A program made the position numbers and the translations under genes. Below are positions 1 to 64,000 of a DNA stretch of 64,000 bases, one piece after another. Each line of letters opens with the position of its first letter. The first letter of the stretch is position 1. Source of the DNA: Bacillota bacterium (GTDB lineage: Bacteria; Sysuimicrobiota; Sysuimicrobiia; Sysuimicrobiales; Segetimicrobiaceae); the NCBI GenBank assembly GCA_021324975.1, contig JAJPIA010000063.1, positions 23,461-87,460 on the forward strand. The letters run 5' to 3'. The notes under the pieces are model-generated. The model was given only the letters and a program-made list of their open reading frames with translations. It did no database searches and was not told the origin of the DNA.

Positions 1-89
1 CGGGCGGTCCGGCCGGCGCGCGGTGCCGCGCCGTGGGGCTCGGGCGTGCGGTCGAACCGGCGCTTGCGTTCGTACTCCTTAAGCCCCAT
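1..89 (-). CDS. ligD: LigD-type DNA 3'-phosphoesterase, N-terminal fragment (runs off window)
   Basis: Only the first 29 residues are inside the window. The peptide starts MGLKEYERKRRFDRTPEPHG, and the pattern Y-x-x-K-R-x-F-x-x-T-P-E-P is the usual opening of the 3'-phosphoesterase domain of DNA ligase D and of stand-alone LigD-PE proteins. That domain trims 3' ends during Ku-dependent non-homologous end joining. The ATG at 89 has GGAG 8 nt upstream and overlaps the last codons of the DUF72 gene, so the two are probably co-transcribed. The call rests on a short stretch. Whether ligase and polymerase domains follow cannot be seen. Confidence 0.65.
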   Translation of the reverse strand, partial: MGLKEYERKRRFDRTPEPHGAAPRAGRTA

Positions 90-846
90 CAACGAGCTCC
101 ATCAACCGGCGCGCGTAGCCGACGGCTTCCGGCCCGGTCTCGTGCGTGAAGTAGCAGAACACGGGGCGAAGGCCGGCCTGCTCGCGCAGGTGCCGCGCCC
201 ATGTCTGCAGCCGCTCATCGTCGTAGTGAAGCCGGTGCAGCCGATAGTAGCCCCACCCTGCCGTGTGCACGAGCGGCTCGCATCCGTCTTCGTCCTCGGC
301 GATGCAGACCGCGACGCGATGCGTGCGCAGCAACGCGTACGTCGCCTCGTCGTGCCAGCTCGCGTGGCGAAACTCGATCGCCGTGTACGGCAGTGGAGGC
401 ATGGCGACGAGGAACCGTTCCAGCAGCTCGAGATCCCGGCGGAAAGAAGGCGGTAGCTGGAACAGCACCGGCCCGAGCCGGTCGCCGAGTTCGCCGGTGC
501 GCTCGGCCAGCCACCGCAGGTCGTCGTCCACGTCGCGCAGGCGTTTCTGGTGCGTGATGCGCCGGTGCGCCTTGATCGCGAAGCGGAACTCCGGCGGCGT
601 CTGGGCGTGCCACGCCGCGAGCATGGCGGAGGTCGGCATGCGGTAAAACGATACGTTGATCTCCACGGTGGGCAGCGCCGCCGCGTAGTGGGACAGCAGG
701 CGGTCGTTGGGCAGATCCGGCGGGTAGAAGCCGCCCTTCCACTCTGCGAACGCAAACCCCGAGGTCCCGGCGAGGACGCGACCGCGGGCCGCCTCCCCGC
801 CGGCCGCCCGGCCGTCGCTCATGTCCGTCAGCACCTCGTCCGGCAT
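79..846 (-). CDS. DUF72 (YecE-like) TIM-barrel protein
   Basis: The protein opens its domain with GTSGFAFAEWKGGFYP and has the family landmarks FYRMP, AIKAHRRITH and AIEFRHASWH, all typical of DUF72. The family folds as a TIM barrel, and its biochemical role is not settled. GTG at 867 and ATGs at 849 and 846 are possible starts. ATG 846 is preferred because GGAGG lies 6 nt upstream. It is the third gene of a minus-strand run behind the ABC-2 exporter (40 nt gap) and overlaps the start of the LigD-like gene. DUF72 genes often sit near DNA-repair genes, but that link is inference here. Confidence 0.85.
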   Translation of the reverse strand: MPDEVLTDMSDGRAAGGEAARGRVLAGTSGFAFAEWKGGFYPPDLPNDRLLSHYAAALPTVEINVSFYRMPTSAMLAAWHAQTPPEFRFAIKAHRRITHQKRLRDVDDDLRWLAERTGELGDRLGPVLFQLPPSFRRDLELLERFLVAMPPLPYTAIEFRHASWHDEATYALLRTHRVAVCIAEDEDGCEPLVHTAGWGYYRLHRLHYDDERLQTWARHLREQAGLRPVFCYFTHETGPEAVGYARRLMELVDGA

Positions 847-886
847 CATGCGCCTCCGACCGTCCACCCGCGCGGCACGCTCGCGC

Positions 887-1732
887 CTACCCCTCCGTCC
901 GCAGCAGCAGACCCAGCTCGCGGGCGGTGGTCATCACACGCGCAAACACCGCCGCGGCGATCGCGAGCAGCACGACGTTCGTCGCCGCCGCCCATCCGAC
1001 GTGGGCCCACGGAAGCGGACCGCCGGTGAGGACCGTGCGCATCCCTTCGAAAGCGTGCGTGGTGGGCAGCAACCAGGCGATGCGCTGGATCGCCCGGGGC
1101 AGCACGGCCACCGGATAGAAGACCGCGGAGAGCGGTTGAAACAGAAACGGGATGGCCCAGGCCAGCGCTTCGGCGCCGTGGCCGTAGCGCAGGATCAGCG
1201 CCGTCGTGATGATGCCCATGCTCCAGGCGGCAACGATGAGGTTGAGCACGAGCGGCACGAGCGCGAGACCGTAGTGGAAGATGTTGAACGCGTACAGCGC
1301 GAGCGCGAGGACGGCCAGCAGGGTGCCGATGATCACAATTTTCATCACGCCGAGCAGCATCGTGGCGGAGAGAAACTCGGCCGTGCTGATCGGGCTGACG
1401 AAGACGTTGACGAGATTGCGCGACCACACGTCCTCGAGAAACGACACCGAGATTGCCTGCTGAACCCGGAAGAAGATGTCCCACAGGATCATGCCGCCGA
1501 GCAGGAACGCCACGGCGGCGCCGGCACCGCCTCGGAGTTGGCGTACGTAGACGCTGAGAAAGCCCCAGACGAGGAGATCCATCACCGGCCAGTACACGAT
1601 CTCCAGCGACCGGATGAGGCTCCGGCGATACAAGTAGAGCTGACGCTGGAGCAGCGCGAGCACCCGTCCGGCGCTCAGGCCCCGGATCTCCGCCGTCCTC
1701 GCGGCGCGCCGGCTCGCCCCTACCCGCCCCAT
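887..1732 (-). CDS. ABC-2 type exporter permease
   Basis: This is an integral membrane subunit of about 281 residues with six predicted hydrophobic segments, among them LIRSLEIVYWPVMDLLVWGF and stretches near residues 70-90, 135-160 and 185-205. The layout is that of the ABC-2/CcmB-like permease superfamily. Its start overlaps the end of the ATPase gene by 13 nt, with GGAGGAGG upstream of the ATG, so the pair is translationally coupled and forms an export complex. The substrate is unknown. These small two-gene exporters move drugs, lipids or polysaccharides, and nothing nearby distinguishes between these. Confidence 0.85.
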   Translation of the reverse strand: MGRVGASRRAARTAEIRGLSAGRVLALLQRQLYLYRRSLIRSLEIVYWPVMDLLVWGFLSVYVRQLRGGAGAAVAFLLGGMILWDIFFRVQQAISVSFLEDVWSRNLVNVFVSPISTAEFLSATMLLGVMKIVIIGTLLAVLALALYAFNIFHYGLALVPLVLNLIVAAWSMGIITTALILRYGHGAEALAWAIPFLFQPLSAVFYPVAVLPRAIQRIAWLLPTTHAFEGMRTVLTGGPLPWAHVGWAAATNVVLLAIAAAVFARVMTTARELGLLLRTEG

Positions 1733-2478
1733 GCGGCCGGCGCCTCCTCCCGCGCGACGTCGAGAAACATGTGCTCGAGCGTGTCGCGCTCGAACCGGCG
1801 CAATACGTCCCCGGGCGCGCCGTCGGCGAGCAGACGACCACGGTGCAGAAACAGGATCCGGTCGCTGAGCCGCTCGACTTCCTGCATGTTGTGCGAGGTG
1901 TAGAACAGCGTCATCCCGCGCTCGTCCCGAATCTCCTTCAGCGCCTGCCTGACCCGCTCCGCGCCGTCGGGGTCCAGACTCGCCGTCGGCTCGTCCAGGA
2001 AGAGCACCTCGGGATCGTTGAGGAGCGCCTTGACCAACCCGAGCCGCGTCCCTTCCCCCGACGACAGGCGTCCCGCCGCGCGGTCGCGCAGCCGCGTGAG
2101 GCCGAACCGCTGGAGCAGCGCGTCGATGCGGTCCCGTGGACGCGCAAGGCCGTAGAGGCGGGCGAACACCGCGAGATTCTCGCCGACCGTCAGGTTGCCC
2201 GGCAGCGAGACGTACGGCGAGGTGAAATTGACACGCGCCAGGATGCCCCGGCGCGCCTCCGGCATCGGCAGGCCCAGGATCTCCACGCGTCCTCGCGTCG
2301 GCCGCAGCAGCCCGAGCAGCATGCCGAGCGTGGTGGTCTTGCCCGCTCCGTTGGGCCCGAGGAAACCCACGATCTCCCCGCGCTCGACGACAAACGACAG
2401 ATCCTCCACGACGGCCAGCGCGCCGTAGTGCTTCGTCAGGTGCTGCACGAGGATCGCGGGGTCGACCGGCAGGGTCAC
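1720..2478 (-). CDS. ABC-2 exporter ATP-binding subunit, probably leaderless
   Basis: This is an ABC ATPase of the ABC-2 (CcmA/DrrA-like) class. Walker A is GPNGAGKTT (residues 41-49), the signature is LSSGE and Walker B is VLFLDEPTASLDP, followed by the switch His in YTSHN. The frame is open up to a GTG at 2502. However, a perfect TATAAT lies at 2490-2485 inside that extension, exactly 6 nt before GTG 2478, and no Shine-Dalgarno is visible upstream of either GTG. I therefore take 2478 as the start of a leaderless message. The gene pairs with the permease that follows it. Confidence 0.85.
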   Translation of the reverse strand: MTLPVDPAILVQHLTKHYGALAVVEDLSFVVERGEIVGFLGPNGAGKTTTLGMLLGLLRPTRGRVEILGLPMPEARRGILARVNFTSPYVSLPGNLTVGENLAVFARLYGLARPRDRIDALLQRFGLTRLRDRAAGRLSSGEGTRLGLVKALLNDPEVLFLDEPTASLDPDGAERVRQALKEIRDERGMTLFYTSHNMQEVERLSDRILFLHRGRLLADGAPGDVLRRFERDTLEHMFLDVAREEAPAAWGG

Positions 2479-2484
2479 GGCAGC

Positions 2485-2490
2485 ATTATA
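2485..2490 (-). promoter_or_regulatory. -10 box for leaderless ABC exporter operon
   Basis: Perfect TATAAT on the minus strand, followed by GCTGCC and then GTG (2478). No good -35 match is seen at the standard spacing. A 6-nt gap between -10 and start codon puts the transcript start on the G of GTG. Confidence 0.55.
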
Positions 2491-2561
2491 CACCGCCACC
2501 ACGGACCGCCCGCGGCCGGTGGGTCGTCGACGCCGGCCTTCCGCGCGCCCGCATTTGTCCG

Positions 2562-2567
2562 TATAAT
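2562..2567 (+). promoter_or_regulatory. Putative -10 box upstream of the OpuC-type operon
   Basis: Perfect TATAAT in a GC-rich background, about 30-110 nt before the possible starts of the ATPase gene. The -35 region (TTCCGC at 2539-2544) is a poor match. Together with the minus-strand -10 at 2490-2485 it makes 2478-2595 a divergent promoter region. Confidence 0.45.
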
Positions 2568-2672
2568 GGGAAATCGTACGACAGGGGCGACGTTATGCAC
2601 ATTGCCGGCGCCGGGCAGCCAGCGCCGGTACGGCCAGCAGCTTACCAAGGCGTAGACTGGAGCGCCCCGCCC

Positions 2673-3689
2673 ATGATCGGCCTGGACGGCGTGGCCATGA
2701 TCGCGTTTCGCAACGTCTCCAAGCGCTACGCGCACGGGGCGCGGGCTGCCGTCGACGACGTGTCGTTCGACGTGCAGTCTGGCAGCCTGTGCATGATCGT
2801 CGGCACGTCCGGATCGGGCAAGACGACGCTGCTCCGCATCGTCAACCGCCTGATCGAGCCTACCGGCGGCGAGCTGCTCATCAACGGACGCAACGTCCTG
2901 CACGAAGACCCGATCGCCCTCCGCCGCCGCGTCGGCTACGTGATCCAGCAGGTCGGACTATTTCCGCACATGACGGTGGCGGAGAACGTGCGTGTGACCG
3001 CGGAGATCGCGGGATGGACGCGCCGCCGGCTCGAGGGCCGTGCGGACGAGCTGTTGACGCTCGTTGGGCTCGCCCCCGCCGAGTACCGGCACCGGTATCC
3101 CCGGCAGCTGTCGGGCGGAGAGCAGCAACGTGTCGGCATCGCGCGGGCGCTCGCGGCGGACCCCGGGATCTTGCTGATGGACGAGCCGTTCGGCGCCCTC
3201 GACGCCATCACGCGCGACCGCATGCAGCACGAACTCCTCCGGATCCAGCGGAGCCTGCGCAAGACGATCCTATTCGTGACCCATGACGTGGAAGAGGCGC
3301 TGCGGCTCGGCGACCAGATCGTCGTGCTTTCGGGCGGCCGGCTCGTCCAAACCGGCAGCCCGGTCGAATTGCTCGCCCATCCCGCCGACGACTTCGTCCG
3401 CCAGCTCGTCGGCGCCGACAGCGCCGTGCGCCAACTGGAGCACCTGCCGGTCTCGGCCGCGCTCGATCCGCACGCGACGTGGGCGATCGCGCCGGGGGAC
3501 GGCCTGCGCGTGCTGCCGGACAGCACCCTGCTCGATGCCATGCTGCGGCTGCTCGACACCGGCGCGCCCGCCCTCGCCGTCCAACCGCCGTCGTCTTCCG
3601 CGCCGGTGGGCTACGTGACGCCGGCGAGCATCATCCGCCTGATCGCGCCCGGGCGCGGCGGACCCGCGGCACGCGCGGGACACGGGTGA
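2673..3689 (+). CDS. opuCA: Quaternary-amine (betaine/choline-type) ABC importer ATPase
   Basis: ATP-binding subunit of an OpuC/ProV-type osmoprotectant importer. Walker A GTSGSGKTT (about residues 43-51), signature LSGGEQQRVGIARAL, Walker B ILLMDEPFGALD and the FVTHD switch are present. The C-terminal tail of roughly 100 residues resembles the degenerate CBS region of OpuCA proteins. Starts at 2595, 2673 and 2697 are all in frame. I chose 2673 because GGAG lies 11 nt upstream and the family usually starts close to the first strand (MIxFxNVSKxY). It is the first gene of a four-gene operon with two permeases and a binding protein. Confidence 0.88.
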   Translation: MIGLDGVAMIAFRNVSKRYAHGARAAVDDVSFDVQSGSLCMIVGTSGSGKTTLLRIVNRLIEPTGGELLINGRNVLHEDPIALRRRVGYVIQQVGLFPHMTVAENVRVTAEIAGWTRRRLEGRADELLTLVGLAPAEYRHRYPRQLSGGEQQRVGIARALAADPGILLMDEPFGALDAITRDRMQHELLRIQRSLRKTILFVTHDVEEALRLGDQIVVLSGGRLVQTGSPVELLAHPADDFVRQLVGADSAVRQLEHLPVSAALDPHATWAIAPGDGLRVLPDSTLLDAMLRLLDTGAPALAVQPPSSSAPVGYVTPASIIRLIAPGRGGPAARAGHG

Positions 3690-3695
3690 GCCGGC

Positions 3696-4352
3696 GTGCA
3701 CTTTCTTCTCAATCCCGCCAGCTACGATCTCACCGATGCGTCGAGCGTGCCGAACCTCCTGCTGCAACACCTCGTCATCGTCGGCACGAGCATGCTGATC
3801 GCGATCCCGGTCGCCGTGCCCGTCGGCGTCGCGATCGCGCGCTACCGGCGATTCTACCTGCCCGTGATTACGGCGGCGGGGCTCCTGTACACGATTCCCG
3901 GCCTGGCGCTGCTCGCGCTGCTGGTACCGGTGACCGGGCTGAATGCGACGACGGCGATCATCCCGCTCGTCATCTACGCGCAGCTGGTGCTGATCCGCAA
4001 CACCGCCGCCGCGATCGACGCCGTGGATCCACTCCTCGTCGAGACGGGATACGCGATGGGGATGACGCGCGCGCAGGTGCTCCGCCGGGTCGTGGCGCCG
4101 CTGGCACTCCCGCTGGTGGTGGCGGGGCTGCGGGTGGCGACGGTCACCACGATCGGCATCGCCTCCCTCGCTTCGCTCGTCGGCGCCGGCGGCCTCGGGG
4201 ATCTCATCTTTTCCAGCCTGCAGAACACCAACTACGACGAAGTCCTCGGCGGGGCCATCACGATCGCGGCGCTGGCCGTCACCGTCGATCTGCTGCTCCT
4301 TGCCGTGCAGCGGGTGCTCAACCGGGGCCGTCTGCCCGTGGCCCTGTCATGA
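3696..4352 (+). CDS. opuCB: Quaternary-amine ABC importer permease 1
   Basis: Membrane subunit of 218 residues with the binding-protein-dependent transport fold, about five to six hydrophobic segments. The EAA-like loop (DPLLVETGYAMGMTRAQVLRRVVAPLALP) contacts the ATPase. It resembles OpuCB/OpuCD and YehW/YehY-type permeases. The GTG start lies 6 nt after the ATPase stop. It presumably pairs with the next permease as a heterodimer and takes substrate from the binding protein at 5128. Confidence 0.88.
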   Translation: MHFLLNPASYDLTDASSVPNLLLQHLVIVGTSMLIAIPVAVPVGVAIARYRRFYLPVITAAGLLYTIPGLALLALLVPVTGLNATTAIIPLVIYAQLVLIRNTAAAIDAVDPLLVETGYAMGMTRAQVLRRVVAPLALPLVVAGLRVATVTTIGIASLASLVGAGGLGDLIFSSLQNTNYDEVLGGAITIAALAVTVDLLLLAVQRVLNRGRLPVALS

Positions 4353-4398
4353 GGGAGCGCACGGGCGCGGCGCCCGCCGCGGGCGCCGGGAGGGGCTG

Positions 4399-5061
4399 AT
4401 GCTCACCCGCTTGGCGGCGTTCGTCGCCGATCCCGCAAACACGTTTCCGGCGCACACGGCGGAGTACGTGACCCTCTGCGCGGCCGCGGGGACGCTCGCC
4501 GTGCTCACCGGGACCGCGCTGGGCGTGGCGGTGGCGCGTCGGCCGGTGCTGGCGTTCGTCGCCATCAATGGCAGCGGGCTCATGCGGGCGATCCCCGTCA
4601 TCGCGTTTTTGGCCTTCGCCATCCCCTACCTCGGCCTGGGCTTCCTGCCGTCGTTGATCGCGCTCGCCGTGCTCGGCGTGCCGCCCGTTCTCTTGAACAC
4701 GTGCACCGGCATCCGCGGCATCGATCCCGCGACGATCGACGCGGCGCGCGGCTGCGGCATGACGCGGTGGCAGATCGCCCGCCGCGTGCAGCTCCCGCTC
4801 GTCGTACCGGTCATCGCGGCGGGCGCCCGCACGGCGGTGGTGCAGATCGTGGCGACGGCAACGCTCGCCGCATTCATCGGCGCGGGCGGCTACGGCGATT
4901 ACATCCTCTCGGGGCTGTACCAGGTCGACACCACGCAGATTCTGGCGGGGGCGATTCCCGTCACGCTGTTGGCCATCGTCGCGGAGATCACGCTCGGACG
5001 CCTGCAGCACGTCCTGACGCCCGCGGGGCTACGGACGCCGGGAGGTGAAATGCGCCCATAA
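4399..5061 (+). CDS. opuCD: Quaternary-amine ABC importer permease 2
   Basis: Second permease of the OpuC-type system, 220 residues, with the coupling-loop motif DPATIDAARGCGMTRWQIARRVQLPLVVP. The ATG at 4399 is preceded by GGAGGGG, so the in-frame upstream ATG at 4300 is rejected. Sequence similarity to the first permease shows they arose by duplication, as in the OpuC and OsmVWXY families. A 66-nt gap leads to the binding protein. Confidence 0.88.
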   Translation: MLTRLAAFVADPANTFPAHTAEYVTLCAAAGTLAVLTGTALGVAVARRPVLAFVAINGSGLMRAIPVIAFLAFAIPYLGLGFLPSLIALAVLGVPPVLLNTCTGIRGIDPATIDAARGCGMTRWQIARRVQLPLVVPVIAAGARTAVVQIVATATLAAFIGAGGYGDYILSGLYQVDTTQILAGAIPVTLLAIVAEITLGRLQHVLTPAGLRTPGGEMRP

Positions 5062-5127
5062 CGCCTCGTCACCCGCGATCCATCGCCGGACTCGAACGGA
5101 CGCTTCCTTATAAAGGAGGGGAGACGG

Positions 5128-6039
5128 ATGCAACGACACGGTTGGCGGCGTCGCTGCCTCGCGGCGGCCGTCGTCGTCGGGCTCGTCCTGGTCCCGGCCG
5201 CCGCCGGGCCGCGCACCGCCGCGGACGCCGCGGCCATGGCGCATCTCGTGGTCGGCGGCAAGCTCGACACGGAGGCGCAGTTGCTCACCAAGATGTACGT
5301 GCTCCTGTTGCGTCACGCCGGCTTCGATGTCACCGAGAAGGCGAAGCTCGGCACGAACGACATCGTGTTCAGCGCGATTACGAGCGGCCAGATCGACCTC
5401 TATCCCGAGTTTACGGCGACCGGGCTCGCCCGCCTCGGGCTCAAGACCACGCACGACGATCGCCACGACTACGCCGCCGTCAAATCCGGCTACGAAAAAC
5501 GGTACCACATCACCTGGCTCGACATGGCGCCGCTCAACGATACCTACGGCATCTGCTCCACGCAGGCGCGGGCGGGCCAGCTCCACGCCACGAAGGTGTC
5601 CGAGCTGGCGTCGGCGGCCTCATCGCTCACGGTTGCAACCCCGCCGGACGGCAAGACGGATCCCAACGTGCTGCCCGGGCTCAAGGGCACGTACGGTTTC
5701 ACGTTCGGCAAGGTGACCGTCCTCGACGAAGCGCTGACCTTCGCGGCGGTTCAGCAGGGCCGGGCCGACGTCAACGTGTGCTACACCACGAACGCCTTGA
5801 TCCCCAAGAACCACTTCGTCCTGCTCGACGATGACCACCACCTGTTCCCCATCTACCACCCGGCGCCGATCGTCCGCGACGCCTCGCTGCAAAAAGCGCC
5901 GGGGATCGCCGCCGCGCTGAACGGCCTCGCTCCGAAGCTGACAACCACCGTGAGCCAGCAGCTCCAGCTGGAGGTCGTCAACGGCACGTCCGTCACGCAG
6001 GCTGCGACGGATTGGTTGAAAAGCGTGGGGCTCCTGTAA
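5128..6039 (+). CDS. opuCC: Quaternary-amine ABC importer substrate-binding protein
   Basis: Secreted solute-binding protein of 303 residues. The N-terminus (MQRHGWRRRCLAAAVVVGLVLV) is a signal peptide, with likely signal-peptidase-I cleavage after the AxA sites near residues 35-37. The mature part matches the OpuAC/OsmX fold, with GGKLDTEAQLLTKM near the start and the family loop DLYPEFTATGLA. Family members bind glycine betaine, carnitine, choline or similar quaternary amines, using aromatic cages. The exact ligand cannot be read from sequence. A very strong AAAGGAGGGG lies just before the ATG, fitting the need for excess binding protein. Confidence 0.9.
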   Translation: MQRHGWRRRCLAAAVVVGLVLVPAAAGPRTAADAAAMAHLVVGGKLDTEAQLLTKMYVLLLRHAGFDVTEKAKLGTNDIVFSAITSGQIDLYPEFTATGLARLGLKTTHDDRHDYAAVKSGYEKRYHITWLDMAPLNDTYGICSTQARAGQLHATKVSELASAASSLTVATPPDGKTDPNVLPGLKGTYGFTFGKVTVLDEALTFAAVQQGRADVNVCYTTNALIPKNHFVLLDDDHHLFPIYHPAPIVRDASLQKAPGIAAALNGLAPKLTTTVSQQLQLEVVNGTSVTQAATDWLKSVGLL

Positions 6040-6054
6040 CCCGCGCGTATCGTC

Positions 6055-6094
6055 GAGCCGGGCCCGGGCCTGACGCCTCGCCCGGGCCCGGCTC
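6055..6094 (+). terminator. Strong GC hairpin after the OpuC-type operon
   Basis: A perfect 15-bp inverted repeat (arms 6055-6069 and 6080-6094) with a 10-nt loop, 15 nt after the binding-protein stop. It has no U-run, so it may end transcription by another mechanism or protect the mRNA 3' end. Confidence 0.6.
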
Positions 6095-6169
6095 AAACGG
6101 TCGAAGGAGGCGGTCTGCCCCTCACCGAAGCCGCGAGGTACCGCAGTATCGAATCGCGGGAGGCGTCGC

Positions 6170-7285
6170 ATGACGGACGACATCACGCTGCACATTCCCG
6201 GGCCGATTCCCGTGGAGCCGGACGTGCTCGCGGCCATGGCACAACCGGTCCGGCAACACTACGGCGGCGACTGGGTGGCGTACTACCAGGCGTTCACCGA
6301 GCGGCTCCGTCGTGTTTTTGCCGCCGGCGGCACCGTGTATCCGCTCCCCGCCTCGGGCAGCGGCGGTGTGGAAGCCATGATGAGCACCCTCATCGGCAAC
6401 GGCGGGCGCGTGGGGGTCATCGTCAACGGATTCTTCGGCGAGCGGGTGCTCCAGATCGCCCGCGCCCACTCCGCGCAGGTCGAGACGCTCGAGCTGCCCT
6501 GGAACCGTCCGGCCGATCCGGGCGAGGTCCGGACCTGGTTGCGCCGCACCCCCGTGTCGGTGCTTGGGGTCGTGCACAGCGATACCTCGACGGGGGTGAT
6601 CAACCCCGTGGCGGAGATCGCCGCGGCCGCGCGCGAGGAGGGCGTCGCGGTGGCGGTGGACGCGGTCTCGTCGCTGGCCGGCATGCCCGTCGAGACCGAC
6701 GCATGGGGATTGGCGGCGGTCTCGACCGCGTCGCAAAAGTGCCTCGAAGCGCCGCCGGGCCTGGCGCCGGTCGCCGTGACGAAGGCCGGGTGGGAGCTGA
6801 TCGACCGGCAGCCCGAGCCGGCGCGGGGCTGGTATCTCAATCTCCGCACGTGGCGAGAGTACGAGCATTCCTGGCCGCACCATCCGTATCCGGTGACCCT
6901 CGCGACCAACAACATCTTCGCGCTCGACCGGGCGCTGGAGCGAATCCTGGCGGAGGGCTTGGAGGCGCGGTTTGCACGGCACCGCGCGGCGCAACAGGCG
7001 TTGCGCCGCGGGCTGCAGCGCCTGGGGTTCACGGTGCTGGCCGATGCCCGTTGGGCGTCCCCGACCATCACGGTGGCGTACCCGCCGTCGGGTACCAGCC
7101 CCGATCAGATCGTGCAGGGGCTCCGGTCGCGCCACGGCATCGCGATCGCCGGCGGCCTCACGCAGCTCGCCGGAAAAGTGATCAGGGTCGGCCACCTCGG
7201 CACGCAGGCGTACCCCGAGAAGATGCAGCGGGTCGTGGACGCGCTCGAAGCCTGCCTCAAAGAGCTGAGCGCCGCACGGGCCTAG
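6170..7285 (+). CDS. Class V pyridoxal-phosphate aminotransferase (serine-pyruvate / alanine-glyoxylate type)
   Basis: 371 residues of the class V aminotransferase family. The opening HIPGPIPVEPDVL, the glycine-rich SGSGGVEAMMSTLI, the aspartate loop VDAVSSLAGMP and the lysine in STASQKCLEAPPGLA (Schiff-base Lys in the S-x-K segment) are all where serine-pyruvate/alanine-glyoxylate aminotransferases have them. The likely reaction is transfer of an amino group from Ser or Ala to glyoxylate or pyruvate. GGGAGG precedes the ATG. It is separated from the importer by the hairpin at 6055-6094, so it probably has its own transcription control. A functional tie to betaine uptake is possible but unproven. 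Confidence 0.85.
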   Translation: MTDDITLHIPGPIPVEPDVLAAMAQPVRQHYGGDWVAYYQAFTERLRRVFAAGGTVYPLPASGSGGVEAMMSTLIGNGGRVGVIVNGFFGERVLQIARAHSAQVETLELPWNRPADPGEVRTWLRRTPVSVLGVVHSDTSTGVINPVAEIAAAAREEGVAVAVDAVSSLAGMPVETDAWGLAAVSTASQKCLEAPPGLAPVAVTKAGWELIDRQPEPARGWYLNLRTWREYEHSWPHHPYPVTLATNNIFALDRALERILAEGLEARFARHRAAQQALRRGLQRLGFTVLADARWASPTITVAYPPSGTSPDQIVQGLRSRHGIAIAGGLTQLAGKVIRVGHLGTQAYPEKMQRVVDALEACLKELSAARA

Positions 7286-7310
7286 CACCGCCTCTTCCGC
7301 CGCCACCGGC

Positions 7311-8096
7311 ATGATGCCGCCGACGCGTCTCGCCGTGGTCGGCGACATCCACTGCGGCCCCGACCGGGACACCCAGCTCGGGAGCCGCGCGCCGGAGCTG
7401 CTCGACGGCGTCGTGGCCGCGGCGCGCGCGTTCCGGGCGCACGGCATCGTCGACCTCGGGGACCGCATCAACCCGGTGGCGCACGCCCAGGACCGCACGC
7501 GCACGGCATATGTGCGCCGGCGCCTCCTGGAAGCCGGCGTCCCGGTCTACCACGCGCTCGGCAACACCGACGTCGCCAACCTCGAGAAGGATGAAGTGTG
7601 CGCGCTGCTCGGCAAGACCGGACCCTATGAGGTCGCCGAGCTCAACGGGACACGCCTCGTGCTGCTCGACAGCGTCGATCCCCTCGTGGAGCGGGTGGGC
7701 GGAGCGATCGGCGAGGCGCAGCGAGCGTGGCTCGAGGACGCGACCCGCGGCGCGGACCCCTGCGTCGTGTTCTCGCATCATCCCCTGGCAGGCCAGCCGC
7801 TCGAGGGGCACCGCTACTTCGCCGAGCGGCCGCACCTCGCCGCCGTGCGCGGCGGGGAGCATCTTCGCCCGCTCCTCGAACGCCCGGGGGTGCGCGCGGT
7901 GTTCGCCGGGCACCTGCATTGGACGCGCACGGCGGCCGTCGGCGGAACGCCCCACGTGACGCTCGCCTCGCTCGTCGACTGCGCCTACACCGGCGGCGAG
8001 CCCGCGAACGCGTACGCGCTCGTCACCACCGGCTGGGACCGGCTCGACGTCGCCGTCACGGGCCTGCTGCCCGCCACGCTCTCGGTGCCGGCGTAG
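7311..8096 (+). CDS. Calcineurin-like metallophosphoesterase
   Basis: 261 residues with the five metal-binding blocks of the family in order: GDIH (about residues 10-13), GDR, GNTD, HHPL and GHLH. These coordinate a di-metal centre that hydrolyses phosphoesters. The substrate is unknown. Proteins of this size include cyclic-nucleotide phosphodiesterases and nucleases. No signal peptide is seen, so it is cytoplasmic. It starts 25 nt after the aminotransferase stop on the same strand and could share its transcript. Confidence 0.85.
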   Translation: MMPPTRLAVVGDIHCGPDRDTQLGSRAPELLDGVVAAARAFRAHGIVDLGDRINPVAHAQDRTRTAYVRRRLLEAGVPVYHALGNTDVANLEKDEVCALLGKTGPYEVAELNGTRLVLLDSVDPLVERVGGAIGEAQRAWLEDATRGADPCVVFSHHPLAGQPLEGHRYFAERPHLAAVRGGEHLRPLLERPGVRAVFAGHLHWTRTAAVGGTPHVTLASLVDCAYTGGEPANAYALVTTGWDRLDVAVTGLLPATLSVPA

Positions 8097-8161
8097 AACG
8101 CCGCGGCGCCGGCGCCCGCGCACCACCCCACATATTCGTCCGGCCCGGACGCCGCCGTCGG

Positions 8162-8190
8162 TTGACCGGCGCGCATCTACGGCGTATCAT
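8162..8190 (+). promoter_or_regulatory. Sigma-70-type promoter of the MarR-DrrAB operon
   Basis: TTGACC (8162-8167), 17-bp spacer, TATCAT (8185-8190). The predicted transcript start is near 8197, only about 5 nt before the ATG at 8202, and no Shine-Dalgarno precedes that ATG. The direct repeat GTATCATTAG / GTATGGTTAG (8184-8193 and 8200-8209) straddles the start and may be the MarR operator. Confidence 0.65.
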
Positions 8191-8201
8191 TAGCGTAGCG
8201 T

Positions 8202-8738
8202 ATGGTTAGTATGACGAATCATTCGCACGGCAAATCGAACGGCGACGGGCGCTCCCGCGTGAGAGCCTGGGGCCGCCCGAAGCAGGCATCCCCGGACGCG
8301 CGGACGTGCGCCGCCCGTCTCGTCGAGGTGGCGCCGCTCGTCGTCCGCTTCATCCGCGGGCAGATGCGGCGGCAGATGCCGGGGCTCACGATGGCGCAGT
8401 TCCGCGCCATGTCGTACCTGTACCGCCGCCCGGGGTGCTCGCTGCGCGCGCTGGCAGCGCATCTCGGCGTCACCCCGCCGACCTGCTCCGCGCTGGTGGC
8501 GCGCCTCGTGGTGCGCGGTGTCGTGACCCGCGCGCCCAACCCGGCCAGCCGCCGGGAGGTGGCGCTTCACCTGACGCCCGGCGGGCGGGCGCAGTTCGAG
8601 GCCGCGACGGAGGCGGCGCGCCGCAGGACGGCGCGCGTGCTGGCGGAGTTGCCCAGCACGACCGTCCGCCGGCTCACGCAGGACCTCCACGAGCTGTGGG
8701 CGGCCTTTGCGGCCGCGGAAGGAGACTCCGAGCGATGA
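8202..8738 (+). CDS. MarR-family transcriptional regulator
   Basis: 178 residues with a winged helix-turn-helix, spanning LTMAQFRAMSYLYRRPGCSLRALAAHLGVTPPTCSALVARLVVRGVV. Family members are dimers that repress efflux and stress genes until they bind a small aromatic ligand. The gene is followed with an ATGA overlap by a drug-type ABC exporter, so it probably controls its own operon. ATGs at 8202 and 8211 are both possible. The promoter directly upstream suggests a near-leaderless message. Confidence 0.88.
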   Translation: MVSMTNHSHGKSNGDGRSRVRAWGRPKQASPDARTCAARLVEVAPLVVRFIRGQMRRQMPGLTMAQFRAMSYLYRRPGCSLRALAAHLGVTPPTCSALVARLVVRGVVTRAPNPASRREVALHLTPGGRAQFEAATEAARRRTARVLAELPSTTVRRLTQDLHELWAAFAAAEGDSER

Positions 8739-9610
8739 CGAGCATGCGCTGCGAGCAGGCGCCGCCCGGGCCGCTGCCGGCACGCGGCGGGGAGGCGGCG
8801 GCCGGCCCCGCGGGGCCGGAGGCCATTCACACCGAGGCGCTGACGCGGTGCTTCCGCGACATGGTGGCGGTGGACCGCGTCTCCATCGAGGTCCGGGCGG
8901 GGGAGATCTTCGGGCTCCTCGGGCCGAACGGCGCCGGCAAGAGCACGATGATCAAGATGCTGACCACGCTGCTGCCGCCGACGGGCGGCCGCGCGCAGGT
9001 GGCGGGATTCGACGTCGCGCGCGAGCCCACGCAGGTGCGCCGCCGCATCGGGTACGTCCCGCAGGCGCTGTCCGCCGACGGGGCGCTCTCCGGCTACGAA
9101 AACCTGCTCGTCTCCTCCAAGCTCTACGGGGTTCCGCGCGCGGAGCGCCGGCGGCGCATCATCGACGCGCTGGACCTCGTGGGCCTCGCCGACGCCGCGC
9201 ATCAGCTGGTCCGCCAGTACTCCGGGGGCATGATCCGGCGGCTGGAGGTCGCGCAGGCCATGCTGCACCGGCCGGCTGTGCTGTTCATGGACGAGCCGAC
9301 CGTGGGCCTCGACCCGGTCGCGCGCCGCGCGGTATGGGACCATGTCCGGCGCCTGCGGACAATGTGGGGCACAACGATCTTGCTCACGACGCACTACATG
9401 GACGAGGCCGACGATCTGGCCGATCGCGTCGCGATGATGCACCGGGGGCACGTCGCGGCCGTGGGGACGCCGGCCGAGCTCAAGGCCGCGACCGGCGACG
9501 GCGCCACGCTGGACGACGTCTTCGTGCACTTCACCGGCGCCAGTATCGAAACCGGAGGGACCTATCGTGACGTCCTACGCAGCCGCCGCACCGCGCGGCG
9601 TCTCTCTTAG
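8735..9610 (+). CDS. DrrA-type drug-exporter ABC ATPase
   Basis: 291 residues. Walker A GPNGAGKST (63-71), signature YSGGMIRRLEVAQAM, Walker B VLFMDEPTVGLDP and the TTHYMDEAD segment are those of the daunorubicin-resistance DrrA subfamily. It hydrolyses ATP to drive the DrrB-like permease encoded next. The ATG overlaps the MarR stop (ATGA) and has AAGGAGA upstream. A poorly conserved N-terminal extension of about 30 residues precedes the domain. Confidence 0.9.
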   Translation: MTSMRCEQAPPGPLPARGGEAAAGPAGPEAIHTEALTRCFRDMVAVDRVSIEVRAGEIFGLLGPNGAGKSTMIKMLTTLLPPTGGRAQVAGFDVAREPTQVRRRIGYVPQALSADGALSGYENLLVSSKLYGVPRAERRRRIIDALDLVGLADAAHQLVRQYSGGMIRRLEVAQAMLHRPAVLFMDEPTVGLDPVARRAVWDHVRRLRTMWGTTILLTTHYMDEADDLADRVAMMHRGHVAAVGTPAELKAATGDGATLDDVFVHFTGASIETGGTYRDVLRSRRTARRLS

Positions 9611-10391
9611 CCCGCGGGGCGCGGCCGCGTTCCTCGGCCAGGTGGCCACCGTGGCCGACGCGGAGATTCGCAAGCTCCGGCACGACCCGCTGGAGCTCGC
9701 GATGCGGGCGGTGCAGCCCACCCTGTGGCTCGTCGTCTTCGGACAGGTGATGTCGCGGCTGCGCGGCGTGCCCACCGGCAACCTCCGCTACCTCGACTTC
9801 ATGGCGCCCGGCATTCTCGCCCAGAGTGTGCTCTTCATCGCCATCTTCTACGGCGTCGCGGCGATCCGCGAGCGCGATCTCGGCGTGCTCAACAAATACA
9901 TGGTCAGTCCGATCTCCCGCACGGCGCTGGTGCTCGGCAAGGCGCTCTCTGCCGGCGTGCGGGCCCTGTCGCAGGCGGTCGTCGTCTACGGGCTCGCACT
10001 GCTGCTCGGCATCCACGCCGCGTGGGCGCCGTGGAACGTGGCGGGCGTGCTGCTCCTGATCTTGATGGGATCCGGGGTCTTCTCGACCTTGTCGCTCGCG
10101 ATCGCCTGTCTCGTCAAAACGCACGAGCGCGTGATGGGCATGGGGCAGATCATGACGATGCCGCTCTTCTTTGCGAGCAACGCCATCTACCCCGTGGTGC
10201 TGATGCCGGCGTGGCTGCGTGCGATCGCCGCGCTCAACCCGCTGACGTACGAGGTCGACGGCCTGCGCGCGCTCATGGTGCAGGGCGGCACGAGCACGAT
10301 CGGTCTTGGGGTGGACGTCGCCGTGCTGCTCGCGTTCGTGGCGGCGCTGGTGGCGATCGTGACGCGGTTGTACCCGCGCATTTTGGTCTGA
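9567..10391 (+). CDS. DrrB-type drug-exporter ABC permease
   Basis: 274 residues of the ABC-2 family with six hydrophobic segments. The loops RAVQPTLWLVVFG, YLDFMAPGILAQSVLF and SPISRTALVLGKAL are typical of DrrB and related multidrug exporters. The GTG start at 9567 has GGAGGG upstream and lies 44 nt inside the end of the ATPase gene. That overlap implies tight translational coupling. With the MarR repressor this makes a self-contained, ligand-inducible efflux operon. The drug is unknown. Confidence 0.9.
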   Translation: MTSYAAAAPRGVSLSPRGAAAFLGQVATVADAEIRKLRHDPLELAMRAVQPTLWLVVFGQVMSRLRGVPTGNLRYLDFMAPGILAQSVLFIAIFYGVAAIRERDLGVLNKYMVSPISRTALVLGKALSAGVRALSQAVVVYGLALLLGIHAAWAPWNVAGVLLLILMGSGVFSTLSLAIACLVKTHERVMGMGQIMTMPLFFASNAIYPVVLMPAWLRAIAALNPLTYEVDGLRALMVQGGTSTIGLGVDVAVLLAFVAALVAIVTRLYPRILV

Positions 10392-10415
10392 CCCGCCCGT
10401 CTCCTGACGAGCGGG
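10392..10415. terminator. Hairpin between convergent genes
   Basis: CCCGC-C-CGTC, loop TCCT, GACG-A-GCGGG: nine pairs with one mismatch, directly after the DrrB-like stop and between it and the convergent oxidoreductase. Likely a bidirectional terminator, though without a clear U-tract. Confidence 0.45.
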
Positions 10416-10504
10416 GCGGCGCGACCCGACCCGGCGCTCTCGGCACACACCGCCCCGCGGCGCACCTCCGCGCGCTGAGCTCGTACGCGGAGATCGGCGC
10501 GGCG

Positions 10505-11476
10505 CTAGCCGGGGAGCAAGAGCAGCTTGCCCGTCGTGGCGCGGCTTGCGAGCGCGCGATGCGCCTCCGCCGCCTGCGCCAGCGGGAACGTGCGGTCGAT
10601 GCGCACCCTGAGCCGCCCGGAGGCCACCCACCCCAGCACCGCGTCGGCGCGCTCCAGCAGCGCCTCGCGCGTCATCACGTAGTGTCCCATCGTGGGCCGC
10701 GTGATGAAGAGCGATCCCTTCTGGGCCAGGACCTGCAGGTCCAACGGCGGCACCGGTCCGCTGGCCTGCCCATACAGCACGAGATACCCGCGGGGCGCGA
10801 GACAGTTGAGGCTGCGTTCGAACGTGACGCGGCCGACCGAGTCGTACACCACCTGCACACCCTGCCCGCCGGTCAACCGCTTCGTCTCGGCCTCGAAGTC
10901 CTGCGTTTCGTACAGCACGACCTCGGCGGCCCCCGCCTCGCGCGCGAGCGTCGCCTTGGCCGCGGTGGAGACGGTGCCGATCACGCGCGCACCTCGCATC
11001 TTCGCCATCTGCACGAGCAGGAGTCCCACCCCTCCGGCCGCCGCGTGGATCAGCGCCGTATCACCCGCCTGGAGCGGGTACGTGGCGTGCGAGAGGTAGT
11101 GCGCCGTCATCCCCTGGAGCATGACGGCCGCGGCCTGCCGGGAGTCCATGCCGGCCGGCACGGGCACGAGCCGCGGGACCGGAACGACCGCATGCGTGGC
11201 GTATGCGCCGAGCCGGCCGGCGTATGCCACGCGGTCGCCCTGCCGCACGCCGCCCGACCCGGCACCGACCGCCTCGACCACGCCCGCGCCCTCGGATCCC
11301 GGCACAAACGGCAACGGCACCTTGTACTGGCCGAGCCGCTGGTAGATGTCGACGAAGTTGATGCCGATTGCCTCGAGGCGCACGAGCGCCTCGCCGGGCC
11401 CCGGGGCCGGCGTCGGCACCTCCTCGTAGCGCAGCACCTCCGGCCCGCCGTACGCGGGCACCCGGATCGCCTTCAT
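10505..11476 (-). CDS. NADPH:quinone oxidoreductase-like, zinc-free MDR protein
   Basis: 323 residues of the medium-chain dehydrogenase/reductase superfamily, QOR branch. It has the GroES-like start (MKAIRVPAYGGPEVLRYEEVP), GINFVDIYQRLGQY, PGSEGAGVVEAVG and the nucleotide-binding AAAGGVGLLLVQMAKMRGARVIG. The structural zinc cysteines of alcohol dehydrogenases are absent. It probably reduces quinones or enones with NADPH. ATG 11476 is 5 nt after the aldehyde dehydrogenase stop, so the two form an operon and may act on the same aldehyde or enal stress compounds. Confidence 0.88.
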   Translation of the reverse strand: MKAIRVPAYGGPEVLRYEEVPTPAPGPGEALVRLEAIGINFVDIYQRLGQYKVPLPFVPGSEGAGVVEAVGAGSGGVRQGDRVAYAGRLGAYATHAVVPVPRLVPVPAGMDSRQAAAVMLQGMTAHYLSHATYPLQAGDTALIHAAAGGVGLLLVQMAKMRGARVIGTVSTAAKATLAREAGAAEVVLYETQDFEAETKRLTGGQGVQVVYDSVGRVTFERSLNCLAPRGYLVLYGQASGPVPPLDLQVLAQKGSLFITRPTMGHYVMTREALLERADAVLGWVASGRLRVRIDRTFPLAQAAEAHRALASRATTGKLLLLPG

Positions 11477-11481
11477 GGCCG

Positions 11482-12897
11482 CTACGAGACGTGCAGGACG
11501 ATCATCTTGAGCTCGGACATCTCCTGGACCGCGTACTTGGGGCCTTCTTTCCCGAACCCGCTCTCCTTCAGGCCGCCGTACGGCATCAGGTCCGCACGCC
11601 ACTGCGGGCCCCAGTTGATGTGGATGTTCCCGGCCTCGACCTCCCGCGCGAAGCGCATCGCCGTGTTAATGTTTTCCGTGAACACCCCGGCGGACAACCC
11701 GTAGTTGGTGTCGTTCGCCAGCGCGATCGCGTCGTCCACCGTCGGCGCCGGCGTGACCGCCACCGCGGGGCCGAACAACTCGCTCTTCGCCACGCGCATC
11801 TGTGGCGTCACGTCGGCCAGGACCGTCGGAGTGTGGATGGCGCCGCGCCGATCGCCCCCCACCACCAGCCTCGCCCCGGCGCCGACGGCCTCTTTGATCC
11901 ACGCCTCCACGCGCTTCGCGTCCGTCTCCCGGACCATCGGCCCCACCTTGGTGCGCTCGTCGAGCGGGTCGCCGGTGGTCAGCGCGGCCACCTTCGGCTG
12001 GAGCGCCGCGAGAAAGTCCTGGTAGATCGGCTGCAGGGGAATGACGCGCTGCGCGCTGATGCACACCTGACCCGCGTTGCTGTAGCCGGTCGCCGCGACC
12101 GCCGTGGCGACCTTGTCCAGGTCCGCGTCCGGCATGATGATGAGGGGCGAGTTGCTGCCGAGCTCCATCGTGACCTTCTTGAGCCCGGCAACCCTGCAGA
12201 TCTGCTCGCCCACGTCCCGGCTGCCGGTGAACGTGATCTTGCGCACGCGGGCGTCGGCGCACAGCGCCTCCCCCACGTCCTTGCCGCTGCCGGTGATGCA
12301 CTGGATGCCATCCGCGGGCACGCCGCACTCGAGCAGGAGCGCGGTCAGTTTCAGCGCGCTGAGCGGCGTGTCCGTCGCGGGCTTCAGGATGACGCTGTTG
12401 CCCGCCGCGAGCGCGGGGCCGACCTTGTGCGCGACGAGGTGCAGGGGGAAGTTGAACGGGCTGATGCCCACGACGACGCCGCACGGCACGCGCAACGTAA
12501 ACCCCATCTGCGTCCTGACACCCGGGGCGCCATCGAGCGGGATGACCTCGCCGTACAGGCGCTTCGCCTCTTCCGCCGAAAGGGCCAGGATCTCCGCGGC
12601 GCGCGTGACCTCGAACCGGGCCTCGCCGATGATCTTGCCTTCCTCGAGCGTGATCGTGCGCGCGAAGTCGTCGGCGCGGGCCAGAAGCAGGTCCGAGGCT
12701 TTGCGCAGGATCTGGAACCGCTCGTACCCGGTCAGGCGGCGCATCGCGGCGGCGCCGCGTACCGCGGTCGCGAGCGCCCGCTCCACGTCGTCGGGATCGG
12801 CCCTGGGGATCGTGTCGATCTCCGAGCCGTCGTACGGGTTCAGCACCGGGATCGTCTGTCGCTTGTCCACCCACTCGTTCCCCACGTACGTCTTCAT
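11482..12897 (-). CDS. NAD(P)-dependent aldehyde dehydrogenase
   Basis: 471 residues of the ALDH superfamily. Catalytic Glu lies in MELGSNSP and catalytic Cys in SNAGQVCISAQR. The coenzyme loop FTGSRDVGEQI and GISPFNFPLHLVAHKVGPALAAGN are intact. It oxidises an aldehyde to the acid. The close set (TMELGSNSPLIIM, NAGQVCISAQRVI) resembles lactaldehyde and succinate-semialdehyde dehydrogenases, but the substrate cannot be fixed. GAGGAGGG precedes the ATG. First gene of a two-gene minus-strand operon. Confidence 0.9.
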   Translation of the reverse strand: MKTYVGNEWVDKRQTIPVLNPYDGSEIDTIPRADPDDVERALATAVRGAAAMRRLTGYERFQILRKASDLLLARADDFARTITLEEGKIIGEARFEVTRAAEILALSAEEAKRLYGEVIPLDGAPGVRTQMGFTLRVPCGVVVGISPFNFPLHLVAHKVGPALAAGNSVILKPATDTPLSALKLTALLLECGVPADGIQCITGSGKDVGEALCADARVRKITFTGSRDVGEQICRVAGLKKVTMELGSNSPLIIMPDADLDKVATAVAATGYSNAGQVCISAQRVIPLQPIYQDFLAALQPKVAALTTGDPLDERTKVGPMVRETDAKRVEAWIKEAVGAGARLVVGGDRRGAIHTPTVLADVTPQMRVAKSELFGPAVAVTPAPTVDDAIALANDTNYGLSAGVFTENINTAMRFAREVEAGNIHINWGPQWRADLMPYGGLKESGFGKEGPKYAVQEMSELKMIVLHVS

Positions 12898-12952
12898 GAT
12901 CCCTCTCCCTCCTCGCGGGCCGGCGGCCTCGGCGCGGACCGCTCAGGCGCCC

Positions 12953-13546
12953 TCACGGAAGATCTTCCCGACCCTGATCCACGTGTGCCCGGTAGAACTC
13001 CAGCACCTTGGCCCGGTCCAGTTCGTGCAGCCACAGCCGCCAGTCCCAGGAGAGCACGGCGTACTGATGCGGCATGTCCTCGTACGGCGCGGCCACGAAC
13101 TTGACGTTGCCGAACTTGCTCGGCGGAAAGTCGCGGAGCATCTCCTGCAGCCGGAGCTCGACCCCGGGCGCCGCCGGCGGCCTGAAGAGCACGACGATGT
13201 AGCCGTGCTCGAGATTGTGAACCCAAAACCCCGGGGCGAGCCCCTGCATGTAGACACCCGCCGGCGCGGGCATCGGGTAGTGCGGACCCGAGGCCGGCGG
13301 ATGTGCGCGGTACGGGATCGCGCTCCCGACGGGCACGTGGTCGTACCCCTCGTCGGGCACGTGCTCGCCGATCATCGGGCCCGCGGGGAGCGCGTGCGGC
13401 CTGAGCAGCCACCACCCGCCGGCACCGGCCATGACCAGCACCGCGAGCCCCACGATCCACGCCCACGAGCGTCCGCCGCGCTGGCGAGGCGCCGGCGCGG
13501 TGCCACGTCGCGACGCGCGCCGTGCGCGGCCTTGTCCTTGCGGCAT
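12953..13546 (-). CDS. DUF3105 membrane-anchored protein
   Basis: 197 residues. A single hydrophobic segment (SWAWIVGLAVLVMAGAGGWWLL) follows a basic N-terminus. The rest, outside the membrane, matches DUF3105 with YRAHPPASGPHYP, GFWVHNLEHGYIVVLFR and YAVLSWDWRLWLHE. The function of DUF3105 is unknown. ATG 13546 has GGTGGGG upstream. An alternative ATG at 13591 would add 15 residues, and the frame stays open further up without good evidence of translation. Divergent from the phosphoesterase gene at 13665. Confidence 0.78.
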   Translation of the reverse strand: MPQGQGRARRASRRGTAPAPRQRGGRSWAWIVGLAVLVMAGAGGWWLLRPHALPAGPMIGEHVPDEGYDHVPVGSAIPYRAHPPASGPHYPMPAPAGVYMQGLAPGFWVHNLEHGYIVVLFRPPAAPGVELRLQEMLRDFPPSKFGNVKFVAAPYEDMPHQYAVLSWDWRLWLHELDRAKVLEFYRAHVDQGREDLP

Positions 13547-13664
13547 GCTGTGCCCCACCCCACCTCGCGGCACGCCGACTTGCCCGTCCATAGTCGGTTC
13601 CCGGTCCCGTCCGCGGCCCCCTGCAACGAAAGATCGGCGCGGATCCGCGTCGAAGCACGCGGCC

Positions 13665-14225
13665 ATGAAGATCCTCGCCTGCGCCGACCTGCACGGCCAC
13701 GCGGAACGCATCGCGCGCGTGCGCACCCTCGTCGCCGAGCACTCGCCGGCCGTGGTCCTGCTCCCAGGCGACCTCACCCACGCCGGCCACGGGGAGGAAG
13801 CGCTCGATCTTCTCGGCGCGTTTGCGGTCCCGGTCTTTGCGGTCGCCGGCAACATGGACGGGCCGCGGGCGCTCGCGGAGATCGTTCACCGCGGCGGGCT
13901 GGCGGGAGCGACGCCGGTGGAGATCGGCGGCGTGTCGTTCGGAGGTCCACACGTGGCGTCGCCGTGCGACGTGCTGGTCACCCATGAGCCGCCGGCCGGC
14001 ACCCTTGATCTCGCGTACTCCGGCCACCACATCGGTACCCGCGCCGTGCTGGACCTGATCCGGCAGGTCCGCCCGCGGGTGCTCGCGTGCGGGCACGTCC
14101 ACGAGGCGGGCGGCGTGGCGTGCCTCGACGGCACGCTTGTCGTGAACTGCACCATGGGCGACGGAAAGACCGGCGGCGCCCTGATCGAGCTCGCCGCCGA
14201 CGGCGTCACGGCGCGGCTCCTCTGA
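13665..14225 (+). CDS. YfcE/MJ0936-like metallophosphoesterase
   Basis: 186 residues with the compact calcineurin-like fold: ADLHG at the start, PGDLTH, GNMDG, VTHEPP and CGHVHE. This subfamily has broad phosphodiesterase activity in vitro, and its cellular substrate is unsettled. The stop overlaps the start of the SIS-domain gene by one base (TGATG), so the two proteins are made together. The frame extends upstream to 13431, but the conserved first strand begins at the ATG used here. Confidence 0.85.
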   Translation: MKILACADLHGHAERIARVRTLVAEHSPAVVLLPGDLTHAGHGEEALDLLGAFAVPVFAVAGNMDGPRALAEIVHRGGLAGATPVEIGGVSFGGPHVASPCDVLVTHEPPAGTLDLAYSGHHIGTRAVLDLIRQVRPRVLACGHVHEAGGVACLDGTLVVNCTMGDGKTGGALIELAADGVTARLL

Positions 14226-15292
14226 TGGCCGCGATCACGGCGGAGACCGCGGCCGGGCGGTTGATGCGCCGCGAGATCGAGGAGCAGCCCGAGGTCGTCG
14301 CGCGGCTGTACGATCGCGAGCGTCCGGCGATTGCCCGCCTGGGCCGGTGGCTCCGGCGCCGGGCGCCCGAGACGATCGTGCTGGCGGCGCGCGGGACGTC
14401 CGACAACGCCGCGCTCTACGGCCGCTACCTCATCGAGACGTTGCTCGGGATCCCGGTCTCGCTTGCGGCCCCGTCGGTGCTCACCGTCTACCACGCCCGG
14501 CTTCGCCTCCGCCGGTCGCTGGTCATCGGGCTCTCGCAGTCCGGCGCATCACCGGACATCGTCGAGTTCGTCGAGACCGCGCGACGGTACGGTGCCCGGA
14601 CCGTCGCCGTGACCAACGAGGCGGGGTCGCCGCTGTCCCACGCGGCGCACGACACCGTGCTGCTGCTCACGGGCCGCGAGCGGAGCGTCGCCGCGACCAA
14701 GACCTACACGGCACAGCTGACGGCGCTCAGCCTGTTCGTGGCGGCGGCGTCCGGCCGCGGCCGACTCATGGACGCGCACGCCGGCCTGCCGGACTGCATG
14801 GCGCGTACCTTCGAGGCGGACGGCCGCATCCGCGACATCGCACACCACTGGCGCCGGATCGAGGAGTGCCTCGTGACGTCGCGGGGCTACGACTACGCGA
14901 CCGCGCGCGAGGCCGCGCTCAAGCTCAAGGAGACGTGTTACCTCGTGGCGGAGCCGGTCTCCGCGGCCGACCTGCTGCACGGGCCGATCGCCGTGGTGGA
15001 CGAGGGCTTTCCGGTCCTGCTCATCGCGCCCCCGGGAGCCGTGCTGCCGCATCTCACGGCGCTCGCATCGCGGCTGCGGCGCCGGGGCGCAGGCACGCTG
15101 ATCGTGTCCTCCGACGCGGCCATCCTCCGGCAGGCCGCCATCCCGCTCGCGATGCCGGCCGTCCCGGACGAACGCCTCAGTCCGCACGTCTACGTGATAC
15201 CGCTGCAGCTCCTCGCGTACCACTTGTCGCGGATCCGGGGACACGATCCCGACCACCCGCGCGGGCTGCACAAGATCACGCGGGCGCGTTAG
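14225..15292 (+). CDS. Double-SIS-domain sugar-phosphate isomerase/deaminase (GlmS C-terminal-like)
   Basis: 355 residues with two SIS domains. The first carries AARGTSDNAALYGRYLIE and GLSQSGASPDIVEF. Then come the switch GRERSVAATKTYTAQL and the second domain with KLKETCYLVAEPVSAADLLHGP. This matches the isomerase half of GlmS without the glutaminase, as in AgaS and glucosamine-6-phosphate deaminase-like proteins. It likely interconverts amino-sugar and keto-sugar phosphates. Translationally coupled to the phosphoesterase. Its stop overlaps the convergent deacetylase stop by 3 nt. Confidence 0.85.
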   Translation: MAAITAETAAGRLMRREIEEQPEVVARLYDRERPAIARLGRWLRRRAPETIVLAARGTSDNAALYGRYLIETLLGIPVSLAAPSVLTVYHARLRLRRSLVIGLSQSGASPDIVEFVETARRYGARTVAVTNEAGSPLSHAAHDTVLLLTGRERSVAATKTYTAQLTALSLFVAAASGRGRLMDAHAGLPDCMARTFEADGRIRDIAHHWRRIEECLVTSRGYDYATAREAALKLKETCYLVAEPVSAADLLHGPIAVVDEGFPVLLIAPPGAVLPHLTALASRLRRRGAGTLIVSSDAAILRQAAIPLAMPAVPDERLSPHVYVIPLQLLAYHLSRIRGHDPDHPRGLHKITRAR

Positions 15293-16119
15293 CCGTCGCG
15301 CGCGGCGAATTCCTCGGCCGCGGCATCCATGCGCACGAACACCGCGCGCTGCGCCGCGAGCGCGTCGATCAATCGTTCCAGGACGAGCATGCGGTGTCCG
15401 CGGCCCATCACCTGGGGGTGGAAGGTGTACGTCAGCACCCCCCAGTCCACCGTCGCGGCCATGTAGCGAAAATCGTCCACCCAGTTGTCGAGCACGTCCC
15501 CGCCACGGCGGAGCCCGGGTTGAATCCCGGCGGGGGACCGCGCGTACTCGAAGTGGGGGTAGTCGTCCAGGGACCAGCTCACCGGCATCTCGATGAGGCG
15601 GGTCGCGGCGCCCCAGCGCACGGGGCGGTCCGGTGCGATGTCGTCGCCCTGCCGCGCCCGGTACGGCAGGCAGTCGTGCGCCATCATGCTGCTGTCGTAG
15701 ACAAACCCCTGCTCGAGCAAGAGACGCACCGTGTGGGGACTGAGGTCCCACGCGGGCGACCGGTAACCCCGCGGGGCGCTGCCCGAGATCCGGCAAATAG
15801 CCTCTCTGCCCCGGCGGAGCACCGCGGCCTCGTCCTCGGCGGAGAGTGTCGCCGGCGGTTCGTGCAGGTACCCATGATGCCCGATCTCGTGTCCCTCCGC
15901 GTGCACCCTTCGGCACATCTCGGGGTACGTGTCGACGGTGTGGCCCGGAATGAACCATGTGGACGCGATACCGCGCCGAGCGAGCAGATCGAGGATGCGT
16001 CCCGCGCCGACCACGCCGAACTCGCCACGGGAAATCGCCGTGGGCGTCACGGCACCGCGCGCGATCCAATTGGAGACCGCGTCGAAGTCGAATGTCAAGC
16101 ACACGAGATGTCGCGCCAT
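15289..16119 (-). CDS. Polysaccharide deacetylase-family (CE4) hydrolase
   Basis: 276 residues of the NodB/CE4 fold. Catalytic and metal-binding blocks are TFDFD (motif 1), HEIGHHGYLHEPP (motif 2, H-x3-5-H), RSPAWDLS (motif 3) and a C-terminal TFHPQVMGRGHRM. No signal peptide, so it is cytoplasmic. That, and the HEIGHHGY type, resembles the subgroup that includes allantoinase-like PuuE and other amide hydrolases more than cell-wall deacetylases. The ATG at 16119 has GGAGGAGGGAGG upstream, which rules out the in-frame start at 16161. Confidence 0.8.
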   Translation of the reverse strand: MARHLVCLTFDFDAVSNWIARGAVTPTAISRGEFGVVGAGRILDLLARRGIASTWFIPGHTVDTYPEMCRRVHAEGHEIGHHGYLHEPPATLSAEDEAAVLRRGREAICRISGSAPRGYRSPAWDLSPHTVRLLLEQGFVYDSSMMAHDCLPYRARQGDDIAPDRPVRWGAATRLIEMPVSWSLDDYPHFEYARSPAGIQPGLRRGGDVLDNWVDDFRYMAATVDWGVLTYTFHPQVMGRGHRMLVLERLIDALAAQRAVFVRMDAAAEEFAARDG

Positions 16120-16283
16120 GCCTCCCTCCTCCGCCAGCCTGGCATTCACGCCCGGAGCCACTTATGCGCGGACCGCGCGCGGCCCTGTCGCCCGGCTCAG
16201 CAGGATTCCCGCGCCGCCTCCAATATCACGTTCATGAAGCCCGACGCCCCGAAACCGTAGCGGGCGTGAAGGAGGGGAGATCG

Positions 16284-16700
16284 GTGGCCGATACCATCCG
16301 GATCGTGGACTACTATTACATCGAGGCGCCGAACAAGCCGGGGGAGGGCGCGCAGATGCTGCGCCACCTCGAGGATGCCGGCGTGAATCTTGCGGTGCTG
16401 CACGCGTTCCCGAGCGGCCGTCGCACGCAGGTGGACTTCGTGTCGACGGACGCCGCGGCGCTCAAGCGCGCCGCGAGACCGGCGAAGTGGAAGCTCGTCG
16501 GGCCGAAAAAGGCGCTCCTCGTCAACGGCGACGACCGGGTCGGCGCCTTAACCGGCTACTTCGAGACGCTCGGCGAGGCGGGGGTCAACGTGACCGCGGT
16601 GACCGCGATCGCGGCGGGCGCCGGCCGCTTCGGGGCCATCATCTGGGTCGACCCGCGCAACGTCCGCCGCGCCGCGCAGTTGCTCGGCGCTTCGTCGTAG
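16284..16700 (+). CDS. Tandem ACT-like domain protein
   Basis: 138 residues. Two repeated alpha/beta units are visible: IVDYYYIEAPNKPGEGAQMLRHLEDAGVNLAVLHAF and ALLVNGDDRVGALTGYFETLGEAGVNVTAVTAIAAG. Both have the G-x-G-x-hhxxLxxAGVN pattern of ACT domains, which bind small ligands such as amino acids. No enzyme domain is attached, so it may be a ligand-sensing partner. GTG 16284 has GGAGGGG upstream. The longer frame to 15957 overlaps the deacetylase and is rejected. Confidence 0.75.
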   Translation: MADTIRIVDYYYIEAPNKPGEGAQMLRHLEDAGVNLAVLHAFPSGRRTQVDFVSTDAAALKRAARPAKWKLVGPKKALLVNGDDRVGALTGYFETLGEAGVNVTAVTAIAAGAGRFGAIIWVDPRNVRRAAQLLGASS

Positions 16701-16766
16701 GCCCGGCACCCGCGCAGCGGCCCGCTGCCTTCCGTGCGCGTCGCGCGCCGCCGCGACAGGGTGGCG

Positions 16767-17525
16767 CTAGTCGTAGTATTGCGGCGCCTTGCGCAGCGTC
16801 GCCCACTGCGCCGGATCGTGCCCGTACACGAGCATCGCCCGCTCCGCGCGGGCGAGCTCCATGAGACGCCGCGCGCTCGCACGGGCCCGGTCCCGGTCCA
16901 TGTACACGCCCCAGTTGTCGGTCTCCACGTTCTCCGGGGTGTAGATGGCGTCGATGGCCAAGATGACCGGGCCCGTCCGCGGCAGGCGCACCAGGACCGA
17001 CTGGTGGCCGGGCACGTGCCCCGAGGTCTCGAGGAGCCGCACGCCCGGGGCGATCTCCGTATCGCCCTCCACCACCTCGTAGCGGAGGTGCGGCAGGTCG
17101 AACAGGTCTTGCTGGAAGCGGTCGGAACCGCGCGCGGCTTCGTAGCACTCGCGCTGGACGAAGATCCGGGCGCGGCCGAAGTCGGCGTGATTCCCGCAGT
17201 GGTCGAAGTGAAAGTGCGTGCTCACCAGCACGTCGATGTCGTCGACCCCGAGGTCGATCTCGCCGAGCCGGTGCGCGATGTCGTCTTCCGGCCGCATCTT
17301 GACGGTGAGCACCTTCGCGAACGGCTTACCGCGGTGGGTCGCGAGCGGGTCCGCGATGTGCTTGCGGTGGATGCCGGTGTCTACCAGCAGATTGCGGCCG
17401 TCGTCCGCCTGAATCACGTACCCGACGATGGGAATGTCGATCCGGGTGCCATCGCCCGACCCGGGGGTCAGCACGGCACCCTTGTCCACATCGCACCGTC
17501 CCAGGTCCAAGATATACAGTCGCAC
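16767..17525 (-). CDS. Metallo-beta-lactamase-fold lactonase-like hydrolase
   Basis: 252 residues. The HxHxDH motif is THFHFDHCGNH, with downstream metal ligands in ETSGHVPGHQSV, AIDAIYTPEN and a terminal YGHDPAQW. This arrangement matches the AttM/AiiA-like acyl-homoserine-lactone lactonases and related esterases. The natural substrate is not known. GTG 17525 with AAGGAGG 7 nt upstream is a clear start. It is the last gene of the dppABC-like operon (86 nt after DppC), so its substrate may be what that transporter brings in. Confidence 0.85.
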   Translation of the reverse strand: MRLYILDLGRCDVDKGAVLTPGSGDGTRIDIPIVGYVIQADDGRNLLVDTGIHRKHIADPLATHRGKPFAKVLTVKMRPEDDIAHRLGEIDLGVDDIDVLVSTHFHFDHCGNHADFGRARIFVQRECYEAARGSDRFQQDLFDLPHLRYEVVEGDTEIAPGVRLLETSGHVPGHQSVLVRLPRTGPVILAIDAIYTPENVETDNWGVYMDRDRARASARRLMELARAERAMLVYGHDPAQWATLRKAPQYYD

Positions 17526-17611
17526 GGCCCGCCTCCTTCGCGCATCGCGGTCAGACCTCGGCAAGGGTGGAGCCAGACACCGGCCGCCCCTGGCGGTGCA
17601 TCGACACTGCA

Positions 17612-18505
17612 CTATGGACGGCGCAGCGCGGGGTCCAGCGCCTCCGTGACGCCGTCGCCCACGAAATTGATGGCGAGGATGACGAGCACGATCGCAGTGC
17701 CCGGCGCCGTGCTCATCCACCAGGCGGCGTTCAGGTACTCCCGGCCGGTGTTGAGATCCGCGCCCCACTCCGGGGTGGGCGGATGGACGCCGAAGCCGAG
17801 AAAGTTCAACGTCGAGCCCGCGATGATCGCCCAGCCCAAGGCGGTCGTGGAGAGAACCGCGACCTGGGCCCAGACGTTCGGCAGAATGTGCCGGCCGAGA
17901 ATCCGCACGGATCCGCAACCGATCGCCCGGGCCGATACCACGAACTCGCGCTGCCGGATCGACAGCATGGCCCCGCGCACGAGCCGCGTAAAGGCGGGGA
18001 TCAGCGACACGCCCACGGCGATCATCACGTTGAGGAGGCCGGTGCCCAGGATCGTCACCACGACGAGCGCGAGCAGGATGCCCGGAAACGCCAGCATGAT
18101 ATCCATCGCCCGCATCACCGCGCCGTCCACCGCGCCGCCCGCATACCCCGCGGCGGCGCCGAGTACCACCCCCGCCCCGGCGGCGATACCGATGGCGATC
18201 ACCGCCGCGAGGCACGTCGGCCGGGCGCCGGCCACGACCCGGCTGAGCACGTCGCGGCCGAATTGGTCCGTGCCAAGCCAGTGCACCGCGTCAGGCGGGC
18301 GCAACCGGTCCATGATGCTGACGCGCTCCGGACTGTACGGCGCTACCATAGGCCCCGCCGCCGCAAGCGCAAACACCACGAGCAACAGCACGGCGCCGGC
18401 GGCCGCGAGGCGGTGGCGGGCGAACCGTCGCCAGGCCCAGGACGGCCGTCCCGTGGCCGGCGGCGCCGGCGCCGGCGGCGCCGCGGAGGTGGCCTGAACG
18501 TTCAC
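17612..18505 (-). CDS. Peptide-type ABC importer permease (DppC-like), system 1
   Basis: 297 residues of the OppC/DppC family. After a Pro/Ala-rich cytoplasmic tail it has LGTDQFGRDVLSRVVAGARPTC, the coupling loop REFVVSARAIGCGSVRILGRHILPN and ends in GDGVTEALDPALRRP. GTG start directly abuts the DppB stop. Together with DppB it forms the membrane pore. No ATPase gene is present in this operon. Confidence 0.9.
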   Translation of the reverse strand: MNVQATSAAPPAPAPPATGRPSWAWRRFARHRLAAAGAVLLLVVFALAAAGPMVAPYSPERVSIMDRLRPPDAVHWLGTDQFGRDVLSRVVAGARPTCLAAVIAIGIAAGAGVVLGAAAGYAGGAVDGAVMRAMDIMLAFPGILLALVVVTILGTGLLNVMIAVGVSLIPAFTRLVRGAMLSIRQREFVVSARAIGCGSVRILGRHILPNVWAQVAVLSTTALGWAIIAGSTLNFLGFGVHPPTPEWGADLNTGREYLNAAWWMSTAPGTAIVLVILAINFVGDGVTEALDPALRRP

Positions 18506-19429
18506 TCAGCCGTACCGCACGCGCGGATCCAGCGCCGCGTACGCGACGTCCACGGCGAGGTTGACCAGTAGGTACACGAGCGCCACGACGAGCACGACCC
18601 CCTGGATCATGGGGAAGTCCTTGGCCTGAATCGCCCGCACCGCGAGCGACCCGAGCCCCTGGCGCCCGAAGATGGTCTCCACGACCACAGCCCCGCTCAA
18701 CAGGTTGCCCACCTGGAGCCCGAGCAGCGTGACCACGGGGATCAAGGCGTTCTTGAGCGCGTGCCGCACCACGACCGCGCCGGCGCGCAGGCCCTTCGCG
18801 TACGCCGTCGAGACGTAGGGCTGCCCCAGGGCCTCGAGCAGGTTCGCGCGGCACAGGCGCGTGATGATCGCGGAAAAGCCCCAGCCGAGGCTCACCGACG
18901 GCAGGATGAGCCCGCGGGCGCCGCCCTCGCTGAGCGCGGGAAGCCACCCCAGGCGCACCGCGAACACGAGAATGAGCAGCACGGAGAGCCAGAAGTTGGG
19001 CACCGCCACGCCGAGCACGGAGAAGCCGGTCCCGGCGAGATCTATCCAGCTCCCGCGGTACATCGCGCCGATGATGCCGGCACCGAGCCCCACGGTCGCG
19101 GCGACGACCATCGTAGCCAGCGCCAGGGTGGCCGTGGCGGGAAAGACGAGCCCGATCTCCTCCGCCACCCGCCGCTGCGAGATAAAGGAGACGCCCAGAT
19201 CGCCGTGCACGAGCCGCCAGACAAAGTCCCCGTATTGCACCAGCAGCGGCCGATCGAGGCCGAGAGACCGCCGCAGGCTGACGATCTGATCCGGGGTGGC
19301 GTCGGTGCCGAACAACATGATCTGCGCCGGATCGCCCGGGATGAGGTGCAGGATCAGGAACACGAGCGCGGTGACGCCAAACACAATCGGCAGGCTCGCG
19401 AGGAGTCGCCGGCCGATGAATGCGCCCAC
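18506..19429 (-). CDS. Peptide-type ABC importer permease (DppB-like), system 1
   Basis: 307 residues with the N-terminal DppB signature (GRRLLASLPIVFGVTALVF, HLIPGDPAQIM), six hydrophobic segments, the loop GQPYVSTAYAKGLRAGAVVVRHALKNALIPV and the family-typical C-terminus DPRVRYG. It starts 30 nt after the binding-protein gene and pairs with the DppC-like permease. Confidence 0.92.
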   Translation of the reverse strand: MGAFIGRRLLASLPIVFGVTALVFLILHLIPGDPAQIMLFGTDATPDQIVSLRRSLGLDRPLLVQYGDFVWRLVHGDLGVSFISQRRVAEEIGLVFPATATLALATMVVAATVGLGAGIIGAMYRGSWIDLAGTGFSVLGVAVPNFWLSVLLILVFAVRLGWLPALSEGGARGLILPSVSLGWGFSAIITRLCRANLLEALGQPYVSTAYAKGLRAGAVVVRHALKNALIPVVTLLGLQVGNLLSGAVVVETIFGRQGLGSLAVRAIQAKDFPMIQGVVLVVALVYLLVNLAVDVAYAALDPRVRYG

Positions 19430-19459
19430 CGATCCGCCCCCGCGCGATCCTCCGCCGGC

Positions 19460-21124
19460 CTACGCGCGCAGCGTGGCGTCGTAGTAGATGGGGAACCCGT
19501 TGACGGTGAAGCGGAGCGCCTGCACGCGGTCGCTGGCGTCGAACACCGCCCGCTGCTGGTAGATCGGGATGACGACCGCCGCCTCCATGACGCGCCGGAC
19601 GGCCTGGCGGAACGGCGCGATCCGCTTCGAGGGATCGGCCGTGGCGTTGCCTTTGGTGACCAGCGCGTCTACCTGCGGGTCGCAGTAGTGCATCCAGTTG
19701 AAGCCGTGGGTGACCTGGTCGCACGCGTAGAGCGCCCGCATCAGGAACGGATCGACGGAATAATAGAAAAAGTCGGCGAGGTTGTGATCGCCGCGGTTGT
19801 ACGTCTCGGCCACGGTCGGGAAGGACTGTGCGGAGATGTCCGTCTGGATCCCGACGTCCTGCCACTGCGCCTGGAGCAACTGCGAGATCTGATCGAAGCC
19901 GAAGTTGGCGATGTTGATGAACACGAGGCGGAGCGGCCGGCCGTCCTTCTGGCGGACGCCGCCGGCCCCGATCTTCCATCCGGCTTCCTCCAGGAGGCTC
20001 TTGGCCCGGCCGGCATCATATCGGTACATCTTGTCGAGGGTGGGATCGTAGGACAGCGTCCCGGGGAGGAAGATGTTGTGCGCCGGCTCGTAGATGCCCT
20101 TGTACAGGGCTTCGATAATCGCCTCTTGGTTTGTGGCGAACTGCAGCGCCTGCCGGACCCGCAGGTCATCGGTCGGCGGGCGCTTGGCGTTCACCATGAT
20201 GGAGTACGGCATGCCGGTCACCGGCGCCGCGAACACCGTGTAGCCCGAGGCGTGCTGCAACGCCTGGACGTCGGTCGGCGCCAGGTTTTCCGCGATGAGC
20301 ACCTCGCCGGTGCGGAGCGCGTTGAATCGCGTCGACGCGTCGGGGATGATGCGGAACGTGATCTCGGCGAGATGGGGCGATCCCTGGTGGTGGGCCACCG
20401 GTGGCGCCCAGTTGTAGTCGGGGTTGGCGACGATCGTCACGTGATTGCCGAGGACCCACTCCTGGAACTTGAACGGCCCCGTGCCGACGGGATGCTGGCT
20501 CACGCCTTGGTGGCCGTATCGCTTGAGCGCCGTCGGCGAGATCGGGGAGAGGCCGGACGTCGCCACGTTGTTGAGAAACGCGCCGTTCGGCTCCTTGAAG
20601 ACGATCGTCACGACATCGTCGCCGGTCACCTCGGTGTGCGAGTATGGGCCCAGCGCCGTGATCGCAGATCGCGACTTGGTCTCAGGATTCACGATGTGCT
20701 CCAGCGTGGCCTTGACGGCCTCGGCAGTAAACGGCGTGCCGTCGTGGAACTTGACGTCGCGCCGCAGGTGGAACGTGTACCGCTTCGCGTCCCCCGACAC
20801 CTCCCAGCGCAGCGCGAGCCCGGGGAAGTATTCCTGCCCCTGGCGCATCCCCGGGAGATGCCAGATCAGCGGGTCGAAGAGGTTGAGGCTGATGTACCCG
20901 CTGGAGATGAGGCCCGACGTCCCGGGGTCGAGCGACTCCGGGCTCTGCCACATCCCGAACACGAGCCGGCCCTGAGGCGCCGGCGCCGAGGTAGCGGTGC
21001 GGGTCCTCGTCGCGCCGAGGAGCGCCGCGCCCCCCGTGCCGAGCGCGCCGGCAAGCAGAGTTCGCCGCGTCACTCGAGCGCCGGCCGCGCTCGTTGCCGG
21101 GCGTGGCGTATGTTGCGTTGTCAC
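19460..21124 (-). CDS. Peptide-type ABC importer substrate-binding protein, system 1, Tat-exported
   Basis: 554 residues of the SBP family 5 (DppA/OppA). The N-terminus has a twin-arginine signal (RVTRRTLLAGALGTGGAALLG), so it is probably exported folded. Mature landmarks are SPESLDPGTSGL, RYTFHLRRDVKFHDGTPFTAEAVKATLEH and FEEP-like TIVFKEPNGAFL. Ligands of the family are di- and oligopeptides, but also many amide and sugar conjugates. GTG 21124 is preceded by AAGGGAGGGA. It opens a four-gene operon (binding protein, DppB, DppC, lactonase-like hydrolase) divergent from the MASE1-SpoIIE gene. Confidence 0.9.
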   Translation of the reverse strand: MTTQHTPRPATSAAGARVTRRTLLAGALGTGGAALLGATRTRTATSAPAPQGRLVFGMWQSPESLDPGTSGLISSGYISLNLFDPLIWHLPGMRQGQEYFPGLALRWEVSGDAKRYTFHLRRDVKFHDGTPFTAEAVKATLEHIVNPETKSRSAITALGPYSHTEVTGDDVVTIVFKEPNGAFLNNVATSGLSPISPTALKRYGHQGVSQHPVGTGPFKFQEWVLGNHVTIVANPDYNWAPPVAHHQGSPHLAEITFRIIPDASTRFNALRTGEVLIAENLAPTDVQALQHASGYTVFAAPVTGMPYSIMVNAKRPPTDDLRVRQALQFATNQEAIIEALYKGIYEPAHNIFLPGTLSYDPTLDKMYRYDAGRAKSLLEEAGWKIGAGGVRQKDGRPLRLVFINIANFGFDQISQLLQAQWQDVGIQTDISAQSFPTVAETYNRGDHNLADFFYYSVDPFLMRALYACDQVTHGFNWMHYCDPQVDALVTKGNATADPSKRIAPFRQAVRRVMEAAVVIPIYQQRAVFDASDRVQALRFTVNGFPIYYDATLRA

Positions 21125-21234
21125 AGCTCGTCCCTCCCTTTTGCCCCTCAGGTTCCACGTCCCGCTTGCGAACTCCCTTCACGCGTCCCCTCGCGCTGCG
21201 GCCGCGCGGGAGGAAGCAGCGGGGCGCGGGTCTA

Positions 21235-24200
21235 ATGAGGCGGGCGATCCCGACGCAGTCCACCAGCGAGGAGACGTACCGGACCGTGCCATACCCCCGC
21301 AGGCGCGGCCTCATCCTTCGTCAGGGCGTCACGATCGCGCTCGTGGCGGCTGCGTACGTCGTCACCGGCAAGCTCGGCCTCCGGCTGGCCGCCGTGCATC
21401 CGAGCGCGACGCCGGTCTGGGCGCCGACGGGCATCGCGCTGGCGTCGGTGCTCCTGCTCGGATACCGGGCATGGCCTATCACGTTTGCCGGCGCCTTCTA
21501 CGTCAACATCACCACGGCCGGCGACCTCTGGACCACGCTCGGGATCGCCGCGGGGAACACGAGCGAGGCGCTCATGGGCGCGTACCTGATCAACCGCTAC
21601 GCCCACGGACGCGACGCGTTCGACAGTCCGCGCACCACGCTCGCCTTCATGCTGTTCGGCGCCGGGGTGGCGCCGGCGGTGAGCGCGACCGCCGGCGTCA
21701 CGAGCCTCGCGCTCGGCGGGTACGCCTCGTGGCACGCCTACCCGGCGATCTGGGCCACGTGGTGGCTCGGCGACATGGCCGGAGCCATGATCGTTGCTCC
21801 ACTTCTGATCCTGTGGAGCCGGCCGGCGCGCTTGGAGTTGAGCGGACGCGAGATCGGCGAGCGCGCGCTGTTCCTCGCGATGCTCGCGGCGGTCGCGTGG
21901 ATCGTCTTCGGCGGCATCTTCCCGTTCTCGTACCTCACGGTGCCGCTCACGGTCTGGGCCGCGTTTCGTCTCAGCCTCCGGGAAACGTCCACGGTGGTCG
22001 TGCTGCTCGCCGGCATTGCGACGGTGGCCACGGTTCACGGGACGGGTCCGTTTCACACCGTCGGCCCCAACGCGTCGCTTCTGTACCTCGTCGCTTTTAT
22101 GGGCATTCTCGCGCTCGCGGCGCTTCCGGTCGCAAGCATCGTATCGGAACGCGCGAGAGTCTCGGAGGCGCTCGCGGACCGCATGCAGGCGGAGCAGGCC
22201 GCGCACGCGGCGGCGGAACGAGCCGCGCACCGCCTGGCGCGGCTGTACGCCGTGAGCGAGGCGCTGTCGGAGGCGATGACGTCCGGGGAGGTGGCGGACG
22301 TCATCATCGCCGAGGGCACCCGGATCCTCGGCGCATCGGCGGCCTCCGTGTACCGCCTGTCCGAGGACGGCGCCGCCCTGGAGTCGCTGCGGCACCACGG
22401 TTATCCCGCCGACGTCGTGGAGCACTGGCGGCGCCTACCTACGTCCGGGACCTCGCTGGCCGCCGAGGCGGCGAGAACAGGACAGCCGCGGTACCTGCCG
22501 TCGCGCGATGCGATGCTCTCGCAGTATCCTGGGTTCCGCGACACAGCTCTGCCCCAGGCCGGAGCCCGGGCCGTCGCGCCGCTTCTCGTCGGGCCCAGGA
22601 CCACGGGCGCCCTGGTCTTCGTGTTCGACGGGCCGAAGGAGTTCAACGAGGAGGAGCGCGGCCTCATCGTCGCGCTCGCGCACCAGTGCGCGCAGGCGCT
22701 GGAACGCTCCCGGCTCTACGAGCGCGAACGCAGGGTCGCCGAGATGCTGCAGGGCGCGTTCCTTCCGGCCGGGCTCCCCCAGGTGCCCGGCATCCGCGTG
22801 CACGCCGCGTATGTCCCCGCGACCGCGACGCCGTCCGTGGGCGGTGACTGGTACGATGTGTTTCGCCTGTCCGATGGACAAGTCGCACTGTCCGTCGGGG
22901 ACGTCGTTGGGCACGGCGTCCAGGCCGCCGCGGTGATGGGGCAGGTGCGACAGTCGATTCGCGCCGCGGCATTGGACGACGCGGAGCCCGCACGGGTGCT
23001 CGCGCGGGCGGATCGCGTGCTCAACCTCACCTACGAATTCGAGGCGATGGCAACTGCGATCTTCGCACGGTTCGACCCCATCGCGCTCACGCTGGAGTAC
23101 GCCACGGCGGGCCATCCGTCGCCCGTCGTCGCGGACGCGGACGGATCGGTGCGGATGCTCGAGGGCGGCGGCCTCCCGCTCGGCTACGCGGGCGACCGCG
23201 TCTTTCCGTCGCGAACCGTGCAGCTCGCCCCGAGCACGCTCCTCGTGCTGTATACGGACGGCATCACCGAATTGACGCGCAATCCCACGGCCGGCCGCGA
23301 GCGGCTGCTCGCCGCCGTCGCGCACGCGCACGAGGCCGGGGCCGAGGATCCCGCCCACAGCATCCTGGCCCAAATCCTCGGCGACGGCTCCGCGCCGGAT
23401 GACATCGCCATCGTCTCGGCGGCGGTCGACGCCGCTGCGGTGGCCGAGCTCGACCTCGCCCTGCCCGCGCAGCCCTCCAGCCTGCGGCTCGTCCGCCAAG
23501 CGATCCGAAAGCTGGCAGCCGGGCTCGCCCTGAGCGAGGACCGGTCTTTCACGCTCAGCGTCGCCGTGGGCGAAGCGGTCAACAACGTCATCGAGCACGC
23601 GTACGGGGTCGCGCCTGGAAAGGTTTACGTGCGGGCGCGCCGTGACGGCGCGTCGCTTCGGGTCGAGGTGGAGGACCGCGGGCAGTGGCGGCCCGCCCGC
23701 CCGCAGGGAACAGGCGGGCGCGGCCTCGCGCTGATCGGCGGGCTCGCGGAACACCTGGAATTGATCGCGGGCTCTACGGGCACCATCATCCGGTTCACCG
23801 TTCCGCTCGAGCACCCGCAGGCCGAGGCCATCGGTGCGCCTCGGGCGGTCTCGCCGCGGCCGCCGCAGCCGCACCAGGTGTCCGCCGGCGCACTGCCGGC
23901 GCACCCGACCGACGCGGGGACGCGAGACGGCCGGTTCGAGGTCCGGCCGGTAGACGGCGTTCCCGTGGTCGACGCGGCCGGCGACATCGACCTGGACAAC
24001 CTCGGGCGCTTTCTGGCGGCGCTGGAACAGGCCGCCGCCCAGAGTGAGCACGTCGTCATCGTCAACCTCGAGGGAACCACGTACATCGACAGCCGGGGCG
24101 TGCACGCCTTGTTCCAAGCCGGGCAGCGGCTCAAAACGCGCCGGCGGGACCTCCTCCTGGTGATCCCCAAAACGTCTCCGCTGCGCGCGATCCTCGCCGT

Positions 24201-24285
24201 CACCAAGCTGGGCGCGGTGTTGGACATATTTCACACGCTCGACGAGGCGCTCGCGAGTCCGTTGAGCGGGAACGCCGCGGGATGA
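21235..24285 (+). CDS. MASE1-GAF-SpoIIE phosphatase-RsbW kinase-STAS fusion (one-protein partner switch)
   Basis: 1016 residues. Approximate order: MASE1 membrane sensor with about eight hydrophobic segments (25-302), GAF (332-495), PP2C/SpoIIE phosphatase (500-725), HATPase like RsbW (745-870), linker, and STAS like RsbV (898-1010). Phosphatase metal ligands are in GGDWYDVF, VGDVVGHG, YTDGITE and DDIAIV. The kinase N-box is GEAVNNVIEHAYG, with EDRG and GRGLALIGG. The STAS phospho-acceptor Ser is in YIDSRG. In known systems RsbU, RsbW and RsbV are separate proteins that release a sigma factor or switch an output. Here all three are in one chain. ATG 21235 was chosen because the family sequence starts there. 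Confidence 0.9.
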   Translation: MRRAIPTQSTSEETYRTVPYPRRRGLILRQGVTIALVAAAYVVTGKLGLRLAAVHPSATPVWAPTGIALASVLLLGYRAWPITFAGAFYVNITTAGDLWTTLGIAAGNTSEALMGAYLINRYAHGRDAFDSPRTTLAFMLFGAGVAPAVSATAGVTSLALGGYASWHAYPAIWATWWLGDMAGAMIVAPLLILWSRPARLELSGREIGERALFLAMLAAVAWIVFGGIFPFSYLTVPLTVWAAFRLSLRETSTVVVLLAGIATVATVHGTGPFHTVGPNASLLYLVAFMGILALAALPVASIVSERARVSEALADRMQAEQAAHAAAERAAHRLARLYAVSEALSEAMTSGEVADVIIAEGTRILGASAASVYRLSEDGAALESLRHHGYPADVVEHWRRLPTSGTSLAAEAARTGQPRYLPSRDAMLSQYPGFRDTALPQAGARAVAPLLVGPRTTGALVFVFDGPKEFNEEERGLIVALAHQCAQALERSRLYERERRVAEMLQGAFLPAGLPQVPGIRVHAAYVPATATPSVGGDWYDVFRLSDGQVALSVGDVVGHGVQAAAVMGQVRQSIRAAALDDAEPARVLARADRVLNLTYEFEAMATAIFARFDPIALTLEYATAGHPSPVVADADGSVRMLEGGGLPLGYAGDRVFPSRTVQLAPSTLLVLYTDGITELTRNPTAGRERLLAAVAHAHEAGAEDPAHSILAQILGDGSAPDDIAIVSAAVDAAAVAELDLALPAQPSSLRLVRQAIRKLAAGLALSEDRSFTLSVAVGEAVNNVIEHAYGVAPGKVYVRARRDGASLRVEVEDRGQWRPARPQGTGGRGLALIGGLAEHLELIAGSTGTIIRFTVPLEHPQAEAIGAPRAVSPRPPQPHQVSAGALPAHPTDAGTRDGRFEVRPVDGVPVVDAAGDIDLDNLGRFLAALEQAAAQSEHVVIVNLEGTTYIDSRGVHALFQAGQRLKTRRRDLLLVIPKTSPLRAILAVTKLGAVLDIFHTLDEALASPLSGNAAG

Positions 24286-24374
24286 CGGCGCCCGCCACTG
24301 ATCCGGCGGTGGCCGCCGCATCCCGCTGACTCGATCGTCTGTCCGGCAAACGTTGCACGCGTGGGAGGGATACG

Positions 24375-25796
24375 ATGAACAAGGGTGATCTGTGCTGGAC
24401 GTCCGCGCAGGAGCTCGCGCGGATGATTCGGACCAAGGCCGTGTCGCCGGTCGAGGTGGTCGACGCGGTGCTGGAGCGGATCGACCGGGTCAATCCGACC
24501 GTCAACGCCTACGTCACCGTCACCGCGGATCAGGCGCGCGCGGCGGCTGCGGCGGCCGAGGCCGCGGTCATCCGCGGGGACACGGTCGGTCCGCTTCACG
24601 GCGTGCCGTACTCGCTCAAGGATCTCACCGCAACCCGCGGCATCCGGACGACCATGGGCTCCAAGATCTTCGAGCACAACGTACCGGACGAGGACGCGCT
24701 CCTTGTCCGGCGCCTATATGCCGCGGGCGCGATCCTCGTCGGCAAGACCAACACGCCCGAGTTCGGGTGCAAGCCGTTTACGGACAACCGCGTGTTCGGC
24801 GCGACCCGGAACCCGTGGGCGCTGGATCGGTCGGCCGGAGGGTCCAGCGGGGGTGCCGCGGCAGCGGTGGCATGCGGGTTGGCCCCGCTCGCCGAGGGCA
24901 GCGATCTCGCCGGGTCGATTCGCCATCCGGCAGCGTGGTGCGGCGCCGTGGGCTTCAAGCCGACGCAGGGCCGGATTCCACGATACCCCAACGTGGCCGG
25001 GTGGAACGCGATGTCGTCGAACGGCCCGATCACGCGCACGGTCGGGGACGCGGCGCTCATGTTTTCGGTCATGGCTGGGCCGGACGATCGCGACCCGCTG
25101 AGCCTGCCGCACACGGGCGAGCGCTGGACCGCCCTCGCCGACGCACCGAGTGTTCGCGGGTGGCGCGTCGCGTGGACGCCGGATCTCGGCGGTGCGGCGG
25201 CGGTCGACAGCGAGATCGCGTCCGCGTCCGCCGCCGCGGCCCAGGCGTTCACCGAGCTCGGCTGCACGGTCGAAACAGCCGCACCGGACGTGGGGAACAT
25301 CATGGAGCCGTTTCTGGCGCTCAACGTCGCGGTGCGCGTGGCCACGGTTGGCCGTCACCTCGCGCAGTGGCGTGACCAGATGGATCCGATCCTCGTCCAG
25401 CGCCTCGACCTGAGCCGGAATCTCACGCCCGAGCAGATCGGTCAGGCAGAGGTCGCACGCACGGCGTACCATCATCGCCTGCTGCGCTTCTTCGAGCGGT
25501 ACGACCTCTTGCTGCTCCCGACAACGGCGACCGCTGCCACGCCACTCCAGGCTCCGATCCCGGCGGAGATCGCCGGCCGCTCGATCCGGCAACACCTCGA
25601 CATGCTCATTCCGACGTTTGCCTTCAACCTGAGCGCGTTTCCGGCGATCTCCGTGCCGTGCGGCTGGACGGCGAGCGGCCTACCGGTGGGGCTGCAGATC
25701 GTCGCGGGGTGGCGACAGGACGCACGTGCGCTTGTGGCGGCGGCCTGTTTCGAGGCCCAACATCCCTGGTCAAATCGCCGGCCACCGCTGCAATAG
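24375..25796 (+). CDS. Amidase-signature family hydrolase
   Basis: 473 residues of the amidase signature family. The Ser-cisSer-Lys triad can be placed: Lys in YSLKDLTATRG, cis-Ser in AGGSSGGAAAAVACG, nucleophile Ser in GSDLAGSIRHPA. It hydrolyses a carboxamide. Substrates in the family range from aryl amides to Glu-tRNA(Gln) partners. No GatB/GatC is nearby, so a catabolic amidase is more likely. ATG with GGGAGGGA upstream. It follows the partner-switch gene by 89 nt on the same strand. Confidence 0.9.
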   Translation: MNKGDLCWTSAQELARMIRTKAVSPVEVVDAVLERIDRVNPTVNAYVTVTADQARAAAAAAEAAVIRGDTVGPLHGVPYSLKDLTATRGIRTTMGSKIFEHNVPDEDALLVRRLYAAGAILVGKTNTPEFGCKPFTDNRVFGATRNPWALDRSAGGSSGGAAAAVACGLAPLAEGSDLAGSIRHPAAWCGAVGFKPTQGRIPRYPNVAGWNAMSSNGPITRTVGDAALMFSVMAGPDDRDPLSLPHTGERWTALADAPSVRGWRVAWTPDLGGAAAVDSEIASASAAAAQAFTELGCTVETAAPDVGNIMEPFLALNVAVRVATVGRHLAQWRDQMDPILVQRLDLSRNLTPEQIGQAEVARTAYHHRLLRFFERYDLLLLPTTATAATPLQAPIPAEIAGRSIRQHLDMLIPTFAFNLSAFPAISVPCGWTASGLPVGLQIVAGWRQDARALVAAACFEAQHPWSNRRPPLQ

Positions 25797-25914
25797 CCGG
25801 GCTGTGAACACGGCGCCTCGCCGGTACCGCCCGCGTGTCCTGCGAGCGGAAACCTAGTTCATCATCGCATTACTTCGGCAAGGGGAGGTACGTTGATGCC
25901 GCGGGGCCGGCGCG

Positions 25915-26469
25915 TCAGCGGTGCCCGGCGAGCGCCGTCACCGGGAAGACGTCCCGATACTTGCCCCCGGCAAAAACGAACACTGTCGATACACGGTCTC
26001 CCTTACCCGCTGAGCGGTCAATCAAGAACGCGACGCCTGTCCGGTCGTAGACGAGCACGATGGCGCCGTCACCATAGTCGACGGTTTCCGCGTAGCCGTA
26101 CGCCGCGCGAATCGCATTCGGGCTGCTCCCCACTCCTAGCCCGGCGGCCGTACGGTATCCGGCGTCATCGGAGCCGGAGAGCGCCACGATCTTCCGGGTC
26201 ACGACATCGACCAGCGCGCCCAAATGACGGAGGGGCCAGTGATAGCTCAGCATCGCTTGCGGGAGCAGCGCGGGGGGGAGCGGCGGCCCAAGCATCTCCG
26301 ACACCGTGTCCACCGAATCTCCGAGGTGAAAGAGGCCGATGGACCGGCCGGGCACGACGGGGTGGCTTTGGGCATGGGCGGGCAGCGCCGCGAGCACTAG
26401 GCCCGCGATAGCAAGAAGCGCCACAGTCCGGGCGCGCTGCGTAGACAACCTCGGGACCCGCACGGTCAA
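25915..26469 (-). CDS. Secreted protein of unknown function
   Basis: 184 residues. A signal peptide (RTVALLAIAGLVLAALPAHAQ, cleavage after AHA) is clear. The mature part has GLFHLGDSVDTVSEMLGPP and GLGVGSSPNAIRAAYGY, two G-x-G-D/S-S-x-x-x-hxxxhG turns like those of small beta-lactamase-inhibitor-like or SmpA-type repeats, but I do not recognise the family. The start is TTG 26469 or GTG 26463. A TATTAT box at 26515-26510 could be its promoter -10. Confidence 0.65.
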   Translation of the reverse strand: MTVRVPRLSTQRARTVALLAIAGLVLAALPAHAQSHPVVPGRSIGLFHLGDSVDTVSEMLGPPLPPALLPQAMLSYHWPLRHLGALVDVVTRKIVALSGSDDAGYRTAAGLGVGSSPNAIRAAYGYAETVDYGDGAIVLVYDRTGVAFLIDRSAGKGDRVSTVFVFAGGKYRDVFPVTALAGHR

Positions 26470-26740
26470 TACACCCGCCTATCGCCCGGCATCACCCGAT
26501 CTTCCTTAAATAATATCACCGCCACCAATATCACCCTCACCGCCGGGGCATTCCGCGAGGCGCCGCGCCGTCCACTCGCCGGGCCCGGTGACCCTGGGCG
26601 GCTCCGCGGCCCCGCGGCGGCTTACAATGAAAATGGAGCGGATCGCCCGTACTTTGGTCTGGCGCGACGAATGTCCGAAACCGGCGGAGATTTGGGCATT
26701 CGAAGTCGTGCGCGGTGCCCGCGCGGTGGAGGCGCTGCCC

Positions 26741-27778
26741 ATGTCCCAAAATCTGTTCAGACAGACGATCGTCGCCGTCATCTGGGATTTCGACAAGACC
26801 TTGATCCCGGGGTACATGCAGACCCCGCTGTTCCGCCACTACGGTGTCAATGAGGAGAAATTCTGGAGGGAGGTCGCGGGGCTACCGGAGTTCTACAAGA
26901 AGCGCGGCCTGGAGCTTGTCTCCCGCGATACGCTCTACCTCAATCACATCCTCACGTATGTGCGAAGCGGCCGCTTCAAGGGGCTCAACAACACGTTGCT
27001 GCGGGACCTCGGCGCGGCGCTCGAATTCTACCCAGGACTGCCCGAGTTCTTCGCCGCGGTCAAGGAGCACGTGGCTCAGCAGCCGGAATACCGGCAGGCC
27101 GAGATCCGCGTGGAGCACTACATCGTCAGCGTCGGGCTCCGGCAGATGATCCTCGGCAGCAAGATCGCGCCGTACGCCGACGGGGTGTGGGGATGCGAGT
27201 TCGTAGAGACGGTGGCACCCCCGGACTATCTGGACGCCGGACGGCAACAGCTTCTGCTGCAGACCCACCCGACCGCCTCCGAGATCGTCGAGCTGGGGTA
27301 CGTCATCGACAACACAACGAAGACCCGGGCGATCTTTGAGATCAACAAGGGAACGAACAAAGAACCGACGATCGACGTGAACGCGAAGATCGAGCCGCAG
27401 GACCGCCGGGTCCCCATCGAGAGCATGATCTACGTGGCCGATGGACCGAGCGACATCCCCGTGTTTTCCATCGTCAAGCAGTACGGTGGCCAGGCATACG
27501 CGGTGTACGGCCAAGGCGCGGGCAAAGAGTTCGAACAGGTTCGGACCCTGCAGGCCCAGCAACGCATCGACGCCTTTGGCCCGGCGGACTACCGGGAACG
27601 ATCACACACCGCGATGCTCATTCTCGACGCAGTCGACCGCGTCGCACGCCGCATCGTGGAAACCCGCCGCCGGATGGTCGGCGATCGCGTGGGCGCGCCG
27701 CCCCGGCACATCGCGAACGACGCCGACGCGGCCCCGGCCGTACGGACGCCTCGTCAACTCGATCTCGGCAGGGGATAG
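26741..27778 (+). CDS. HAD-superfamily phosphatase-like hydrolase
   Basis: 345 residues. Motif I is WDFDKTLIPG (nucleophile and acid Asp) and motif IV is YVADGPSDIPVFS. Between them lies a large helical cap. Phosphoserine-phosphatase-like enzymes look like this, but the length and the cap differ, so the substrate is unknown. ATG 26741 has TGGAGG upstream. The frame is open from 26588, but the added residues look unlike protein of this family. The last 40 residues are basic and probably disordered. Confidence 0.78.
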   Translation: MSQNLFRQTIVAVIWDFDKTLIPGYMQTPLFRHYGVNEEKFWREVAGLPEFYKKRGLELVSRDTLYLNHILTYVRSGRFKGLNNTLLRDLGAALEFYPGLPEFFAAVKEHVAQQPEYRQAEIRVEHYIVSVGLRQMILGSKIAPYADGVWGCEFVETVAPPDYLDAGRQQLLLQTHPTASEIVELGYVIDNTTKTRAIFEINKGTNKEPTIDVNAKIEPQDRRVPIESMIYVADGPSDIPVFSIVKQYGGQAYAVYGQGAGKEFEQVRTLQAQQRIDAFGPADYRERSHTAMLILDAVDRVARRIVETRRRMVGDRVGAPPRHIANDADAAPAVRTPRQLDLGRG

Positions 27779-27821
27779 GTGCGCGGCCGGTGGTGTGCCG
27801 CCGCCTGGCCGCGCACCCGCG

Positions 27822-28178
27822 TCACTGGGCGGGCAGGCCCGGGATCTCCAGGATCGGCCGGATCTCGACGGTTCCAAGCCGCGCCCCAGGGAGCCGGCCC
27901 GCGATCTCGATCGCCTCGTCGAGGTCTGGGACATCGACCAGGAAGTATCCTCCAAGTTGCTCGCGCGTCTCCGCGAACGGGCCGTCGGTGACGAGGCGCT
28001 TGCCCTGCCGCACCCGCACGCTCGTCGCCGTGGACACGGGCTGCAGGGGAGAGGCGTCGAGATACTGCCCGGTCGCCTTGATCTGGTGCGCGATCTGCGC
28101 GGATTCCCGGTAGCATTGCTCCTTTTCGGCTTCGTCCGAGGCATCCTCGGCGCCGTACACGAGCAGCATGTATTTCAT
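27822..28178 (-). CDS. YCII-related (DGPF) protein
   Basis: 118 residues. MKYMLLVYG at the start and TDGPFAETREQLGGYFLVD in the middle are the hallmark of the DGPF branch of YCII-related proteins. They form ferredoxin-like dimers, and their function is not established. The ATG overlaps the upstream YCII gene (ATGA) and has GGAGGG upstream. This family is well known to be encoded next to ECF42 sigma factors, as it is here. Confidence 0.88.
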   Translation of the reverse strand: MKYMLLVYGAEDASDEAEKEQCYRESAQIAHQIKATGQYLDASPLQPVSTATSVRVRQGKRLVTDGPFAETREQLGGYFLVDVPDLDEAIEIAGRLPGARLGTVEIRPILEIPGLPAQ

Positions 28179-28618
28179 CGCCCGCCCTCCTTCCCGTGCG
28201 CCGCGGACGGCCGCTGCAGGCCGGGCAGCGTCGCCGCCGCACGCTGAACGTCCGGCGGGAAGTCGGACAGTTCCTGCACCTGGCGTAGCTCGATCACGTA
28301 TTCGTCGCGATCCGATGCCGGGCACCTGAGCGCCCAGTCGACCGCCTCCTGTTTCGACCCCACCTGGATCATCCAGTACCCGCCGAGCGTCTCCTTGGTT
28401 TCCACAAACGGCCCGTCGGTCACGGTACGCTTGCCCTTCGACACCGAGACGCGCACGCCCATCGACGGCGGGTGAAGGCCATCGAGGGCGAGCAGGACGC
28501 CGGCTTGCTGTAGGGCTCTATTGTATTCCATCATCGCCTCGACGGCCTTGGCGTCCGGCATGGCGCCCGCCGCCGCCTTCTCATACCCCTTCGGAATCAT
28601 CAACATCATGAACCGCAT
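28175..28618 (-). CDS. YCII-related (DGPF) protein
   Basis: 147 residues. MRFMMLMIPKGYE and TDGPFVETKETLGGYWMI mark the same DGPF-type YCII family as its downstream neighbour. A C-terminal extension of about 30 residues is specific to this copy. ATG 28618 has GGAGGGG upstream. First gene of the two-gene operon that diverges from the ECF42 sigma gene, with the ECF42-like promoter at 28775-28801 some 150 nt upstream. Confidence 0.88.
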   Translation of the reverse strand: MRFMMLMIPKGYEKAAAGAMPDAKAVEAMMEYNRALQQAGVLLALDGLHPPSMGVRVSVSKGKRTVTDGPFVETKETLGGYWMIQVGSKQEAVDWALRCPASDRDEYVIELRQVQELSDFPPDVQRAAATLPGLQRPSAAHGKEGGR

Positions 28619-28774
28619 CGTACCCCTCCATCTCGGCGTATGGACTCCCCGCCGGCATCCAGTCGGCCGCGGATTCCCGCGGGGCGCACGATCACATACC
28701 TCCCACGCGTGGTGCGGGGCCGGCTCGGGCACGCCGGCGCCCCTGCCCATGCTGAGTGTGCGTTCCGCAACGTA

Positions 28775-28801
28775 GTCGAACGGGTCGGTTCGCAATCGAC
28801 A
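28775..28801 (-). promoter_or_regulatory. ECF42-type promoter motif upstream of YCII genes
   Basis: Minus-strand TGTCGA (28801-28796), 17-nt spacer, CGAC (28778-28775). As I recall it, the reported ECF42 consensus is TGTCGA at -35 and CGA(C/T) at -10. It points at the YCII operon and lies between that operon and the ECF42 gene. Confidence 0.6.
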
Positions 28802-28889
28802 GCCCGCTGGCGGCCCGCACCTCTTTTTCGATATGCTGGGAGCCGGCCGGCAGGGAAGGCACGCGACACGTACGCCGGGAGCCCGCGAT

Positions 28890-30131
28890 ATGAGCCAGGA
28901 TGCAGCCCATGTAGCTCAGGCGGTGGAGGCGATCTACCGGTCGGAGTCGCGCCGGGTCCTCGCCACGCTCATCCGCGTTCTCGGGGACTTCGACCTCGCC
29001 GAGGAGGCGCTGCACGATGCCTTTGCGGCGGCCGTGGCACAGTGGCCGAGGGACGGTGTGCCCGCCAACCCGAAGGCGTGGCTCGTCTCCACCGGCCGCT
29101 TCAAGGCCATCGACGCCATGCGGCGCCGTGCGCGATTCGACGCGTCGCTTGCCGAGCTTGCGAAGGAACTGGACACCGGCACGGCCGAATGGCGGGACGA
29201 GGAGCTCGAGGACGACCGGCTCAGGCTCATCTTCACCTGCTGCCATCCGGCCCTACCGCAGGACGCGCAGGTGGCGCTGACCCTGCGGGAAGTGTGCGGC
29301 CTCACCACGGAGCAGATCGCGCACGCCTTCCTCACGGCCGCGCCCACGCTCGCCCAACGCATCGTCCGTGCCAAGCGAAAGATCCGCGACGCCCGCATTC
29401 CGTATCGCGTGCCGTCTCGAGCGGACCTGCCCGATCGGCTGGATAGCGTGCTCCGCGTAGTCTACCTCGTGTTCAATGAGGGCTACTCGGCGTCCTCCGG
29501 CGCCGCGCTCACGAGGCCCGATCTCTCCGGCGAGGCCATCAGGCTTGGCCGGTTCCTCCTCGATTTGCTGCCGGAGCCGGAGGTCGCAGGATTGCTCGCG
29601 TTGATGCTGCTGCACGAGTCACGCCGGGCCGCGAGAGCGTCGGCCGCGGGGGAATTGATCCTGCTCGAAGAGCAGAATCGTTCGCGATGGAACCGCGAGC
29701 AGATCCGGGAAGGGCTGGAACTCGTGACCCGGGCGGTCTCCTCGCCGCGGGCCGGCCCCTACACGATCCAAGCGGCGATTGCGGCCGTTCACGCCACGGC
29801 ACCCACAGCCGGCGCCACGGACTGGAACCGCATCGTCGCGCTGTACGACGCGCTGCTGCGCACGGATCCGTCGCCCGTCGTCGAGTTGAACCGCGCGGTG
29901 GCGGTCGCGATGCGCGACGGCCCGAGGGCCGGCCTCGGTCTCATCGATGCCCTCCTCGAGCGGGGGGATCTCGCCGAATACCACCTGGCGCACGCCGCAC
30001 GGGCCGACCTGCATCGCCGGTTGGGGCAGGTCGACGCCGCCCGCGCCTCCTACGAGCGCGCCCTCGCCCTGACGGAGCAGGAACCCGAACGGCGGTTTCT
30101 GGAGCGGCGCCTGCGCGAGCTACGGGGTTAA
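28890..30131 (+). CDS. ECF42-family RNA polymerase sigma factor
   Basis: 413 residues. The N-terminal half has sigma-2 (RVLGDFDLAEEALHDAFAAAVAQWP, WLVSTGRFKAIDAMRRR) and sigma-4 (LTLREVCGLTTEQIAHAFLTAAPTLAQRIVRAKRKIR). The second half, about 200 residues, is the helical TPR-like extension of ECF42, with VYLVFNEGY, RLGRFLLDLLPEPEVAGLLALMLLHESRR and YDALLRTDPSPVVELNRAVAV. These sigma factors have no anti-sigma gene, and the extension is thought to control them. The neighbouring DGPF genes are the usual partners. ATG 28890 with GGGAG upstream is preferred to 28833. Confidence 0.92.
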   Translation: MSQDAAHVAQAVEAIYRSESRRVLATLIRVLGDFDLAEEALHDAFAAAVAQWPRDGVPANPKAWLVSTGRFKAIDAMRRRARFDASLAELAKELDTGTAEWRDEELEDDRLRLIFTCCHPALPQDAQVALTLREVCGLTTEQIAHAFLTAAPTLAQRIVRAKRKIRDARIPYRVPSRADLPDRLDSVLRVVYLVFNEGYSASSGAALTRPDLSGEAIRLGRFLLDLLPEPEVAGLLALMLLHESRRAARASAAGELILLEEQNRSRWNREQIREGLELVTRAVSSPRAGPYTIQAAIAAVHATAPTAGATDWNRIVALYDALLRTDPSPVVELNRAVAVAMRDGPRAGLGLIDALLERGDLAEYHLAHAARADLHRRLGQVDAARASYERALALTEQEPERRFLERRLRELRG

Positions 30132-30142
30132 GGAGACCTGCT

Positions 30143-32545
30143 GTGCGGCGGATCGCGTATGCGGCGGTGGGCATGGTCGTCGCGGCCTGCGTCGGCCTCG
30201 GCCTCGGAGGAGAACGCGTGGCCGGACCGGACGGCTCCGATGGCGTGACGGCGAACAACTGGACGTTGACGCCGGCCGGCGTGCAGGTCGCCGTCGGGGA
30301 CCGGCCGTTCGGCGCGGCGTTGAGTCCCGACGGACGCTATCTTGCCGTGAGCGACGACGGGGACGGCGTGCAGTCGCTGGCGCTGCTCGACACCTCGGCG
30401 AGGCTCGTCGTCCAGTCGATCCCGTATCACAAGCCGGACGCGCTGTACGTCGGCGTGGCGTGGGCGCCGGACGGGCGCCGCTTGTATGCCTCGGCCGGCG
30501 GCAACAATCTGGTGCGCACGTACGACTTCCAGGACGGGCGCCTGCGGGAAGGATCGCCGATCACCTTGGGAGAGCGCGCGGCACACGTCTACCCGGCCGG
30601 CCTGGCAGTGTCGGCGGACGGCCGGAGCCTCTACGTCGCGGAAAATCTGGCCAACCGGCTCGTCGCCGTCGACGCGGCGACGGGGCAACCCTCAGGTGTG
30701 GCTGATACCGGACCCCTCCCGTACGCCGTGGCCGCCGCCACGCACCGCGGCAAGATCTACGTGAGCAACTGGGGCGCCGACACCGTGACGGTCCTGCGGG
30801 CCGATGGACTCGCACCGCTCGGCACGGTGACCGTGGGGCTTCACCCCGCGGCGCTCGCGCTGGACCCATCTGGCGGGAGACTCTACGTCGCCAATACCGA
30901 CGGCGACAGCGTGTCGGTGGTGGATACCGGGACGGATCGCGTGGTGGCGACGGTATCGCTCGCGCCGTATCGTGGTGCGCCGGAGGGCAGCATCCCGGAC
31001 GGCCTCGCCGTGAGCAGCGATGGGCGGACGCTGTATGTCGCGAACGCCGGCAACAACGACGTTGCGGTGGTGGACCTCTCCGGTCCCCGGCCCGTGGTCG
31101 CGGGGTTGATCCCGACCGCCTGGTACCCGACGACCGTGACCATGTCGCGCGACGGACGCGTACTGTTCATCACGAACGCCAAGGGGCTCGGCGCCGGGGC
31201 GAACCCTCATGGCCCGAACCCCACGCGAGCCGAGACGGACAACGAGCAATATATCGGCAGCATGATCGTCGGCACCGTGTCGATCGTGGATGTCCCGGAC
31301 GCCCGGCAACTCGCGGCGTTGTCGGCCCGTGTCGTCCAGAACAACGGCTTCGACGAGGGCGCCGGTAGGCTGATACGCTCCGCCGCCGCGATACCGCCCC
31401 GCGTCGTGCCCCGGCGGGTCGGGGGCCCGTCGCTGATCAAGCACATCATTTACATCGTCAAGGAGAATCGCACGTACGACCAGGTGCTGGGCGACCTGCG
31501 GCAGGGAAACGGCGACCCGTCGCTCGTCTTGTTCGGGCCGGCCGTCGCGCCCAATCATCACACGCTGGCGCAGCAGTTCGTCCTGCTCGACAACTTCTAC
31601 GCGAATGCCGAGGTCAGCGCGGACGGCCACAACTGGTCGATGGCGGCGATGGCCAACGACTACGTGCAGAAGAACTGGCCGGCCAACTACTCCGACCGGG
31701 GCCGCGCCTACGACTTCGAGGGCGGACAGCCGGCCGCGTACCCGCGCAGCGGGTTTCTCTGGGATGCGGCGGCGCGGGCCAAGGTATCGTACCGGATCTA
31801 CGGCGAGTTCACCGAGTTGGGCATGACTCCCTCGCGGGGCACAATGGCCTCGATGGAGCGGCACGTCGACCCCGCCTATCACGGCTGGGACCTCAAGGTA
31901 ACGGACCAGACCCGGGTCGACGAGTGGCTGCGCGAGTTCAGGACATTTGAGCAGTCCGGGGAGATGCCGCAGCTCATGATCCTCCGGCTGCCTCAGGACC
32001 ACACCGCGGGCACCCGCCCCGGCTATCCGACGCCGCAGGCCATGATGGCGGACAACGACCTCGCGCTCGGGCGTCTCGTGGACGCCGTCAGCCATTCCCG
32101 CTTCTGGCAGGACACGCTGATCGTGGCGCTGGAAGACGACGCCCAGGACGGCCCGGACCATGTCGATGCCCATCGCACCGTCGCCCTCCTCGCCGGCGCC
32201 TACGTCCGGCGGGGCGCGGTGGACCACACGTTCTACAGCACCGTCTCCGCCTTGCGCACGATCGAGCTCATCCTCGGCATCCCGCCGCTCACGCAGTATG
32301 ATGCCGCCGCGCAGCCGCTCCTCGGCGCCTTCACGAGCGACGCGCGATTGGATCCGTACACGGCGATCGTGCCCCGGCAGTCCCTGACCGTCATGAATAC
32401 CCCCGCGTCGCCGGGCGCGGCGGAGTCGGCGCGCCTCGATTTCGACGAGGCGGACGAGGTGGGTCCCGGAGTGCTGAGCCGGATCCTCTGGCAGACCGTC
32501 AAGGGACACACTCCGCTCCCGACGAGCCCGAGGGAAATCCGCTAG
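30143..32545 (+). CDS. Lipoprotein with YVTN beta-propeller and phosphoesterase domains
   Basis: 800 residues. GTG 30143 with AAGGAG upstream gives a short signal ending in VVAAC, a lipobox. The propeller (about 40-400) has repeats such as SPDGRYLAVSDDG, SADGRSLYVAENLANRLVAVD and DPSGGRLYVANTDGDSVSVVD. The C-terminal half (about 430-760) is a phospholipase C/acid-phosphatase-type phosphoesterase with IIYIVKENRTYDQVLGDL, DNFYANAEVSADGHNWSMAA and DDAQDGPDHVDAHR, where metal ligands would lie. Substrate unknown. It starts 11 nt after the ECF42 gene and may be transcribed with it. Confidence 0.85.
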   Translation: MRRIAYAAVGMVVAACVGLGLGGERVAGPDGSDGVTANNWTLTPAGVQVAVGDRPFGAALSPDGRYLAVSDDGDGVQSLALLDTSARLVVQSIPYHKPDALYVGVAWAPDGRRLYASAGGNNLVRTYDFQDGRLREGSPITLGERAAHVYPAGLAVSADGRSLYVAENLANRLVAVDAATGQPSGVADTGPLPYAVAAATHRGKIYVSNWGADTVTVLRADGLAPLGTVTVGLHPAALALDPSGGRLYVANTDGDSVSVVDTGTDRVVATVSLAPYRGAPEGSIPDGLAVSSDGRTLYVANAGNNDVAVVDLSGPRPVVAGLIPTAWYPTTVTMSRDGRVLFITNAKGLGAGANPHGPNPTRAETDNEQYIGSMIVGTVSIVDVPDARQLAALSARVVQNNGFDEGAGRLIRSAAAIPPRVVPRRVGGPSLIKHIIYIVKENRTYDQVLGDLRQGNGDPSLVLFGPAVAPNHHTLAQQFVLLDNFYANAEVSADGHNWSMAAMANDYVQKNWPANYSDRGRAYDFEGGQPAAYPRSGFLWDAAARAKVSYRIYGEFTELGMTPSRGTMASMERHVDPAYHGWDLKVTDQTRVDEWLREFRTFEQSGEMPQLMILRLPQDHTAGTRPGYPTPQAMMADNDLALGRLVDAVSHSRFWQDTLIVALEDDAQDGPDHVDAHRTVALLAGAYVRRGAVDHTFYSTVSALRTIELILGIPPLTQYDAAAQPLLGAFTSDARLDPYTAIVPRQSLTVMNTPASPGAAESARLDFDEADEVGPGVLSRILWQTVKGHTPLPTSPREIR

Positions 32546-32774
32546 GGCCGGAGGCGTCATAGCGGCCGGAGTGTCCGGATCGCCCGGCGCCCGGCGCAGG
32601 ATGCGGGCGCGCCGCGTGCCGCAGGGCCGAGCCGGCGAGGCGCGACGCGACCAACGCGGCCGCCACGCCGATCGCGGCGGCCGCGGCCGCCAACAGGCCC
32701 ACGATCGCGAGTACGGCTTTCGCCACCGCGACCGCCACAAGCGTGATGAGCTGCACAAACCCCGCGATCATCAT
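32499..32774 (-). CDS. Possible small membrane protein
   Basis: 91 residues starting MMIAGFVQLITLVAVAVAKAV-like, with two adjacent hydrophobic helices, then a polar Arg/Gly/Ser-rich tail. The tail overlaps the end of the phosphoesterase lipoprotein gene on the other strand by 47 nt. It fills the otherwise empty 340-nt gap. The Shine-Dalgarno is weak (GGCGGTGG) and no family is recognised, so this may be a chance frame. Confidence 0.4.
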   Translation of the reverse strand: MMIAGFVQLITLVAVAVAKAVLAIVGLLAAAAAAIGVAAALVASRLAGSALRHAARPHPAPGAGRSGHSGRYDASGPSGFPSGSSGAECVP

Positions 32775-32887
32775 GGCGCCACCGCCTGGCCCCCGGCGAA
32801 GCATGTTTCCCCGGCGACCGGCAAGCCTAACGTGCAGCCGGTCGGGGTTTGACCGGCGCCTCGAGCCAGCGCCGCAGCGCTTCCCGG

Positions 32888-34033
32888 TTAGCCTACTGCG
32901 GCTTCGAACACGCGCAGGAAATTCAGGCCCAGGATCTTCGCCACGTCGCCGTCCGAGAATCCGCGCTGCACCAACCGGCGTGTGATGTTCGGCCAGTCCT
33001 CCCAGCTGCGGAAGTCCGTCAGGTGCTGGTTCCAGTCGACGCGGTGTTCCGGGCGGAAGCCGATGGCGTTCATCTCCTCGTTCATCCGGTCCGCCAGCTC
33101 GCGGGGAAAGACCGCGCCCCAGTCGGTGCCGATCCCAACGTGATCGATCCCGCAGATTTCCGCGGCACGCTCGAGGTGGGTCATCGCGACCTCGAGGCTC
33201 ACCTCGGGCCGGTCGGAGATAAAGAACGGGACGACCAGGATGCCGACGTAGCCCCCGGCGCCGGCCACGGCCCGCAGCAAGTCGTCGGCCTTGGCCCGGT
33301 CGTGCTTCGACAGCGCGGCGCAAAACGTATGGGTGCAGGCAACCGGCTTCTTGGACGCGCGGACGGCGTCCCAGGCCGTCTGAGCGCCGCAGTGCGATAA
33401 ATCGATCAGCACCCCCAACTCGTTGAGCGTACGCACCAATTGGACGCCGAAATGGCTCAAACCGGCGTCTGTGCGCTCCGTGCATCCATCCCCCACGTAG
33501 TTCCTGTTGTTGTAGGTGAGCTGAATGATACGGATCCCCAGGTCGTAAAAGAAGTCCAGTTGACGCCCGTCGAGCCCGAAGTGCGTGGTGTTCTGAAAGT
33601 TGAGCACAACGGCACGCCGGCCCTCGCGTTTGGCGCGCCGGACGTCATCGGCGTGGGTCGCCTTCACCAGGTGCTCCGGCAGGGCGTCGATCAGGCGCGT
33701 CGTGTGGGCGATCGCGTGCAGTTCGGCCTCGTAGCCGAACGGCGGCGAGCCGAAGCCGCCCTGCGTCGCCGACACGCAGGTGACCCCGGCGGCAATCCAG
33801 GCGTCGAGATACTGCTCCCGGGCGGCGCCGTCCGTCGCGATCTCGCGGACGAGCGAGCCATCGATCTCGGCCAGCACGTCGATCGCCGTCCTCCCGGCCG
33901 CCAGCATCGCACGGACCTGCTCGCGTATCCGCTGCGGGAAGATCGTCGGGCCGCCGGATAGCGTATCGATGACGATGCTTTCCTCGTGCAGGCGCTTCGC
34001 CCGCCGTTCTTGTTCGGCGCTCAGCGTCACCAT
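32888..34033 (-). CDS. Membrane dipeptidase-like M19 peptidase
   Basis: 381 residues of the amidohydrolase-fold M19 (renal dipeptidase) family. It shows VIDTLSGGP near the start, the ligand-rich VLIDLSHCGAQTAWDAV, CTHTFCAAL, the HVGIGTDWG block and the terminal GLNFLRVFEAAVG. It hydrolyses dipeptides, including D-amino-acid ones, with a di-zinc centre. No signal peptide, so it is cytoplasmic. GGAGGG sits directly against ATG 34042 but 9 nt before ATG 34033, so 34033 is the better start. Confidence 0.9.
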   Translation of the reverse strand: MVTLSAEQERRAKRLHEESIVIDTLSGGPTIFPQRIREQVRAMLAAGRTAIDVLAEIDGSLVREIATDGAAREQYLDAWIAAGVTCVSATQGGFGSPPFGYEAELHAIAHTTRLIDALPEHLVKATHADDVRRAKREGRRAVVLNFQNTTHFGLDGRQLDFFYDLGIRIIQLTYNNRNYVGDGCTERTDAGLSHFGVQLVRTLNELGVLIDLSHCGAQTAWDAVRASKKPVACTHTFCAALSKHDRAKADDLLRAVAGAGGYVGILVVPFFISDRPEVSLEVAMTHLERAAEICGIDHVGIGTDWGAVFPRELADRMNEEMNAIGFRPEHRVDWNQHLTDFRSWEDWPNITRRLVQRGFSDGDVAKILGLNFLRVFEAAVG

Positions 34034-34066
34034 GAAGTCCATCCCTCCGCGACACGTCCATGATAC

Positions 34067-34270
34067 CTAAACAGCCCGCAGTTTGTCCGGATTGCCGATC
34101 AGGAACCGCGCCACGTTGAGGCGTCCCTGCACCGGCCGGAGCGCCGCTCCGGGCACCTTCCCGCCGCCGTCGGCCCACATCGTGACATCATCGGCGAGCA
34201 ACACCGTCAACCCCTCCAGGTCGCCGGTCCGCGAGGCGCGCAGGAATTGCTCGACGGGCCGACGATTACG
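34067..34270 (-). pseudogene. Remnant of an ECF41 sigma factor C-terminus (SnoaL-like)
   Basis: Reading the minus strand gives PVEQFLRASRTGDLEGLTVL, then LADDVTMWADGGGKVPGAAL and RPVQGRLNVARFLIG before a stop at 34067. This matches the C-terminal SnoaL-like domain of ECF41 sigma factors, which has the DGGGK motif. There is no start codon, and an in-frame stop lies just upstream. The sigma domains are missing, so it is a decayed fragment. Confidence 0.7.
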
Positions 34271-34345
34271 GATCTTCGGACGTCTCCAATTTCAACCATG
34301 CATTTGGGAGAGAATTCGGCGTCGCCCCCCGCGCGTATCGCGGCC

Positions 34346-34636
34346 TCACTGATGGCTCGCCGGGGCGGGCGGCGTCGAGGATTGGGGGACGGTCGACCAC
34401 ACCTGTCCGTTGAAGCGCACGGTTTGGCCCACGCTCACTTCATTGTAAAACGTCAACGGAACCTCGTAGGGCGTGCCGTCGACGTCGATCAAGTAATCAC
34501 CGGCATCGGCCCCACGGACGTATTTCCCAGTCACCCGGCCATAGACGTAGGCATGTTGCCCGCATCCGACCGACACGTCGGCAGCAAACAGGCTGAGCAT
34601 GAGCACGAACAGCAGCACCGCCGTCCCATTTCGCAT
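34346..34636 (-). CDS. Small secreted protein of unknown function
   Basis: 96 residues. A hydrophobic signal (MRNGTAVLLFVLMLSLFAAD) is followed by a Cys in VSVGCGQ that could be lipidated, although the lipobox is not standard. The mature part is a small beta-rich domain (YVYGRVTGKYVRG, DYLIDVDGTPYEVPL, VRFNGQVWSTV) resembling an OB- or SH3-like barrel. ATG 34636 has GGAGGCG upstream, and the longer frame is rejected. The AT-rich palindrome at 34692-34712 lies about 55 nt upstream of its start. Confidence 0.7.
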   Translation of the reverse strand: MRNGTAVLLFVLMLSLFAADVSVGCGQHAYVYGRVTGKYVRGADAGDYLIDVDGTPYEVPLTFYNEVSVGQTVRFNGQVWSTVPQSSTPPAPASHQ

Positions 34637-34691
34637 GCAGCGCGCCTCCACCCGGATGTGCCGGGATGTCGTTCCATAATCGGCCAGAATC

Positions 34692-34712
34692 AATATTGAG
34701 ATTCTCAATATT
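34692..34712. promoter_or_regulatory. 21-bp perfect palindrome, candidate operator
   Basis: AATATTGAGA (34692-34701), one central T, TCTCAATATT (34703-34712). It is striking in GC-rich DNA and lies between the small secreted protein gene (minus) and the PadR gene (plus). The likely binder is a dimeric repressor, perhaps the adjacent PadR protein. Confidence 0.65.
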
Positions 34713-34845
34713 CTCACGCCACGATAGAGAACGACCTGGCCCGTGTCAAGTGGCGACCGCGGGTGTGGGCGGCGTAGCTGCGTGACGTGCGGCCACCGCG
34801 GGGACTCACGTCCCGGCGCCACGGCCATAAGCCGTCCGACACATC

Positions 34846-34874
34846 TTGACAATCGAACCATATATGCCTATTAT
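34846..34874 (+). promoter_or_regulatory. Consensus sigma-70 promoter of leaderless padR-like gene
   Basis: TTGACA (34846-34851), 17-bp spacer, TATTAT (34869-34874), then CCTGGC and the GTG start at 34881. The predicted transcript start is the start codon itself. Confidence 0.8.
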
Positions 34875-34880
34875 CCTGGC

Positions 34881-35234
34881 GTGAACCGCCGCAAAGACGA
34901 GCTCATTCAGACGGAGATCGACTTGTTGACGGCCGCCCTACTCCTGCGCCGGCGTGGCGTCCGCGAGTTCCACGGGTTTCTGATCGGCAAGACCATGGAG
35001 GAAGCGGGCAAACCTCGTTCGTTGATTGGTCACGGCACGCTCTACAAGGCGCTGGGACGCCTCGAAGAGCGCGGATACGTCAAAAGCCGGTGGGAGGGGT
35101 CAAGAGCAACGGATCGTGATCGAGGGCCTCGGCGCCGCCTCTACGAGATCACGGCGGCGGGAGAGCGGGCGCTCGCGTCGGCATCGGCACGTGGAAGCGT
35201 GATCCGTCTCGTTCACCGGCCGGCGCCATCGTGA
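34881..35234 (+). CDS. PadR-family transcriptional regulator (leaderless)
   Basis: 117 residues. The winged helix region runs from EIDLLTAALLLRRRGVREFHGFLIGK through TLYKALGRLEERGYVKSRW to RRRLYEITAAGERALASA, typical of PadR. The second half, usually a dimerising helix, is short. The gene starts with GTG right after the promoter, with no Shine-Dalgarno. Its stop overlaps the next gene (GTGA). PadR proteins usually repress neighbouring membrane or efflux genes, so the SHOCT protein is the probable target. Confidence 0.85.
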   Translation: MNRRKDELIQTEIDLLTAALLLRRRGVREFHGFLIGKTMEEAGKPRSLIGHGTLYKALGRLEERGYVKSRWEGSRATDRDRGPRRRLYEITAAGERALASASARGSVIRLVHRPAPS

Positions 35235-36049
35235 TCATGCGATTCCTTACGCCGACGGTGGCACGCGCCGGGGCCGTCGCGCTCTTGCTGGCCGTGCGGC
35301 TGGAAGAGTTCTGGGTCTGGGTCGTTACCGCGCCGGCCCCGGAGACGATCCGCGATCGCCATCGAACCGAACGCGCCGCGCATCTCATTGACCACGTCTA
35401 CGACGATCAGATCAACGGGCGCACCCAGGTGCGGACCGCGCTCCGGGTCTTTACTCGCTTCCTGGCCGGGGTGCCGGCCGATATCATGTTCGCCGCGGAT
35501 CGATCGGTTGCGAGAGTCAGGACATCTCGGGAGGCCGTCATGTCGATAGTGAGAGGATACGCGACCCTTGGTCTCGTGATCGTCGTTACGCTGATTGGCG
35601 TCACGGCGGCCCTAATGAGCGGGTCCGAACCCCTCCGAGCCGCAGGGTACTCGCAGACGTTCGTCACTGCCACACCGGTACCAAACGGCGTCATCGCCGC
35701 AAGTCCGGCCGCACCGCCGTCCCCGCGGACCGACACCCCCGGTCCGTTCGCACCTCCACCGTGCGCGGCGCCGATGTGCGGCGGGCGTTTCATCATCCGT
35801 GGACCCGAGGCCTTCGGTCCTGGACCGGTGCTCGCGCCCCCTCCGGGTGCAGGTGTCTGGATTGCGGGCCTCGGGTTTTTGCTCTACCTCGGCCTGCTGG
35901 TCAGCTTGATCGCGCTCGCCTGGAAGCTCATACGCGTCATCCCCAGATGGCGTCGTCCAGACAATGCCATGGGTCTCCTGCGCGAGCGGTATGCCCGTGG
36001 CGAGATCGACGACGATGAGTTTGGAAGGCGGTTAGCGGCCCTCCGCTGA
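35231..36049 (+). CDS. Membrane protein with C-terminal SHOCT domain
   Basis: 272 residues. Hydrophobic segments lie near residues 13-35, 108-128 and 208-235, with a Pro/Ala-rich loop between the last two. The C-terminus (AMGLLRERYARGEIDDDEFGRRLAAL) is a SHOCT motif, a short oligomerisation module. GTG start overlaps the PadR stop, so both are made from one transcript. No further function can be assigned. Confidence 0.75.
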   Translation: MIMRFLTPTVARAGAVALLLAVRLEEFWVWVVTAPAPETIRDRHRTERAAHLIDHVYDDQINGRTQVRTALRVFTRFLAGVPADIMFAADRSVARVRTSREAVMSIVRGYATLGLVIVVTLIGVTAALMSGSEPLRAAGYSQTFVTATPVPNGVIAASPAAPPSPRTDTPGPFAPPPCAAPMCGGRFIIRGPEAFGPGPVLAPPPGAGVWIAGLGFLLYLGLLVSLIALAWKLIRVIPRWRRPDNAMGLLRERYARGEIDDDEFGRRLAALR

Positions 36050-36073
36050 ACGTCCCGGGAGCCCGTCGGCTCG

Positions 36074-36601
36074 CTAACGGGCCAACGGGCTCTCCCAGAC
36101 GCGGAATAGTATTTCCTTCAGTTGGGCGAAACGCCGGCTCCCGAGTTCCGCACTCCATTCGCGCTCAATGACGCTCAACATGTCGTAGATTTTTGCGTAT
36201 GCGGCGCGCCCACGCTTGGTCAAACGGATCACGCGCCCGCGGCCCTCGTCGGGCACGTCGGACCGGACAATATAGCCCAGGCTTTCAAGACTCCGCAGCA
36301 GCTGGTTCATGGCCTGCTTGCTCACGCCCGCGCGCTCCGCGAGAGCCCCCGGGCGAACGCGGTCCGGGCCCGGATATTGCAGCACCGCCATATGCGGCAC
36401 GCGCAGGTCCTCAAAACCGGCCGCGTTCAGTCCCTTGATAATGCGCCGCTGGACCGCCTGAGCCGGGACGCGCAGCAATGCACCGATGAGCATATCCCGG
36501 GTCCGAACCGGCGATCCCGGCAGTCGGGCCGGCCGCCGAACCTCGAGCGCGCGGCCGCGAGGCAGGCGATTCGAGACGGGCGAGCGTCCATCGGCGCGCA
36601 T
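36074..36601 (-). CDS. MarR-family transcriptional regulator
   Basis: 175 residues. The winged helix is in VRPGALAERAGVSKQAMNQLLRSLESLGYIVRSDVPDEGRGRVIRLTKRGRAAYAKI, with DEGRGR as the wing. The N-terminal 35 residues are Arg-rich and could be skipped by starting at ATG 36493. However, GGGG lies in front of ATG 36601. It is the second gene of an operon behind the cupin gene (13 nt gap). It is the natural candidate to bind the two palindromes in front of that operon. Confidence 0.85.
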   Translation of the reverse strand: MRADGRSPVSNRLPRGRALEVRRPARLPGSPVRTRDMLIGALLRVPAQAVQRRIIKGLNAAGFEDLRVPHMAVLQYPGPDRVRPGALAERAGVSKQAMNQLLRSLESLGYIVRSDVPDEGRGRVIRLTKRGRAAYAKIYDMLSVIEREWSAELGSRRFAQLKEILFRVWESPLAR

Positions 36602-36614
36602 CTGCGCCCCGATG

Positions 36615-37091
36615 TTACGGCCGAGGAACAGCCGGCGTGAGGCCGTGGCGGTGCATGATTTCCACCATTTTGGCGCGGTCTGGCGCGCCTCCGCCCGCCG
36701 TTTTCAGCACATCGGCAGTCTCGCGGAAATACTGCGGACCGATCGCCGCCGGCGAGACGATACAGAGCGCTTTCACGTCCCGGTTCCCGTGGTTATCGAA
36801 CCGGTGGACGGCACCGCGTGGAATGCATAGCGTCTGCCCGGGCCCGACCTCGATGGGTACCCCGTCGACAGTCCAAGTTAGCACGCCGTTGATGCCATAG
36901 ATCGTCTCTTCATAATGATCGTGGCTATGCGCCGGAGCCGTCAGACGCTCCCCAAGCGGGACGGTGAGCTCAAACGCCGTCACGCTGCCGTTCGAGTTCT
37001 CACCGATGATGAGGAAACGCACGGTGAGCGGCCCGAGACGGACGGTCTCGTCGGAAGGATTGACGTGGAGATCGACATTCTGCTGCGCCAT
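36615..37091 (-). CDS. Cupin-domain protein
   Basis: 158 residues with the two cupin motifs: PAHSHDHYEETIYGINGVLTWTVDG (G-x5-H-x-H-x-E type) and PGQTLCIPRGAVHRFDN. The His/Glu set can bind one metal ion. Single-domain cupins of this size include dioxygenases, isomerases and ligand sensors, so the role is open. AAGGAGG is 7 nt before the ATG. The promoter region has two palindromic operators (37108-37147). Confidence 0.85.
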   Translation of the reverse strand: MAQQNVDLHVNPSDETVRLGPLTVRFLIIGENSNGSVTAFELTVPLGERLTAPAHSHDHYEETIYGINGVLTWTVDGVPIEVGPGQTLCIPRGAVHRFDNHGNRDVKALCIVSPAAIGPQYFRETADVLKTAGGGAPDRAKMVEIMHRHGLTPAVPRP

Positions 37092-37107
37092 GAGGTACCT
37101 CCTTCTA

Positions 37108-37147
37108 GTAAATTTAGTTTACCACGTCCAGGGTAAACAGAATTTAC
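37108..37147. promoter_or_regulatory. Twin palindromic operators GTAAA-N5-TTTAC
   Basis: Two 15-bp sites, 37108-37122 and 37133-37147, each with GTAAA and TTTAC arms and five central bases, centres 25 bp apart. The two sites are also near-mirror images of each other. They lie 17-56 nt upstream of the cupin ATG, where the promoter must be, and fit a dimeric MarR-type repressor. Confidence 0.7.
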
Positions 37148-37291
37148 TGGAATGTCAATACCGTTTCCCCAGCATGGTCACTCCCTTGAGGACACGATCT
37201 TGCGCCATCGCGGAAAGGCAAATGGCGCTATCGGGCGGCATCCCGGGGACATCTCCTCGCGTGCAGTCGCGGCTTCGAGCAACCGATTCCC

Positions 37292-38074
37292 TTATTCGAC
37301 ACGTGCGCCTGCTCTAGGCGCGGCTTGGAGAAACGCGCGACCGGCCCCCGTGAACAATCCCGTCGCTCCGACGGCGATGGCGCGAACGCCCTGTGCCACA
37401 AGAGCCGTCGCCGCCGCGGGCGTCCCAGCCACCGTCGCGACGACCTTGCCCGCCCCCGCGCTTTCTGCAATCGCCCGGCGCACGAGGTGATCGACCGAAG
37501 GGAGTGACGCATCATCCTTGCCCAATTGCGACAGAGCCAGATCCCCCGGGCCGATGAAGACCGCGCGGACGCCGGGCACCGCGAGGATGTCCGTCAGGTT
37601 CTCCACTGCTTCGGTATCCTCGATCATCGGAAGCGCCCAGACTCTCGTGTTGGCGGTCCGATAGTAGTCGAGAGGGGTTCCCGCGGTTCCATATCGTGCC
37701 GCCCGACTTGAACTCAACGCCCCTCGTGCCCCCTCGGGTGGGAACAAGCACGCCGCGATGGCGTTGCGCGCATCAGCGGACGTCCGAATGTGCGGGAAGA
37801 TCAGGCCCGTCGCGCCGGTATCGAGATACCGGTAGACGCCGCGCGTATCAGCGTACGGCACACGGATCCACGTGGCCATTCCCTCGCACGCCGCCGCGCG
37901 CACCAAGCCAACGCACTCCCGAATCCCGAGGGCGCCATGCTCAGCATCGACAAAAACGAAATCGAATCCGCAAGCGCCCGCCGCCTCCACAAGATCGGGA
38001 TCATCCCACCCCATGACGATGCCGTACGCGACCTGGTCTCGCTCCAAGCGGTCTCGCAACCGATTGGCGTCCAT
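37292..38074 (-). CDS. HpcH/HpaI-family pyruvate aldolase
   Basis: 260 residues. Family blocks are FVFVDAEHGALGI (metal Glu), RVPYADTRGVYRYLDTGATGLIFPHI and IEDTEAVENLTDILAVPGVRAVFIGPGDLALS. These class II, metal-dependent enzymes cleave 4-hydroxy-2-oxo acids to pyruvate and an aldehyde. ATG 38074 has GAGGAGG upstream and overlaps the gamma-glutamyltransferase stop by one base (TGATG). It is the last gene of the GntR-led operon, and a 200-nt gap to the cupin operon follows. Confidence 0.88.
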   Translation of the reverse strand: MDANRLRDRLERDQVAYGIVMGWDDPDLVEAAGACGFDFVFVDAEHGALGIRECVGLVRAAACEGMATWIRVPYADTRGVYRYLDTGATGLIFPHIRTSADARNAIAACLFPPEGARGALSSSRAARYGTAGTPLDYYRTANTRVWALPMIEDTEAVENLTDILAVPGVRAVFIGPGDLALSQLGKDDASLPSVDHLVRRAIAESAGAGKVVATVAGTPAAATALVAQGVRAIAVGATGLFTGAGRAFLQAAPRAGARVE

Positions 38075-39702
38075 CACGCCTCCTCGTGCTGCTTGTGTTC
38101 TCGACGCCATAAGCCGATGCCCTTGCCTCCCCGCGGATCTGATGCCGCCGCCACTCCTGCGGAGGTCACGGTGACTGCTTGGTTACATCCCATGTAGCCG
38201 GTCACTTCGATCTCGTAGCCGCGACGGCGAAGGGCGTCCGCGACCGCCCCGGAAAGCGCCGGCTCGACGTAAATCTTGCGCCCAGACTCGCTGTGAATCC
38301 GGGGGGCCGCCACGGCGTCCTGCGGCGACATGCCGAACACGACGATGTTCAGCAGCGTCTGGAAGACCGAGCTAATAAGGCGGCTCCCGCCCGACGACCC
38401 TATCGCCATCCACGGCGCGCCGCCCCTGTAGACGATGGTTGGGCTGCCGCCACCCATGCGTTTCCGAGGCGCGATCGAATTGTGATAACCACGGAGCGGG
38501 TTGAAGTGGCCAAGAAAATTGTTGTAGAGGAAGCCGAGCCCAGGGGTCATTACCCCGGCCCCCGCGATCGAGCCGATGGAGTGCGTGATGCTCACGATAT
38601 CGCCACTGTCGTCGCAGACCGAAACATGTGTGGTATGCCCGTCCGTTGGAGTAGGACCGGCGTGCCCGGTTTCAAACGCGAACTCCTGTCGGGCGGCCCT
38701 GACTCGATGCTTTGAAGCGAGCCACTGCACCGGAACGGTCACAAACGCGGGATCTGAAAGGTACGGCATGCAATCGCCAAACGCGGTCCGTGTCGCCCAG
38801 GCCACCGCCTCAACGTAGTCCGGTCCGTTCCAGGCCAATCCGGCAAGGTCGACCGCCTCAATCAAGTTCATCATCGTTAGGAGAACGACGCCATGGCCGG
38901 GCGGAGGGCTGGAGTACAGCGTGAGATCGCGGAAGTTCCCTTGCACCGGGTCAACGGTCTGCACGTCGTAGGTCGCGAGATCCTCCCGCGTCACAAACGC
39001 TTCGTGCGCCGCGAAGTCCGCGGCCATGCTGGCTGCCACTTCGCCTTGGTAAAATTCGTCCGGCCCGCCCCGCGCCAGCCGCTCGAGCGTTCGGCCGTAC
39101 TCGGGTTGACGCAGGCGCTCCCCCACACGCATGACGCGCCCGCCGGGGAGGTATCGCTCTCGTGCGGCCGCATCCGTGCTCAACTTTCGAAACACGTCGG
39201 GGTAGCCCGGTCGGTCCAAACCCTCGAATGTGTAGTACGTCTCAAGGTATGGGTAGACGGGAAATCCATCCGAAGCGATTCTTGCAGCAGGCTCCACTAA
39301 CGTCGACCAGCCAAGTCGCGCATCCCCATGGTGCAAGGCCGTCTCCATGCCGCGCACGAACCCGGGCGTCATGATCGACATGTAGCCTAGCTGGTTGCGG
39401 TCGCCCTCGACCAGGTAGCGCCCCGCACGCTCGCTGCGGCCCATGAAGGCCTCCTCGAAACAGCCGGGCGCTGCGCGCGAACCGACAGCGACCGACGCGT
39501 TGAAAAAGCGCGGCGCCGGCCATCCACGCTTGGTCATCATTATGTGCGCCATTCCGGCCAGGCCGCAGCCCAGCGGGTTGGTCACGCCCTGCACAAGCGC
39601 CGCGGCAACGGCGGCGTCCGCGGCCGTCCCGCCTCGAGCAAACATTCGCTCCCCGGTCTCCGCGGCGAGCGGTTCCGGACAAGCAATGGCTCCCGCGTTC
39701 AC
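38074..39702 (-). CDS. Gamma-glutamyltransferase family (Ntn-hydrolase), copy 1
   Basis: 542 residues. The self-cleavage and nucleophile Thr is in DGHTTHVSVCDDSGDIVSITHSIGS (about residue 350), with the small-subunit block GGGSPTIVYRGGAPWMAIGSSGG. The enzyme precursor would split into large and small subunits and remove a gamma-glutamyl group from an amine or amino acid. No signal peptide is visible, so it should act inside the cell after import, unlike classical periplasmic Ggt. GTG start with TAGGAG upstream, 10 nt after the DppC-like stop. Confidence 0.88.
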   Translation of the reverse strand: MNAGAIACPEPLAAETGERMFARGGTAADAAVAAALVQGVTNPLGCGLAGMAHIMMTKRGWPAPRFFNASVAVGSRAAPGCFEEAFMGRSERAGRYLVEGDRNQLGYMSIMTPGFVRGMETALHHGDARLGWSTLVEPAARIASDGFPVYPYLETYYTFEGLDRPGYPDVFRKLSTDAAARERYLPGGRVMRVGERLRQPEYGRTLERLARGGPDEFYQGEVAASMAADFAAHEAFVTREDLATYDVQTVDPVQGNFRDLTLYSSPPPGHGVVLLTMMNLIEAVDLAGLAWNGPDYVEAVAWATRTAFGDCMPYLSDPAFVTVPVQWLASKHRVRAARQEFAFETGHAGPTPTDGHTTHVSVCDDSGDIVSITHSIGSIAGAGVMTPGLGFLYNNFLGHFNPLRGYHNSIAPRKRMGGGSPTIVYRGGAPWMAIGSSGGSRLISSVFQTLLNIVVFGMSPQDAVAAPRIHSESGRKIYVEPALSGAVADALRRRGYEIEVTGYMGCNQAVTVTSAGVAAASDPRGGKGIGLWRREHKQHEEA

Positions 39703-39712
39703 GGTTTCGCTC

Positions 39713-40618
39713 CTACTCGAGCCTGAGGCTCGGATCTAGAATGTCGCGCAGCAGATCGCCCACGATGTTGATGCTGAGCAGGGTCGCTCCTAGCACGGCC
39801 CCTGGCCAGATCCCAATCCACCAGTCGGTTTGTAAGTAGCCGCGGGCAGTTTCCAGCATACTGCCCCACTCCGGGGTCGGGGGTTGCGCGCCGAGGCCGA
39901 GGAAGCTCAGGGAGGCGCCAATGAGAATCGCGGTACCATAACCGAGAGATCCCAGGACAAACACGACATGGCGAACGTTGGGCACAACGTGCCGCCATAT
40001 CACGCGGGCCCCTGTAGCGCCCAATCCCTGCGCCGCCTCGACATACTGACTGGTCTTCACTCCGAGTGTCGCGCCGCGGACCACGCGGCTGAAGGCCGGC
40101 GCCTGGCCGATGCCGACCGCGATCATCGCATTCGTCAGCCCGGGCCCGAGCAACGTCACCACAATCAGCGCCAGCAATATGCCGGGAAACGCCAAGAGGA
40201 TGTCCACGCCGCGCATGACGACGTTATCGACCCGACCGCCATAGAACCCCGCCGTGACGCCGATACTGGTCCCCAGGATGCTACCGATCGCCGTCGCCAG
40301 GAGGGCGTAGCTGAGTGACGTGCGCGCGCCGAACACAACTCTCGTCAGAATATCGCGCCCAAACTCGTCGGTCCCAAAGGGGTGGGCAATGCTTGGGGCG
40401 CCCAACACCGCCACCGGATCCATCTGATTGGGATCGGACCGAGTTAGTGCGCTCGGTGCGATGGCGACCAGGACCACAACGACGAGGAACCCCGCGGCGC
40501 CGATGCTGGCCGGACTGGCACGGCGATACGCACGTCGGATCCACCGCGCGGGTGGCCACCGTTCCCCCCGTGTCGGATGCATCGCCACCGTCGCGGACAA
40601 AGGGGGCATGAAAGTCAT
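39713..40618 (-). CDS. Peptide-type ABC importer permease (DppC-like), system 2
   Basis: 301 residues with FGTDEFGRDILTRVVFGARTSL, GVDILLAFPGILLALIVV, the coupling loop TSQYVEAAQGLGATGARVIWRHVVPN and the closing GDLLRDILDPSLRLE of the OppC/DppC family. ATG 40618 overlaps the DppB stop (ATGA), which makes it preferable to the in-frame start at 40645. Confidence 0.9.
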   Translation of the reverse strand: MTFMPPLSATVAMHPTRGERWPPARWIRRAYRRASPASIGAAGFLVVVVLVAIAPSALTRSDPNQMDPVAVLGAPSIAHPFGTDEFGRDILTRVVFGARTSLSYALLATAIGSILGTSIGVTAGFYGGRVDNVVMRGVDILLAFPGILLALIVVTLLGPGLTNAMIAVGIGQAPAFSRVVRGATLGVKTSQYVEAAQGLGATGARVIWRHVVPNVRHVVFVLGSLGYGTAILIGASLSFLGLGAQPPTPEWGSMLETARGYLQTDWWIGIWPGAVLGATLLSINIVGDLLRDILDPSLRLE

Positions 40619-41538
40619 CCGTAGTGAATCCGTGGATCCAGCCACGCGTACAGCAGGTCTGTTGATAGGTTCACCAGCGTGTAGATGAGAGCGATCACGA
40701 GCACCACACCCTGCACGACGGGGAAGTCGCGCTGCAAGATCCCATCGACGATCAACCGCCCCAACCCATCGCGCGCAAACACTGTTTCGGTGATGATGGC
40801 GCCGCTCAGCAGAGCGCCAAACTGAACGGTCGCGAGCGTCACGGCCGGTAGGAGGGCATTGCGCAACGCATGGCGCAGTACCACGACGCTCTCACGCAGG
40901 CCCTTCGCACGCGCCACACCCACGTACTCCTTGTGCAGGACCTCAAGCATGGCGCTTCGCAAAAGACGCGCGATGGCTCCAGCCGGGAACCAGCCGAGCG
41001 TGAGGGCCGGCAGCACCAATGCGCGCAGACTCCCCTGGCCAGTTGCGGGAAACCATCCAAGGTGCACGGCGAACAATACGATGAAGAGAATCCCCGTCCA
41101 AAACGACGGCAGTGAGATGCCGAAGACGGCGAATGCGGTTGCGAACGCGTCTGCCCACCCGCCGCGATAAACGGCGGCAATAACTCCCGCCGGCGCGCCT
41201 ACGAGCACGCCAAACAGCATGGCGGCAATCGCGAGCGAGATGGTCGATGGTAACGCTCGGCGCAAATAGTCGCTGACCGGACGGCCGGATCGTAACGATC
41301 GACCCAAGTTGCCGCGGACGAACCGCCCAGCGTCCCCGGCGAGTTGCACGACCAACGGGCGGTCGAGCCCAAGGCTGTGGCGAATCGCCTGCAATTGCGC
41401 CGCGGAAACCGGGGCGTCTCCAACCATGAGCTGGGCGGGGTCGCCAGGGACCATGTGGATCATCAGTGACACGAGCACGAGCACCCCACACGCCACCACG
41501 GCACTGTGCCCAAGTCGGTATACGATGAACGACCCCAC
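40615..41538 (-). CDS. Peptide-type ABC importer permease (DppB-like), system 2
   Basis: 307 residues. MVPGDPAQLMVGDAPVS, six hydrophobic segments, the coupling loop HKEYVGVARAKGLRESVVVLRHALRNALLP and the terminal DPRIHYG mark it as DppB-like. It is translated just after the binding protein (33 nt gap) and overlaps the DppC-like gene. Confidence 0.92.
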   Translation of the reverse strand: MGSFIVYRLGHSAVVACGVLVLVSLMIHMVPGDPAQLMVGDAPVSAAQLQAIRHSLGLDRPLVVQLAGDAGRFVRGNLGRSLRSGRPVSDYLRRALPSTISLAIAAMLFGVLVGAPAGVIAAVYRGGWADAFATAFAVFGISLPSFWTGILFIVLFAVHLGWFPATGQGSLRALVLPALTLGWFPAGAIARLLRSAMLEVLHKEYVGVARAKGLRESVVVLRHALRNALLPAVTLATVQFGALLSGAIITETVFARDGLGRLIVDGILQRDFPVVQGVVLVIALIYTLVNLSTDLLYAWLDPRIHYG

Positions 41539-41571
41539 GACCGGCAGGCTCCCTCTAGCGCCCCCGGGCCG

Positions 41572-43164
41572 CTACGGCTCGAGCGACGTATCGTACAGCC
41601 ATGGGAAGAATCCGGTGGCGTCGAAGCCGAGTCCCTGGACCTTGGCTGACTCCAGCGAAACATTATCGCGCGTCGTAATGGGGAGCATGTAGGCCTTTTC
41701 CATCGCGTACCGCTGCGCCTGCGCGTAGATCTGCTTGCGCTTCTCGAGGTTCACTGCAGTGGCGCCGGCATCAAAGAGCTTGTCGAGCTCCGGGTCCTTG
41801 ACAAATGAGAAGTTGAACCCCCCATTTCCGACGTTCCGAGAGTGAAGGAACGCCGATAGAACGTCCGGGTCGGTCCGCGCGCCGGGCAGCGGGGACAGAT
41901 TGGACTCCCCCTTGCGCTGGTCTTCGTTCACCGTCAGGCCGTCGTAAATCCCGACTTTCACGTCCATCCCGACACTCCGCAGCTCCGCCTGGACGAGCTC
42001 TGGAATGCCGTGCTCCCAGGCGTTGAACACAACGACGAGCGGCTGGCCGTCCTTCCGTCGGATACCATCGGGACCGGGCTTCCATCCTGCCGCGTCGAGC
42101 AGTGCCCGAGCCTTCGCTGGGTCGTAGTGATAGATCCCAGACTCCTTATCGTAGCCCCAGGTCACCGGGCTCAGCAGGGTGAAAGCGGGCCGGTACGCTC
42201 CGTACGCCTGGAACGGGCCGTAGACGACGCGTGCAATGAGATCCCGATTGATTCCGTATTCCGTTGCCTGGCGCACGGCGAGCTGGTCGGTCGGAGCCTT
42301 CGTCACGTTGATTGCCCACGAATACGGAGAACCCGGGGAGAGACCGATGATAGGCTTGAACCGCGCGTCGTGCGCGAGTCGCTGAAGGTCCTGCGCGGAT
42401 ACCGCTGTCGTTACCTGCACTTCCCCGGTCTCCAGAGCGTTGACCCGGGTCGATGGATCGGGAATGATCCGGAACACGACGCGGTCGAGGTAGGCGGGGC
42501 CCTGGTGCTTGAAAAGCGGTGAGGCCCACGCGTAGTCCGGGTTTCGCTCGAGGACGACGCGATCATTGGGGGTCCATTGCACGAAGCGGAACGGCCCGGA
42601 GCCGACGGGATGTTGGCCAAAGTCCTGGTCACCGGCCTTGCGCACGCCGGCCGGGGAGACCATCCGATAGAAGAGGCTTGCCGCATCAAGAAACGGGGCC
42701 CACGGAGCCTTGAGGCGGATGGTGACCGTTGAGGCGTTTACGGCATCCGCTGATTCATAGAAACCCATCGCGCAGCCACCACAGCGCGTGCCGAGCGCGG
42801 GATTGTGCGTCCGGTCGAAGTTGAACTTCACAGCGGCGGCGTCGAGCGGTGTTCCGTCCTGAAACCTGACGCCCGGGTGCAGGTGGAAGGTGTATACTTT
42901 CCCGTCCGGCGAGACCGACCAGGACGCCGCCAGCCAAGGCTTGATCGTGTTATCCTTCGGGTCCCGTACCACCAACGGGTCGAAAATCTGGAAGAAAACG
43001 ATCTGTGCGGGCCGTAGGCCGGACAAATTAGGGTCGAGCCGATCCGGACTACCGTCGAGTGAGTAGACTAACGTCCCGCCGCGATGCGGCGCCACCGCAG
43101 TGAACCCGGTCTGCGGAAGACTTACAATCGCCGCTAACAGAAGAACAAACGGCATTCGCCTCAT
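41572..43164 (-). CDS. Peptide-type ABC importer substrate-binding protein, system 2
   Basis: 530 residues of SBP family 5. Sec signal peptide MRRMPFVLLLAAIVSLPQTGF, then RLDPNLSGLRPAQIVFFQIF, YTFHLHPGVRFQDGTPLDAAAVKFNFDRTHN and a CGGC motif (TRCGGCAMGFY) near residue 125. It is a close paralogue of the binding protein at 46130, which shares the CGGC. ATG 43164 has AGGGGG upstream. The gene follows the GntR regulator and opens the transporter part of the operon. Confidence 0.9.
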   Translation of the reverse strand: MRRMPFVLLLAAIVSLPQTGFTAVAPHRGGTLVYSLDGSPDRLDPNLSGLRPAQIVFFQIFDPLVVRDPKDNTIKPWLAASWSVSPDGKVYTFHLHPGVRFQDGTPLDAAAVKFNFDRTHNPALGTRCGGCAMGFYESADAVNASTVTIRLKAPWAPFLDAASLFYRMVSPAGVRKAGDQDFGQHPVGSGPFRFVQWTPNDRVVLERNPDYAWASPLFKHQGPAYLDRVVFRIIPDPSTRVNALETGEVQVTTAVSAQDLQRLAHDARFKPIIGLSPGSPYSWAINVTKAPTDQLAVRQATEYGINRDLIARVVYGPFQAYGAYRPAFTLLSPVTWGYDKESGIYHYDPAKARALLDAAGWKPGPDGIRRKDGQPLVVVFNAWEHGIPELVQAELRSVGMDVKVGIYDGLTVNEDQRKGESNLSPLPGARTDPDVLSAFLHSRNVGNGGFNFSFVKDPELDKLFDAGATAVNLEKRKQIYAQAQRYAMEKAYMLPITTRDNVSLESAKVQGLGFDATGFFPWLYDTSLEP

Positions 43165-43205
43165 CGTCGCCCCCTTCTCGCACCGGTCACGATGGTGCGG
43201 CGCTT

Positions 43206-43928
43206 TCAAACAGTGCCAGACATGCTCGCCGTCGCATTCGAGTCGTCGCCGCGCTCCTGGAATTGAGCAAGGACATCCGCGCGTCCGCGCCGGATATGGC
43301 GTGTCATCAAATCCTCGGCCAGATCCGCGTCTTTGGCATCGATGGCATCGAGGATCGCGCGGTGCTGTTCGATCGCCACGCGTTGCCGGCCTTCCCCACG
43401 GATACTTCGGTATGCAAGCCGCCGGATGTCTACACTGATCAATTCGTACATCCTCCGCAGGCGCCCGTTACCGGCACCCTGAAGCACCAGCCCGTGGAAT
43501 TGCCGGTTGTAGTCCACAGAGTATTCGATCGGGACCCCCCCGGCGGCGAATCGCTGTTCGGCGCTCGTTTGGATACTTGCCAGCGCGTCAATCGACACCT
43601 CATCATGCCGTTCCGCGGCGCGCCGGGCTGCCAGGCGCTCGAGATACTCGCGTAAGTCATAGAATTCCACAACGTCGGCTCGCTGCAGTCTCCGCACTTC
43701 CGGGGTGCGGTGGGCGTCGGCGACCAGGAATCCTTCCGCTTGCAATCGTCGCAATGCCTCGCGAATCGGGGTCTTACTGACGCCGAGCTGCTCCACCAGG
43801 GTGTCTTCCTGGATTTTCGCTCCCTCTGCGATTTGGTTCGTGGCAATTGCTTCGATGAGACGAGCGTACACTTGGTCTCCGAGGCGACGAGGTGATACCG
43901 GTTCAAGCAACGTCCGCGGATCATTCAT
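43206..43928 (-). CDS. GntR-family (FCD/FadR-type) transcriptional regulator
   Basis: 240 residues. N-terminal winged helix (LGDQVYARLIEAIATNQIAEGAKIQEDTLVEQLGVSKTPIREALRRLQAEGFL) and a C-terminal all-helical FCD ligand domain with DVVEFYDLREYLERLAARRAA, a His/Asp-type metal site near NRQFHGLVLQ and HRAILDAIDAKDADLAEDLM. FCD regulators bind organic acids and are usually repressors. ATG 43928 starts the conserved part. A TTG at 43964 is an alternative. It heads the minus-strand operon and faces the creatininase operon across an AT-rich operator region. Confidence 0.9.
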   Translation of the reverse strand: MNDPRTLLEPVSPRRLGDQVYARLIEAIATNQIAEGAKIQEDTLVEQLGVSKTPIREALRRLQAEGFLVADAHRTPEVRRLQRADVVEFYDLREYLERLAARRAAERHDEVSIDALASIQTSAEQRFAAGGVPIEYSVDYNRQFHGLVLQGAGNGRLRRMYELISVDIRRLAYRSIRGEGRQRVAIEQHRAILDAIDAKDADLAEDLMTRHIRRGRADVLAQFQERGDDSNATASMSGTV

Positions 43929-44019
43929 GCGCGTCAGTCTCCCGGGAGATTCGCTTGATAGCAAATTCGCATCGGTTAGTCCGCAGAAATATGCTTCACG
44001 GCGAAAAGAATAATATATC

Positions 44020-44048
44020 TTGATAAATAATATTATTCATCTTATATT
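44020..44048 (+). promoter_or_regulatory. Promoter of the creatininase-RraA-Dpp operon
   Basis: TTGATA (44020-44025), 17-bp spacer, TATATT (44043-44048). Predicted start near 44055, 40 nt before the ATG with its GGGAGGG. A palindrome (44022-44041) fills the spacer. Confidence 0.65.
44022..44041. promoter_or_regulatory. 20-bp near-perfect palindrome, candidate GntR operator
   Basis: GAT-A-AATAAT / ATTATT-C-ATC: symmetrical except one base pair. It sits between the -35 and -10 boxes of the plus-strand operon and about 95-115 nt upstream of the GntR gene. A bound dimer would block the plus-strand promoter, and TATTAT/TATATT boxes for the minus direction (44010-44017) adjoin it. Confidence 0.65.
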
Positions 44049-44094
44049 TCTAATATCATAAACTCCGTACGCTCACAAGCCCTGGGAGGGTTCA

Positions 44095-44904
44095 ATGCAT
44101 CTCGGTGAGGTCAGCTGGACGGCCGCGCAAACTGCCATCGCCGACCAAAGATCCGCGATTCTGCCGCTTGGTTCGATCGAGGAACACGGCCCGCATGCAC
44201 CGATGGGAGACTATATGATCATCGATGCCATCGCGCGGCGTACCGCGGAAGCCACGGGTGACATCGTCGTCCCCACAATACCGTTCGGTTACTCCGAATA
44301 CTTTCGTCACTACGCCGGCACGATTACGCTTCGCCCCGAAACACTCGATGCGGTGGTAAGCGACACGATCGACTGTCTCGTGCGCCACCGATTGCGCCGT
44401 ATCGTCATCTTCAACGGGCATGCCGGAAATGGCCCGATATTGGAGCCGTTGACGCGGCGCGTCCGTCGGCAGATTGGTCTGCTTATTCCAACCGTGTCGC
44501 CGCTTCAGGTGATCCAAAATCCTGCGCTGATCAAGCAAGTGTACGGAGACAACGTTCAACTCGGCCACGGCGGCGAGCCGGTGGGGTCGCTCATGATGGC
44601 GCTGCGATCCGAATTGGTCCATCTTGACCGGGCCGGGGCATTTGGGCGCAAACAGATTCTCGGAATGCCCAGCGATGGTCTCGGCGCAATTCTGTTCCGC
44701 AACGTACGCGTGGCCCTGCCTCTAGATATGCGGGATGTCACGCCCGAGACAGGAAGCTTGAGCGATCCATCGCTGGCCAGCGCGGAACGCGGCGAGACAT
44801 TGATCAAATACGCGGTCGAATTCTGCGCGGAGTTCATGCGCTGGTTCCGTACTGTGGACCCCTGGGTGGAACCTGACGCCGTGACTCCTCTTAAAGGAGG
44901 GTAG
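44095..44904 (+). CDS. Creatininase-family amidohydrolase
   Basis: 269 residues. The metal-binding blocks of the family are clear: LPLGSIEEHGPHAPMGDY, IFNGHAGNGP and GHGGEPVGS. Members hydrolyse cyclic or formyl amides (creatinine, FAPy deformylase ArfB, MftE). Sequence alone does not say which. It is the first gene of a seven-gene operon with RraA-like, CMD-like, peptide-binding protein, isochorismatase-family amidase and two permeases, so it probably acts on the imported compound. Confidence 0.9.
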   Translation: MHLGEVSWTAAQTAIADQRSAILPLGSIEEHGPHAPMGDYMIIDAIARRTAEATGDIVVPTIPFGYSEYFRHYAGTITLRPETLDAVVSDTIDCLVRHRLRRIVIFNGHAGNGPILEPLTRRVRRQIGLLIPTVSPLQVIQNPALIKQVYGDNVQLGHGGEPVGSLMMALRSELVHLDRAGAFGRKQILGMPSDGLGAILFRNVRVALPLDMRDVTPETGSLSDPSLASAERGETLIKYAVEFCAEFMRWFRTVDPWVEPDAVTPLKGG

Positions 44905-44910
44905 ACCACG

Positions 44911-45621
44911 TTGGAAGCCGCAAGCCAAAGATCGGTCATTGAGTACCTCGGGTTTCGAGGCATTCGGGCGATTCCACGCCCGTCGCCAGACCTCGTTCGC
45001 CAGCTCGCGGAGTATGCTCCCCCCGATCTCTCCGACGCGATGAACGGTGCCCACACGCTGGATCCACGCATCCGGCCGCTCTACTCTCTGCGGCGACGCA
45101 TCGCCGGCCCGGCCGTCACGGTTGCCGTTCCGCGCGCTGCCTTCAACATCATCAAGTTCGGCATGCAGCAGACGCGGCGCGGCGATGTCATGGTCATCAA
45201 CGCCTGGGGGATCTCGACCTTCGCGGCTTGGGGCGGCAACGTAAGCAAGGGGATGCAGCGCCGCGGCGTGGCCGCCGTTGTCATCGATGGGGCGGCGCGC
45301 GATCCCGAAGAAGCAGAAGCAGTCGACTTCCCTGTGTTCGCCCGCGCGCAAGCCACGGCAACTCCACCCCTCGATGGCCCCGGCGAGGTCAATGTCCCAA
45401 TCGCTTGCGGCGGCGTCGTGGTAAATCCGGGCGACATCGTGGTGGCCGATGCCAACGGCATTGTGGCCATCCCCCCAGCGGCGGCGGCGTGGGTTTTGCG
45501 TCAGGTGGCGGACCTGAAACAGCGCCACGCGAAGCTCCAACCCGTGCTGGAACGCGGCGACGTGACGGGGATTGATGCCATCGTCGACTCACTCGGCAAG
45601 CAAGGGTTCGCAATTGATTAG
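44911..45621 (+). CDS. RraA-like / HMG-CHA pyruvate aldolase family protein
   Basis: 236 residues. PPDLSDAMNGAHTLDPRIRPL, RRGDVMVINAWG and GVAAVVIDGAARDPEEAE, with the Arg-Asp pair used for metal and substrate binding, define the family of RraA and 4-hydroxy-4-methyl-2-oxoglutarate/4-carboxy-4-hydroxy-2-oxoadipate aldolases. The enzymes cleave to pyruvate. The catalytic residues are kept, so an aldolase fits better than the RNase-E inhibitor role. TTG start with AAAGGAGGG 9 nt upstream. CTCCT just before could pair with the AGGAG. Confidence 0.85.
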   Translation: MEAASQRSVIEYLGFRGIRAIPRPSPDLVRQLAEYAPPDLSDAMNGAHTLDPRIRPLYSLRRRIAGPAVTVAVPRAAFNIIKFGMQQTRRGDVMVINAWGISTFAAWGGNVSKGMQRRGVAAVVIDGAARDPEEAEAVDFPVFARAQATATPPLDGPGEVNVPIACGGVVVNPGDIVVADANGIVAIPPAAAAWVLRQVADLKQRHAKLQPVLERGDVTGIDAIVDSLGKQGFAID

Positions 45622-45667
45622 GGTGGACCACGCTGGACTGCCCATCTGACTGCTCCGGAGGTGGGTG

Positions 45668-46051
45668 ATGGCTGATTCCGTCTTGCGGGAGCGCGGGCTG
45701 GCGATCCGCAAGCAACTCTGGCCGGACCGAGAGGGCGGCATTGCTCATTTTCGCGCACTCGATCCCGCTTTCGCCGACTTCATCCTGGAGCACGGGTACG
45801 GCGCGATCTACGGAGATCCTACGCTCGATCTCCGCACTCGTAGTCTGCTGACGTGCGCAGCCCTCGCTGTCTTAGGAAGAACGCACGGCCTCGAGTCGCA
45901 CCTCCGCGGCGCCCTGAACATCGGCATCACGGCACAAGAGTTAATCGCGATGTTGAAACAGATGGGATTGTACGCCGGTTTCGCCACAATCAACGACGCA
46001 TTCAGAATCCTCAAGGTTGTGCTTGACGAACGAAACACCCCGAGCGCGTGA
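45668..46051 (+). CDS. Carboxymuconolactone decarboxylase (CMD)-like protein
   Basis: 127 residues, all helical. LDLRTRSLLTCAALAVLGRTHGLESHLRGALNIGITAQELIAMLKQMGLYAGFATINDAF is the CMD core. It lacks the C-x-x-C of AhpD peroxidase partners, so a lactone decarboxylase or isomerase role is more likely. ATG 45668 follows GGAGGTGG. The GTG one codon earlier is an alternative. Confidence 0.85.
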   Translation: MADSVLRERGLAIRKQLWPDREGGIAHFRALDPAFADFILEHGYGAIYGDPTLDLRTRSLLTCAALAVLGRTHGLESHLRGALNIGITAQELIAMLKQMGLYAGFATINDAFRILKVVLDERNTPSA

Positions 46052-46129
46052 AGCCGATCTGTGTCGCCCGGACGATCGGCGGAATCGACGTCCGTCGCGT
46101 GCGGCCGTCGATGGGAGGAGGGAACAGCG

Positions 46130-47731
46130 ATGTGCAGGGCATGGGTGCTGTGTGGGATGCTATTGTTGGCGCTGTCGGTATCCTTTACCGCTGCTACCGC
46201 AGCTTCACACGAGGGAGGTACCCTCGTTTATGCGCTCCGCGATGAGCCCGATCGCCTGGATCCGAACCTGTCGGGACTTCGGCCTTCCCAGATCGTCTTC
46301 TTCCAGATCTTCGACCCGCTCATCGTTCGAGACAAGCGAGACCAGAGCTTCAAACCTTGGCTTGCTACCTCGTGGAGTGTGTCAGCTGACGGCAAGGTCT
46401 ATACGTTTATGCTGCGGTCCGGCGTGACGTTCCAAGACGGTACTCCCTTCGATGCCGCCGCCGTCAGGTTCAACTTCGACCGCACCCATAACCCGAAGCT
46501 TGCAAGTCGGTGCGGAGGATGCGCCGTGGGCTTTTACGATCATGCCGTCGTCGTCAATCCCCACACCGTGAAAATCTACCTCAAACGACCATGGGCGCCC
46601 TTCCTCGACGCGGTCAGCCTCTACTACCGAATGGTGTCTCCAGCGGCCGTGCAGCGGTACGGCGATCAGGACTTCGGCCGCCATCCGGTCGGCACGGGCC
46701 CGCTTCGGTTCGTCGAGTGGATTCCCAACGACCACATAACGCTCGAGCGCTATCCCGCGTACAGCTGGGCAGCGCCGATCTTGCATCACACGGGGCCGGC
46801 ATACTTGGATCGCGTGATCTTCCGCATGCTGCCCGAAGACGGCACCCGGGTAGCCGCATTGGAGAATGGCGAGGCGCAGGTCATTGACAACGCGCCCGCG
46901 CAGGATTTCGACCGCCTCACTAAGGACCCTCGCTACAAGGCACTGATCGGGTTCGTCCCTGGGATTCCGTTCGATTTCGCCATCAATGTCACCATGCCCC
47001 CGACGAACGAGCTCGCGGTGCGACAGGCAATGAGCTACGGGCTCGATCGGCCGACTATCGTCAAGACGGTGTTTGGGCCGTTCGAGAAGGTCGGCGCGTT
47101 TCTGCCTGCTTATGGCCTGCTTACGCCCTATACCTACGGCTACGACAAAACCGCAGGCCTGTATCACTACGATCCGGCCAAAGCACGCGCGCTGCTCGAC
47201 CACGCCGGCTGGAAAGTCGGACCCGACGGCATTAGACAGAAGAACGGACGACGTCTCACTATTCCACTGGGGTCCTGGGAACACGGGGTGCCTGAAGTCA
47301 TGCAGGCGCAACTCAAGCAGATCGGCATCGATCTCAAGCTCTTTATCGCCACGGGCACCGCCATTCAAACGGTAAATGAGAACCAGCGAAAGGGCGTCAC
47401 ACTGTTGTCGCCGCTGCCGGCTCCTCGGAGCGATCCGGATATCATCAGTGCCTTTCTCCATTCCCGGAACGTCGGCGGAGGGGGGTTCAACTTCTCCTTT
47501 GTGAAAGATCCGGCGCTGGACCGGCTCCTGGACGCCGAGGCAGTCGAAGTCGATAGCGCCAAACGTGTGCAGATTCTTTCCAGGGTTCAGCACATGGTGA
47601 TGGAAAAGGCCTACATGCTCGCCGTCTACGATTGGGACAATATTTCGCTCAAGTCCGCGACGGTGAATGACCTAGAGTTCGATAACATCGGGTTCTTCCC
47701 ATGGCTTCACGATGCCTGGCTCGCGCATTAG
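46130..47731 (+). CDS. Peptide-type ABC importer substrate-binding protein, system 3
   Basis: 533 residues with a Sec signal (MCRAWVLCGMLLLALSVSFT). The mature part follows its paralogue at 41572 closely: RLDPNLSGLRPSQIVFFQIF, SRCGGCAVGFY, VSLYYRMVSPAAVQRYGDQDFGRHPVGTGP and FFPWLHDAWLAH. They differ in charged residues of the pocket region. ATG 46130 has GGGAGGAGGG upstream. It belongs to the same operon as the hydrolases and as DppBC-like system 3. Confidence 0.9.
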   Translation: MCRAWVLCGMLLLALSVSFTAATAASHEGGTLVYALRDEPDRLDPNLSGLRPSQIVFFQIFDPLIVRDKRDQSFKPWLATSWSVSADGKVYTFMLRSGVTFQDGTPFDAAAVRFNFDRTHNPKLASRCGGCAVGFYDHAVVVNPHTVKIYLKRPWAPFLDAVSLYYRMVSPAAVQRYGDQDFGRHPVGTGPLRFVEWIPNDHITLERYPAYSWAAPILHHTGPAYLDRVIFRMLPEDGTRVAALENGEAQVIDNAPAQDFDRLTKDPRYKALIGFVPGIPFDFAINVTMPPTNELAVRQAMSYGLDRPTIVKTVFGPFEKVGAFLPAYGLLTPYTYGYDKTAGLYHYDPAKARALLDHAGWKVGPDGIRQKNGRRLTIPLGSWEHGVPEVMQAQLKQIGIDLKLFIATGTAIQTVNENQRKGVTLLSPLPAPRSDPDIISAFLHSRNVGGGGFNFSFVKDPALDRLLDAEAVEVDSAKRVQILSRVQHMVMEKAYMLAVYDWDNISLKSATVNDLEFDNIGFFPWLHDAWLAH

Positions 47732-47743
47732 GAGGGCCCGTCG

Positions 47744-48493
47744 ATGGCGTCCGCGCCAGAAACACTCCACAAAGGCTTAGCCGCGGATTGGCGGCAGCGC
47801 CTCCAGGAATGGCCGCTTCCGCTCCCGCGGTTTCCGCTGGATCTACGGAAATCGGCCCTGCTCATCATCGATATGCAGTATGGCTCTGCCGATCCTGAGC
47901 ATGGCGTGGGGCCGTATCTGCGGACGCACCGGCCCGCAATCGCCGAATATTATTATGGTCGTGTACGGAATAGTGTGGTTCCGAACATTCAGCGGTTACA
48001 AGCATTGTTCAGACGTTCAGCGCGGCCCGTGATTTACCTCACGATAGGGTTCACAAGGGCGGATCGAGGCGATGGCCTACCGTTACTTCGCCAAATTGAC
48101 GACGATCTGGCAGCGCTGACCGCCGGCGGCCCACTGGTTAGACACGGAAGCCGGGCGAACACTGTCATTGAGCCCATAGCCCCCATCGACGGCGAGACAG
48201 TGATCAACAAGACCTCGATGGGGGCATTCAATTCAACGGCAATCGACCAAATGCTGCGGAATATGGATATCACGACCGTGATAACAACGGGGGTGTCGAC
48301 CGAATGCTGCGTGGCGACGACAGCGCGAGACGCTGCCGATCGCGGCTATCATGTGCTCCTCGTAGAAGACGCGTGCACGGCCGTGACGCCCTACCTCCAG
48401 GAGAGTAGTCTCGTTACTTTCGCCGCGATGTTCGGCCGGGTGGCCGCCACAGACGCGACGATCCGGGAACTTGGCTTGGACACGGGCCGATGA
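47744..48493 (+). CDS. Isochorismatase-family amidohydrolase
   Basis: 249 residues. The Asp-Lys-Cys triad is visible: ALLIIDMQYGSAD, INKTSMGAFNSTAID and TGVSTECCVATTARDAADRGY. This family includes N-carbamoylsarcosine amidase, maleamate amidase, ureidoacrylate amidase and nicotinamidase. The combination with a creatininase-family enzyme recalls creatinine breakdown, but maleamate-like amides are equally possible. It starts 12 nt after the binding-protein stop. Confidence 0.88.
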   Translation: MASAPETLHKGLAADWRQRLQEWPLPLPRFPLDLRKSALLIIDMQYGSADPEHGVGPYLRTHRPAIAEYYYGRVRNSVVPNIQRLQALFRRSARPVIYLTIGFTRADRGDGLPLLRQIDDDLAALTAGGPLVRHGSRANTVIEPIAPIDGETVINKTSMGAFNSTAIDQMLRNMDITTVITTGVSTECCVATTARDAADRGYHVLLVEDACTAVTPYLQESSLVTFAAMFGRVAATDATIRELGLDTGR

Positions 48494-48504
48494 CGCAGTG
48501 ACCG

Positions 48505-49428
48505 ATGCTTCGGTTCGCGCTACACCGGGTCTTACAGTCGGTCCTTGTTGTATTCGGAGTCTTGGTCATCGTGTTCCTCATGGTGCACCTTGTCCCGGGC
48601 GATCCCGCCCAGGTATTGTTCGGCGACGCCCCGGTCCCGAAAGCGCAGGTGGAAGAAGTACGGCATGCGCTCGGCCTCGATCAACCACTGGCGGTGCAGC
48701 TCGCTCGGTATCTCCGCCGCGTGCTGACTGGCGATTTGGGGAGATCGCTTAAGACGGACCGACCGGTAGCGACCGACCTCGCGCGGGCGATTCCCTCCAC
48801 CACAGAACTCGCCGTTGCCGCTATGGCCCTGGCGGCAGCGGGCGGTGTCTTCTTTGGCATTGTGTCAGCGTCGTCACACAACACCTGGTTGGACAGCGGC
48901 GTTTCGACGGTCGCGCTGTTGGGTATTTCATTTCCAACGTTTTGGACGGGCTTGCTGCTAATCTGGCTCTTTAGCGTCAAACTCGACTGGTTCCCGATTA
49001 CCGGCCAGTATTCGCTTCGTAACTTAGTGCTGCCGGCGATCACCCTCGGCTGGTATGCGGGTGCGATCCTTGCGCGACTGGTCCGCAGCGGGATGCTGGA
49101 AGTCCTCCGCCAGGAGTACATTCGAACTGCGTGGGCCAAGGGTGTCACAAGGCGTCGAATACTCGCGTGGCATGCCCTGCGCAACGCGTTGATCCCGGTC
49201 ATCACCGTGGCGAGCGTCCAATTTGGAACACTGCTCGGCGGCGCCGTCGTAGTGGAAACAGTCTTCGCGAGGGACGGCGTAGGTCGGATGCTTGTCCTCG
49301 CCATCTTGCAAAAGGACTTCCCGGAAGTCCAAGGCGCGGTCCTGGTCCTCGCGCTTGCATACACTTTTAGCAATTTGCTGGCTGATCTGTGCTACGGTAG
49401 CATCGACCCTCGCGTCCGCTACGGGTAG
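48505..49428 (+). CDS. Peptide-type ABC importer permease (DppB-like), system 3
   Basis: 307 residues. HLVPGDPAQVLFGDAPVPKAQVEEVRHALGLDQPLAVQ, six hydrophobic segments, loop RQEYIRTAWAKGVTRRRILAWHALRNALIPV and the end DPRVRYG. Separated by 11 nt from the amidase and 5 nt from the DppC-like gene. Confidence 0.92.
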   Translation: MLRFALHRVLQSVLVVFGVLVIVFLMVHLVPGDPAQVLFGDAPVPKAQVEEVRHALGLDQPLAVQLARYLRRVLTGDLGRSLKTDRPVATDLARAIPSTTELAVAAMALAAAGGVFFGIVSASSHNTWLDSGVSTVALLGISFPTFWTGLLLIWLFSVKLDWFPITGQYSLRNLVLPAITLGWYAGAILARLVRSGMLEVLRQEYIRTAWAKGVTRRRILAWHALRNALIPVITVASVQFGTLLGGAVVVETVFARDGVGRMLVLAILQKDFPEVQGAVLVLALAYTFSNLLADLCYGSIDPRVRYG

Positions 49429-49433
49429 CGCAC

Positions 49434-50306
49434 ATGGCGGTCGTCCTTTCAGGAATGCAACTGCAACGCAGACGGTGGTCGCGCGTATTGCCTTTCCTTC
49501 GCCGTCTCAGTCCGGCTGCCAAGTTGGGGCTAGTGGTCATGGTGCTCTTCCTCATCCCGTTGATCGCGCCAAATTGGATCGCGCCGTACGATCCCACGGC
49601 GGTGATGCCGACCGAAATCTTTCAACCGCCATCCGCCCACCATTGGTTAGGTACCGATCAGTTCGGGCGAGACATCCTGAGTCGACTCATCTATGGCGCC
49701 CGCAATTCGCTGACTCTCGGCATCGTGTCCGTCTCCATATCGGTGCTGATCAGCGTCCCCGTGGGACTCGCCGCGGGGTACTATCGTGGCCCACTCGATG
49801 CCGTTACGATGCGTGCCGTGGACATCGTGATGGCGTTTCCTGGCATTCTGCTCGCGCTGGTGATCATCGCGATCCTTGGACCCGGCTTGACAAACGCCAT
49901 GATCGCAGTGGGCATCGGGGAAGCTCCAGCTTACACACGTGTGGTTCGCGGATCGACTCTCGTGGTCCGCGAGCACTCGTACATCGAAGCGGCGCGCGCG
50001 GCCGGAACGGGCGATTTCCGCATCATGAGAGATCACGTATTCCCGAATGTGATTCAGCCGTTGATTGTGATCTCTACCGTCGGGTTTGCAGTCGCGATCG
50101 TAATCGGGTCGTCGCTTGGTTTTCTAGGTCTCGGGGCACAGCCACCGGCCGCCGAGTGGGGCACGATGGTTAGCGACGGGCGCAATTATCTGCGAACAGA
50201 GTGGTGGATTTCCGCATTCCCCGGCGCAACGATTGGTGTCGTCGTGCTTACTCTCAACGTTCTTGGCGACGCCTTACGCGATATTCTCGACCCGCGGCTA
50301 AGGTAG
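49434..50306 (+). CDS. Peptide-type ABC importer permease (DppC-like), system 3
   Basis: 290 residues with LGTDQFGRDILSRLIYGARNSLTLG, AVDIVMAFPGILLALVIIAILGPGLTNAMIAVG, coupling loop EHSYIEAARAAGTGDFRIMRDHVFPN and final GDALRDILDPRLR. Last gene of the creatininase operon. It ends 34 nt from the 3' end of tRNA-Thr. No DppD or DppF ATPase gene follows. Confidence 0.92.
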   Translation: MAVVLSGMQLQRRRWSRVLPFLRRLSPAAKLGLVVMVLFLIPLIAPNWIAPYDPTAVMPTEIFQPPSAHHWLGTDQFGRDILSRLIYGARNSLTLGIVSVSISVLISVPVGLAAGYYRGPLDAVTMRAVDIVMAFPGILLALVIIAILGPGLTNAMIAVGIGEAPAYTRVVRGSTLVVREHSYIEAARAAGTGDFRIMRDHVFPNVIQPLIVISTVGFAVAIVIGSSLGFLGLGAQPPAAEWGTMVSDGRNYLRTEWWISAFPGATIGVVVLTLNVLGDALRDILDPRLR

Positions 50307-50339
50307 TTAAGCTCGGGCAGCGGGCTTGCAACGCTCTGG

Positions 50340-50411
50340 AGCCGGCGAGCGGATTTGAACCGCTGACCTGCGCATTACGAGTGCGCTGCTCTGCCGCTGA
50401 GCTACGCCGGC
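50340..50411 (-). tRNA. tRNA-Thr (anticodon CGT)
   Basis: Full cloverleaf on the minus strand: acceptor GCCGGCG/CGCCGGC, D-stem GCTC/GAGC, anticodon stem GCGCA/TGCGC around CTCGTAA (anticodon CGT), T-stem AGCGG/CCGCT around TTCAAAT, discriminator T. CCA is encoded at 50339-50337. Reads ACG threonine codons. Its 3' end points towards the lower-GC region on the left. Confidence 0.95.
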
Positions 50412-50599
50412 CCGCCTCGCATCGCAAGTATACACAAGCCCAATAGCGGCGACAACCGACCTTCTCGAGCTGTGGAACCGTGAAGCGGCAGATCGTAGGG
50501 CACCGTCAAAATCGTGATCCACCACCGGTCCTGGGCGTGGCCATACGCTGGCGCCGGCAGCGGTCTTCCGCGCGAAGCGTCCGTGCAGGCTGTGCGTCG

Positions 50600-50755
50600 T
50601 CAGCGCCGCCAGGTCTGCACGATGAGCAGCACCCCCGCGATCAGCGCCAGCAGCGGCGCCAACTGGGACAGCCCGAAGAAGTATCCGAATCGGTCGAGAC
50701 CGACGATGATCAGGTAGATCCCGAGCACAAACAGTCCCCAGTCGGTCACGCGCAT
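50600..50755 (-). CDS. Small two-helix membrane protein (LiaI/DUF5668-like)
   Basis: 51 residues: two hydrophobic helices, WGLFVLGIYLIIVGLDRFGY and LAPLLALIAGVLLIVQTW, joined by a short polar turn. The G-x-x-hhhxGhxxhhx pattern recalls the LiaI/LiaF-like small membrane domain, whose members respond to envelope stress. GGGGGGA precedes the ATG. It is 30 nt downstream of the gamma-glutamyltransferase copy 2 gene on the same strand. Confidence 0.65.
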   Translation of the reverse strand: MRVTDWGLFVLGIYLIIVGLDRFGYFFGLSQLAPLLALIAGVLLIVQTWRR

Positions 50756-50785
50756 CGCGCAGTTCCCCCCAGTCGGTCCGGGCGT

Positions 50786-52507
50786 CTACCAGCCCATCGC
50801 GTACCCGTTGCGCCGCGGATCGGCGCCGCCCCGCAACCAGCCGTCCTCGCCGACGACGATGCCTTGGGCGCCGCCGACGCGGACCGACCAGTCCTCGAGC
50901 ACCTCGAGCTGGTATCCCCGGGACGCGAGCGTCCGGCGCACGTCGGACGCAAACCGGCCTTCGAGCAGCAACGTCTCGGGCGGCAGCGGATCGCCGACGT
51001 CGTCCTTCCACCGGAAGCGCGGCGCGGCGATCGCGTCCTGAATATTGCGGCCGTAGTCGATGAGGCCCACGATCACCTGCGCGGTCGTCTGCGGGATACT
51101 GTAGGACCCCGGCGTCCCGATCAGGAACGCGATGCGGCCGCCGCGCGCGGCGTGGGCCGGCCCGAGGGGATCGATGCCGAAGGAGTGCGTGGGTGCAACC
51201 GGCGCGCCGTCCAACGAGAACCCGTGGACGGGCGACGACGGCGACTCGCGGCGCTTGTCGGGCGCGATGACCTTCGCGTCGCCCGGAATGAGCGTACACC
51301 AGTGGTGGCCGTTGTTCATCGTGATCCCGGTGTCGCCGATCACGACCCCGGAACCGTAGCCGCTGCCGATCGTCTGGGTGATGTTGACGGCAAGACCGCT
51401 CGCATCCGCCGCCGCGAGATGCGTGGTGGAGCGCTCCGGAGCCTTCCGCGCGCGCCGCACCGGTGTCCGCCGTTGCGAGGCGCGGCTGCGGGCGGCGTCG
51501 AGCCGCCGGTGCACCTCTGCGCGCAATTCCTCGATCCGCTCGTCCGACAGCATCCACCCGATCGGCACGTCGACAAACGCGGGATCCGCGACGTGAGCGG
51601 CGGCGTCCATGCGCGCCAGCCGGATGGCCTCGGCCGTAGCCGCCAGGTTGTCCGCCCCGAGCGCATCCCCGTCGGTGAGCGCGAACGCCTCGAGGATACG
51701 CAGCGTCTGCAGCACCTGCACGGCGCTGCTCGGCGGAGGTGTGGTGCGAATCTGATAGCCGCGATACGAGGCGACGATCGGATCCTCCCAGCGAATGCTG
51801 TCGGGGTAGGACCGCAAATCCTCGGCCGTGATGAGGCCGCCGTGCTCGCCAAAGTACCCCGCGATCGTCTCCCCGACGCGCCCGTGGTAGAAACTCAGCC
51901 AGCCGTCCGACGCGAGGGTGCGCAGGGTCGCGGCCAGCCCGGGCTGTCGGAGCACCTCGCCCGGCTCGTAGGGCCGCCCGTCCTTGAGAAAGGTGCGCGC
52001 CGCGTCCGGCCGCGGGGTGAGCCGGTCCACGGTTTGCGACGTGCGCACGTGGTCGAAGTAGGTCACAGGCGTCCCCCGCTCGGCAAGCTCGATCGCCGGC
52101 TCGAGCACCTGCGCCAGCGGGAGCCGTCCGTACTCCCCGTGGAGGCGCCCCCAGCCCGCGACATTCCCGGGCACCATCGGCGCGAGGATCCCGAGGTCTT
52201 GCGTCCGCTCGTTGAACAGATCGGGGCGCGCCCCGCGCGGGCTCCGCCCCATGAAGTTGAGCGTCCGCGTCTCCCCGCTCGGGAGCGACAGCACCGCGAT
52301 GCCGATCCCGCCGGTGGAAGAAAAATACGGCTCGACCACGGTGACCGCCGCAGCCGTCGCGATCGCCGCGTCCACCGCGTTGCCGCCTGCGGCGAACATC
52401 CGGAGGCCGGCCTGCGTGGCGAGGGGATTGGCCGAAGCGACCATGCCGCGGCGCCCCATCGCCACAGGTCGAGGCCCAAACTCAGATGCGCCGCCGGCGT
52501 ACGTCAC
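50786..52507 (-). CDS. ggt: Gamma-glutamyltransferase family (Ntn-hydrolase), copy 2
   Basis: 573 residues. The nucleophile Thr lies in ERSTTHLAAADASGLAVNITQTIGSGYGSG, and the precursor should self-cleave there. It has MGRRGMVASANPLATQAGLRMFAAGGNAVDAAIATAAA at the start, but the segment that normally reads GGGxP..G.D.G..SS is changed to FGIDPLGPAHAARGGRIAFLIGTPG, so it may belong to a non-glutathione branch such as acylases. No signal peptide. GTG start with GGGGG upstream. It is only distantly related to copy 1 at 38074. Confidence 0.85.
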   Translation of the reverse strand: MTYAGGASEFGPRPVAMGRRGMVASANPLATQAGLRMFAAGGNAVDAAIATAAAVTVVEPYFSSTGGIGIAVLSLPSGETRTLNFMGRSPRGARPDLFNERTQDLGILAPMVPGNVAGWGRLHGEYGRLPLAQVLEPAIELAERGTPVTYFDHVRTSQTVDRLTPRPDAARTFLKDGRPYEPGEVLRQPGLAATLRTLASDGWLSFYHGRVGETIAGYFGEHGGLITAEDLRSYPDSIRWEDPIVASYRGYQIRTTPPPSSAVQVLQTLRILEAFALTDGDALGADNLAATAEAIRLARMDAAAHVADPAFVDVPIGWMLSDERIEELRAEVHRRLDAARSRASQRRTPVRRARKAPERSTTHLAAADASGLAVNITQTIGSGYGSGVVIGDTGITMNNGHHWCTLIPGDAKVIAPDKRRESPSSPVHGFSLDGAPVAPTHSFGIDPLGPAHAARGGRIAFLIGTPGSYSIPQTTAQVIVGLIDYGRNIQDAIAAPRFRWKDDVGDPLPPETLLLEGRFASDVRRTLASRGYQLEVLEDWSVRVGGAQGIVVGEDGWLRGGADPRRNGYAMGW

Positions 52508-52652
52508 GCTGCACCCCCATCAAGTTCTGCGCCGGGCGCCGCGAACGCTGCGCCCGGCTCTGTGCGAGGTTCTACGTTGCGCGGAGGTTTCCCTCGACAC
52601 GACGCCGGGGGGGAGTTGCGTGCAGCCGTGCGGAAGATACGTCGGCGACAGT

Positions 52653-52681
52653 TTGACACTCTGTGACATTCCGGAGATAAT
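52653..52681 (+). promoter_or_regulatory. Sigma-70 promoter of the lipid kinase operon
   Basis: TTGACA (52653-52658), 17-bp spacer, GATAAT (52676-52681). Predicted start about 52688, 58 nt before the ATG with AAGGAG. The spacer repeats TGACA, giving two copies 10 bp apart. Confidence 0.7.
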
Positions 52682-52745
52682 GAAGCGGTTACGCACAAAC
52701 ATTCCCGACGCAACCGCACATCGGATCCCATGAAGGAGTGATGGG

Positions 52746-53717
52746 ATGCCGGCGACCTTGATCGTCGCGAACCTCCGGTCCGGCGGCGGACGCGCGAGGG
52801 ACGCGCTCCCGCTTGTCACGAGCGCGCTCCGGCGCGCCGGCCGCGTCTATGATCTTGTGGTGGCCCCCACCGCGGAGGCCACCGCACAACTGCTGTCCGC
52901 CTCGCTCAGGCGGGACGGGGCGAAATTCGACCGGGTCGTCGTGCTCGGCGGCGACGGCACGATCAACGGGGCGGTCAACGGCATCTTGAACACCGGCTCG
53001 ACCCTACCGCTTGGCATTGTCCCCTGCGGCACCGGCAACGAGGTGGTCCGCTCGCTCGGCATCCCCAAGGACCCGGAAAGGGCCGTCCGCATTTTGTCGC
53101 AGGGCCGCGAATGCGCGATCGACGTCGGCGTGGTCAACGGCCGGCACTTTCTCCACATCTTCGGGCTCGGGGCCGACGTGCAGGTCGTCAAGATGGTGAA
53201 CACGCTCCGCGCCCGGTACCGGCTGGCCAGGAATCGATCGGTGTACTATCTGGCGGCGCTGCTCCTGCTCTCCTCGGGTTTTGACCCGTTCGCGGTGGAG
53301 ATCGAAGTCGGCGGCGAGGTCTTCCGCGGCAAGGCGCTCATGATCGCCGCGGCCAACGGGCGCATGTACGGAGAACGGCTGCAGGCGCTGCCGGCGCCGA
53401 GCCTGTCCGACGGGTTGCTGGACCTCTACCTGCTGCAAGATCTCGGCGGCCGGCGGCTGCGCAAGACCGCGCGGCTGCTGCGCCGCCTGCCTGTCCCGGA
53501 GCTCAGCGTGCAGCGCTGCCCCGAGGTGACGATTCGCCTGGATCAACGGCGCGAGGCGCAGGTCGACGGGAGCCTGCTCGGCCCCACCCTCACGTTTCAC
53601 CTGTCGCTGCTGCCGCGGCGCATCCGGGTCATCCATCCCGCGCCGCCGGCGCTCGCGGGCACGGCGCGCCACCGGGGGGAACCCGTCCGAGCCGGAGAGA
53701 GCAGCCCGGGCTGGTGA
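52746..53717 (+). CDS. Diacylglycerol kinase-domain lipid kinase (YegS/BmrU-like)
   Basis: 323 residues. VLGGDGTINGAVNGI (nucleotide-binding GGDGT), GIVPCGTGNEVVRSLGIP and DVGVVNGRHFLHIFGLGADVQVV are the core of the DAGK catalytic fold. The C-terminal domain has the LPAPSLSDGLLDLYLL and EAQVDGSLLG blocks. It probably phosphorylates diacylglycerol or a similar lipid at the membrane face. The stop overlaps the glycosyltransferase start (GTGA), so the two are coupled. Confidence 0.88.
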   Translation: MPATLIVANLRSGGGRARDALPLVTSALRRAGRVYDLVVAPTAEATAQLLSASLRRDGAKFDRVVVLGGDGTINGAVNGILNTGSTLPLGIVPCGTGNEVVRSLGIPKDPERAVRILSQGRECAIDVGVVNGRHFLHIFGLGADVQVVKMVNTLRARYRLARNRSVYYLAALLLLSSGFDPFAVEIEVGGEVFRGKALMIAAANGRMYGERLQALPAPSLSDGLLDLYLLQDLGGRRLRKTARLLRRLPVPELSVQRCPEVTIRLDQRREAQVDGSLLGPTLTFHLSLLPRRIRVIHPAPPALAGTARHRGEPVRAGESSPGW

Positions 53718-54892
53718 ACCGGATGCGTCTCTCGATCCTGTCCTGCAACTACGGCGGGGGGCACAAGCGCGTCGGCGAGGCGGTCGCCGCGGAGTGGGAG
53801 GCCCAAACCGGCGGCCGGGCCGAGATCGTGGATTACTTCGCGCGCTTCGTGCACCCGGTGTTCGACGCCGTGACGAAATTCTCGTACATCCAGAGCGTCC
53901 GCCGGGCGCCGATGATGTACGGCATGTTCTACAAGGTAACCGGCGACATCCGCCCCGACTCCCTCGTGCAGCGCGCCATCAACCGCATGGGGATGGAACG
54001 CCTGGACCGATACCTCGGGGACGAGCGCCCCGACGTCGTGTGTTGCGTGCACTGCACGCCCGCGGGGACGATGTCGGACCTCAAGATCGCGGGCCGCACC
54101 GCTGTCCCCTGTCTCACGGTGATCACGGACTACGTCACGCACAGCCAGTGGATCCACCCGCGCGTCGAACAGTACTGCGTCCCGAACGCGCTCGTACGGG
54201 ATGGATTGATCGGGCGCGGCATCGCCCCGGCCTCGACCGCTGTCACGGGATTGCCCATCGAACGAAAGTTCACGCGGCCGCTGGACCGCCGGGCGCTCAT
54301 GGCGAAGTTCGGGCTCGTCCCGGACGCGCCCGTGGTTCTCGTGATGGCCGGCGCCTACGCCATGCTCGGCGGGGTCGGCGACGTGGTCCGGGTCCTGGCG
54401 CGCTTCCCTCGCCCGCTGCAGGGCCTCGTCGTGTGCGGGTACGATCGCCGGCTCGAGGAGCAGGTGCGGGCGCGAACGGCGGGCTCTCCGCACCCGTTTC
54501 AGGTCTTCGGCTACGTGGACAACGTGGAAGAGCTGATGGCGGTCAGCGACCTGCTCATCACCAAGGCCGGCGGCGTCACGGTCAGCGAGGCGCTCGTGAA
54601 GCGACTGCCGATGCTGATCTACCGGCCCATCCCGGGCCAGGAAGAAGGCAACACACGGTTCTTGCTCGACCGCGGCGCCGCGCTCGCGGCGAAGGAACCG
54701 GCCGACCTCCACGCCGCGCTCGAGGACCTCCTGCACGCCCCGGAGCGCTTCGCCGCGATGAAGCGCGCGGCCCAGCACCTGGCCCGCCCGGACGCCACGT
54801 CGACGGTCGTGCAACACCTCGTCGCGCTCACCGGCCGCCGGGCGGAAGGGCCCGGCGAACCCGCCTCCGTGGTCCCCTCCATCACGCCCTGA
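53714..54892 (+). CDS. Diacylglycerol glycosyltransferase (MGDG synthase/UgtP-like, GT28)
   Basis: 392 residues. The N-terminal MGDG-synthase domain starts LSILSCNYGGGHKRVGEAVAAEW. The C-terminal GT28 half has VFGYVDNVEELMAVSDLLITKAGGVTVSEALVKRLPMLIYRPIPGQEEGN, which binds the UDP-sugar. Enzymes of this family add glucose or galactose to diacylglycerol to make membrane glycolipids. It is coupled both to the lipid kinase before it (GTGA) and to the MFS carrier after it (TGATG). Confidence 0.9.
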   Translation: MNRMRLSILSCNYGGGHKRVGEAVAAEWEAQTGGRAEIVDYFARFVHPVFDAVTKFSYIQSVRRAPMMYGMFYKVTGDIRPDSLVQRAINRMGMERLDRYLGDERPDVVCCVHCTPAGTMSDLKIAGRTAVPCLTVITDYVTHSQWIHPRVEQYCVPNALVRDGLIGRGIAPASTAVTGLPIERKFTRPLDRRALMAKFGLVPDAPVVLVMAGAYAMLGGVGDVVRVLARFPRPLQGLVVCGYDRRLEEQVRARTAGSPHPFQVFGYVDNVEELMAVSDLLITKAGGVTVSEALVKRLPMLIYRPIPGQEEGNTRFLLDRGAALAAKEPADLHAALEDLLHAPERFAAMKRAAQHLARPDATSTVVQHLVALTGRRAEGPGEPASVVPSITP

Positions 54893-56043
54893 TGCTGCGC
54901 AGCGAGACCGGGCTCCTCGCGGTCTCCATCGCGCTCGTGGAGTTCGTCCACGGGGCGCTGCTGTTCGTGCTCCTCCCGACGATCCTGACCCAGCGGTTCG
55001 GCTGGCCGATGGGCACGACGGGAGCGGCCGTGTCCACCTACTTCTTTGCCGAAGTGGCGCTGAAGCTCGTGGCCGGGTGGATGGTCGACCGCATCGGGAC
55101 CCGGAAGATGCTGCTCTACGGGTTTTGGCTGTACTTCGCGGCGTTCGTGGCGCTGCTTACCTCGCGCGGCACGTTGCAGGTGTTCATCACGCTGGCCGTA
55201 ATGGGGGCCGCGGCCTCGCCGTTGTGGCCGGCGGCGCTGACGCGGGTGACCAAGGGCGCCGGCCCCGCGGTGGGCGGGATTCTCGGCCGCGTCTTCTCCA
55301 TGTGGTTTCTGGGCGGTGGCGCCGGGATCGGCCTCGCCACGCTCATCAGCCGCGCGGCGCATCCGATCTCCCTCGGCGTGTTCGTCATTCCACTGCTCGC
55401 CGCCGCGCTGCTCGGTCTGCGCCTCCCCAAGGTGGAGACCGAGACGCCGTTGGCGCGGGTGTCGCCGGGCCAGCTCGTTCCCTCGGTCGTGCGGGCGCTT
55501 GCCGGGCTCGCCACCAGCCTCGTGCCGCAGATCATCGCCGCCGGCGTGCTCATCCCCATCATCGTGCCCTATCTCGAGTTCGTGCGCGGGCTCGACGAGC
55601 GTGAGCTGTTTTTGCTGCTGATCCTCGGCCCCGGCAGCGCGCTGCTGCTGATGGAGCGGGCCGGCCACATCGGTGACCGCTTCGGCCGGCAGCGGACGTA
55701 CAGCCTCGGGCTCGGCAGCGTCGCGCTGCTGCTGCTGCTGCTGCCCTTTTGCCACCAGCTGTGGCAGTTGATCCTGGACTTCATCGGCATCGGCGTCGCC
55801 TACGCGTTCGTCCTCCCGGCCTGGAACAGCATCATGCTCCGTCTGCTTCCCGACGAGGTGCGCGGCGCCGGGCTCGGCGTAGCGATGACGATCGAGGGCA
55901 TGGGCGGGGTGATCGGGCCGCTCGTCGGCGGCGCCCTGTGGCAATGGACAAACCCCTCCTCGCCGTTCTACCTAAGCGGCGGGCTTCTGCTCATCGCCGC
56001 CGGCACATCCGCACGGTGGCGCTCCGACCTCGTGGAGGGCTGA
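54892..56043 (+). CDS. MFS transporter coupled to glycolipid synthase (possible flippase)
   Basis: 383 residues with 11-12 hydrophobic segments and the MFS loop-2 motif GWMVDRIGTRKMLLYG. The gene is translated from an ATG inside the stop of the glycosyltransferase (TGATG). The arrangement glycolipid synthase plus MFS carrier is that of ypfP-ltaA in staphylococci, where LtaA flips the lipid. Here that role is inferred from context. A run of six leucine codons (near 55724-55744) explains the CTG repeat in the DNA. Confidence 0.82.
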   Translation: MLRSETGLLAVSIALVEFVHGALLFVLLPTILTQRFGWPMGTTGAAVSTYFFAEVALKLVAGWMVDRIGTRKMLLYGFWLYFAAFVALLTSRGTLQVFITLAVMGAAASPLWPAALTRVTKGAGPAVGGILGRVFSMWFLGGGAGIGLATLISRAAHPISLGVFVIPLLAAALLGLRLPKVETETPLARVSPGQLVPSVVRALAGLATSLVPQIIAAGVLIPIIVPYLEFVRGLDERELFLLLILGPGSALLLMERAGHIGDRFGRQRTYSLGLGSVALLLLLLPFCHQLWQLILDFIGIGVAYAFVLPAWNSIMLRLLPDEVRGAGLGVAMTIEGMGGVIGPLVGGALWQWTNPSSPFYLSGGLLLIAAGTSARWRSDLVEG

Positions 56044-56272
56044 CCGCAGCCGCTCGCTCCACGGAGGGAACGGGCATCGCGGCGGGGCCTGCCGGGACAA
56101 GCCGCCGACACGAGACGCGTACGGACGACGGCCGCGGGATAGTTGCCGGTTCCGCGGCTGCCCGTAGTGCCGTGTGCGCGGCCGCGCCGGAATCGGCAAC
56201 CGGCCGCGCGCGTTCCCGGGTAGTAGCTTCGACAGCTCGCCGCGCCCGCGGGCGCGCAGGAGGACCTTCGGC

Positions 56273-57619
56273 ATGATCAGCGCGGCCACACTCGCCCGCG
56301 GCCGGATCCACTACGGCTGGATCGTGGTGGCCGTCACGTTTCTCGTGCTCCTCGTGGCCGCGGGGATCCGGGCCACGCCGGGCGTGCTCATCGTTCCGCT
56401 GGAGCGCGAGTTCGGGTGGAGCCGGGCGGCGGTCTCCCTGGCCGTCTCGATCAACCTGCTGCTGTACGGGCTCCTCGGACCGTTTGCGGCCGCGCTCATG
56501 GACCGGTTCGGGGCCCGCCGCATCACGCTCGGCGCGCTCAGCCTGCTCGCGGTCGGGGTGGGGCTGACAACGTTCATGCGCGCGTCGTGGCAGCTCGACC
56601 TGCTGTGGGGCGTCGTCGTCGGCGTGGGCTCGGGGTCGACGGCCACGGTGCTGGGCGCGTGGATCAGCAATCGCTGGTTCGACCGGCAGCGCGGCCTGGT
56701 GATGGGCGTCCTCACGGCGAGCACGGCGACGGGTCAGCTCGTGTTTCTCCCGATCCTGGCGCACGTCGTGGTCACGTCTGGGTGGAGGGTGGCCGCGCTC
56801 GTGATCGCCGCCGCAGCCGTCTGCGCCCTGCCGCTCGTGGCCGTGTTCATGCGGAACGATCCGCGCGACGTCGCTCTCCGGCCGTTCGGCGCGCCAAGCG
56901 GCGGGCCGGAACCGCCGCGGCCGCCGGCCCGCGCCGCGGGCGCGGCGGTTCAGGGGCTTGCGGCCGGCCTGCGCTCCCGGAATTTCTGGCTGCTTGCCGG
57001 CACCTTTTACATCTGCGGGGCCAGTACGAACGGGTTGATCGGCACGCATTTCATCCCGGCGTGCACGGAGTTTGGGATTCCCGAGGTTACCGCGGCGGGC
57101 CTGCTGGCCTCCATGGGCATCTTCGACCTCTTCGGGACGACGGTGTCCGGCTGGCTGTCTGACCGGTGGAACAACCGCTATCTGCTGTGCTGGTACTACG
57201 GCCTCCGCGGGCTCTCGCTGATCTTCTTGCCGATCGCGTTCGGCGCGCAGATCCTGTTCCTCCCCGCCGCCGCGCCGTCGTTCGGGCCGAAGTTCGTCGG
57301 GCTGGTGGTGTTCGCCGTGTTCTACGGCCTCGACTGGGTGGCCACGGTGCCGCCGACGGTGCGGCTCACCGCTGATCTGTTCGGCAAAGAGAACGCCGCC
57401 TTGATGTTCGGATGGATCTTCGCGGCCCACCAGCTCGGGGCGGCGACCGCCGCGCTCGGCGCCGGTCTGGTGCACATGTGGCTGGGAGGCTACCCCGTGG
57501 CCTTCGTCATGTCGGGCGCGCTGTGCTTGTGCGCCGCCGGGCTCGTGCTCCGCATCGGCTACCCGGGCGCCCGGCCAGCCGCACCGCTCCAGCCGGTCCA
57601 GGCCGGCGCCACGGCGTGA
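56273..57619 (+). CDS. MFS transporter (monocarboxylate/oxalate-formate-like)
   Basis: 448 residues, 12 hydrophobic segments. IHYGWIVVAVTFLVLLVAAGIR and GVLIVPLEREFGWSRAAVSLAVSINLLLYGLLGPFAAALMDRFGARR are characteristic of the MFS branch with oxalate/formate antiporters and monocarboxylate carriers. The second half has GWLSDRWNNRY. Substrate is probably an organic acid. ATG 56273 has GGAGGA upstream. A 229-nt gap with an imperfect inverted repeat separates it from the previous operon. Confidence 0.85.
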   Translation: MISAATLARGRIHYGWIVVAVTFLVLLVAAGIRATPGVLIVPLEREFGWSRAAVSLAVSINLLLYGLLGPFAAALMDRFGARRITLGALSLLAVGVGLTTFMRASWQLDLLWGVVVGVGSGSTATVLGAWISNRWFDRQRGLVMGVLTASTATGQLVFLPILAHVVVTSGWRVAALVIAAAAVCALPLVAVFMRNDPRDVALRPFGAPSGGPEPPRPPARAAGAAVQGLAAGLRSRNFWLLAGTFYICGASTNGLIGTHFIPACTEFGIPEVTAAGLLASMGIFDLFGTTVSGWLSDRWNNRYLLCWYYGLRGLSLIFLPIAFGAQILFLPAAAPSFGPKFVGLVVFAVFYGLDWVATVPPTVRLTADLFGKENAALMFGWIFAAHQLGAATAALGAGLVHMWLGGYPVAFVMSGALCLCAAGLVLRIGYPGARPAAPLQPVQAGATA

Positions 57620-57710
57620 GGCCAAACGGCCGCACCCCTTCGGGTCGCTCCAGACCGCACACTGCGGGAGGCCCGCGGCCGCCCGCCCCGGCGCCTGAGA
57701 ACCGGTAGCG

Positions 57711-59168
57711 ATGCCGCGGTCGCTCGCCGCGCGTCCACTCCACGGCCGCCGCACCAAAATCGTCGCCACGATCGGCCCGGCCACGGACAGCGCCGAGATG
57801 CTGGCGCGGATGATTGCGGCCGGCATGGACGTCGCCCGGATCAACTTTTCGCACGGCACCCGCGCCGAACACCACGGCGTCATCGCGCGGCTGCGGCGCC
57901 TGGCGCGCGAGGCCGGCGCGCCGCTGGCGATCCTGCAGGACCTTCAGGGCCCGAAGATCCGCGTCGGGCGGCTTCCGCATCCGGTGCACCTGGCTCAGGG
58001 CGCGGAGGTAACGCTGACTGCGACCGGGAGCCCCGGCAGTGCGCAGCGGATCCCGGTCGCGCTGCCGAGCCTTGCCCGCGTCGCGCGGCGCGGTCAGCGG
58101 ATCCTGCTGCGCGACGGGACGATCGAACTCGTGGTGGTGCGCCGGCGCGGTAACGAAGTGCGCTGCCGCGTTGTGCGCGGCGGCACGCTCGGCGAGCACC
58201 AAGGGGTGAACCTCCCCGGAGTGCGCCTGCGCGGCGCCGCGCTCACGTCGAAGGACATCGCCGACCTGCGGGCCGGACTGCGCTACGGCGTGGATTATGT
58301 GGCGCTCAGCTTTGTGCGCAGCGCCGCGGACCTCCGGCAGGTGCGGCGCCTTCTGCGCCGGTGGGGCCGGTCGGTACCGATCATCGCCAAACTGGAGCGT
58401 CCCGAAGCAGTCCAGCACCTCGAGGAGATCGTGGCGGCGTCGGACGCCGTGATGGTGGCGCGCGGCGATCTCGGCGTGGAGCTGCCGCCCGAGGAGATCC
58501 CGCTGCTCCAAAAGCGCATTATCCGCGCCGCAAACGAGCGCGGCGTGCCGGTGATCACGGCGACCCAGATGCTCGAATCCATGGTCCGGGAAGAACGGCC
58601 GACGCGCGCGGAGACCTCCGACGTGGCGAACGCGATCTTGGACGGCACGGACGCGGTCATGCTGTCGGCCGAGACGGCGGTGGGTCGCTTTCCGGTTGAA
58701 GCCGTGCAGGTGATGGACCGGATCGCGCGCGCGACGGAGGCGGCGGGACATGCCGGCCGGGACGGCGCGCCCTCTCGCACCGTCCTGCACGCGATCGGGA
58801 GCGCGAGCCAACGCCTGGCGGACCAGCTCGGCGTCCGCCTGATCGTCGCGGTGACGTCCAGCGGACGGACGGCATGCGCCCTCTCCCAGCTGCGGCCCGC
58901 GGCTCCGGTGCTGGCCTGCACCGAGGACGAGCGCGTGGCGAGGCGGCTCGCCCTGTACCGAGGGGTCTGGCCCATCGTGCTCCCATTTGAGCGCACGGCC
59001 GACGCGATGGTCCCCGCGCTGGATCGGGAGTTGTTGCGCCGGCACCTGGCCCGCCCGACCGACCCGGTGGTCATCGTCGGCTCCGTACCCGTTGTCGCGC
59101 GGGGGCGGACGAACTTCGTGCAATACCACCGGGTCCAGGGTCCCCGCGGCGGGACCATGATGGAGTAG
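57711..59168 (+). CDS. pyk: Pyruvate kinase
   Basis: 485 residues. TKIVATIGPATDSAEMLARMIAAGMDVARINFSHG, LQDLQGPKIRVG, the PK signature IIAKLERPEAVQHLEEIV with catalytic Lys, VMVARGDLGVELP, TATQMLESM and VMLSAETAVG are all intact, followed by the C-terminal domain with VTSSGRTACALSQLRP. Transfers phosphate from phosphoenolpyruvate to ADP. No strong Shine-Dalgarno is visible before the ATG. Confidence 0.95.
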   Translation: MPRSLAARPLHGRRTKIVATIGPATDSAEMLARMIAAGMDVARINFSHGTRAEHHGVIARLRRLAREAGAPLAILQDLQGPKIRVGRLPHPVHLAQGAEVTLTATGSPGSAQRIPVALPSLARVARRGQRILLRDGTIELVVVRRRGNEVRCRVVRGGTLGEHQGVNLPGVRLRGAALTSKDIADLRAGLRYGVDYVALSFVRSAADLRQVRRLLRRWGRSVPIIAKLERPEAVQHLEEIVAASDAVMVARGDLGVELPPEEIPLLQKRIIRAANERGVPVITATQMLESMVREERPTRAETSDVANAILDGTDAVMLSAETAVGRFPVEAVQVMDRIARATEAAGHAGRDGAPSRTVLHAIGSASQRLADQLGVRLIVAVTSSGRTACALSQLRPAAPVLACTEDERVARRLALYRGVWPIVLPFERTADAMVPALDRELLRRHLARPTDPVVIVGSVPVVARGRTNFVQYHRVQGPRGGTMME

Positions 59169-59309
59169 CCTGGGTGCCCGCGGCCCGCAACGCGGCACGG
59201 CTCGTCCCGAGAACCGGTGAAGCGCCCACCGGGACACCGGGAAGAATGGCGGCGGCTCCGGCGTTGCAGAGGACGGCGGATCCTGCGTGCGCCGCCGGGA
59301 GGTGACGGC

Positions 59310-60230
59310 ATGACCGAGACACGCAAGGTCATCATCCTGGGATCGGGCTCGGCGGGCCTCACGGCCGCCATCTATGCGGCACGAGCGCAGCTGCGTCCGC
59401 TGGTCGTGGCCGGCAGCCAGCGTGGCGGCCAGCTCACACTGACCACGGACGTCGAAAACTTCCCCGGGTTCCCCAACGGGATCCAGGGGCCGGAACTGAT
59501 GGATCTCCTGCGGCAGCAGGCCGAGCGGTTCGAGGTCGCGTTCGTGGACGACGACGCGACGGCGGTCGACTTCAGCCGGCGGCCGTTCCGGGTGACGGTC
59601 CCGGACCGGACGCTCGAGGCCGAGGCCGTGATCATCGCGACGGGCGCCGGGACCAATTGGCTGAACCTCCCGAACGAGCAGCGACTGATCGGCCACGGCG
59701 TATCGTCATGCGCGCCGTGCGACGCGTTCTTCTTCCGCGGCAAGGAGGTCGCCGTTGTCGGCGGGGGCGACTCCGCGATGGAGGAAGCCCTGGTGCTCAC
59801 CAAGTTTGCCACGCGCGTGACGATCATTCACCGCCGCGACAAGTTCCGGGCCAGCAAGATCATGGCCGACCGCGCGCTTCACCACGACAAGGTTGGGGTG
59901 CGATGGAATAGCGTGGTGGAGGACGTGCTCGGCGACGACAAGGTGACCGGGCTGCGGCTCTACGATCGTGAGCACCGGGCCCGCGAAGAGTTTCGGGTCG
60001 ATGGCCTGTTCGTGGCGATCGGCCATCATCCGAACACGGAGCTGTTCCGTGGTCAGGTCGACCTCGACGAGCAGGGATACGTCCGGCTGCACAAGCACAC
60101 GATGACCAGCGTCGCGGGCGTCTTTGCCGCCGGCGACGTCCACGATCATCGTTACCGACAGGCCGTGACCGCCGCCGGGTGGGGGTGCATGGCGGCCATG
60201 GACGTGGAGCGCTATCTCGAAGGCCATTAG
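59310..60230 (+). CDS. trxB: Thioredoxin-disulfide reductase
   Basis: 306 residues. FAD site VIILGSGSAGLTAAIYAARA, GGQLTLTTDVENFPGFP, the redox pair in SSCAPCDAFFFRGK, NADPH site VAVVGGGDSAMEEALVLT and the final FAAGDVHDHRYRQAVTAAGWGCMAAMD. It reduces thioredoxin with NADPH. The redox motif reads CAPC where most bacteria have CATC. ATG 59310 has GGGAGG upstream, and the 31-codon extension to 59217 is rejected. Confidence 0.93.
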   Translation: MTETRKVIILGSGSAGLTAAIYAARAQLRPLVVAGSQRGGQLTLTTDVENFPGFPNGIQGPELMDLLRQQAERFEVAFVDDDATAVDFSRRPFRVTVPDRTLEAEAVIIATGAGTNWLNLPNEQRLIGHGVSSCAPCDAFFFRGKEVAVVGGGDSAMEEALVLTKFATRVTIIHRRDKFRASKIMADRALHHDKVGVRWNSVVEDVLGDDKVTGLRLYDREHRAREEFRVDGLFVAIGHHPNTELFRGQVDLDEQGYVRLHKHTMTSVAGVFAAGDVHDHRYRQAVTAAGWGCMAAMDVERYLEGH

Positions 60231-60267
60231 CGAGGGGTGGGGTTCAGCGGGGCAGGCGTCGCCCCGC

Positions 60268-62280
60268 GTGGCGGAGGACGCGGCCGAGCCCGTAGCGCGC
60301 CTGGATCTGGCGCGTCCCCTGCTCGCGTTTCTCGACGGGCTGCTTCGCCGCGAGTGGCTTGTCACGAACGGCCGGGGCGGGTACGCATCGGGCACCGTGG
60401 CCGGAGCGAACACGCGCCGCTACCACGGGCTGCTGGTCGCGGCGCTCAAGCCGCCTGTCGGCCGCACGGTCCTGCTCGCGAAGATCGACGAGACCGTGGA
60501 GCTCGGCGGGCGCGCGTTCGAGCTGGGAACGAACGAATACCACGACGGCACGATCGCCCCGGAGGGGTACCGGCACCTTGCCGGCTTCCGGCTGGAAGGC
60601 ACGCTTCCGGTCTGGACCTACGCGCTTTGCGGCGCGCAGGTGGAGAAGCAGGTGTGGATGCCGTCGGGTTGCGACGCGGTGTTTGTCCGGTACCGCGTGC
60701 TCGGCGCGGCCGGCCCGTTGCGGCTGCGGCTTCGCCCGTTTCTCACGGAACGCGACTACCATGCGCACACCCGAGGCGATCCGGGCTGGCGCTTTGACGT
60801 GGGGGAGATCCCGGGAGGCGTGCGCGTCGTCCCATGGCGCGGCGCCACGCCCTACACGCTCACGGCCGACCGCGCGGCGTTTGTCGCTGCGCCGGACTGG
60901 TACTGGCGGTTCCTTCACCGCGTCGAGCGCGAGCGCGGGCTCGACGACGAGGAGGACCTGTACGTCCCGGGCACGTTCGAGGCGGTGCTCGTCCCGGGAC
61001 AGGCGCTCACCTTCGTCGCGGCGGCCGGTGACAGCCCGCCGCCGGCCGAGCCCGACTCTCTGGCCGCCGAAGCGCGGCGGCAGCGGCGTTTGCTGGAGCT
61101 CGGCGGCGGGCTGGCTCCGGACAGCGTCTCGCTTCCCGGATCCGGGGGCCTCCCGCCGCGGCTTCTGCTCGCGGCCGATCAATTTCTGGTCCGGTGCGCC
61201 ACGCGGCGGTCGGTCATCGCCGGTTACCACTGGTTCAGCGACTGGGGCCGGGACACGATGATCGCGCTGCCTGGGTTGACGCTCGCCACGGGCCGGCTGG
61301 ATGAAGCGCGCGACATTCTCCTCTCGTACGCGGAGCACGTCAGTGAGGGCATGCTGCCGAACCGATTCCCCGACGACGGCGGCGCACCGGAGTACACGAG
61401 CGCGGACGCGGCCCTGTGGTACGTCCACGCGGTGGGACGGTATCTGTCGCGCGCCGGGGACCGGGATCTGCTCGCGCGCCTGTTCCCCGCGATGCGCGAG
61501 ATCATCGACCGGTACCGGGCCGGAACCCGGCACGGCATTCGCGTCGATCCCGCAGACGGTCTGTTGGAAACGGGCGCCCCGGACCTCGCGCTCACGTGGA
61601 TGGACGCCCGCCTCGACGGGCGCCCGGTCACGCCCCGCACGGGCAAACCCGTGGACCTCAACGCCCTGTGGCACGAGGCATTGTGTCTTGGGGCCGCATG
61701 GTCGGAGGCGCTGGGGTGGGACGGATCCGCGGACGCCGCGGATGCCGCCGCCCTGCGCCGGGCCTTCACCCCACGCTTCCTCTATGACGCGGGCGGATAT
61801 CTGTACGACGGGATCCGGCCGGATGGCAGCCCGGACGCGTCGCTGAGGCCGAATCAATTGCTCGCGCTGTCCCTGCCGCGCCCGCTCGTCGATGGCCCCA
61901 CGGCGCGCAGGGTGTTCGACACCGTAACGGCCCGCCTGCTGACCCCCCTCGGCCTGCGCACGCTCGCGGCCGACGCACCGGAGTACCGCGGCCGGTACGA
62001 GGGGGATGTCCCAGCCCGCGACGGCGCGTACCATCAAGGCACCGTCTGGGCGTGGTGGCTCGCGCCCTACGCCGCGGCGCTCGTGCGTCTCACCGGCAAC
62101 CGTCGGGCGGCGCGCCGGCTGCTCGAGCCGTTTCGCGCGCACCTGCTGGAAGTCGGCCTGGGTACGGTCTCCGAGCTCTTCGATGGGGACTCGCCCCACG
62201 ACGCCCGTGGATGCATTGCCCAAGCATGGAGCGTCGCCGCCCTGCTGGACGTGTGGCAGCTGACGGGGGAGGCCACGTGA
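60268..62280 (+). CDS. Glycogen debranching enzyme-type amylo-alpha-1,6-glucosidase (GH133-like)
   Basis: 670 residues. The N-terminal domain has EWLVTNGRGGYASGTVAGANTRRYHGLLVAA. The catalytic (alpha/alpha)6 part has GYHWFSDWGRDTMIALPGLTLATGR, LLETGAPDLALTWMDARLDGRPVTPRTGKPVDLNALWHEAL and AYHQGTVWAWWLAPY. These match archaeal- and bacterial-type debranching enzymes that cut alpha-1,6 branch glucosyls from glycogen-like polymers. GTG start, 37 nt after trxB. Its stop overlaps the next gene. Confidence 0.92.
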   Translation: MAEDAAEPVARLDLARPLLAFLDGLLRREWLVTNGRGGYASGTVAGANTRRYHGLLVAALKPPVGRTVLLAKIDETVELGGRAFELGTNEYHDGTIAPEGYRHLAGFRLEGTLPVWTYALCGAQVEKQVWMPSGCDAVFVRYRVLGAAGPLRLRLRPFLTERDYHAHTRGDPGWRFDVGEIPGGVRVVPWRGATPYTLTADRAAFVAAPDWYWRFLHRVERERGLDDEEDLYVPGTFEAVLVPGQALTFVAAAGDSPPPAEPDSLAAEARRQRRLLELGGGLAPDSVSLPGSGGLPPRLLLAADQFLVRCATRRSVIAGYHWFSDWGRDTMIALPGLTLATGRLDEARDILLSYAEHVSEGMLPNRFPDDGGAPEYTSADAALWYVHAVGRYLSRAGDRDLLARLFPAMREIIDRYRAGTRHGIRVDPADGLLETGAPDLALTWMDARLDGRPVTPRTGKPVDLNALWHEALCLGAAWSEALGWDGSADAADAAALRRAFTPRFLYDAGGYLYDGIRPDGSPDASLRPNQLLALSLPRPLVDGPTARRVFDTVTARLLTPLGLRTLAADAPEYRGRYEGDVPARDGAYHQGTVWAWWLAPYAAALVRLTGNRRAARRLLEPFRAHLLEVGLGTVSELFDGDSPHDARGCIAQAWSVAALLDVWQLTGEAT

Positions 62281-62558
62281 GCGCGCGCCTGTGGGACCTG
62301 TACGCCGCCGTGTGCCAGGACGATGGTCGTCCTCTTGGCGAGTTCATCGACCGCCTCCTCGGCGGTGAGTGGGGACGGTTCCCTAAGGACGACATGCTCG
62401 AGCTCCTCCGGGAGCTCGAGTCCCGAACCCTCTCCAACATTCAGATCAAAACTGCTGAGGGCCCCTGGTACGCGCAGATGGCCGAAACCGTAGCAGAGCG
62501 CACGCACGAGGAGTTTGCGGAGCTGGCGGCGCGGGTCGAACGCGCGTCCGACGGCTGA
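62277..62558 (+). CDS. Small protein of unknown function coupled to debranching enzyme
   Basis: 93 residues, mostly helical and acidic (LWDLYAAVCQDDGRPLGEFIDRLLGGEWGRFPKDDMLELLRELESRTLSNIQ...). No cysteine pairs or catalytic motif are seen, and I do not recognise the family. GTG overlaps the debranching enzyme stop (GTGA) and has GGGGGAGG upstream, so it is clearly translated in step with the enzyme. It may be a partner or regulator of glycogen metabolism. Confidence 0.7.
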   Translation: MSARLWDLYAAVCQDDGRPLGEFIDRLLGGEWGRFPKDDMLELLRELESRTLSNIQIKTAEGPWYAQMAETVAERTHEEFAELAARVERASDG

Positions 62559-62595
62559 TCCTCGGCGGCGTCCTCGCCGCGCGGCGCGGTCGGTC

Positions 62596-63702
62596 CTAGG
62601 TCAGGAAGCGGCCGTTTCGATAGACAACCTCGCCGTCGGCGTGGATCTCCGCCCCGTTGTTGCGCAGGTCGAGGATCATGTCCCAGTGGAGCCCCGAGGT
62701 GTTTTTGCCCCCGGTCTCGGGGTACGCGGCGCCAAACGCCATATGCAGCGTGCCCCCGATCTTTTCATCGAAGAGGATGTTGCGCGTGAACTGCTGGATG
62801 TTGTAGTTCAGGCCGAACGCGAACTCGCCGAGGACCCGCGCCCCCGCGTCGACATCGAGCATCGCCCGGAGAAACTCCTCTCCCTTGGCGGCCGTCGCCG
62901 AGACGACACGCCCGCCCTCGAACGAGATGCGGACGTCGCTCACCTCACGGCCGCCGTAGATCGCCGGGAACGTGAACCGCACGGTGCCCCGGGTCGCATC
63001 CTCGACTGGGCCGGTGAAGACTTCCCCGTCGGGGAAGTTGTGGGTACCCGCCGCGCTGATCCAGCGCCGGCCTTCCACCGACACCGTGAGGTCCGTATCG
63101 GGGGCCACGATGCGGAGGGTCCGCACCCGCCCAAGCCGGTCGCAGATCACGTCCTGTTCGCGCGCCACCCGCCGCCAGGCCGCCACGGGATCGTCCTCGT
63201 CGACGCGCCCGGCGCGGTAGACGAAGTCCTCGTACTCTCCGAGGGACATCTCGGCCTCCTGAGCGTCCGCCTGCGTCGGCGCCTGCGTCAGGCACCACCG
63301 AAGCGCGCCGCCGGCCGCGCGCTCCATGAATCGCCGGCTCAGATCGCTCGTGGCCTCCCGCCGCAGGCGCATCCGCTTGGGATCGACGCGAGTAAGCGCT
63401 CGGGTGTTGTACGCGCCGAGAAACGACACTTCCGCGTCGACCGTCTCGACCTCGTGACGGTCCAACGGGGAGACGTAGCGTAGCTGATCGTCGGTCGCCG
63501 TGCGATAGTACAGCTCTTCGGTCCCGTCGATGCCGACGCGAACGACCGGGTGGGCGCCGGCCTCCAGCACCGTCCGGTACAGGGCGAGGATATGCGGCGC
63601 GGCCAGCGCCGATCCCCTAATGCGCACCAGCTGACCGCGCTGCAGATCGAGGGAGTAGTGCACCAAGACGCTGGCGAGCTTCTCGACACGCGGGTCCGTC
63701 AT
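62596..63702 (-). CDS. M29-family (thermophilic-type) aminopeptidase
   Basis: 368 residues. The C-terminal metal block GEFAFGLNYNIQQFTRNILFDEKIGGTLHMAFGAAYPETGG and SGLHWDMILDLR contain the Glu, His and Tyr residues that hold two metal ions in M29 enzymes such as AmpS and AmpT. VLVHYSLDLQRGQLVRIRG opens the family domain. It removes N-terminal amino acids from peptides in the cytoplasm. ATG 63702 fits the family start. The frame is open far upstream without family sequence. Confidence 0.9.
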   Translation of the reverse strand: MTDPRVEKLASVLVHYSLDLQRGQLVRIRGSALAAPHILALYRTVLEAGAHPVVRVGIDGTEELYYRTATDDQLRYVSPLDRHEVETVDAEVSFLGAYNTRALTRVDPKRMRLRREATSDLSRRFMERAAGGALRWCLTQAPTQADAQEAEMSLGEYEDFVYRAGRVDEDDPVAAWRRVAREQDVICDRLGRVRTLRIVAPDTDLTVSVEGRRWISAAGTHNFPDGEVFTGPVEDATRGTVRFTFPAIYGGREVSDVRISFEGGRVVSATAAKGEEFLRAMLDVDAGARVLGEFAFGLNYNIQQFTRNILFDEKIGGTLHMAFGAAYPETGGKNTSGLHWDMILDLRNNGAEIHADGEVVYRNGRFLT

Positions 63703-63839
63703 GCCAGCGGGTTCGCCCGGAAACGCCGGCTTCCTTCGGCCCCCGCGCGGCGGCCGGCTTGAAGCGAGCGCTGCGTAGACACGCCGCGTCGCCGCATGCG
63801 TATAACACCGCGAAGGGCGATCTTTCTTTGGAAGACGAA

Positions 63840-63864
63840 GGGCGCCGCTCACTGAGCGGCGCCC
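63840..63864 (-). terminator. Hairpin after the lysine-rich peptide gene
   Basis: Perfect 12-bp arms (63840-63851 and 63853-63864) around a single base, 30 nt after the peptide stop. The minus-strand sequence that follows is moderately T-rich (CTTCGTCTTCC). Confidence 0.65.
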
Positions 63865-63893
63865 CTGCGCGAGCAACAAGGCAGAAGCTCGAC

Positions 63894-63938
63894 TTAGCGC
63901 TTCTTGCCCTTCTTGGCTGCCTTCTTCTTGGTCGCCAT
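63894..63938 (-). CDS. 14-residue lysine-rich peptide
   Basis: Encodes MATKKKAAKKGKKR and then TAA. AAAGGAGGG stands 8 nt before the ATG, among the best ribosome sites in the window, and a strong hairpin follows. Seven of 14 residues are Lys. The composition resembles histone-like or ribosome-associated basic tails. I do not know a family, and it could also be a short leader or a nucleic-acid-binding peptide. It is too short to be found by usual gene callers. Confidence 0.65.
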   Translation of the reverse strand: MATKKKAAKKGKKR

Positions 63939-64000
63939 GGACTGGGCCCTCCTTTCGATTTGTGGTGTCCAGGGGGGACCTGTTCTTGCCCCTCAATAAC

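Follow-up and report, generated by a model that had tools for sequence, protein, structure and literature searches.

In our estimate the chances are about even that a two-armed, GntR-containing gene cluster in the 64-kb window (the whole stretch of DNA analysed) imports an amide compound, hydrolyses it in the cytoplasm and cleaves the product with aldolases to pyruvate or a similar acid. The bacterium that hosts it groups with Candidatus Segetimicrobiaceae, Sysuimicrobiota. A profile search of the window found all 13 genes, each above its Pfam cut-off, in the place and order given by a preliminary description of this DNA, confirming two divergent operons that carry the families it named (Table 1). 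The minus arm runs GntR/FCD, SBP_bac_5, DppB, DppC, GGT family and HpcH/HpaI; the plus arm runs creatininase family, RraA-like, CMD, SBP_bac_5, isochorismatase family, DppB and DppC. Elsewhere in the window lie an M19 dipeptidase-family gene (32888-34042) and an amidase gene (24375-25796).

Table 1. Features of the two-armed cluster, in window coordinates.
Feature	Position	Strand	Support
HpcH/HpaI-family class II aldolase	37292..38110	-	PF03328 84 bits
GGT-fold Ntn hydrolase GGT1, predicted non-glutamyl amidase	38074..39702	-	PF01019 359 bits
DppC-type permease 1	39713..40645	-	PF00528
DppB-type permease 1	40615..41538	-	PF00528, PF19300
SBP_bac_5 binding protein 1	41572..43209	-	PF00496 279 bits
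GntR/FCD regulator	43206..43964	-	PF00392 53.5 bits, PF07729 91.2 bits
Divergent promoter/operator region	43965..44094	.	64% AT
Sigma-70-like site, plus arm, TTGATA-17-TATATT	44020..44048	+	
Sigma-70-like site, minus arm	44032..44059	-	9/12 matches
22-bp element, candidate operator	44039..44060	.	identical in congener G002
Creatininase-family hydrolase, HGGEP subgroup	44095..44904	+	PF02633 190 bits
RraA-like, predicted class II pyruvate aldolase/oxaloacetate decarboxylase	44911..45621	+	PF03737 136 bits
CMD-family protein, accessory	45665..46051	+	PF02627 66 bits
SBP_bac_5 binding protein 2	46061..47731	+	PF00496 257 bits
Isochorismatase-like cysteine hydrolase, triad D43-K156-C189	47744..48493	+	PF00857 118 bits
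DppB-type permease 2	48505..49428	+	PF00528, PF19300
DppC-type permease 2	49434..50306	+	PF00528

GGT1 shares with the γ-glutamyltransferase (GGT) of E. coli, to which it is 29% identical, the family, the catalytic Thr (T at E. coli position 391) and the oxyanion Gly-Gly (483/484), all kept in 6/6 orthologues. In those same six, however, every residue with which the E. coli enzyme contacts glutamate (R114, N411, Q430, D433, S462 and S463) is replaced, by S, G, F, H, G and G respectively, whereas a control aligned likewise, B. licheniformis GGT, has R, E, E, D, S and S at these positions. R114 and D433 are absent from each of six GGT-family members tested in the host genome, and against the NCBIfam model TIGR00066 GGT1 scores 291.7 bits, below the cut-off of 357.85. 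Because the glutamate-binding residues of the known enzyme are missing, GGT1 likely has another type of substrate, and we predict it to be a GGT-fold protein acting on a non-glutamyl amide. The preliminary description had called it a cytoplasmic gamma-glutamyltransferase. The predicted location, a further difference from the E. coli enzyme, still fits, since no signal-length extension precedes the domain; the enzyme name and the gamma-glutamyl substrate do not, and that substrate was set aside for the cluster on the residues of GGT1. GGT-fold enzymes adapted to another amide are a known kind of event, and other amidases of the fold stand near GGT1, namely cephalosporin acylase (2nlz) and 5hft, which we take to be the oxamate amidohydrolase HpxW.

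Residues of class II aldolases are preserved in RraA and in HpaI, both of which are predicted to be aldolases. RraA carries G109-X20-R130-D131-X2-E134, matching G-X20-R-D-X2-E/D, presumably the motif of RraA-type class II pyruvate aldolases. The motif and a sequence match link it to the HMG/CHA aldolase (3noj) and to 1j3l, which we take to be the RraA-like protein of T. thermophilus; a difference is that the cluster contains no aromatic-cleavage genes. Aligned to YfaU, HpaI retains what are presumably the catalytic His and Arg and the metal Glu and Asp. The best NCBIfam model for RraA gives 156 bits against a cut-off of 231, and HpaI scores 136 bits against the equivalog TIGR02311 (cut-off 369) and therefore receives no substrate assignment. 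Two motifs exist for RraA-type class II pyruvate aldolases (PMC5065237). A lactone step through the CMD protein, as once proposed, found no backing: its score against TIGR02425 (PcaC) is 70.9 bits (cut-off 155.7), and a CMD orthologue is absent at 4/6 loci.

The two plus-arm hydrolases likewise belong to known families without fitting their best-known members. The creatininase-type protein falls in its superfamily by PF02633, its closest solved structures by sequence are those of creatininase, and its predicted structure, moderately confident at pLDDT 67, finds matches among creatininase structures with E about 1e-14. It has the creatininase fold and the positions of E29, H31, D39 and H109, presumably the ligand residues, but it differs in having Gly111 (NGHAGN) for E122 (NGHYEN) and HGGEPVGS where creatininase has HGGVFETS, and it scores 101 bits against TIGR04448, whose cut-off is 235. 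The isochorismatase-like protein shares its family and the Asp-Lys-Cys triad, invariant in 5/5 aligned sequences, with BiuH and TrtA, and triuret/biuret hydrolases are its closest solved structures by sequence; unlike them, it has Met229 at the position of the TrtA specificity residue Q202, lacks an AtzF-type gene in its cluster, and reaches 90.6 bits against the BiuH model (cut-off 370). With scores below cut-offs and hallmark residues replaced, creatinine-type and biuret-type chemistry by name was not sustained, and the paralogous isochorismatase loci examined gave no hint of the substrate. Creatinine and nicotinate degradation both employ an isochorismatase-like amidase, a family found in the cluster, but the other enzymes of these pathways are absent among the 13 genes and neither pathway fits step by step; the preliminary description knew of no named pathway with this gene set. 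Scores, residues and missing cluster genes led us to reject the creatinine, biuret/triuret, nicotinate and protocatechuate pathways. Literature searches for the gene combination returned no paper describing such a cluster, and the parts of PMC6784897 and PMC5103831 consulted hold nothing on it.

As far as observed, conservation of the gene set is confined to a single phylum. Close GGT1 proteins occur in 6/43 phylum genomes (56-82% identity in the five others, G002, G007, G008, G009 and G036), and a matching RraA, 70-83% identical among orthologues, lies within 8 kb in 6/6. Creatininase-type and isochorismatase-type orthologues are present at 4/6 loci; HpaI and CMD occur at 2/6 each, with an orthologue in one of the five other genomes (G008, 71%, and G002, respectively). 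In the congener G002 the divergon minus HpaI is conserved at 76-92% identity. The regulator of G036, from another family, faces a single operon, SBP2-Isoch-DppB2-DppC2-GGT1-Creat-RraA, and the stretch read there holds no SBP1-DppB1-DppC1 set. G007 and G009 have SBP1-DppB1-DppC1-GGT1 and RraA without an adjacent creatininase-type or isochorismatase-type orthologue; the isochorismatase orthologue of G009 lies ~25 kb off, and both genomes carry creatininase-type relatives (60-61%) on other contigs and distant HpaI paralogues (27-28%) ~1.2 kb from GGT1. The view that uptake and breakdown form one unit is thus upheld, as both arms are found together in other genomes and the G036 operon mixes the enzymes of both. 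Across 12 genomes of the family, which are related, 11 of the 21 best-scoring RraA proteins are encoded no more than 10 kb from a GGT homologue, against 0.8 expected, and 9 of the 21 no more than 10 kb from a creatininase homologue, against 1.2 expected, while the 30 with lower scores show no link (1/30 and 0/30), the split between 21 and 30 having been chosen after the data were viewed. GGT lies within 5 kb of creatininase in 3/73 cases against 1.9 expected, not clearly above chance; these counts used 114/116 creatininase, 51/56 RraA and 73/90 GGT rows, with second pieces and short fragments omitted.

A scan of 84,980 species genomes for the isochorismatase-like protein gave 73 loci, and the gene set was present at 3/73, the contigs of G002, G036 and G008; only two peptide patterns were used, so absence elsewhere is weakly tested. 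No creatininase-type or RraA protein was found at the other 70 loci at E 1e-6 in a search with the window proteins. Distant SBP-DppB-DppC sets lie within 10 kb at L051 and L053, and there is a distant SBP at L061, a distant GGT at L068 and L105, and a distant GntR at L052. Plasmid records matched the creatininase-type protein (422), GGT1 (733) and the isochorismatase-like protein (872). Twelve creatininase-matching plasmids among the matches listed have RraA within 1.7 kb in six cases and at ~3 kb in one, with RraA not found in five; neither creatininase nor RraA was seen in 2/2 GGT1-matching plasmids inspected among the matches listed. Alphaproteobacterial plasmid clusters resemble ours in placing SBP-DppBC-ATPase and creatininase-RraA families side by side, with a serine hydrolase and a divergent HpaI-family gene in Agrobacterium, Shinella and Qingshengfaniella and a GGT in Terrarubrum. 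They differ, however, in having their own ATPases, in identities of 24-43%, in the N-formylglutamate amidohydrolase of the first three, and in an RraA that lacks the essential Arg in 6/6 pairs. We dropped them as the same system on account of that Arg; its loss also means that creatininase-RraA pairing alone is no proof of aldolase chemistry.

The AT-rich region noted earlier between the arms proved to be the AT maximum of the window, the most AT-rich 100 bp of which start at 43963 (73% AT against a window mean of 32%). It contains two opposed sigma-70-like sites, where shuffled sequences give 0.6, and G002 has TTGTCA-17-TATATT at the place matching the plus-arm site. The 22-bp element overlaps both promoter-like sites and is a candidate operator for GntR. 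The regulator, with orthologues in G002, G008 and G036, has both the GntR and the FCD domain of an FCD-type member; translation more likely begins with the ATG at 43928, which directly precedes the domain, than with the TTG at 43964.

Each arm encodes a binding protein and two permeases, as expected of a Dpp-type importer, and the binding proteins are 61% identical, consistent with the paralogy ascribed to them before. Binding protein 1 may start at the ATG at 43164, 45 bases downstream of the listed start, and a later start at 46130 in binding protein 2 is compatible with a signal peptide; the structure model of the latter (SBP2; pLDDT 57) was too poor for use. No ABC ATPase (PF00005) matched within 37292-50306, the nearest on the contig among the matches listed being at about 8.9-9.3 kb of the window. 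The host genome has 90 DppB-type matches against about six ATPase pairs of the Dpp type; its ABC ATPases of every kind number about 100. Since the importers lack an ATPase of their own and permeases so outnumber ATPase pairs, ATPases encoded elsewhere are likely shared. The two adjacent importers are less telling than they appear, given 122 SBP_bac_5 matches genome-wide (including fragments and two below the cut-off).

Taken together, we propose that the two importers, drawing on ATPases from a pool encoded elsewhere, would bring in an amide-containing small molecule. It would be hydrolysed in the cytoplasm, in an order that we infer, by GGT1 as a likely non-glutamyl amidase and by the isochorismatase-like and creatininase-type hydrolases, and the last intermediate, probably a keto acid, would be cleaved by RraA and HpaI to pyruvate or a similar acid. 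GntR would act at 44039-44060 and be relieved by a compound of the pathway. GGT1, RraA and one importer would form the fixed core. A second module, often present in addition, would comprise the creatininase-type and isochorismatase-type hydrolases and free further amide groups, and HpaI and CMD would be accessories. From the preliminary pathway, this scheme retains joint uptake and breakdown, the amide-hydrolase families and the pyruvate-type aldolases, and it gives up the gamma-glutamyl compound and the lactone.

Two separate uptake-and-breakdown routes for related compounds, adjacent under a common regulator and not one pathway, would account for the binding protein and permeases that each arm has of its own, and for the G007 and G009 units with GGT1 and RraA apart from the other hydrolases. 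Yet G036 has GGT1 within its plus-arm operon and no first importer in the stretch read, and RraA, a plus-arm gene in the host, stays near GGT1 in every locus, so that we find this explanation rather doubtful. Scavenging of peptides or peptidoglycan fragments, in which these importers are general Dpp systems among about a hundred and the hydrolases a loosely related clean-up set, would suit the number of binding proteins in the genome, the dipeptidase-family and amidase genes elsewhere in the window, and the expressed peptide and amino-acid assimilation genes cited in a paper on the phylum (PMC11604079); it is nevertheless improbable, as the conserved core has no peptidase and its recurring partner is an aldolase-type protein.

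Nitrogen scavenging in the manner of creatinine or biuret use, with a cyclic ureide opened by the creatininase and carbamoyl nitrogen then taken off by the isochorismatase-like enzyme, draws on the nearest solved structures of both hydrolases. The low model scores and the replaced residues described above speak against it, as does the fact that the cluster encodes no creatinase, hydantoinase or allophanate hydrolase, and it leaves two aldolases unexplained; we regard it as very unlikely. Least credible is an imported gamma-glutamyl compound opened by a true gamma-glutamyltransferase and passing through a lactone to pyruvate, which agrees with the family-level names (PF01019, PF02627, PF03737, PF03328) but must contend with the lost glutamate contacts, the TIGR00066 score and the CMD orthologues missing from most loci.

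In conclusion, we suggest, tentatively and with somewhat less assurance than for import, hydrolysis and cleavage as such, that the cluster encodes an undescribed pathway built on an RraA class II aldolase and a cytoplasmic GGT-fold amidase that has been adapted to a non-glutamyl amide, and that its importers run on a genome-wide pool in which about six pairs of Dpp-type ATPases power about ninety permease sets, as the family's main mode of feeding. The number of importers relative to ATPases points to energy-module sharing on a large scale, and we know of no ATPase-module sharing of comparable extent. GGT-family genes are habitually annotated as glutathione enzymes, a name that the residue comparison contradicts here for a single conserved clade. 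GGT1, RraA and one binding protein provide a small, testable set for finding the diet of an abundant and hardly cultured group.

The preliminary description had listed 13 genes in two arms for the divergon at 37292-50306, and gene calls and family searches confirmed both the genes and their order: a minus arm of GntR/FCD, the binding protein SBP1, DppB1, DppC1, the GGT-fold protein GGT1 and the HpcH/HpaI-family protein HpaI, and a plus arm of the creatininase-type protein Creat, RraA, CMD, SBP2, the isochorismatase-like protein Isoch, DppB2 and DppC2. The arms do meet at an AT-rich region, as had been described; no 100-bp stretch of the window is richer in AT than the one it contains, which starts at 43963 (73% AT; mean 32%). 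Two opposed promoter-like sites were found there (0.6 expected), and the 22-bp element overlapping them ends 34 bp before the creatininase-type start in the window and 39 bp before it in the congener G002, which has TTGTCA-17-TATATT at the matching place. Local alignment of these two intergenic regions scores 29, against no more than 13 for any of 500 single-base shuffles, and kinship explains part of the score; G008, from the same family as the window's host, shares only words of 9 bases with the window region, and these may be chance matches. In locus L034 (~3400-3460; G007:C32), ATGTCAAATATC was spotted by eye in two direct copies, with a creatininase relative (61%) on one side and a GntR relative (43%) on the other; the repeat may serve this divergent pair as an operator.

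Features in and around the divergon (window coordinates)
Feature	Position	Strand	Remark
Third SBP-DppB-DppC set	17612-21124		
Amidase-signature enzyme	24375-25796		3.3 kb beyond third SBP-DppB-DppC set
M19 membrane-dipeptidase family gene	32888-34042	-	near cluster
Promoter-like site TTGATA-17-TATATT	44020-44048	+	promoter-pattern match
Promoter-like site	44059-44032	-	opposes plus-strand site
22-bp element	44039-44060		overlaps both promoter-like sites; identical in G002
tRNA-Thr (CGT)	50337-50411	-	30 bp past DppC2 end, between DppC2 and GGT2
GGT2, second GGT-family gene	50786-52507	-	without R114 and D433; insertion in small-subunit part
Lipid-kinase-like and glycolipid-glycosyltransferase-like genes, then long open frame	52746-56043		

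The window (G000:C68:23461-87460) belongs to an assembly of 4.43 Mb in 144 contigs from the Segetimicrobiaceae (phylum Sysuimicrobiota), described in PMC11604079 as the most abundant family of the phylum in soils; the same paper cites work on expressed genes of peptide and amino-acid assimilation. Close GGT1 relatives (56–82% identity) occur in five further genomes among the phylum's 43. G002 has the entire divergon minus HpaI; in G008 only CMD is missing, and GntR-HpaI, coded on one strand, faces Creat-RraA-SBP2-Isoch-DppB2-DppC2-SBP1-DppB1-DppC1-GGT1; and in G036, from another family, GntR faces SBP2-Isoch-DppB2-DppC2-GGT1-Creat-RraA, with DppB2 reading as two overlapping pieces. SBP1-DppB1-DppC1-GGT1 faces RraA in both G007 and G009, and about 21 kb on in G009 another GGT relative (53% identity, with one in-frame stop) lies beside SBP2-Isoch (Isoch 68%), adjoined by other RraA and creatininase paralogues. 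GGT1, RraA and an importer are thus found within 8 kb at all six loci, Creat and Isoch orthologues at four of the six GGT1 sites, and HpaI orthologues and CMD at two each; this nested content argues for GGT1-RraA as the core reaction pair. Creat relatives (60–61%) lie elsewhere in G007 and G009, on separate contigs, distant HpaI paralogues (27–28%) about 1.2 kb from GGT1 in the same genomes, and Isoch at 68% identity or more in 5 of the 43 genomes. In congener G001 (L140 7780-10364; G001:C91), paralogues of the creatininase and isochorismatase types lie about 1.1 kb from each other, which indicates that these families have been paired more than once.

Across 12 related family genomes, with random placement as the expectation, 12 of 51 RraA genes have a GGT homologue within 10 kb (1.7 expected) and 9 of 51 a creatininase homologue at that distance (2.8 expected). 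When split post hoc, the 21 best-scoring RraA account for 11 (0.8 expected) and 9 (1.2 expected) of these, respectively, and the remaining 30 for one and none. The link between GGT and creatininase is weaker (8/73 at 10 kb, 3.7 expected; 3/73 at 5 kb, 1.9 expected).

In E. coli GGT, L-glutamate is contacted by R114, S462 and S463 (carboxyl) and N411, Q430 and D433 (amino) (PMC6769717); all six GGT1 orthologues have S, G, G and G, F, H at these positions, leaving the proposed gamma-glutamyl substrate unsupported, and retain the Thr nucleophile and G483-G484. B. licheniformis GGT, aligned by the same procedure, keeps R, D and both S, with Glu at 411 and 430. R114 and D433 are absent from all six G000 GGT-family members compared (GGT1, GGT2 and four other full-length relatives, one further split fragment being left out). 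No GGT2 relative at 53% identity or more was found in the stretches read from five related loci. The tRNA-Thr gene is a possible insertion point. Isoch retains the catalytic triad, with Met where TrtA has Gln (position as in PMC7948467). In Creat, whose predicted structure (pLDDT 67) matches creatininase structures, E122 is replaced by Gly and HGGVFETS by HGGEPVGS; the HG[GA][ED]P form is found in 15 of 19 rows of the creatininase alignment A4, the others being L137, L138, L139 and a distant paralogue in L021. Neither the creatinine nor the lactone reading is supported. RraA carries G109-X20-R130-D131-X2-E134, which we take to be the second aldolase motif of its family. Two such motifs occur in the family, most relatives having one or the other, and Arg-123 is essential (PMC5065237); one published member is a dehydratase/decarboxylase (PMC8563752), so family membership does not fix the exact reaction. 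HpaI retains its catalytic positions in alignment to YfaU.

The cluster contains no ABC ATPase gene. G000 has 122 SBP_bac_5 matches (120 over cut-off, some of them fragments), 90 DppB N-terminal matches, 11 oligo_HPY matches over cut-off (about six gene pairs) and, among the matches listed, at least 101 ABC ATPase domains (99 over cut-off; 150 of 167 candidates scored); if each of 90 permeases had a private pair, 180 would be required. Sharing is therefore very likely in this genome, and for the two cluster importers it is predicted. Further pairs, beyond the six, could be formed by ATPases lacking an oligo_HPY domain. The numbers suggest sharing on a large scale, and those of the 11 other family genomes (5–22 oligo_HPY matches; SBP matches from 36 to at least 77) agree. 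The nearby M19 gene has relatives in G009 (L145) and on L061, a contig titled archaeal. The long open frame in 52746-56043 reads like a putative membrane transporter, and as far as seen the genes there have no link to the cluster.

Alphaproteobacterial plasmid clusters of the same families resemble it most closely but, unlike the window cluster, have their own ATPases and lack the essential Arg of RraA: beside HG[GA][ED]P-type creatininases it is Thr or Ala in 6/6 (L127-L130, L132, L134). Judged by this residue, these proteins may not be aldolases at all; the clusters function like ours at most in part, and we excluded them from the members.

Layout, conservation, kept and lost residues and the lack of own ATPases are established. 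In the proposed mechanism, an amide-containing compound would be imported and hydrolysed in the cytoplasm by GGT1 with the added Isoch/Creat module, RraA and HpaI would cleave or decarboxylate the product, and GntR would control the cluster. Small 2-oxo-acid amides are one guess at the substrate, as they would fit an amidase whose product passes to an oxaloacetate decarboxylase or aldolase. The conserved cluster would represent a previously undescribed variant of amide catabolism fed by Dpp-type importers.
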